A stretch of 26,539 bases of DNA from a virus: the IMG/VR virus record IMGVR_UViG_3300037672_001094, positions 1 through 26,539 of that record; one strand, written 5' to 3'. Shown piece after piece: positions 1 through 26,539 of the stretch (its first letter is position 1; every line of letters begins with the position of its first letter). The position numbers were made by a program, and so were the translations under genes. The notes under the pieces are model-generated. The model saw only the letters and a program-made list of their open reading frames with translations, ran no database searches and was not told the origin of the DNA.

Positions 1-2
1 AC

Positions 3-539
3 AGCACAACGCCTGAGCCAATTGAATTTACCACTAACTTTGAGACGGCTGCGTCAGGGGTGGTTTCAAGTTCTTCTGCTGGGAATACATTTACTACAGT
101 CACTCAAATCCGCACGGGAGATTCTAACCTACCAGACCCTGTGGAAATAGAAGCTTATGAGATTGTTCAGTCGGGAACAGCTGAGATTTTAAAGCTGGCA
201 GAAATCCAGCAAGCAAACACAGTAACTAGATTCAGGAGATACAGGATAGGTAGTTATTCCACACAAACATCCCAAACACTTAGGCTACTAGTTAAAAGAC
301 AATTTAAACCACTGGTAAATTCTTATGATGCAGTTTACCCAAGCAACTTAAACGCCATAAAACATGCTTTGTTAGGCTCAGTTGCTGAGGATAATGCTGA
401 CATTGAAAGAGCGCAATACCATTGGACTATTTGTAAACAGCTTCTTGAAGAAGAATTAGACGCATATCGAGGAGCCGCTAAACCAACAGTTCGCTTTGAT
501 CCTTCTGGATCTAGCTCACGCGTCCCCAACCTATTATAA
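3..539 (+). CDS. Virion structural protein (tail/neck type), 3' part
   Basis: The reading frame is open from the first bases of the window, so this is the C-terminal part of a longer gene. An internal GTG at 60 is available but there is no reason to prefer it. The visible part is soluble, with a Ser/Thr-rich beta-like stretch followed by helices. The C-terminal third (LNAIKHALLG, then a helix containing DIERAQYHW, then ELDAYRGAAKP and a VRFDPSG tail) resembles a small structural protein common near the end of late operons in marine podoviruses. I infer a virion tail or neck role from this and from its position just before the lysis genes. No catalytic motif is visible. It could equally be a minor structural protein of unknown place in the particle. 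Confidence 0.55.
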   Translation, partial: STTPEPIEFTTNFETAASGVVSSSSAGNTFTTVTQIRTGDSNLPDPVEIEAYEIVQSGTAEILKLAEIQQANTVTRFRRYRIGSYSTQTSQTLRLLVKRQFKPLVNSYDAVYPSNLNAIKHALLGSVAEDNADIERAQYHWTICKQLLEEELDAYRGAAKPTVRFDPSGSSSRVPNLL

Positions 540-541
540 TT

Positions 542-730
542 ATGAACGAAATCATTACATTCATCACTGAAAATAAACAGCAAGTTATCGGAGTTCTCAC
601 TTCAATAGTCGCAGTAGCATCAGCTATCTGTGCCCTAACACCCACACCTAAAGATGACGGCATAGTGCGAAAGCTCTATGTGATTGTCGAATGGATGGCG
701 TTGAATATCGGAAAATCGAAACAGAGATAG
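542..730 (+). CDS. Small membrane protein, candidate holin or anti-holin
   Basis: A 62-residue protein with one clear hydrophobic segment at about residues 14-33 (IGVLTSIVAVASAICAL). A polar turn (TPTPKDD) and an amphipathic, basic C-terminus ending KSKQR follow. It begins two bases after the stop of the structural gene and ends one base before the next start, so it belongs to the same transcript. A single-span protein of this size with a charged tail, lying in front of a spanin-like pair and an amidase, fits a holin or holin-associated protein. The family is not recognised with certainty. The second small membrane protein at 1050 competes for the holin role. Only the membrane segment and the context are seen; the function is inferred. 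Confidence 0.6.
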   Translation: MNEIITFITENKQQVIGVLTSIVAVASAICALTPTPKDDGIVRKLYVIVEWMALNIGKSKQR

Positions 731-731
731 T

Positions 732-947
732 ATGCGCATAATGCGTTTAGTCACAGCAGCCCTAGAAGCTTTTGTAGGATTAATCGAACTTAAAAAGACA
801 CGCTACGTAGATGATATCGAAGATGAAATTGATGAGCTTGCCCGTATTGGTAGTCCTGCTGCAAAGTTGCGCATCGAAAGATTGGGCAAACGACTCAGCC
901 GCGAACGAGAGCGCACTATACGATCCGCCGACCGTAACGTTGATTGA
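732..947 (+). CDS. Small charged coiled-coil lysis-cassette protein, candidate inner spanin partner
   Basis: A 71-residue protein. The N-terminus is mildly hydrophobic (LVTAALEAFVGLIEL, residues 6-20) but interrupted by glutamates, so it is doubtful as a transmembrane anchor. The rest is a highly charged helix (DDIEDEIDELA, then RIERLGKRLSRERER) of coiled-coil type. It starts one base after the preceding stop; a second in-frame ATG lies at 741. A lipoprotein gene starts inside it in another frame at 811 and runs past its end. This nested arrangement is the classic layout of Rz/Rz1-type spanins, in which the outer protein overlaps a coiled-coil inner protein. The weak membrane anchor is the main problem with that call. 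Otherwise it is a conserved-looking small lysis-region protein of unknown function. Confidence 0.55.
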   Translation: MRIMRLVTAALEAFVGLIELKKTRYVDDIEDEIDELARIGSPAAKLRIERLGKRLSRERERTIRSADRNVD

Positions 948-1053
948 AGGTAAGAAATACGAATTTTCTGAGGGGACACTAGTAGGTAGAGGAGGACATA
1001 AGTTCCACAGTCATTACTCATACCTAAGAGCTATAACTATTGGTAACAAATGA
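811..1053 (+). CDS. Outer-membrane-type lipoprotein, candidate o-spanin (Rz1-like)
   Basis: An 80-residue protein with a textbook lipoprotein signal: basic start (MISKMK), hydrophobic core (LPVLVVL) and lipobox LLQSC with the acceptor Cys at residue 20. The mature protein begins C-A-S-K, with no Asp at +2, so outer-membrane sorting is expected in a diderm host. The mature part is about 60 residues and ends in an aromatic, His-rich segment (HKFHSHYSYLRA). The first 137 bases lie inside the 732-947 gene in a different frame. The TGA stop overlaps the ATG of the next gene (ATGA), implying coupled translation. Starts at 811 or 823 both leave a usable signal. The lipobox is seen directly; the spanin role is inferred from nesting and cassette position. 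Confidence 0.65.
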   Translation: MISKMKLMSLPVLVVLLQSCASKDWANDSAANESALYDPPTVTLIEGKKYEFSEGTLVGRGGHKFHSHYSYLRAITIGNK

Positions 1054-1223
1054 ACTCTTCAAAATTAATTGACACCCTTCTCGGAACGTTAACCCCAACG
1101 ATAGCAATTGCCGCATCTATGCAGGAGCAAATAGAATATTGGCTGCGCATTATATCCCTTGTATTGGGAATCGCAGTAGCAGCCGTATCTCTTTATCGAT
1201 TACTTTCTAAATACAAAAAATGA
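1050..1223 (+). CDS. 57-residue membrane protein, strongest holin candidate
   Basis: A short ORF of 57 codons plus stop fills the gap between the lipoprotein and the amidase. It begins at the ATG at 1050, overlapping the lipoprotein stop as ATGA, and its own TGA (1221-1223) overlaps the amidase ATG at 1220, again ATGA. The protein has a moderately hydrophobic N-terminal helix (LLGTLTPTIAIAA), a short polar loop with MQEQIEYW, one strong membrane span (IISLVLGIAVAAVSLY, about residues 34-49) and a basic tail ending KYKK. Size, charge distribution and position directly before an endolysin that lacks a signal peptide are what is expected of a holin. The double overlap supports it being a real gene. 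The exact holin class cannot be assigned. Confidence 0.7.
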   Translation: MNSSKLIDTLLGTLTPTIAIAASMQEQIEYWLRIISLVLGIAVAAVSLYRLLSKYKK

Positions 1224-1765
1224 TAGGACTCGCCATAGGACATTCTAGACTAGGAGATAGTGGGGCATATACTGTAGGGCCTAATAGTATTAGTGAACAT
1301 AAGTTCAATTCAGAACTTATTCCTTTAATAACCCCTATGCTAAACGTACCATACAAGGTGTATGATGACTATAAGGCGCGTAGTTACGTGGGGGCTATAA
1401 ACTATGTGTCCCGTAAAATGCGGCAGGATGGGGTGGACGCTTGCATTGAGTTACATTTCAATGCCGCTGGGCCAAAAGCCACAGGGCATGAGTGGCTGCA
1501 TTGGGAGTCTAGTAGAGGTGGGAAGAAACTTGCTACAGAACTAAAAGAGCAAATGGAAAAGTATTATCCTGATATGCGTTCTCGTGGGGTGAAGCCACGG
1601 GGAAGGGGACAACGCGGGGCACTTTTCCTGAGAAAAACACCATGCTACGCTTGTATATCTGAACCTTTCTTTGGTTCTAACTCCGATGATGTATCTTTAA
1701 TAATGTCTGATTTAGCGAAGTTAGCTGCGGTATACGCGGAAGGTATAAACAAATTTTATGCGTAA
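1220..1765 (+). CDS. N-acetylmuramoyl-L-alanine amidase, phage endolysin (Amidase_3 type)
   Basis: A 181-residue protein that should cleave the amide bond between MurNAc and the peptide stem to lyse the cell. The Amidase_3 zinc site can be read in order: IGHSRLGDSGA with His8 (family GHGG..D.GA), Glu26 in SEHKFN, His79 in IELHFNA, and catalytic Glu148 in CISEPFFGSN. The length matches a single catalytic domain; no binding domain is attached. There is no signal peptide or membrane anchor, so release to the periplasm would depend on the holin encoded just upstream. The start overlaps the upstream holin-like stop (ATGA), and its TAA overlaps the next ATG (TAATG). The enzyme class is well supported; the bond specificity follows from the family. 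Confidence 0.88.
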   Translation: MIGLAIGHSRLGDSGAYTVGPNSISEHKFNSELIPLITPMLNVPYKVYDDYKARSYVGAINYVSRKMRQDGVDACIELHFNAAGPKATGHEWLHWESSRGGKKLATELKEQMEKYYPDMRSRGVKPRGRGQRGALFLRKTPCYACISEPFFGSNSDDVSLIMSDLAKLAAVYAEGINKFYA

Positions 1766-2064
1766 TGAGGATTCCCAAAACCATACGTGTAGCAGGGCAG
1801 ACAGTTCGTATCCTGAAAGAAGACTTAAGTGATGACGGTTTGTTTGGGTATTACAGCCACGACAGAAAAGTAATTATTCTATCTAAGCATTTAAAAGATC
1901 AGCAGATAATGCAAACACTGAGGCATGAGTTAATGGAAGCCAGCCTTTGCATATCTGGGGTAGGGTTTTGTGAAACGTTTGAACAAGAAGCCGTAGTTAG
2001 GTGTATGGATGAAGTGTTCTTCCCTGCTTGGGACAGATTGAACAAAAGAACCAGCAATGGATGA
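1765..2064 (+). CDS. Small zincin-like protein with altered HExxH (HELME)
   Basis: A 99-residue protein with a short beta-rich N-terminus (IRVAGQTVRIL, then GLFGYYSHDRKVIIL) followed by a helix with TLRHELMEA at residues 51-59. This layout resembles small phage metallopeptidase-like proteins and ImmA/IrrE-type domains, where HExxH binds zinc. Here the second His is replaced by Glu (H54-E55-L-M-E58), and another acidic cluster (ETFEQEA, 70-76) follows. It may still bind metal or may be a non-catalytic relative. It overlaps the amidase stop (TAATG) and the next gene by ATGA, so it is co-translated with the lysis module. The biological role is unknown. Confidence 0.5.
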   Translation: MRIPKTIRVAGQTVRILKEDLSDDGLFGYYSHDRKVIILSKHLKDQQIMQTLRHELMEASLCISGVGFCETFEQEAVVRCMDEVFFPAWDRLNKRTSNG

Positions 2065-2594
2065 AACGAAAAAAGCTGCCCCCTCAGTTCAGTAGAACGA
2101 AGGGACTGCTAGTCTTCACGCCTAACAGCGACAATATAAAAGAAGCGTTCGAACGAAGCGAAGAATTAGGGGTGCTCCCCAACTCTTTCACTAGGGGGGC
2201 AGGGAGGATGACAGGTTTTTTAGGGGAGGTTGCTTTTGAAAACCTGTATCCTGAAGCCTTATACGTGGGAGATAAAATCTACACCCACGATTATGAACTA
2301 GGTAAAAGGAGGATTGACGTTAAGGCAAAGTGTTGCGCAGGCAAACCTCAACCACACTACACTGCATCAGTTAACTGTCCTGAGGGGAAGAAGCTTCCTG
2401 CTAATGCTTATTACTTTGTCAGGGTTAAGAAAGATTTCACCAGAGCATGGATGTTGGGGTGGGCTACAGGACTCAAGATTCAGAAATCAGGTGTATATAA
2501 GAAAAAAGGTGAACCCGATGATTTCGGATTCACCTATAAAGTGGACGGATATCACTTGCCTATTGAGGGACTTCGTCCAGCGAACTCCCTTTAA
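2061..2594 (+). CDS. PD-(D/E)XK nuclease-fold protein of unknown role
   Basis: Read from the ATG at 2061 it has 177 residues. A longer reading from 2028 (188 residues) is possible, but the 2061 start gives the ATGA overlap seen throughout this cassette. The signature is that of a restriction-endonuclease fold: Glu56 in GFLGEVAFENLY, Asp77 in HDYELG, then IDVKAK with Asp86 and Lys88, followed by beta strands (NAYYFVRV) and a typical W-L-G-W segment. Such proteins in phages can resolve DNA branches, degrade host DNA or assist packaging; nothing visible chooses between these. It is the last plus-strand gene before the convergent replication block, and its final 35 bases overlap the end of the primase-helicase gene on the other strand. 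Confidence 0.6.
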   Translation: MKRKKLPPQFSRTKGLLVFTPNSDNIKEAFERSEELGVLPNSFTRGAGRMTGFLGEVAFENLYPEALYVGDKIYTHDYELGKRRIDVKAKCCAGKPQPHYTASVNCPEGKKLPANAYYFVRVKKDFTRAWMLGWATGLKIQKSGVYKKKGEPDDFGFTYKVDGYHLPIEGLRPANSL

Positions 2595-4725
2595 AGTCGA
2601 TATCGTATCTCTCGTTAACATCGATAGTCCACACCTTACCCCCACCTTTCCCGATAGATTTGATGGGCCTCAATTTTGTATTAGACTTCCTGCCATCCTC
2701 TAGATGAGCTAACCCATTTCTCACAAACTCAAGTCTGTTTGAAGCCCCCAAAGTTCTGCCGTTGTTGAAGGTATGTAAAGCTCTCTGAAACTCAGTTAGC
2801 GTCCCGCTCCATTCTCCTTCGACATCGTTTTCGCGAGCTGCTTTAGCAAAGAAATCAACAAGCTCTGCTACTTGTGATCTACTTGAGTTGTCGTAAGCGG
2901 CATATGCAATACTCTTATCGATGTAACTTACCACCCCAAACCTGTCATCATCTATAATCTCAGCAGGTGGATCCCATTGCTCTAGCCAAGCGAGAAAGTG
3001 AGGCATCTCAGTACGGATAATGTTTTCTAGTTTTGTTTTAATTGGGAAATTAAACGGTGTCTTTGAAACCTTAAACGCCATGATCTTATCCTTATTACTT
3101 GAGTCAAGAGTTGGTATAACACTCATGCTGTTAGCGTCATCGTTAAGGCTTACAACAACTCTACCTGCCCAAGGGAGTGTCACAGCGTCTGCGTATTTGG
3201 CCATAAATTCAATACGGGGGTTGGCCACAGCTCGCTTAATAAGTTCTGTTGCTTTCCTCTGATCCTGAAATGAAGCAGCACTAACTGTATCATCGATGAC
3301 CCAGCAGGCGGCTCTCCCCAAATCTTTGTTGAACTTTGTCCCACCAGATAAATAATCACTAGCGTCTGCATAACCACCCACTGCGGCTGCAATAATCTTA
3401 TTGGACATAAGTGTCTTTCCTTTCTTAGCAGGCCCAACAAATATACACGCTTGTCCTTGATCTTCTCTGTTGTTTATTACGCCAGCGTGATAACGTTTCA
3501 GCCAAGCAAAGAAGTAATACTTAGTTCTTATTTCGGTTGAGTCTTCGAAGAATTGATCGAAGAACATATCGAGCCAAGCCCAGTTTGAAGGATCAGGATC
3601 ACCCGAAGCTAATACAGGTTGGATGTTGGAACTGTTAAGTATCCTTAGCCCATTGAAATCAACGACTATTTCGTTGCGCCTAAATACAACAGGAGCAATC
3701 TCATTTATCCTATTCTGATTACTAATGACCAGTATAGCATTCTCCACTTCGGAGATGTTATCTCCTTTTTTTGTAGCGTTCTTGAATCCACGTTGCCTAA
3801 GTTCTAGAACCAGCTGCTCTCTGGGAATAGGTTGTGCGGCTTTATTAAGTAGTTTAAAAAACTGCCTACCATTGAACCAATACTCGTCTAGCAAACCCCC
3901 CATCTTCTTTTGCTCGTATGCCTTAACAAAGCTAGGGCCGAATATTTCCCTCCAAGGTTTCCACCCATAGTCTCTGTCTGAGTATACAATCATACCATCC
4001 TCAAACACTTGACAACCTTCGCGATCAATACCGTCATCAATCCAAAACAAAGGGCCTCTTGACCCTACCTCAAAGTCACCAATCCATCGATTCGGGAATT
4101 TCTTTTGAACTTGAGAAGCGACTTCTTCTATAGGTATAGATGTGTCAGCAGATTCAGGAGGGTTATTCTTAGCTGCCTTTATAAGTGCAGTCTGAACAAC
4201 CGCCGCTGGAACTTTCCCATTAAGCGGAACCCACTCAGTTCCCAACTCAAAGTATTGTGATGGTTCTTCAGACTTCCTGTCATACCCAGCGAATATCTTG
4301 GAGAAGTTTATGAGCTTCTTAAGCTCCCCCATAAAAGCACGGTAAAGAAAATGAGGGATAGAACACACCTCCTCAAATTCAAACACTACACGGATATACC
4401 CACTATAAGTCATAGCCCTCCACGAAGGCATACAGTCCACACATTTAGAAGCTATGATGTTATCAACGTTAGACCAATCTATGGGAGCGTCATAGTCAGC
4501 AGCAACACCGTGCGCCTTAACCACTTTATTCTCACCTTCAATACGAGCACCGCTATTTAGTCCCTCTACCATACTGAAGAAATAATGATCAGTATCGGTT
4601 TTCCCGCACCACTCTCTATATAACGCTTTTGATTTAAAGACTGGTCTCTGGGCAACAATCTGCGACATATCATCGCAAGCTGTAGTTTTCTTGGCTCTAA
4701 GATTTTTAAGGTATCTGTATTTCAT
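2560..4725 (-). CDS. Primase-helicase (AEP primase-like N-terminus plus D5/SF3-type ATPase)
   Basis: A 721-residue protein. The N-terminal part (about residues 40-130) looks like an archaeo-eukaryotic primase (Prim-Pol): HGVAADYDAP gives the metal-binding D77-x-D79, followed by the strand pair SGYIRVVFEFEEV. The C-terminal half is a helicase ATPase: Walker A GPAKKGKT at 431-438 with Lys437, Walker B WVIDDT with Asp478/Asp479, and a sensor-like VVVSLNDDAN strand. This is the organisation of phage D5-like or VirE-like primase-helicases, which prime and unwind DNA at the fork. Its start overlaps the polymerase stop by four bases (ATGA), so the two replisome enzymes should be made in a coupled way. 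The helicase call is firm; the primase half is by motif only. Confidence 0.8.
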   Translation of the reverse strand: MKYRYLKNLRAKKTTACDDMSQIVAQRPVFKSKALYREWCGKTDTDHYFFSMVEGLNSGARIEGENKVVKAHGVAADYDAPIDWSNVDNIIASKCVDCMPSWRAMTYSGYIRVVFEFEEVCSIPHFLYRAFMGELKKLINFSKIFAGYDRKSEEPSQYFELGTEWVPLNGKVPAAVVQTALIKAAKNNPPESADTSIPIEEVASQVQKKFPNRWIGDFEVGSRGPLFWIDDGIDREGCQVFEDGMIVYSDRDYGWKPWREIFGPSFVKAYEQKKMGGLLDEYWFNGRQFFKLLNKAAQPIPREQLVLELRQRGFKNATKKGDNISEVENAILVISNQNRINEIAPVVFRRNEIVVDFNGLRILNSSNIQPVLASGDPDPSNWAWLDMFFDQFFEDSTEIRTKYYFFAWLKRYHAGVINNREDQGQACIFVGPAKKGKTLMSNKIIAAAVGGYADASDYLSGGTKFNKDLGRAACWVIDDTVSAASFQDQRKATELIKRAVANPRIEFMAKYADAVTLPWAGRVVVSLNDDANSMSVIPTLDSSNKDKIMAFKVSKTPFNFPIKTKLENIIRTEMPHFLAWLEQWDPPAEIIDDDRFGVVSYIDKSIAYAAYDNSSRSQVAELVDFFAKAARENDVEGEWSGTLTEFQRALHTFNNGRTLGASNRLEFVRNGLAHLEDGRKSNTKLRPIKSIGKGGGKVWTIDVNERYDIDFKGSSLDEVPQ
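2565..2592. terminator. Weak hairpin at the convergent gene junction, possible terminator
   Basis: Within the overlap of the two converging genes, AGGGA (2566-2570) can pair with TCCCT (2586-2590), extended by a G-T pair. On the plus strand it is followed by only three T residues. An alternative smaller hairpin (GGAC/GTCC at 2568-2578) uses some of the same bases. Both are weak, so this is only a candidate for termination of either transcript. No better terminator is visible near the junction. Confidence 0.2.
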
Positions 4726-6485
4726 TTTTCATATTTTGTTAGTATTGATCCCTCTGCATCCACTGGGATATCAGGGATCCATTCAGGAGGTTTGGACATT
4801 ATGGAGATAACATCCTTTAGTGTTTCCTCGGCTTTATCTTCATCCGCTTCGATTACCATCTCGTCATGAACGTGCATAATAATTCTATGCCCTGCTTCAG
4901 CTACTCTAAGAAGCATGTCAGAAAAAATATCTCTAGCTAAAGCTTGGCTGGCATTCTCTGCCACAAGCCCTCCCCAGAGTCGGACGGTAATACTTTTGCC
5001 GTGCTTAGGCATCCTAGTTAGGAAGTGTAACCTCCCCCCTTCAGCCAAAGCTTTGAGTTGGCCATAGTTCAGAACTCTTCCGCTAGGCAGTTCTATTGTA
5101 AATTCAGACTTAGCTAGGTGAGAATTTTCAATATCACTGGTGTATTCATTCCAGAGATTCTTAACCTTCTTCATCTTCGTTCTGTATTTACGAACTCTTT
5201 TACCAGCTTCGTCTTCACTAATACCAGACATAGAGGAGAATCTAGTGGCCCCCGCCCCATAACCACACCCTAACACCATTCCTTTTACTGCGTGTCTAAG
5301 TTTAGGGTCTTGTTTAATTGAGCCTTTTTCTTCGTCCCACATACCAAACCTAACAGCAAAAGCTTCATAGATGTCCTTTGTGTTGCGTATCTCATCAAGC
5401 ATTTTAGAATCTCTAGCTAACCAGCAAAGTGTGCGAACTTCAATCTGAGAAAGGTCAACTGCAATTAATTTTTTGTCAGGTTTAGGGGCGATCAAATGCC
5501 TGAGATTCACACCAAACATTTCCTCCCTCGGTAAATTCTGTAGGTTTAGGTTCCCACCAGACCCAGAGAACCTTCCTGTGTGCGCCCCAAAATACATGCA
5601 CCCCCCGTAATATCTGCCATCTGGCATTGTGGCGTAGTCAAAACTTTCAAGTTTCTTTTGGAGAGAGTTGATCCTACGCCAGTCTTTCACTGCGCTGATC
5701 CATTCATGCTCTTTGCTGTGATAAGCTACCCATTGCTGAGACTCTTCGTCAGTAACAGCTAAACTTACAGGAGGCTCAATACCCACCAGCAAACACTGCG
5801 CATCAAACGCAGCACGACTAAGTAGAGGCTTTTCCCCAAGCCATGGAATAACTTCTTCCGCTTCGAACAACTTAACCTTAATAGTTTCTAGTTGCTCTTT
5901 AAGAAGAGATTCATTTATAGGGATTCCTTCCTGAACAATCCTCCTATTCAGGGTGCTTATCCTCCTTTCAAATTCCGGCCAGTTGTCGCTAAGTGCCTCC
6001 CATAATTTAAGGCAGAGTTCACTATCTTTCAGTGCATATTCACTAACCTCGTCTTTAAAATCTTTTGTCATTTCCTCCCACCTCTTACCAGACATGTTAT
6101 CCCTCGTGCTTTTATCCACGGTTAGGTCAAACAATTCTGCCGTTGACCCCTTCAAAGATCTTGGGAGCTTACTATAAGCGGCTAGGTCTGCTGTGCAGTG
6201 CCACTCAAATGGGTCACACGAATCCCACCATTTTTGTTCTACTCCATAAAGGTAAAGGGTCTCATCAAAACTAGCGTTGTGCGATAACACAATATTGCCA
6301 TTAAGAATACTCCAGTCGAAATCTTTTGGGTGGCCAACGAAACTAGTCCCTTCGTTGCCAACAACGGAGACCATGTATGCATCAAATTGTGGGTGGCTAA
6401 AGTAGCCTAATGTCCCTAGAGTTTTGATGCTGCACTCTTTGTCGTAGTAGGTTTCAAAATCTACTGCATAAATATGTCTGTCCAT
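4722..6485 (-). CDS. polA: Family A DNA polymerase with 3'-5' exonuclease
   Basis: A 587-residue replicative polymerase, the usual length for phage PolA lacking the 5'-3' nuclease domain. The proofreading domain has Exo I (AVDFET, Asp9/Glu11), Exo II (SHNASFDE, Asp74) and Exo III (YALKD, Tyr150/Asp154). The polymerase domain has motif A (AVDLSQIEVR, Asp344), motif B (RHAVKGMVLGCGYG, Arg397, Lys401, Tyr409) and motif C (HVHDEMVIEA, Asp541/Glu542). The residue equivalent to E. coli position 762 is leucine (Leu405). It overlaps the primase-helicase start by ATGA. There is no Shine-Dalgarno sequence before the ATG; instead a stable RNA hairpin lies 14 bases upstream. All catalytic residues are present, so activity is expected. 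Confidence 0.95.
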   Translation of the reverse strand: MDRHIYAVDFETYYDKECSIKTLGTLGYFSHPQFDAYMVSVVGNEGTSFVGHPKDFDWSILNGNIVLSHNASFDETLYLYGVEQKWWDSCDPFEWHCTADLAAYSKLPRSLKGSTAELFDLTVDKSTRDNMSGKRWEEMTKDFKDEVSEYALKDSELCLKLWEALSDNWPEFERRISTLNRRIVQEGIPINESLLKEQLETIKVKLFEAEEVIPWLGEKPLLSRAAFDAQCLLVGIEPPVSLAVTDEESQQWVAYHSKEHEWISAVKDWRRINSLQKKLESFDYATMPDGRYYGGCMYFGAHTGRFSGSGGNLNLQNLPREEMFGVNLRHLIAPKPDKKLIAVDLSQIEVRTLCWLARDSKMLDEIRNTKDIYEAFAVRFGMWDEEKGSIKQDPKLRHAVKGMVLGCGYGAGATRFSSMSGISEDEAGKRVRKYRTKMKKVKNLWNEYTSDIENSHLAKSEFTIELPSGRVLNYGQLKALAEGGRLHFLTRMPKHGKSITVRLWGGLVAENASQALARDIFSDMLLRVAEAGHRIIMHVHDEMVIEADEDKAEETLKDVISIMSKPPEWIPDIPVDAEGSILTKYEK

Positions 6486-6499
6486 AGGTATATAAGGTT

Positions 6500-6540
6500 T
6501 ACCCCACCCCCCTTTTTTTATTGAACGGGAGGGTGGGGTA
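6500..6540 (-). promoter_or_regulatory. Stable RNA hairpin in the polA leader
   Basis: On the minus strand the arms 6540-6528 and 6512-6500 form a 13-bp stem: twelve Watson-Crick pairs plus one U-G wobble. The stem is almost all G-C, with a 15-base A-rich loop. The same position is an A-C mismatch if read on the plus strand, so the structure fits RNA of the polA transcript better. It ends 14 bases before the polA ATG. No U-run follows in either direction, which argues against a simple intrinsic terminator. A role in attenuation, RNA processing or control of polA translation is inferred. Confidence 0.55.
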
Positions 6541-6630
6541 TGAAGAGGCTTTTATGCGATTACCTCTAGGTGATGAAATTAACCAGCTAGTACACACACT
6601 GCCGCCGCATTACCTGTTTCCTTGTCGGAA

Positions 6631-6846
6631 TTATTCTGATACAGTATCTGTCGTTTCAACCCCTAACTCCAGTTCTTCTGTAGTTGAGTAGCTTGCGAGA
6701 ACCTGTTGAAGACCATTTCTAATAATCATTGTGGCTTGAAGATCAACTTTACATGTTTGAACTGCCTCTTCGATCTTAGAAATTACTTCATCGAGTCTTA
6801 CAATCTCGCCCGACAACACTTCCATTTGATATTGAACGGCATCCAT
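6631..6846 (-). CDS. Small coiled-coil protein, unknown
   Basis: A 71-residue acidic protein, mostly one long helix with heptad-like spacing (EVLSGEIVRLDEVISKIEE) and an acidic tail (TTEELELGVETTDTVSE). It overlaps the preceding gene by one base (TAATG) and is followed by about 145 bases without a convincing gene before polA. The acidic C-terminus and its location between a possible DNA-binding protein and the polymerase suggest an accessory replication role, but nothing specific is visible. No family is recognised. Confidence 0.6.
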   Translation of the reverse strand: MDAVQYQMEVLSGEIVRLDEVISKIEEAVQTCKVDLQATMIIRNGLQQVLASYSTTEELELGVETTDTVSE

Positions 6847-7502
6847 TACCCTAAATACCCCCCAATAAAGTCTACAACTTCATCACTAGGCTCTTCATTA
6901 GTGATGGTAAGGGATGGTGCAAACCAGCTGTATTTACCACGAGTAATCGCAGTAGACTGGAAATTCCATAGTCGCTTGTGAATAGGGGTGGTCTTGTTGA
7001 AGACTGCAAATGTCGCCAACCTTTTAAAGGTTTGGCGGTAAGCATCTTTTGCAACATTGATGCGGCCCATAGCATAGTTATCTTTCCCAAGAGGGAAAGG
7101 GAACGACTCAACATCATCACTCCCTTTAAATAAAAGAGTGATCTCAGCAAACTCAAGAATAGGATATTCTGAGTCTAAGCTAAGTGCTTGTTTTTCCTCA
7201 GCACTATTAGCAATACGAGGAATATCATCTGATTCAAATGGAACGTCTTCCCTCCATGCTTTATTAGCACTAAGTGGAACCACTTGAATTGGTTGTTCTG
7301 GTGCCGCAAGGATGATTCGCTTGTCCAATACAAGAGATCCATACGGGGCTGGGTTTCCATCAGGGCCAGTAATGTCACTGGTCTTTTGAACGACATTGAC
7401 TCTTGGGATGTCGATGTCCGATTGATCTAACGTATCTGAAATTGCAGATGTAGTTAGTCCAGTAGTGGGAGCTTTGCTAAGCTCAGTTTTTTCTTTACTC
7501 AT
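6846..7502 (-). CDS. Replication-block protein, possible ssDNA-binding protein
   Basis: A 218-residue soluble protein. It has a low-complexity Ser/Thr-rich N-terminus, then PRVNVVQKTSDI, a Pro/Gly segment and several predicted beta strands (GSLVLDKRIILA, QPIQVVPLSANKAW, FAEITLLFKG), and ends with an acidic stretch (NEEPSDEVVDF). Phages with a PolA/Cas4-like-nuclease operon often encode a single-stranded-DNA-binding protein here, and the beta-rich body with an acidic tail would fit. I do not recognise a diagnostic motif, so the function is inferred from position. The 28-base gap before the ATG holds a repeated AAGAAAC and no Shine-Dalgarno sequence. The stop overlaps the next start by one base. 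Confidence 0.5.
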   Translation of the reverse strand: MSKEKTELSKAPTTGLTTSAISDTLDQSDIDIPRVNVVQKTSDITGPDGNPAPYGSLVLDKRIILAAPEQPIQVVPLSANKAWREDVPFESDDIPRIANSAEEKQALSLDSEYPILEFAEITLLFKGSDDVESFPFPLGKDNYAMGRINVAKDAYRQTFKRLATFAVFNKTTPIHKRLWNFQSTAITRGKYSWFAPSLTITNEEPSDEVVDFIGGYLG

Positions 7503-7530
7503 GTTTCTTGTTTCTTGTTTCTAGGTTTCC

Positions 7531-8646
7531 TCACGACAGTGTGTGTCGAGAGGGAGATTCTTCTATGATTCCTGCGTCCTGACAGTCATTCAAAAACTCA
7601 GAAGCCATCTTTTGTTTACCACCTTTTTCAGCGGTGTCACCAACGGCTTTAGCTATCTTGCTCACAGGGAGGCTTACATTGCTCAGGATTGATTCAGTGT
7701 CAACACCATATTTGTCTGCTATCGAAATAAATGTTTTGTGGTCAGTGACTTTTTTTCTAACACCAAGTTTTTTGAGGCGCAGGGTTGGTAGCTCCACACC
7801 GTCCTCAGCCAAAGCAATGGCCCTCTTCTTAAACCCTTCCGCCCAGTTGGTTACAATTTTTGCAATAGCCCAGAGTTGCTCTACAACTTCAGGGTCTTCA
7901 GTAGAGTCAATATCCACGTTAGGAAGGCGAGGATTTATTTTCTTCGCTACTTCTACAACAAGCCCCCCTAAAGCTGGGCACACATCTTCGAACTTGCAAA
8001 ATCTACAATCAACTGTGGGTGTGAGTTCTGACAGATCAGGAGTGCCTGTTTCCCATTTAGGTCTTACTTTCTCAGCCTTGAGAATCACTTCTGACAACTC
8101 ATCAGTAAGTTGTTTCATATCACTCCTCTTAAAAGGGTGGGACAAAATTTCATTCCTTTGTGGAACAAAAAATACAAACTCAATTGTCTCAAGTTTCGGA
8201 AACTTCTGAAAGCACCCAAGTGTGTAAGCTTTGGCTTGCCAGTTTTTATCGGGGGTGTCGATCTTGCTGATACCAGTTTTGTAGTCGATCAACACCCCCT
8301 TTGTATCCCCATACACATTAAAAAAATCACACGTTCCATATGTTGATGTGCCGTCGAGTTCGACATCAAGCATGATCTCCGAGTGTGTTTCAGTAAGATC
8401 TGACGAGTCAAAGTTCATAAGATACTCAGCCTGATCAGTAATGATCTCCTGATATATGCTCACCTCTTCTTCGCTCTGTAAGTTACTAGGGTCTTCTATT
8501 TCAAGAGCTTCGTGGATACGTGTTCCCATTTCCGCAGCAGCTGAAGATCCGTCTCTGCCTTTGTAACCAGCACACCCTGAGACGTACTTAAGTGACGATG
8601 GGGAGAACTCTGCATGGCCTCTTTGAGAGTGATCAGGTTGTTTCAT
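7531..8646 (-). CDS. Cas4/RecB-like PD-(D/E)XK exonuclease with probable Fe-S cluster (DUF2800-like)
   Basis: A 371-residue nuclease. The RecB-family motifs appear in order: GTRIHEALE with His45; GTCDFFNVYG with Asp107; VLIDYKTG with Asp121 and Lys123; QAKAY with Gln137 and Tyr141. Four cysteines are placed as in the Fe-S clusters of Cas4 and AddB: Cys25 near the N-terminus and C214-x2-C217-x5-C223 after the nuclease core. The C-terminal 140 residues are helical and match the layout of the phage DUF2800 family. The likely role is DNA end processing during recombination-dependent replication or host DNA degradation. It sits between the resolvase and a putative DNA-binding protein and is the one place in the upstream operon with a real gap (53 bases) before its start. 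Confidence 0.8.
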   Translation of the reverse strand: MKQPDHSQRGHAEFSPSSLKYVSGCAGYKGRDGSSAAAEMGTRIHEALEIEDPSNLQSEEEVSIYQEIITDQAEYLMNFDSSDLTETHSEIMLDVELDGTSTYGTCDFFNVYGDTKGVLIDYKTGISKIDTPDKNWQAKAYTLGCFQKFPKLETIEFVFFVPQRNEILSHPFKRSDMKQLTDELSEVILKAEKVRPKWETGTPDLSELTPTVDCRFCKFEDVCPALGGLVVEVAKKINPRLPNVDIDSTEDPEVVEQLWAIAKIVTNWAEGFKKRAIALAEDGVELPTLRLKKLGVRKKVTDHKTFISIADKYGVDTESILSNVSLPVSKIAKAVGDTAEKGGKQKMASEFLNDCQDAGIIEESPSRHTLS

Positions 8647-8652
8647 GCGCCC

Positions 8653-8681
8653 ACATAATCACAGGGGCGTATTACGGTCAA
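8653..8681 (-). promoter_or_regulatory. Possible weak internal promoter before the Cas4-like gene
   Basis: The only sizeable gap (8647-8699) in the otherwise overlapping part of the replication operon contains TTGACC (8681-8676 on the minus strand) as a good -35. The -10 is poor: TTATGT with 17-base spacing, or GATTAT with 15. It is listed because its position fits an internal promoter, not because the sequence is convincing. Confidence 0.22.
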
Positions 8682-8699
8682 AGAAATTTTTCAGTTTCT

Positions 8700-9176
8700 T
8701 TAACTCTCCCACAAATAGCGAGCGATCAAAAACGCATCTACCATTCCATCATGAGGTACACGGCATCTTTTATTCTTAATCCAGCACTCATCCTCAGCTA
8801 GTTGTTGCGCCCGTTCAAGAGCTGCTTCCTTTGATTTGCCCTTAGCAATAAAGCCTAACATTCTTTTTTGCCACTTATGCACCGATATTCTTTGAACGTC
8901 ATATTCATTTGCTTCTGCCATCCCTACAATTTTTCCAAAAGACAGAGCCATGGATCTAACAGCTTGGGAACTCTTTGCATGTGCGAGTGGCTCTTCGATA
9001 GCTATGGTGAAGGGCGTATTAAGATAAAGTATCCACTGTTTAAGAGCGCGAGTATCCACCTCTCGTTTTTTTAAAACCCATTTTGTGGGCATTGCAATCT
9101 TGTTTATGACGGAGCCATCAAACTTAGAGATAGCACACAGCCCTCCATCTAATCCGTTGTCAATACCTATGATCAA
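8700..9176 (-). CDS. RuvC-like Holliday junction resolvase
   Basis: A 158-residue protein of the size of RuvC. The RNase H-fold acidic residues are placed as in the family: Asp6 in IIGIDNGLDGG, Glu61/Glu62 at the end of a strand (TIAIEEP), and Asp143 and Asp147 in the C-terminal helix (HDGMVDAFLIA). It should cut branched DNA formed during replication and recombination, clearing the genome for packaging. It overlaps the upstream 75-residue gene by ATGA. With the Cas4-like nuclease next door it forms a recombination pair. The family call is firm; the substrate is inferred from the family. Confidence 0.85.
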   Translation of the reverse strand: MIIGIDNGLDGGLCAISKFDGSVINKIAMPTKWVLKKREVDTRALKQWILYLNTPFTIAIEEPLAHAKSSQAVRSMALSFGKIVGMAEANEYDVQRISVHKWQKRMLGFIAKGKSKEAALERAQQLAEDECWIKNKRCRVPHDGMVDAFLIARYLWES

Positions 9177-9400
9177 AACAAGTTAAGGGTAATAATTAAA
9201 CCATCCCCCGAAGCAGGACTATATACAAATATATTTTTCTTAAGACCTTGTAAAAACAAAATCTCCTTCATGTTTTCTGGCTTAACTCTATAGAAAGCAC
9301 CTTCAAGTTGTTTCACAGCAAAAGCTACATCCTCAGTGTCTTTCCTACGAATAAGAACTTTTGGGTTGTGGACAAGTTCTTTATTTTTAAATAGGCTCAT
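9173..9400 (-). CDS. Small hypothetical protein
   Basis: A 75-residue protein, basic in its N-terminal half (KVLIRRKDTED) and beta-rich toward the C-terminus (NIFVYSPASGDGLIITLNLF). It overlaps its neighbours on both sides by four bases (ATGA at each junction), which supports it being translated. I do not recognise the family and see no catalytic motif. Its location between the terminase small subunit-like gene and the resolvase only suggests a DNA-metabolism context. Confidence 0.55.
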   Translation of the reverse strand: MSLFKNKELVHNPKVLIRRKDTEDVAFAVKQLEGAFYRVKPENMKEILFLQGLKKNIFVYSPASGDGLIITLNLF

Positions 9401-9729
9401 TCCTTTTCAAGTATAGTTGTGTCTAAAAAGCAGGGTGCTGTTGGGCCAAGGTCAGTGTCCATTAATTGGTTAAGTGCCAGTCGTGCGTCTTCTTCATCAA
9501 GTCCATGCTCGTCTTGAAGAATGGCAAGTGACTTGAGGCTATCGTAACATGCAACAGGAGGCCCATCAGGTTTTTCAACTACCCCCACAAGGGCTTCTTG
9601 TAATTGATTAAAGAACATTATTTCTTCGTATCTAACTGGCTTAGTATTCTCTGAGAATACTTGACGTTTTACATAGGGATCTTCCTCTGGATTATACTCC
9701 CACGAAAAATTCTCAAAGTTGTTAATCAT
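9397..9729 (-). CDS. Small acidic hypothetical protein
   Basis: A 110-residue acidic protein. The N-terminus is aromatic and polar (FENFSWEYNPEED), and a helical C-terminal half contains DEHGLDEEDARLALNQL. Its start overlaps the end of the HTH gene by eight bases, and its end overlaps the next gene by four. No family is recognised. The acidic nature would allow interaction with the adjacent HTH/terminase protein, but this is speculation. Confidence 0.55.
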   Translation of the reverse strand: MINNFENFSWEYNPEEDPYVKRQVFSENTKPVRYEEIMFFNQLQEALVGVVEKPDGPPVACYDSLKSLAILQDEHGLDEEDARLALNQLMDTDLGPTAPCFLDTTILEKE

Positions 9730-10294
9730 CTGACTGTATATCGATTACTGTTCCCTTACCCGTATCGGCCTTTCTATTATTCAGTATAGAAATATCAATA
9801 TGCATTTTACTGGCACCACCCCCGCTGCTTTTAGAATTTAAACCAAGGTTTCTACGGATTAATTGGTCTAGCTCAGAAAGTTCTTTGATGTTTCTGGGGC
9901 CACTTATGTTTTTCATGTTGTCCCTAGCTAACCGTATAGCTGCCATAGCTATGTAGTTTTGGTATTTATCAGCAGGACTAGCTTGGCTTTCTGCAATTTG
10001 AAGGATCTCTTCTTCTTCTTTCATGCGAGCATCATGCTTGGCAAGTATAGCAGCTTCCTTTGTTAGTTTACTCATGTCTACATCTTCGACATGTTCTTCT
10101 GTTGTGTCGATTTTCTCAACGGGAGTAGACTCAACCCCACCATTTTTACGCGCAGGGATCCCACGTTTTTTAAACCATCTTCTTACCGTTCCTGCATGAA
10201 CACCAAGTTCTTTAGCTATGGCAGAGGTCTTCCAGTCTGCATTATACATCTGAATTGCACGTTCTTGAATTTCGTCTTTGGAATTGATACTCAT
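9722..10294 (-). CDS. HTH protein, probable terminase small subunit
   Basis: A 190-residue protein with an N-terminal helix-turn-helix (SAIAKELGVHAGTVRRW, about residues 24-40) like those of terminase small subunits and resolvases. A charged linker, a central helical region (residues 75-150) with GPRNIKELSELDQLIRRNL, and a flexible Gly/Ser-rich tail follow. The HTH plus the central 'RNLGL' helix, the length and the adjacency to the large terminase point to TerS, which recognises the packaging site and loads TerL. The unusual point is the strand: it diverges from terL and heads the replication operon. A phage transcription regulator is the main alternative. The initiation region has no Shine-Dalgarno sequence. 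Confidence 0.6.
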   Translation of the reverse strand: MSINSKDEIQERAIQMYNADWKTSAIAKELGVHAGTVRRWFKKRGIPARKNGGVESTPVEKIDTTEEHVEDVDMSKLTKEAAILAKHDARMKEEEEILQIAESQASPADKYQNYIAMAAIRLARDNMKNISGPRNIKELSELDQLIRRNLGLNSKSSGGGASKMHIDISILNNRKADTGKGTVIDIQSDD

Positions 10295-10320
10295 GTCAAA
10301 AGCTTTATTGTTACTAAAAT
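10295..10320. promoter_or_regulatory. 26-bp divergent intergenic spacer between terS-like gene and terL
   Basis: Only 26 AT-rich bases separate the two divergent start codons, so any promoters must lie partly inside the opposite genes. Plus-strand candidates (TTGATA at 10284, TACTAA at 10312) have the wrong spacing. A minus-strand candidate inside terL (TTGCCC, 17 bases, CATATT) is weak. No Shine-Dalgarno sequence precedes either ATG. The segment is a natural place for the HTH protein to act or for a packaging site, but nothing palindromic stands out. Confidence 0.3.
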
Positions 10321-12108
10321 ATGGCTTTAATAGAGGACAGGGGCAAGCAGTTACTAGAACCTAAAATTTGTTCCAAAACAAAACAGATGGATGTGGGTGG
10401 CTTCACCATCCCCCCAACTAGTTTACTCACAGCACTTCTTTATGGTTTCGCTAAACATGAAGAACCCATTGCTCGTGAATATTATTTTTGGAGAATTTGT
10501 GACGAGTTGTGGAACCGCGATGACTTACCAGAAAAATTAATGGTAAAACACCCGTGGGCTGAAATGATGATCCGAGCTGCAATCAACAATAAATATCTTG
10601 CTGTTGGGGGTAGTGCGTCATCTGGAAAATCCCACACCATGGCGGCGTGGGGTATTGTAAATTGGTTGAGCCAGCCCCAAGATACTTTGGTTCTTATGAC
10701 TTCAACTACGCTCCGTGAAGCACGTAAACGTATATGGGGTAGTGTGATGTCTCTCTTATCCGTGATTGATGATGCACCGATCAAGATCAGGGATTCAATT
10801 GGTAACGCTTCCTACGTCAACGAAAAAGACATTCTTATAGAACGGGCTGGGCTTTCATTGATCTCTGCGGAAAAAAGTAAAACTAAAGAGGCAGTCGGAA
10901 AATTCATAGGCATAAAACAGAAGCGTGTACTACTTATTGCGGACGAGATCAGTGAGCTTAGTGAGGCCATCGTTAATGCAGGTCTCACGAACCTGAGTAA
11001 AAACCCTTCATTTCAGATGATTGGTATGAGCAACCCCAACAGCAGGTTTGATGCTTTTGGGATTTGGTCAACTCCTAAAGATGGGTGGGATAGTGTGGAC
11101 ACCAACACTGCTGATGAGTGGGATACTAAATGGAAAGGTAAATATGTACGTTTAGATGGGGAAAGATCCCCAAACATTTTAGCGGGGGAAACAATTTACC
11201 CTTGGCTGCCCACACAAGAAAAACTTGAAGAAGACAAAGCTTTACTGGGGGTGGAGAGCCGAGGATATATGAGAATGGTAAGAGCTGTGTTCTTTGATAG
11301 CGATGAAACGACAGGCATATATACAGAGAACGAAATAACTAATAGCAAGTCCATGAACACTGTTCAATGGAGCAGCACTCCGGTTAATCTCTGTGGGATA
11401 GACCCTGCATTTACCAATGGTGGTGATCGGTCTATTGCTTTCTTAGCTAAGTGCGGCTATGACACTAGTGGTCAATATGTTATAGAGTTTGGGCAAGCCG
11501 TTCATTTAAATGATGACGCAACTAATAAGGCCATTCCAAGGACTTACCAAATTGTAAAACAAATTAAAGACCTCTGCATAAAACATAACGTCCCACCTGA
11601 GAATGTAAGTGTGGATGCCACTGGAGCTGGTGCTCCATTTTGTGACGTTCTCGCAGGTGAATGGTCTAGCCGCTTTATGAGGGTTTCGTTTGGTGGTAAG
11701 GCAAGTGACAAGCGAGTCAGTGCTAACAGTAAACTTGTGGGGCACGAACTATACGTTAACAGGGTATCTGAGTTGTGGTTTGTTGGGAAGGAGTTGATGA
11801 GAACAAATCAAGTCTTTGGGGTAAACTCAGATCTAGCCCAAGAAATAACAGGAAGAAACTACGATCATGTAAAGGGTTCAACTCTCCGCATGAAAATTGA
11901 AAGCAAACCAGAATACAAAGCTCGCTTTGGCAGAAGCCCAGACCTTGCAGACGCAGCGTTTTTGGCGTTAGATTGTGCCCGTCAGAGACTAGGTTTGGTA
12001 GCTGTTGATCCCCCAAAAGAAGGAGATATGTCCTTTAATAAACCCAGACGATCTATAAAAAGATTAGGGGGAGCTTTACAAAACGCTGACACTACCCTAG
12101 TCGATTGA
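10321..12108 (+). CDS. Terminase large subunit (packaging ATPase-nuclease)
   Basis: A 595-residue motor protein that pumps DNA into the procapsid and cuts it. The ATPase has Walker A GGSASSGKS at residues 96-104 (Lys103) and Walker B VLLIADEIS with Asp208/Glu209, followed by the coupling-type MIGMSNPNS segment. The RNase H-like nuclease has Asp361 in CGIDPAF, Asp432 in VSVDATGAG, and Asp541/Asp544 in SPDLADAAF. Length and motif order are standard. The start at 10321 is preceded by an AT-rich stretch without a Shine-Dalgarno sequence. The stop codon overlaps the -35 element of the next promoter, so downstream genes need not depend on terL transcription. A short basic tail (KPRRSIKRL) ends the protein. 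Confidence 0.93.
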   Translation: MALIEDRGKQLLEPKICSKTKQMDVGGFTIPPTSLLTALLYGFAKHEEPIAREYYFWRICDELWNRDDLPEKLMVKHPWAEMMIRAAINNKYLAVGGSASSGKSHTMAAWGIVNWLSQPQDTLVLMTSTTLREARKRIWGSVMSLLSVIDDAPIKIRDSIGNASYVNEKDILIERAGLSLISAEKSKTKEAVGKFIGIKQKRVLLIADEISELSEAIVNAGLTNLSKNPSFQMIGMSNPNSRFDAFGIWSTPKDGWDSVDTNTADEWDTKWKGKYVRLDGERSPNILAGETIYPWLPTQEKLEEDKALLGVESRGYMRMVRAVFFDSDETTGIYTENEITNSKSMNTVQWSSTPVNLCGIDPAFTNGGDRSIAFLAKCGYDTSGQYVIEFGQAVHLNDDATNKAIPRTYQIVKQIKDLCIKHNVPPENVSVDATGAGAPFCDVLAGEWSSRFMRVSFGGKASDKRVSANSKLVGHELYVNRVSELWFVGKELMRTNQVFGVNSDLAQEITGRNYDHVKGSTLRMKIESKPEYKARFGRSPDLADAAFLALDCARQRLGLVAVDPPKEGDMSFNKPRRSIKRLGGALQNADTTLVD

Positions 12109-12133
12109 CTTTTTTTAATTCAAACCTTATAAT
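12105..12133 (+). promoter_or_regulatory. Near-consensus sigma70 promoter, predicted leaderless start
   Basis: TTGACT (12105-12110), a 17-base spacer and TATAAT (12128-12133) form an almost perfect housekeeping promoter. The ATG of the 592-residue gene begins at 12141, eight bases after the -10, which is where transcription would normally start. The mRNA would therefore have no 5' leader or nearly none. The -35 overlaps the terL stop codon. It would drive the three virion-type genes that follow. Confidence 0.75.
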
Positions 12134-12140
12134 TTAACTT

Positions 12141-13919
12141 ATGGCTAAACCCGCTAAAAAGAATTCAGGAGGCTTACGATCTAGTAGTTTACGATCAAGT
12201 AGTTTGCGGTCAAGTAGTTTAAGCCCGTCGAAAGGATTACAAAAATCAGGAGGTTTGCAAAAAGACGCACCAAAAGTTGGGAGCGACGAATATTTCCAAG
12301 CACGTTCCCTTACTGGTGGGCCATCAAAAATTGCGAGAAGTGGTGAGGCTGGAGTTCAAGGTGCGGCTGGAGTTCAAGGTGCGGCTGGAGTTCAAGGTGC
12401 GGCTGGGGTTCAAGGTGCGGCTGGAGAGACTGGGTTTCAAAGTGATCGTGGGAGTGGTGGCGCGACTGAAGAAGCAAGAAATCGCCTTTTAAAAAATGTT
12501 GCTGAAACCACGAGTGCTAACCAAGAATCGACAGTTAATACAGGGATGGCGGAGCTGGACGCAGCGGAACGTGATGCACAAAAAACTTCCGCTTTAAACA
12601 AAGCTGAGAGAAGTTTTACCAACCCTACTGGGAAACAAGACTTTGGAGGTACGAACGAAGGAGTAGCTGATGTACTAGCACAAGGAAAGCTCACAGACCC
12701 AGCGACTGATCCTCCTATGGAGTCGCGAGTATCAAATCAACCAGCTCTTAGTCCCGATACTGCTGCTGCTAACGCCGCTGCTAAATCAGCTGAGACCGAT
12801 CCGTATTCACAAGCGAATCTAGATGCTGGTTCTAATGACCCACAAACACCGGATATGACTGGGCTTCTAAGAGTCGCACCCATCATAAAAAAAACTCAAG
12901 ATAAACTTACCGCAGATGCCCTAACTAATGAGGCCACTAAAGGACGAAACCAGCTCCTAGCAAATGTTGATGCGACAAATGAGAAAAACACGGAGGCTCC
13001 AAATCTTTTCGGAGAGACCGAAGAAGAGATGACAGAGGGAGACAAATACTGGAATCTTCAAGATCGAAAAGCCTTAAGGAAAAGAATTACAGAACAAGTC
13101 GCAGCTGGTAACTTTGACGGAGATGGTGGGGTTAATGAATTAGCTGAGAGAGGAATGACTGAGCTAGGCATTGGCAAAAAGGAAATGAACAGGGAGATAC
13201 AGCAGGAAAGAGTAAGTTCTCTTCAAACCAAAGCCAGAGAAAATAGGGCGCAGCGTGAGCGAAGCCAATTAGGGAGCTACCAAGACTTCTATAAAAGGAT
13301 GCAAGACCCCAACAGAACACTGTCGGTTGGGAAGCTTGGGGAGACGAGAAGTTTATATTCTAGGAATGCTGGTTTGCGGAAAGCAAAGAAGCTAAGAAAA
13401 ATGGGATTCACTGCTGCTGCCAACGAAGCAGCTAACGACTGGGCTAAGTCAGCAGATAGTAATGCACCCGCTGTAGCATCACGGAAATACTTAGCCGCAA
13501 GAGATGCCGTACAAGCAAGGGCTGATAGGGCAAGAAACACGAATGCTCAATTGCAACAAGCGATGGCGGATCGTCTTATGGGTAAGATGAAAAACGATCC
13601 TAATTTTTTCCCTGACTTACAAGGTGGTGGGGGAAATAAGTTTCAAGAGCCAGCAGTTCGACAGCCAGAAATGGTTCAAGAGCCATTAGCGCAAACTGGT
13701 GATGGTATGAGAACGATGGAGAAAAGAAACTCCTTCCCTGAAGGATCGTCTAACATGAGGCAGGATTTCTTTAATAATCTGAAAGCTCTCTCAAGTAGGG
13801 GTGCTTTAACCCCTGAAATGTATGCCCAAGCGAGAGAAGAACTTGGTAAATACGAGGGGGTATCGGCTGAAAAATTTGACTCGGTGATGAAAAAAAACCG
13901 AATCCGGCCCTCAAACTAA
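12141..13919 (+). CDS. Disordered repeat-bearing virion protein, probable internal/ejection protein
   Basis: A 592-residue hydrophilic protein, rich in Ala, Gly, Asn, Gln and Lys, with no membrane segment. The first 45 residues hold three LRSSS units and two GLQK units. Residues 71-100 are ten Gly-X-Y triplets (GVQ/GAA alternating, then GET, GFQ), a short collagen-like tract. The middle is disordered and acidic. From about residue 330 it becomes helical and charged (KARENRAQRERSQLG and similar). NFDGDGGVNELAE near residue 324 resembles a calcium-binding loop. It begins at a strong promoter with no leader. Together with the next two genes it looks like a set of internal virion (ejection) proteins, as in T7 gp14-16; this is inferred from order and composition. 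A scaffold or decoration role is possible. Confidence 0.5.
   Translation: MAKPAKKNSGGLRSSSLRSSSLRSSSLSPSKGLQKSGGLQKDAPKVGSDEYFQARSLTGGPSKIARSGEAGVQGAAGVQGAAGVQGAAGVQGAAGETGFQSDRGSGGATEEARNRLLKNVAETTSANQESTVNTGMAELDAAERDAQKTSALNKAERSFTNPTGKQDFGGTNEGVADVLAQGKLTDPATDPPMESRVSNQPALSPDTAAANAAAKSAETDPYSQANLDAGSNDPQTPDMTGLLRVAPIIKKTQDKLTADALTNEATKGRNQLLANVDATNEKNTEAPNLFGETEEEMTEGDKYWNLQDRKALRKRITEQVAAGNFDGDGGVNELAERGMTELGIGKKEMNREIQQERVSSLQTKARENRAQRERSQLGSYQDFYKRMQDPNRTLSVGKLGETRSLYSRNAGLRKAKKLRKMGFTAAANEAANDWAKSADSNAPAVASRKYLAARDAVQARADRARNTNAQLQQAMADRLMGKMKNDPNFFPDLQGGGGNKFQEPAVRQPEMVQEPLAQTGDGMRTMEKRNSFPEGSSNMRQDFFNNLKALSSRGALTPEMYAQAREELGKYEGVSAEKFDSVMKKNRIRPSN
12174..12218 (+). repeat. Three 15-bp tandem repeats encoding LRSSS
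   Basis: Three consecutive 15-base units with small base differences (CGATCT, CGATCA, CGGTCA variants before AGTAGT) encode residues 12-26 of the 592-aa protein. A fourth partial unit (TTAAGC) follows. The unit is a multiple of three, so copy-number change keeps the frame. Confidence 0.85.
12348..12419 (+). repeat. Four 18-bp tandem repeats encoding AGVQGA (collagen-like)
   Basis: Four units of GCTGGAGTTCAAGGTGCG follow each other; the fourth differs by one silent base (GGG for GGA). They encode residues 70-93 and create Gly-X-Y periodicity. The near identity at DNA level indicates recent duplication or active slippage, with the frame preserved. Confidence 0.92.
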
Positions 13920-13937
13920 TTAAAATATCTTAAAGAC

Positions 13938-15038
13938 ATGGCTGAACCACAATTTCCAGTTGCAAGCGACGATTTCTTTAATCGTGACATCAAACCACTA
14001 AGGAACACTTTTGGTTTAACGAGTAGGGAGAGTAGCTCCATCACACAGTTTGAAACTCAAGAACTCCAACCTCAATTACAGCAGATGATGCAGTTGCGTT
14101 CGCAACTATTGAGAGAAAGAAATTCTGAGTTGGCTTATCAAAGAGGCTTACTAGAGTTCGAAGAAAAGAAACGGCTGGCACAAGAAGAAATAAATTTCGG
14201 GGAGAGAACAGAAGAGATTACAAAATCTCTAAATAACATTATCGAAGATCCAACTAAAAATAATTTCCAAAAACAAAGAGAGATTGCCGCATTCGGTATG
14301 AAGAATGCCCAGATATTAAGTAAGTTCCCAGCAGCTAGTATAATATTTAAATCAGCAGAGAACTCATTGAAGACGCGCCAAGCTGAAGCTGATGCCGCAG
14401 ATAAAAATTTACAGTCTACATCTAGGGCAGCTACTGTTGGTATCGACCCTAAGATATTTAAGGAGAGTATTAATTCTGACGGAGTGGTTACCGATGCAGA
14501 AGCAATGGAAGAAAGAATCAACCAAGCTAGTTGGGATAGGGGACAAGCTGCTGCTACAAGCAGAGGTGCCGCTGCGAATAAAGCTAAGTTTGATGCCGAA
14601 GAAAAAAGACTGGATAATGAACTCAAGTTATCTAACAGCGAGTATGACTCTATAGAGAAAGCAATAACTGCCATCGAAGATGGCGTACAGTTGCAAATTA
14701 GTGATAAAGAAAACCCCACCGATTACGCAGCTAGGGTAAAAACAGAAAAGATTAATCGTATTAAAAAGCTTTCAATCAGTGATGGCAGAACACTAGGTGA
14801 GCTTGGTGTTACTGACCCCGCTTCAGCAATGGCGCAAATTAGTAAGTTAAGGATGGCAGCGATCGCCGCGAGAAGATCATCTTCACAAGCACGAGCAACG
14901 CAAAATGCAGTAACAGCTCCCAACGGGGCTGGTGCATCCCTTAACCAGCCACAGCCTCAGCAAACCATCCCAATACCTGCTGGTATGACACCAGATCAGC
15001 TTCAACAATTGCAACAATTGCTAGAATCCTTTCAATAA
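13938..15038 (+). CDS. Coiled-coil virion protein, probable internal/ejection protein
   Basis: A 366-residue, mostly helical protein. Residues 40-110 form a charged coiled coil (LRSQLLRERNSELAYQRG, then FEEKKRLAQEEI). The middle has an EF-hand-like loop (SINSDGVVTDAE, residues 177-188), and a second charged helix lies near residues 200-240. The C-terminus is Pro/Gln-rich and ends in Gln-Leu repeats (DQLQQLQQLLESFQ). It starts 18 bases after the preceding stop behind an AT-rich stretch with TAAAAT and no Shine-Dalgarno sequence. Position between the disordered protein and the giant protein suggests the middle member of an ejection-protein trio. No catalytic motif is seen and the family is not recognised. 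Confidence 0.5.
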   Translation: MAEPQFPVASDDFFNRDIKPLRNTFGLTSRESSSITQFETQELQPQLQQMMQLRSQLLRERNSELAYQRGLLEFEEKKRLAQEEINFGERTEEITKSLNNIIEDPTKNNFQKQREIAAFGMKNAQILSKFPAASIIFKSAENSLKTRQAEADAADKNLQSTSRAATVGIDPKIFKESINSDGVVTDAEAMEERINQASWDRGQAAATSRGAAANKAKFDAEEKRLDNELKLSNSEYDSIEKAITAIEDGVQLQISDKENPTDYAARVKTEKINRIKKLSISDGRTLGELGVTDPASAMAQISKLRMAAIAARRSSSQARATQNAVTAPNGAGASLNQPQPQQTIPIPAGMTPDQLQQLQQLLESFQ

Positions 15039-15071
15039 CAGTAAACCAAACAACACATAACCGCTTCTGCT

Positions 15072-18000
15072 ATGACAGACCCAAGCAACTTAAACTCACC
15101 CTTCGTCGAAACAACCTACCAAGATTGGTCTTCCGCAAACCCGTATGAAAACCCTCTCGAAAGTTATGGGAGGTACACTGAGAACGTCAGAAATGAATAC
15201 TTAGACGCAGGCAAGTATGACGAAATAGTAGAAAAGCAACTTAACTATAACCTCAGTCGAGTTTTAAGTAGTGAAGGAATACTTAATGAGGAAAACGCAG
15301 AGGAGATTGGGGACACAATCAGTTCTTTCTCTAAGCTAGATTTAGGGTCTTCCATAAAAACACTTCTTGATGAAGAAGATCCTGAGAACCAATACTTATC
15401 TGATGAAGATAAGCAGAAGTTCAACTTATATGCTACTGCCCAAGAAGTAGATGAAGACGCATCACCATTTGATATTGATCCAGAACAAGCTTTGGAGCTA
15501 TCTGAGATTGTTCGTAAGGCAAATGAAAAGAAGTTTACTGATAAGTTTAAAAGAGGGGAACTGCTCGCAGCAGTAATTGAGGACGAAGAAGGGAATGAAT
15601 TTTTTCTAGGTGGCGATATCCCAGAAGGGATGACCGAATCAGAAGTCATCAAGGAATCTGCTAAGTATGGTGTAACCCCTAAACATTTATTTAATTTACG
15701 CTACAAGAGGGAAGAACACCCACAAGGCAAAGGTCTTAAGAGGTATGAAGTAGACCAAAGACTTCTAGCGGAACGTGAGGTAAGAGAAGTTCTTGAGAAC
15801 ATTGACCCAGCTAACAAGGCAGCTCTATACGGGTTGGCTAAAAACTACGGGGAGAATGCAACTTGGGATAACTTTGATAAGTTTAACGACTGGGCGACAG
15901 ATGGGTTCGGAGACTTCCTTCGTACGTTCCGCATAGGGTGGAATGATTTGGTGGGGGATGATGAGGAGCGTGACGAACTTATAGACGATAGCTTTAAGGA
16001 TACCCTTGAAGAACATTATCAAGAAAGGACGGACATAGCTAAACTTCAACTTATCGGAGATTTGTCTAGGGCCACTGGTTTCAGTGGGGAATTATTAGAG
16101 GACGTAGTTAGTGAGCTAATAGTTAAGTATGCTTTCGAAGGTGACGCAAAAGAGAACGTTAAGCCGTTTCTCAAGTATACTGATAACGCCGAAGAGTTGG
16201 GGCAAAATGTATATCAGACAAGGTATAGTGGAGTTCTTGTAGCTAATGAACTGATGCTATCCCCCGTTGAATTTAGAGCGGCTTTAAAGCAAGCTAACGT
16301 AACCGAAGCTGAGGCAGCTCAAGCGGAGGCCCAAAGACAACTAGCCGTAGTAGATAACTTCGAAAGAATCTCTGGCCTTTTAAGTAAAGACGATGCGTTC
16401 TCTGAAGAATGGGGAGACGCATTGATTGAAGGAAGGCAGTTGGGGTTATCCAACTCTTCAATCTTAGAGAAGTTTAAAGCCGAATTTGATTTCAGCCCAA
16501 CACTGCACAGGCTTAAAGGAGTAGGGAGTAGCGTCTGGGAAGGGCTAACATCTATTGCTTACGGCGTAGGTGCTGCCATGGACACTGACTGGGGGCGTGA
16601 AGGTTTGCTTGAGATTGCAGAAGACAACGCACACGACAGAGAAGTAGCCAAAGTATTTGGGTTAGAAATGGGGGGAGGGCAGGATTTTGCTGAAGCTATT
16701 GCCCCATTATTTGCAGATGCTCTTGTCACAGCTGGACTTGTTATTCTAACTAAGCCCACTGCTGGCACCAGTTTAGCAGCATTAGCATCCTATACTGGAG
16801 CTAAAGCAACAGCTTCAGCTTCTGCTAGGGTTGTAATATCAGCAGCTTCTAGGGGGATGTTGAAGACAGTGGGTAAAGAAACTGTCGAGCAGGCAGCTCA
16901 AAGGGTATTAAAATCAGGGGCCTTAAAAGGTGCAACCAAAGAAAGAACTCTCGCCGTTGTTAAAGCATACAATGGAAACATCGCTTCGAAACTTGGAGTC
17001 GGAACCGCTGCGTTTATTCCTGCCGCTACCAGATCAGGTGCTAATACTTATGGTGCAGTGTATAAAACAGTATCAGATGATTTAACCCTTAAGCATAAAG
17101 GACAAGATGGGCAATGGGAAGAAGGGTGGAGTGAAGACAGAGTAAAAGAAGAATCTCACGATAAAGCATTTGGGTCTGCATTAACAGCAGGAACAATAAC
17201 TGGTTTATTAACGTCTACTTTCTCCGCTCTGGGTAAGGGTGGTTTGGAAGATGCGTTCCTTCAGGGGATGAGCTTCCGTCAGATGAGGCAGATTACTTCT
17301 AATGTCCTTGGTCGAAATGTGGGGGATGATACTTTCAAAGAGTTAATAAAGAAAGCACTTAAGAAAGTAACTCGCAAACACGCATTGATTGCAGCACCCA
17401 CTAAGTTTGCAAAGTCATCATTGGATGAAGGATTTGAAGAAGGACTAGACGAGTTCTTCAACATCATGGTTCAAGACATTTACACGAACCAAGACACGGA
17501 GATGTTTGATAGGATGCAGCAAGTCTGGCACGGTTTCGTGTTGGGGGCTGCGCTGGGTGGGGCAGGTAATATCGTTAGCAAGGCCGCTAAAAACATCGCC
17601 CCTAATAAATTCCTAGACAGGGGGGCCGCTGCACAAGTGGAGCAAGAAGTATTTAAACAGTTTGAAGCTGACGTAGAAGCTGAAGGACTTGGTGCTCAAC
17701 TGAGGGAATCAGGATCTCCCGCTACGGCGGCAGAAGCAGAGAGACAAGTAAGACAATACAAAAGATCAGAGCGTCCTGAGATGGAGGCACGTTTATCCTC
17801 CGCCGCAATTGATGAAGAAGAAGACGCAGTATCCGAAGCGGACGTAATAATTGATGAGGAAACCAAAGAACTAACTCAAGAAGATTTAGACAGACTTAAT
17901 TATGAATTGCAGACAGAGGTAACTAGCGAGGCTATCCAAGCGGAGATAGCAAATATGCAGGCACAGAATCTTCAACAGGGCAACAACCCTGATGTCGAGG

Positions 18001-21000
18001 GCACTGCTGCTGAACAAGCGTTAGCAGATTCAGAAGGAACAGCCGTAGCTGGTAGTGTTGCAATTACTTCTCAGCATACAGCTAAGAAAATAAACCAAGA
18101 TTACAAACAAGATTACGAGGCCACACTACTCTCAGTAGATGCGAAGAGGAAGCTCCATCAAAAAATGGAGAAGCGCATCATGGCTCTATCAGGCAACCCT
18201 GCCATTAGGGCTACCAGAGAACTCAAGCTCGCTGAGAATGAGGGCCGTGCCTTCTCAAGGAAGAAGGCAGCTTTCATGCGGATGAAGGCAAAGGAAACTC
18301 TCGACGCAAACTTAGTTAAACAAGCTGAGTCAGACGCCAAGGGCACGAAAGAAATAAAAGCAGCAGGTATAGACCCTCTCGTTAATGCGGGTTTTGCACA
18401 TCAACTTACCGTAGACCAGCTAGAACGTTTGGGTGTGTCCACTAATAAAATGGATAGGGCAGCCTTGAACACTTTGGGTAAGGAACTGAAGAAGAGGATT
18501 CAAGAAAAGTATCCGGTTCAAACAGACTCCTTCACCAAGAAGGCTAGTTCAATGCCTAAGGTTTATGGGGGTCAGGGCAAAGTTTTCTTAGACGAAAAAG
18601 GGAATGGTATTTTTAATAATGACCCAGTAGCTATGCTCACTTTCTTGGAGAGTGGCATCCCTATTCCTGTCCCCTCAACCGCTATAGATAGTGGGACTCT
18701 TAATCCTTCTTTCGAACTCTCGACTGGATCGGGCCAGCGTTATGTTACAGACATTAGGGTTCAGGAATCAGGAGGCACAGTGTCTGCGAATACAGCGTTT
18801 AACAAAGTTGGTGTGCTGGAAGAAGACTACTCTGTTATTGCTAATCTTGCGAGCCGACTTAATGAGCTGAAACAAAATGTTAACCTCAATCAACTTGAGG
18901 ATCTTAAAGTTGTTAACCCGTTTAACACTAGAACCAAGAGCATTAAGCTATCCACTATCTACGACAGGGTAAAAGATTTCAATACGTTCACTAATATATT
19001 TGAGAACATTTACGCTACAGACAGTTCCTACAAAGGAATGTCCAAAGCATTCAAGGATACAGCAAACATAGCTGCCAGCCTTGAGATGCAGATTTCTGTT
19101 CTTGAGTACGCACAGAATGTTTCTGCTAATGCAGAAGTAGACCCCGTCCCATTCAACGCTTCTGAAGTCTTGAGAAGACAGGGCAAGTATGCAATGGGTC
19201 AGCAGGTCGCTAGAAAGAAGAGAGCCACTAGAAGTTTTGTAAGTGTGCTCGACCCCAACAGCAAACTCTACCAGAGCACCAACGTTGGAGAGGTGGCAAA
19301 AGATAATTACGTAGCACCAAAGCCTAACCCACTCCCACCCTTACCAACTAGAAAGGTCAAAGACTATGGTGAGACATTGATTGAAGAGGGGGTAGAAGCT
19401 ATGAAGGGCAGCACCGAATTGCTCGCTAGAGTAGCAAAGGTAGTCAACGAGGAATATCATAATGATGCTGGCAGGGCTTTCGACTTAGAACCAGATGAGT
19501 TGTTTGACGAACTTATCCAGTTTGTTTCTAAAGGTGCTTTCAATAACAACCAACCTCTTGTTGACCTACAGTCAGACTTGAAGCGTGGATTGTTTGGGGG
19601 ACAAGGTCAGACAGTTCGCAAGGTTTTCAGGACGCTTAGTCTGATGAACCCTAACGTTGATGTGTCTATCGAAAATGATCCTGCCTTCCTACAAGAATTT
19701 AAGGCAGACCTACAGCAAATAGCTGGTGCTGATTACACCGTTACAGATGATCAAGTAGTTACTTTCTATACCGACATATCGATGTCTCAAGAGGCCAACC
19801 ACCAACGAGCTATTGTCAATGGCAGGTCAATGGACATAAACGAATCCATTAACCGGACACACTTGGAAGGGTTGGGTATTTCGGACAATAGTCCAGAGGG
19901 AGTTATTAATGCGCTTGAGAAACTAACTACTTTCAAGAATAAGAAATCTGCGCTTAGTCCTCTAGGTGCCGCAGCTGAAGTCTTCTTAATCGACACAGCC
20001 TTTATCAGGAAGATTAAGTTTTCTTTCGAGGCAACTGCTGCCAACTACGCAGGTAAAACTTACACAGATAGAAATGGTGTAACGAATATCGTCATCAATA
20101 TTGCGAGGGATGCAGAGGGTGGCGTAGCTCAAACACTAGTTCATGAATTATCACACGCGTTTACTAACCGTGTCATTGATCTACCTGCTGAAGCAAGAAC
20201 ACCTGAGCAGAACAACGCAATCAACAGAGTTGAGTCGTTGATTAAGTTGCTAAGGAAGAGGGCTGCTAGGGAGAATGCACCCGACTCCGTTCTTTATGGG
20301 CTAACAAACATAGAAGAATTTTCAGCTGCCATAATGACATCCCGTGACTTCCAAACTTTCTTGAGTGGGATGAAAGTAGGGGAAGGTCAGAGAAGCTTTT
20401 TAGCTCGTGCTCTTGAGGCCATCTCTAGGCTAATTGCAAGAGCTGGCAAGGCGCAAGCTAAGGCTGATAAAGCAATGCAGGATGTTCTCACACTCGTGGG
20501 TAAGCGTGAGTTCCCTGATCCTGAATCAAGAACAGGATTCACAAACCATGTTGCAGCGACTGTCAACCGAAGGCAGACCAGCCGATCAAGGTTAGCTACC
20601 AGTATTGGGATGGCAGAAGATATCACTGTCAACGAAGCTCTCGATAATGCTGCTGTAGAATACTTCTCTTTCGTAGTCGATTACGTGCCAGATGAAATTA
20701 ACGTAGTCATGGATAACACCACTGACGTTATCGCTGAGTGGGACGCAGAAACAGAGTCTATTATCTTCAATGGAAGAAGGGCTGCTGCAAAAGTAAATCA
20801 AATGGTAGCGGCAGTAGGTGGCGCACCAATCCGAAGAGATCACATCTTGGCAGCAATCCTTAATGAAGAGGTCGCACACGTTGCTTCATTCGCTCGCTTA
20901 TCTAAAGCGGAGATTCAAGAACTCATGGCGAGCCTGAATGACGTTGATGCTCAGAGTATCATCGAACAGTATTACCCAGAGGGTGAGAGAGCAGCAGCTT

Positions 21001-24000
21001 TAGAAAGATTCAGGAGTGAAGATGCAGCTGTAAGCGAAGGGGAAAGATTTATTCTTGTAGAAGAACAACTACGAATCCACGTACAAAAAGTATTGCGAGG
21101 ATCTGAGACTAATGAGCAGGTTAACTTCTTATTAGAGAACCCAACTACGCTCGGTACTGTTAAAGCGTATTTCAAGAATTATCTTACCAAGATAACATAC
21201 GCTAGAAAACTTAAGGACGTATCCCCTGAAATGAGGGACGCAGTAAACAGAGTGGTAGCTGAGGTGCGAGCTATGGAGGCAGGGTATAGACTCACCCCTA
21301 ATGGTATGCACTTTGATATCAACAACCCTGAGGGTGGTCTTAACCAGATTCTTAAACAGTTGGAGATGCATCAGTCCATCACCCCACGAGAGGATGACGA
21401 TACTGCCAGCCTGCAATCAAGACTTGGGTCTGACACAGACCTTAAGTTATCTGACTTTGATGTAGACTCTTTCCCAAGTGAGTTTGATTTATTTAAGACC
21501 AAGGGTGGCAAGATTAAAGGTGCCCCTCCCCAAGTAAAATCAAACAAGGGGGTAGAGAAGCTAATGGATAGGCTCAAGCAACTGACCATAGAGGGATCTG
21601 TGGGTAGGTTCTGGTATGAAGACGCCGCCGACAAGATCTTAGAGATTAGTAATGGAGACTTAGTAGAAGCAGAAAAGTTCACCGCCCTTCTCGCTATCTA
21701 CTCACCACAGACAGGGGTTGAAGTTAATACTTACTTTGCTGTTCGTGCGTATGAACAACACGCGAACGGAGTTTCTCGTGAAGATTATCAAGTTAAAACA
21801 AAAGTGCAGGATGACAAAGCGAGGGCAGTTCTGTATGACACAGCACCTTGGAAGGGTCGTAAGACGGATAACTTCTACAAGAACTTAATGTTCCATTTAG
21901 TTTCGAAAGCATCTCCTGAGGATTTAGCTTCGATGCAGATAGACACAGAGTTTCTTAATGATATCCAGCAGCCAGTAACCGTAGACATGTGGGTTTACAG
22001 AGCCATGGGTTACGACACCATTGGGCTTACAGATGATAAAGGACAAGGTGCTTTCGGGTTTTCTGAAAAACTAATCAACAGACTTGCATATGCTCTCAAT
22101 CAAAACAGGGCACCTGAAGCTGCTCCCTACCAAGCACACCAGATACAGGCTATGCTTTGGACTGCGATTAAAGCTAGGTCAGAAGATAAAGATGTTAAAA
22201 AGAAGACCGAAGCTCAGAGTATAAGGGCAGGAGATCTTAAAATAATTTACCCTCAAGGTAAGAAGACCAGAAAATTCCCAAGCAAAGAAGGCGAGCGTAA
22301 GCACCAGCTTAGGTGGACAAAGAACGCACTCGCCGCAGAAGGGGTAGACTTTCTCGAAGCATCTCGCTCGTTTGATTACTTCGTTAACTCAATGGGACTC
22401 ACGGCAACGTGGGAAGTTATTGCTTCTGAGCAAACACCAATAGGTAAGAAGCTTGCAGCTATGACTACCGAGCAGAAGAGGTCATTCACTGAGCAGGCTA
22501 TGCAACTTATTGTAGATCCTGTTACTGGTGAGGACACCCTTGCTAGAGATTTAGGCATAGCAATATCTACAGCTAAAATGTCTATGGGTGGTTACGCTGG
22601 TGGAGTAACTCCGAATGTGTTGTCCACGCTTTACCCTAATAAACCAGCAGGTGATTACGATGATGACGCGATCCGCTCTTACTCCAGATCACTACAGTAT
22701 ATCTTCATGCAGGATGCTGTGCCGTGGTCTCGTCTAGTTAAGACAACCAAAGAAGACTTACATTACAAAGTAGTAAATGAGAATGGGAGAACCATACGCA
22801 AGTTTGATTCTCAAGGGGCTGCGGAAGACTACGCAGCTAAAGCTGAGAAAGATTATACAGTCGTAGGCGGGGAACAATCATCCGGCATTAACTTGGCTTT
22901 TGATGGAGAGCTTACTGAAAACAAACTACAGGAAATACAAGACTACCTGTCATCAGTAAACTCAGATTTAGGGTTAACCCAGATTTCTGATAACGAAGTT
23001 ATTGTGGTTAACTATAAGATGGATTACAATAATATGCTGCCTGTCTTGACAGACGAAGAATTTGCTAATAAAATAATTGAAAGATATGGAAAAGAAACAG
23101 AACAAACCTACTTCACAACAGTCGGAGAATACGGATACCACGACTGGGCGACCGACAATGAAGGAGCTGCTATCCTCGAAACCAGTCCCCGATTCACACC
23201 CGATGTTCAAGAGAGGGTTCGTGATCGGAGGGAGAGGTTTCTCCAAATCTCGACGGACACAGAAGGAACAGTAACCCCAAGGTTACAATCGCGCCACGGT
23301 GCGAACTCCTATATACCTAAGGAGATAGACGCTGATACTGTAGACTTCAGCAACTGGGTTGAGATGCTTGACATCCCACTCATGGAGTTTGGAACTTACA
23401 AATCTCCATCCACTTTATTTGGTAAGTTAATCAAAGGGTATGCTGACCGTGACCTCATTCGTCTGAAGGAGGAGCGTGATTCTTATGTAAGAGAAGCTAA
23501 GAAACTCGGTGAAGATTTTAAACAGAAGCACGACAGGTTAATCAAAGAAGAGGCGGCCAACGGGGTAGAGATACCACCAGAACTCATCTCTCGTGCGTCT
23601 GGTTCAAACCAAGGAACTCAGTTAACGGATGAACAAGCTGATAGTGTTGAAGCTCGATTTGATAAAGAACGAGCCAAAGCTAACAGGGCAACTGACCCAA
23701 AGAAGCGGAACTTGTTACTGGCTATCGCTGAAAAAAACAAAGTAGAAAACACCAAGAACCTACGCAAAGAAAACAGGAAGGCATTACTGGCTGACAGGGA
23801 TCAGGCACTGAAGGATCTCTTGGCGATCTCGTCAAGGGCACACACAATGATTCTTGATCTCCGTAAGTTGATCGATGATCTATCTGCCCAAGGCAACGAA
23901 TTATTTAGTGACTTCATCCAAGGTAAGGATGAGTTCAATGCTGTGTTCGATATGAACGGCGGCCTCTACATCACGAGAAGATACCGTATGTTTGAGGACA

Positions 24001-26539
24001 ATGATTACTTGGCTAGGGTTCGTGATGAATCAGACCCGACTTATACTCAACAGAGACAGGACGCCATCAACTTCTTCTCCAAACAATACATGGATTACCA
24101 TGTAGCACGGGAGATGGATAAAGGACTCAGTAAAAAGGATGCACGATTCAATGTGCAATTAGAATTAGAACAGAAAGGATCTTCTGCCAGAACGAAAGGC
24201 AAGGACTTGATGACTGAGTTCCTTAACTCATATGAGAAGAATGCAATTACCAAGGAGCTAGATATCTATGAATCGGCAGATGGTGGGCGCAGCATTATGA
24301 TGAACGAGAAGAAGTTCAAAGGCAGCGTCCTCAATGCACTTGCTAAGAATCTTAATCAGAAACAGAACATCCCATCGCCAATAAGAAGATTGCTTGGCGA
24401 GTATGGAGATGAGTCAGCAGCTGGTAACTTAAGCCACACTCTTGTCCATACCGCTACAGTCATGGCTAACCAATCCTTCTTTAACCGAGTTGTTGAGTAT
24501 GGGAGTAAGGGTGATAACCCTTGGTTAGTTACGGAGGAGATGATCCAAGAAGATCTAGAACTTCCAGTGTCCCAGCAAAAGTATACGGGTTGGCAAAAGC
24601 TTAAAGCTGATGGAGGCCCAATGGATTGGAACCCCCTCAAAGGTTACTATACCAAGAAAGAAATCGTTAAGGACTTCGATGATCTAATCAACATGTCCAA
24701 GGCAGAGGTCGCTACCAAAGAGACAAGCAGCCCATCTGTGTATGTTGCAAGTAAACTATTAGGGTATCTCCACAGAGCTACTGGATTATCTTTGGCGGCT
24801 AAGACTCTTGGTTCAGTAGGATTCTATGTTCGAAACATGTTAGGTAACGCCATGTTCTTTGGCCCAATGCAGGGTTACGTAGGCGGAGTTGGTAAAGCAT
24901 TCGGGGAAGGTGTGGGCGTAGGAGCGGCATTCTTTGGGGACGCAGAAAACAGCAAGTCACAGATAGTCAGAGCCGCCTTAGGATCTAGGGCAGCTATGGA
25001 TGCAGAGCTTACAGTCTTAGCTTCGATGAATGTATTCGGAGACGAACTGGAAGCCAACCTCTTAAGAGATTTACTTACAGGACAGCTGACCATACCTTCC
25101 GCAGAAAACAAACTTGCTGGTATCGCAAAGAAGGTAGAGGACAAATTAAAGATAGGGAAGAAAGCTTACGACGAAGCAGTGGCTACTGCCACTAGGCTCG
25201 CTTCTGCAATGGACGCTTACTACAAGATTGGATTATATGAGTTTGAACTAGACACATTGTTGAGAGCAGCTAAGGCGGATCCAAAAGGTGGGGAGTTTGC
25301 AAAACTACTAGATGCTGATGGTAATCCTTCAGTTAACATGAAGAGAGCAGCGGCCATCAAAGTTAAGAAAACATCCCAAGCTTATAGCCAAGCACCCCCA
25401 ATAATCAAAGGGCTTACTCGCCACCCAGTTGGGGTGTTGATAGCTCCATACGTAAGGTTCGCGGCAGAGATTCCTAGAGTTACTTTGAATACCATCTCTT
25501 TAATTAGGGAAGAAAAGAGGCAGGGAAAAACAAACCCTGTCATGAGGGCACGTTACATGAAGAGAGTGGCAGGCATGCTAAGTACAATGTCCTTCACGTT
25601 CGCAGTGCCAATATTCCTCAAGATGTTAGCTGAAATAGGTGAAGACGAAGATGAAGCTTTGAGGTTGGGCATGCCTTTCTACTTGAGAGATCACACCTTC
25701 TACTACCTCAAAGAAAAGGACGGGGATATATGGTCATTAGATCTCACATACCTCAACCCCTTCTCAGTTATTGCTGACCCAGTAGCCAGATCTTTTGAAA
25801 CACTATTCGACGAGGGGGAGATCAATCCTGTTGAGGCAGGGTCAGAACTACTTGGTGGTTTGTTTAGACCTTACTTCAACGAGCAGATATTATCGGGTGC
25901 TGTAACGGATGTCGTTACAAATGAAAATCAATATGGTAATAAGATAAGATACGGGGATGACATGGGTAAGAACTTCCTAAGAAGTTTCAAATATGTCTGG
26001 GAGAAAGCTTATGAGCCTAGATCATTAGCAAAACTTCGCCAGACTTTCAGAGCAATAGAAGGGGACAACCCTTCGAACGATATGTTTGCCAGCCCACTAG
26101 GACTTATCTTCGGTGAACTCCTACCAGTAAAACCATACAAGGTAGACCTCAACAGTAACCTTAGGAATTATCTGAAAGCACACACAGATGATTACAGAGA
26201 AATAAACTCAAAGCAAAACGCTTTGCTCAGTCCTAAGACCAGTATGTTGGATGGTGATATATACAATATCTACGATGACATCCACAATACTCGACTAAGT
26301 TTGAACAATGATTTCCGAAGAATCACGAGGGCTTACAACAACTTAGGCGTAAGCTGGAGTGAGATCCAAGCACAAGCGAAGTCGCGAGGCGTTAGCAAAG
26401 AACGATTAACAATGAACTACAACGGCTGGATGAATAAACCTGTCTTATCTAAGTTCATAGAAGAAAGGTTACAGGCAACCGAAACAGGTAGATCAAGATC
26501 CCGTAAGTTCTTTAACTACTCAAATAAAGACGAAAGATA
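15072..26539 (+). CDS. Giant multidomain virion-type protein (at least 3,822 aa), 3' end outside window
   Basis: The frame opens at ATG 15072 and contains no stop through the last base, giving 3,822 codons. Residues 1-480 are soluble and acidic. Hydrophobic, Gly/Ala-rich helical stretches occur near 538-590, 642-665, 698-725 and 818-835, with an amphipathic EGFEEGLDEFF helix at about 785. Helical linkers fill 850-1250. A gluzincin-type site (HELSH, 1691-1695) is followed by a degenerate one (EEVAH, 1932-1936), a DNA-glycosylase-like segment (2200-2380) and a long coiled coil (2780-2950). Then come segments typical of 'large polyvalent' phage proteins (GLYITRRYRMFED at 2964) and late hydrophobic stretches near 3250, 3452 and 3501. 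This suits an ejected internal virion protein with several activities, possibly self-processed. It starts 33 bases after the previous gene, without a Shine-Dalgarno sequence. Confidence 0.85.
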   Translation, partial: MTDPSNLNSPFVETTYQDWSSANPYENPLESYGRYTENVRNEYLDAGKYDEIVEKQLNYNLSRVLSSEGILNEENAEEIGDTISSFSKLDLGSSIKTLLDEEDPENQYLSDEDKQKFNLYATAQEVDEDASPFDIDPEQALELSEIVRKANEKKFTDKFKRGELLAAVIEDEEGNEFFLGGDIPEGMTESEVIKESAKYGVTPKHLFNLRYKREEHPQGKGLKRYEVDQRLLAEREVREVLENIDPANKAALYGLAKNYGENATWDNFDKFNDWATDGFGDFLRTFRIGWNDLVGDDEERDELIDDSFKDTLEEHYQERTDIAKLQLIGDLSRATGFSGELLEDVVSELIVKYAFEGDAKENVKPFLKYTDNAEELGQNVYQTRYSGVLVANELMLSPVEFRAALKQANVTEAEAAQAEAQRQLAVVDNFERISGLLSKDDAFSEEWGDALIEGRQLGLSNSSILEKFKAEFDFSPTLHRLKGVGSSVWEGLTSIAYGVGAAMDTDWGREGLLEIAEDNAHDREVAKVFGLEMGGGQDFAEAIAPLFADALVTAGLVILTKPTAGTSLAALASYTGAKATASASARVVISAASRGMLKTVGKETVEQAAQRVLKSGALKGATKERTLAVVKAYNGNIASKLGVGTAAFIPAATRSGANTYGAVYKTVSDDLTLKHKGQDGQWEEGWSEDRVKEESHDKAFGSALTAGTITGLLTSTFSALGKGGLEDAFLQGMSFRQMRQITSNVLGRNVGDDTFKELIKKALKKVTRKHALIAAPTKFAKSSLDEGFEEGLDEFFNIMVQDIYTNQDTEMFDRMQQVWHGFVLGAALGGAGNIVSKAAKNIAPNKFLDRGAAAQVEQEVFKQFEADVEAEGLGAQLRESGSPATAAEAERQVRQYKRSERPEMEARLSSAAIDEEEDAVSEADVIIDEETKELTQEDLDRLNYELQTEVTSEAIQAEIANMQAQNLQQGNNPDVEGTAAEQALADSEGTAVAGSVAITSQHTAKKINQDYKQDYEATLLSVDAKRKLHQKMEKRIMALSGNPAIRATRELKLAENEGRAFSRKKAAFMRMKAKETLDANLVKQAESDAKGTKEIKAAGIDPLVNAGFAHQLTVDQLERLGVSTNKMDRAALNTLGKELKKRIQEKYPVQTDSFTKKASSMPKVYGGQGKVFLDEKGNGIFNNDPVAMLTFLESGIPIPVPSTAIDSGTLNPSFELSTGSGQRYVTDIRVQESGGTVSANTAFNKVGVLEEDYSVIANLASRLNELKQNVNLNQLEDLKVVNPFNTRTKSIKLSTIYDRVKDFNTFTNIFENIYATDSSYKGMSKAFKDTANIAASLEMQISVLEYAQNVSANAEVDPVPFNASEVLRRQGKYAMGQQVARKKRATRSFVSVLDPNSKLYQSTNVGEVAKDNYVAPKPNPLPPLPTRKVKDYGETLIEEGVEAMKGSTELLARVAKVVNEEYHNDAGRAFDLEPDELFDELIQFVSKGAFNNNQPLVDLQSDLKRGLFGGQGQTVRKVFRTLSLMNPNVDVSIENDPAFLQEFKADLQQIAGADYTVTDDQVVTFYTDISMSQEANHQRAIVNGRSMDINESINRTHLEGLGISDNSPEGVINALEKLTTFKNKKSALSPLGAAAEVFLIDTAFIRKIKFSFEATAANYAGKTYTDRNGVTNIVINIARDAEGGVAQTLVHELSHAFTNRVIDLPAEARTPEQNNAINRVESLIKLLRKRAARENAPDSVLYGLTNIEEFSAAIMTSRDFQTFLSGMKVGEGQRSFLARALEAISRLIARAGKAQAKADKAMQDVLTLVGKREFPDPESRTGFTNHVAATVNRRQTSRSRLATSIGMAEDITVNEALDNAAVEYFSFVVDYVPDEINVVMDNTTDVIAEWDAETESIIFNGRRAAAKVNQMVAAVGGAPIRRDHILAAILNEEVAHVASFARLSKAEIQELMASLNDVDAQSIIEQYYPEGERAAALERFRSEDAAVSEGERFILVEEQLRIHVQKVLRGSETNEQVNFLLENPTTLGTVKAYFKNYLTKITYARKLKDVSPEMRDAVNRVVAEVRAMEAGYRLTPNGMHFDINNPEGGLNQILKQLEMHQSITPREDDDTASLQSRLGSDTDLKLSDFDVDSFPSEFDLFKTKGGKIKGAPPQVKSNKGVEKLMDRLKQLTIEGSVGRFWYEDAADKILEISNGDLVEAEKFTALLAIYSPQTGVEVNTYFAVRAYEQHANGVSREDYQVKTKVQDDKARAVLYDTAPWKGRKTDNFYKNLMFHLVSKASPEDLASMQIDTEFLNDIQQPVTVDMWVYRAMGYDTIGLTDDKGQGAFGFSEKLINRLAYALNQNRAPEAAPYQAHQIQAMLWTAIKARSEDKDVKKKTEAQSIRAGDLKIIYPQGKKTRKFPSKEGERKHQLRWTKNALAAEGVDFLEASRSFDYFVNSMGLTATWEVIASEQTPIGKKLAAMTTEQKRSFTEQAMQLIVDPVTGEDTLARDLGIAISTAKMSMGGYAGGVTPNVLSTLYPNKPAGDYDDDAIRSYSRSLQYIFMQDAVPWSRLVKTTKEDLHYKVVNENGRTIRKFDSQGAAEDYAAKAEKDYTVVGGEQSSGINLAFDGELTENKLQEIQDYLSSVNSDLGLTQISDNEVIVVNYKMDYNNMLPVLTDEEFANKIIERYGKETEQTYFTTVGEYGYHDWATDNEGAAILETSPRFTPDVQERVRDRRERFLQISTDTEGTVTPRLQSRHGANSYIPKEIDADTVDFSNWVEMLDIPLMEFGTYKSPSTLFGKLIKGYADRDLIRLKEERDSYVREAKKLGEDFKQKHDRLIKEEAANGVEIPPELISRASGSNQGTQLTDEQADSVEARFDKERAKANRATDPKKRNLLLAIAEKNKVENTKNLRKENRKALLADRDQALKDLLAISSRAHTMILDLRKLIDDLSAQGNELFSDFIQGKDEFNAVFDMNGGLYITRRYRMFEDNDYLARVRDESDPTYTQQRQDAINFFSKQYMDYHVAREMDKGLSKKDARFNVQLELEQKGSSARTKGKDLMTEFLNSYEKNAITKELDIYESADGGRSIMMNEKKFKGSVLNALAKNLNQKQNIPSPIRRLLGEYGDESAAGNLSHTLVHTATVMANQSFFNRVVEYGSKGDNPWLVTEEMIQEDLELPVSQQKYTGWQKLKADGGPMDWNPLKGYYTKKEIVKDFDDLINMSKAEVATKETSSPSVYVASKLLGYLHRATGLSLAAKTLGSVGFYVRNMLGNAMFFGPMQGYVGGVGKAFGEGVGVGAAFFGDAENSKSQIVRAALGSRAAMDAELTVLASMNVFGDELEANLLRDLLTGQLTIPSAENKLAGIAKKVEDKLKIGKKAYDEAVATATRLASAMDAYYKIGLYEFELDTLLRAAKADPKGGEFAKLLDADGNPSVNMKRAAAIKVKKTSQAYSQAPPIIKGLTRHPVGVLIAPYVRFAAEIPRVTLNTISLIREEKRQGKTNPVMRARYMKRVAGMLSTMSFTFAVPIFLKMLAEIGEDEDEALRLGMPFYLRDHTFYYLKEKDGDIWSLDLTYLNPFSVIADPVARSFETLFDEGEINPVEAGSELLGGLFRPYFNEQILSGAVTDVVTNENQYGNKIRYGDDMGKNFLRSFKYVWEKAYEPRSLAKLRQTFRAIEGDNPSNDMFASPLGLIFGELLPVKPYKVDLNSNLRNYLKAHTDDYREINSKQNALLSPKTSMLDGDIYNIYDDIHNTRLSLNNDFRRITRAYNNLGVSWSEIQAQAKSRGVSKERLTMNYNGWMNKPVLSKFIEERLQATETGRSRSRKFFNYSNKDER
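20040..20400 (+). other. Zinc metallopeptidase (gluzincin-like) domain inside the giant protein
   Basis: Residues about 1657-1777. A strand (NIVINIA) is followed by QTLVHELSHAFTN, with His1691, Glu1692 and His1695 forming the HExxH site. After a 50-residue helical insert, YGLTNIEEFSAAIMT supplies Glu1748 or Glu1749 as the likely third zinc ligand. This spacing and the 'EEF.A' ending are typical of peptidase-like domains in large phage and conjugative-element proteins. Possible roles are self-processing of the giant protein or attack on host envelope proteins during entry. All canonical residues are present. Confidence 0.7.
21540..22200 (+). other. HhH-GPD DNA glycosylase-like (DUF7178-like) domain inside the giant protein
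   Basis: Residues about 2157-2377. The order is a helix with LAIYSPQTGVEVNTYFA, then APWKGRKTDNFYKN (hairpin-like, with Lys2264 in GRKT as in endonuclease III), then VTVDMWVYRAMGY with Asp2305 where the family has VDTH..R. A helix with QIQAMLWTA follows. The Lys-to-Asp distance (41 residues) is longer than in endonuclease III because of an insert. Similar arrangements occur in phage proteins grouped as DUF7178. Base-excision activity on phage or host DNA is a hypothesis. Confidence 0.45.
23940..24270 (+). other. Large-polyvalent-protein-type segment inside the giant protein
   Basis: Residues about 2957-3066 begin with FDMNGGLYITRRYRMFEDNDYL and continue through charged helices (FFSKQYMDYHVAREM, then FNVQLELEQKG). 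A 'YITR-Y-FED-YL' start recurs in very large phage virion proteins. No catalytic residues stand out. It probably acts as a structural or binding module. Confidence 0.4.

What the first reader, a model, noticed from the sequence alone, without database searches (positions are those of the whole stretch)
15072..26539. Virion-type protein of at least 3,822 residues with stacked enzymatic signatures
One uninterrupted frame fills 43% of the window and is still open at the end. It combines membrane-active helical segments near both ends with a peptidase signature, a second zincin-like site and a DNA-glycosylase-like segment. Known giant phage virion proteins (N4 virion RNA polymerase, T7 gp16-like ejection proteins) combine membrane passage with one enzyme; a peptidase plus base-excision-like domain in one ejected protein would be new as far as I know. 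The hypothesis is a delivery machine that enters the host with DNA.
Basis: partly seen in the sequence, partly recalled or inferred. Interest (0 to 1): 0.75.

Follow-up and report, generated by a model that had tools for sequence, protein, structure and literature searches.

The report
Giant phage injection protein, swappable cargo
A common but uncultured group of marine phages carries one huge protein, probably packed in the particle and injected with the DNA, that has a protease-like core and a fixed bay into which different enzymes (here a DNA-repair-type glycosylase) are plugged, separated by repeated short linkers.

Summary
The frame 15072-26537 is one gene, about 6 residues short of its end; 76 of 77 related viral contigs carry a homologue as one open frame of roughly 2,600-5,400 aa. 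It is no assembly artefact. The peptidase domain matches the solved phiM1 ejection protein; the C-terminal part matches an MS-proven virion protein of Cellulophaga phage phi18:3. 'Virion ejection protein' is therefore well supported, though not shown for this group. New here: a conserved chassis with one cargo slot (about 2114-2738) that holds 11 to 2,069 aa of exchangeable modules (DUF7178, ADP-ribosyltransferase, acetyltransferase, methyltransferase), bounded by clade-specific repeated linkers (LQSRxG, SGIT, TSFGD); in the window's clade these are kept at protein, not DNA, level. Best reading: an injected polyvalent protein with plug-in effectors, perhaps cut free by its own peptidase (the cutting is inferred). 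New variant of a known kind.

The parts
15072..26537 (+). Giant gene, 3,822 codons in the window; true protein about 3,828 aa
15072..21407 (+). N-terminal chassis (aa 1-2112), conserved in all relatives
   Evidence: BLASTP map of 20 relatives; alignments A5 and A2
16695..16871 (+). Conserved hydrophobic region (aa 542-600)
   Evidence: hydropathy scan of window and relatives
19968..20585 (+). Zincin metallopeptidase domain D1 (aa 1633-1838); HELSH at 1691-1695 (20142-20156), downstream EEF Glu at about 1748
   Evidence: PDB profile match to 9sfn_G (5e-10) and 8vb2_A phiM1 gp48 (1e-8); fold match Z 8.0 to a zincin and 7.3 to N4 vRNAP
20604..21368 (+). Second zincin-like domain D2 (aa 1845-2099), EEVAH at 1932 (20865-20879)
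   Evidence: D1-D2 profile alignment E 7e-6; HExxH at the same site in 9 relatives; same helix-3 strands-helix order in model
21408..21428 (+). Left linker LQSRLG (aa 2114-2119)
   Evidence: in a stretch of pLDDT under 50 in the model
21429..23282 (+). Cargo slot of this phage (aa 2120-2737)
   Evidence: variable in content and length between relatives
21597..22181 (+). DUF7178 domain, HhH-GPD DNA-glycosylase type (aa 2176-2370; Lys2264, Asp2305)
   Evidence: Pfam 42.8 bits over a cut-off of 27; model vs PDB: nearly all leading matches are HhH glycosylases, Z up to 7.7; invariant K and D
22872..23135 (+). Ferredoxin-like fold in the second half of the cargo (aa 2601-2688), function unknown
   Evidence: structure comparison of model 1, Z 6-7.8; weak
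23280..23300 (+). Right linker (R)LQSRHG (aa 2737-2743)
23283..26537 (+). C-terminal chassis (aa 2738-3822), mostly helical repeats unknown; homologous to phi18:3 gp123 and vB_Pun_Y3
25575..25640 (+). Conserved hydrophobic segment near the C-terminus (aa 3502-3523)
10321..12108 (+). Terminase large subunit, upstream in the same orientation
   Evidence: PHROG 2, E 4e-14
12141..13919 (+). 592-aa protein with GAAGVQ repeats, between terminase and giant gene; candidate partner ejection/virion protein
   Evidence: position only; PHROG matches are to collagen-like tail fibres
13938..15038 (+). 366-aa coiled protein just upstream of the giant gene; candidate partner ejection protein
   Evidence: position only

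Best explanation
The gene encodes a virion-packaged, injected polyvalent protein. A conserved chassis (aa 1-2112 and 2738-3822) provides packaging and passage through the envelope: hydrophobic segments, a large helical C-terminal part related to a proven virion protein, and a zincin domain of the kind found in solved ejection proteins. Between the zincin pair and the C-terminal part sits one cargo slot, where phages of this group plug in different enzymes that act in the host early in infection; in this phage the cargo is an HhH-GPD (DNA/base N-glycosylase type) domain plus a ferredoxin-like domain. Modules are joined by short linkers that repeat within a protein and differ between clades. Shown: single conserved gene, chassis/slot anatomy, module gain/loss and exchange, linker repeats, domain folds. 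Inferred: presence in the particle, injection, enzymatic activity, and release of the cargo by cutting at the linkers.
For: Single frame in 76 of 77 loci. C-terminal profile matches phi18:3 gp123 at 1.9e-34, annotated from MS/MS as structural. D1 profile matches internal virion protein 9sfn_G (5e-10) and phiM1 tetrameric ejection protein gp48, 8vb2 (1e-8), HEAAHA aligned on HExxHA (PMC11440229); model fold matches N4 vRNAP C-terminal region, Z 7.3. Gene lies after terminase in the same orientation. Slot length 11-2,069 aa in 91 relatives, 17 of them 50 aa or less. Chassis 98% identical yet one extra ~280-aa module (L116/L117) or filled versus empty slot (L123/L120); window and L116-L118 share a 63-64% identical module on chassis only 28-31% identical. 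Cargo: DUF7178, ART-PolyVal, GNAT, methyltransferase. Linkers exactly at slot ends and module joints, e.g. L113 at 2134, 2450, 2952, 3326, 3677 and nowhere else in 4,775 aa.
Against: No member of this group has been isolated in the phage collection (no TerL match), so no proteomics. D1 homology to ejection proteins covers only about 140 residues. HExxH at D1 is lost in a minority of relatives, and about 15 of 73 deduplicated proteins show no HExxH at either site. No profile match of the N- or C-terminal chassis to any solved structure.
Confidence: 0.75

Rival explanations
1. Injected polyprotein: the zincin cuts at the repeated linkers, before, during or after injection, so the chassis and each cargo enzyme end up as separate proteins, as in a viral polyprotein with clade-specific cleavage sites.
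For: Linkers repeat within a protein and differ between clades: LQSRxG, LESRFGAD, xSGIT, TSFGD, VR.TQAG; they bound each module; in the window's clade identical linker residues use the same codon in 33 of 114 pairs against 33.2 expected from codon usage, so the peptide, not the DNA, is conserved. The linker lies in a low-confidence, probably disordered stretch. Autoproteolysis by such peptidases has been proposed before (PMC5512222); phage P1 DdrB is processed.
Against: No cleavage shown. Linker repeats were found in 12 of 27 proteins classed as having HExxH and 2 of 11 without; numbers too small and classes too related to call an association. N4 vRNAP, with an HExxH domain, is packaged unprocessed (PMC5512222). 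TSFGD clade copies are also alike in DNA (52 of 72 same codon against 23.8 expected).
Confidence: 0.3
2. The linkers are recombination joints: short shared DNA that lets modules be swapped, with no role in the protein.
For: Modules are clearly exchanged; some clades keep near-identical DNA at the copies.
Against: In the window's clade codon identity is at the level expected from codon usage alone (33 vs 33.2), too little shared DNA to guide recombination.
Confidence: 0.25
3. A tail tape-measure protein with embedded enzymes.
For: Very long, helical, virion-related, hydrophobic segments.
Against: Length varies by about 280 aa between 98% identical phages; relatives matched are podovirus ejection proteins.
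Confidence: 0.06
4. A non-virion early effector or a giant RNA polymerase of the N4 type.
For: Zincin domain is shared with N4 vRNAP by fold.
Against: No RNA polymerase match by Pfam, PHROG or NCBIfam; conserved chassis homologue is a structural protein.
Confidence: 0.05

Closest known systems
Polyvalent proteins of phages and conjugative elements (Iyer et al. 2017, PMC5512222)
   Same: Zincin MPTase joined to unrelated effector domains (ART-PolyVal, methyltransferase, acetyltransferase) in one large phage protein next to late genes, proposed to be injected.
   Different: One conserved chassis with a single slot, clade-specific repeated linkers, and an HhH-glycosylase-type cargo not named in that survey.
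phiM1 tetrameric ejection protein gp48 (PDB 8VB2, PMC11440229) and T7 gp16-type ejection proteins
   Same: Shares the D1 domain with HExxHA motif by profile.
   Different: Three times larger; rest of the chain not detectably related; no lysozyme-type domain found.
N4 virion RNA polymerase gp50 (PMC12633501)
   Same: About 3,500 residues, hydrophobic N-terminal part, HExxH domain, large helical C-terminal part; D1 fold match Z 7.3.
   Different: No RNA polymerase domain; here the central place is taken by exchangeable cargo.
Cellulophaga phage phi18:3 gp123 and Pseudoalteromonas phage vB_Pun_Y3 giant proteins
   Same: C-terminal chassis homologous (E 1.9e-34 and 1.4e-52); Pun_Y3 carries ddrB-ParB, LPD, ART and methyltransferase domains upstream.
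   Different: About 21-29% identity; in Pun_Y3 the C-terminal part is a separate gene; no repeated linkers found.
DUF7178 / N-glycosylase-DNA lyase of cyanophages (e.g. S-CRES3 gp63)
   Same: Same domain, end-to-end alignable, invariant Lys and Asp.
   Different: There a stand-alone small gene (beside a methyltransferase and near the RNA polymerase gene in 9515-10a); here fused into the giant protein with an insertion between Lys and Asp.

Membership tests
Polyvalent proteins (PMC5512222) | Several unrelated catalytic domains in one phage polypeptide | tested here: met
   zincin D1 and DUF7178 in the window; ART, GNAT, methyltransferase in relatives
Polyvalent proteins (PMC5512222) | Zincin-like MPTase as hub domain | tested here: met
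   HExxH plus downstream Glu, fold match
Polyvalent proteins (PMC5512222) | Injected into host with DNA | not testable with these tools
   needs particles
Podovirus ejection (internal virion) proteins | Sequence relationship to a solved ejection protein | tested here: met
   D1 only: 8vb2_A 1e-8, 9sfn_G 5e-10
Podovirus ejection (internal virion) proteins | Located inside the capsid, oligomeric on the portal | not testable with these tools
   no isolate; only homologue phi18:3 gp123 is MS-proven in particles
Podovirus ejection (internal virion) proteins | Peptidoglycan-cutting domain (T7 gp16, phiM1 OEP) | tested here: inconclusive
   no lysozyme or transglycosylase match by Pfam/PHROG
N4-type virion RNA polymerase | Single-subunit RNA polymerase domain | tested here: not met
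   no match; DxDxD occurs only twice, both inside the variable cargo
HhH-GPD DNA glycosylases | HhH-GPD fold | tested here: met
   model m77fa9d9106f7: nearly all of the 50 leading PDB rows are HhH glycosylases, Z 3.5-7.7, spanning most of the domain; Foldseek alone gave no E under 1
HhH-GPD DNA glycosylases | Catalytic Lys in the hairpin and Asp about 18 or more residues on | tested here: met
   K119/D160 of A8 (aa 2264/2305) invariant in 35 sequences; aligned on Nth Lys120/Asp138 motifs
HhH-GPD DNA glycosylases | Base excision activity | not testable with these tools
   biochemistry needed; a base or nucleoside hydrolase is possible since queuine salvage enzyme DUF2419 also ranks high
Zincin metallopeptidases | HExxH helix and downstream ligand | tested here: met
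   D1; D2 EExxH, so not met for D2 in this phage

The most novel reading that the evidence does not exclude
The protein is an injected polyprotein: its own zincin cuts at clade-specific linkers and sets free a changeable set of anti-host enzymes, so that these phages exchange early effectors as cassettes in a fixed slot of a virion protein, here including a base-excision-type glycosylase delivered before any phage gene is expressed.
Probability: 0.3. Interest if true: 0.85.

Novelty: new variant of a known kind. Interest (0 to 1): 0.66.

Why it matters
Phage proteins that enter the cell with the DNA are hard to find and their mode of release is an open question. This group gives a natural experiment: one chassis, one slot, many cargos, pairs of near-identical phages that differ by one module, and linkers whose sequence predicts where to cut. 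It makes 'does the ejection-protein peptidase process its own cargo?' directly testable, and it points to DUF7178 as an HhH glycosylase family used by many marine phages.

Tried and rejected
Named-phage search with the N-terminal half, TerL and the cargo alone found nothing. PDB profile searches with N-terminal chassis, C-terminal chassis and cargo gave no credible match. First structure model (zincins plus cargo, 25 rows) was poor in the cargo, so the DUF7178 domain was folded alone with deeper rows. Profile alignment of the window cargo alone, or of stand-alone DUF7178 alone, to endonuclease III was negative; only the combined profile aligned collinearly (E 6e-4 for one comparison). Foldseek's own E-values for the DUF7178 model were all above 1, so that evidence rests on the consistency of the second-look list. 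Assembly error, tape measure, RNA polymerase, intein: considered and set aside. A link between intact HExxH and linker repeats was looked for and not established. Bacterial genomes gave only three contigs binned in marine MAGs, no prophage, so the host is unknown.

Full report
What is there. The frame at 15072-26537 is one uninterrupted gene of 3,822 codons. The window is a complete IMG/VR record, itself a fragment. Comparison with the closest relative shows that only about six residues are missing at the C-terminus. A terminase scan found 506 related viral contigs, of which 80 were kept, and no match among 50,697 named phages. In every relative that reaches the region the gene is present; frames run from 2,581 to 5,394 aa. 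Upstream lie terminase, a 592-aa repeat protein and a 366-aa protein in the same orientation, and a replication block (primase, PolA-type polymerase, exonuclease, RuvC-like resolvase) on the other strand.

Chassis and slot. A BLASTP map against 20 relatives shows residues 1 to about 2110 and about 2736 to 3822 conserved in nearly all (25-90% identity), and the part between variable. In 91 relatives the slot is 11 to 2,069 aa long and 17 have 50 aa or less. Modules move: L116 and L117 are 98% identical in the chassis and differ by one extra module of about 280 aa, which is 77% identical to the whole slot of L123; L120 and L123 are 98% identical in the chassis, one empty and one filled; the module of the window is 63-64% identical to that of L116-L118 while the chassis is 28-31% identical. 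Cargo types recognised: DUF7178, ART-PolyVal ADP-ribosyltransferase, GNAT acetyltransferase, methyltransferase.

Linkers. Each module is bounded by a short sequence that repeats within the protein and differs between clades: LQSRxG in the window's clade, LESRFGAD in L156, xSGIT in L116/L118, VGTSFGD in L150/L153, VR.TQAG in L191/L205. In L113 LQ[ST]RxG occurs at 2134, 2450, 2952, 3326 and 3677, the slot ends and three joints, and nowhere else; a shuffled window protein has 0.026 such sites, the window has 2, at both slot ends. Two automatic tests with strict placement found significant left-right similarity in 13 of 27 and 14 of 38 filled slots. In the LQSR clade identical residues at the copies share codons no more often than codon usage predicts (33 of 114, expected 33.2); the SGIT clade shows a slight excess (74 of 207, expected 60.6), the TSFG clade a clear one (52 of 72, expected 23.8). 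So at least in the window's clade the peptide is under selection. Pairs within a protein and related proteins are not independent, so these counts are descriptive.

Peptidase. D1 (1633-1838) has HELSH at 1691 and a conserved EEF Glu. Its family profile matches two solved phage proteins: an internal virion protein (9sfn_G, 5e-10) and the phiM1 tetrameric ejection protein gp48 (8vb2_A, 1e-8), with the HExxHA motif aligned. The paper on phiM1 describes that stretch as endolysin/exotransglycosidase-like; a zincin reading fits the motif better. The predicted structure (pLDDT 80-90 there) resembles zincins, Z 8.0, and the C-terminal region of N4 vRNAP, Z 7.3. D2 (1845-2099) aligns with D1 end to end (E 7e-6 for one comparison), mostly carries EExxH, and has HExxH in nine relatives, so it is a second, mostly altered zincin. 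Of 73 deduplicated proteins 49 have HExxH in D1 and 9 in D2; about 15 in neither.

Glycosylase-type cargo. Residues 2176-2370 match Pfam DUF7178 over its cut-off. Stand-alone homologues occur in cyanophages: in 9515-10a a methyltransferase gene lies just upstream and the RNA polymerase gene a few genes on, and in S-CRES3 the homologue is annotated N-glycosylase/DNA lyase. Homologous segments also lie in large proteins near the portal of Roseobacter phage CRP-738 and in a 6.1-kb gene of Rctr197k. Lys2264 and Asp2305 are invariant in 35 sequences, at the places of the catalytic Lys and Asp of endonuclease III. The model of the domain (pLDDT about 90 in the core, 72.5 overall) was compared with solved structures: nearly all of the first 50 rows are HhH-GPD DNA glycosylases, Z up to 7.7. 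Z under 8 is middling and Foldseek's own E-values were above 1; the case rests on the uniform list, the motif and the profile together. A queuine-salvage N-glycosidase of related fold ranks second, so the substrate is open.

Virion link. The C-terminal chassis matches phi18:3 gp123 at 1.9e-34, a protein annotated as structural from MS/MS, and the second of two giant genes of vB_Pun_Y3. Together with D1 this supports a virion-borne, injected protein; it has not been shown for this group.

How it most likely works (inferred steps marked). The protein is packed in the head (inferred), passes the tail and envelope using hydrophobic segments and helical parts (inferred), and brings the cargo enzymes into the cell before phage genes are expressed (inferred). 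The zincin may cut at linkers to free them (inferred, about 0.3). Exchange of modules in the slot lets related phages change early effectors (shown at sequence level).

Relation to known systems. It fits the polyvalent-protein concept of PMC5512222, which already proposed injection and autoproteolysis; the chassis-with-slot anatomy, clade-specific linkers and an HhH-glycosylase cargo are additions. It works like N4 vRNAP or T7/phiM1 ejection proteins but is not an N4-type RNA polymerase.

Noticed in passing
PDB 8VB2 chain A (phiM1 gp48), residues 382-515: Reported as endolysin/exotransglycosidase-like, but the profile aligns it with the HExxHA zincin domain of this family; it may be a metallopeptidase.
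   Followed up: partly
window 12141-13919: 592-aa protein with tandem GAAGVQ repeats, collagen-like matches to tail fibres, between terminase and giant gene.
   Followed up: no
   Followed up: partly
L168, L174, L175, L177, L178, L181, L183, L210: D1 has EEYVH instead of HExxH; in L174 and L178 D2 carries HELAH instead, as if activity moved between the two zincin copies.
   Followed up: partly
L115 slot residues 738-804: Weak PHROG match (2e-4) to the N4 virion RNA polymerase family, positions 2173-2239.
   Followed up: no
window 22872-23135: Predicted ferredoxin-like fold in the second half of the cargo.
   Followed up: no
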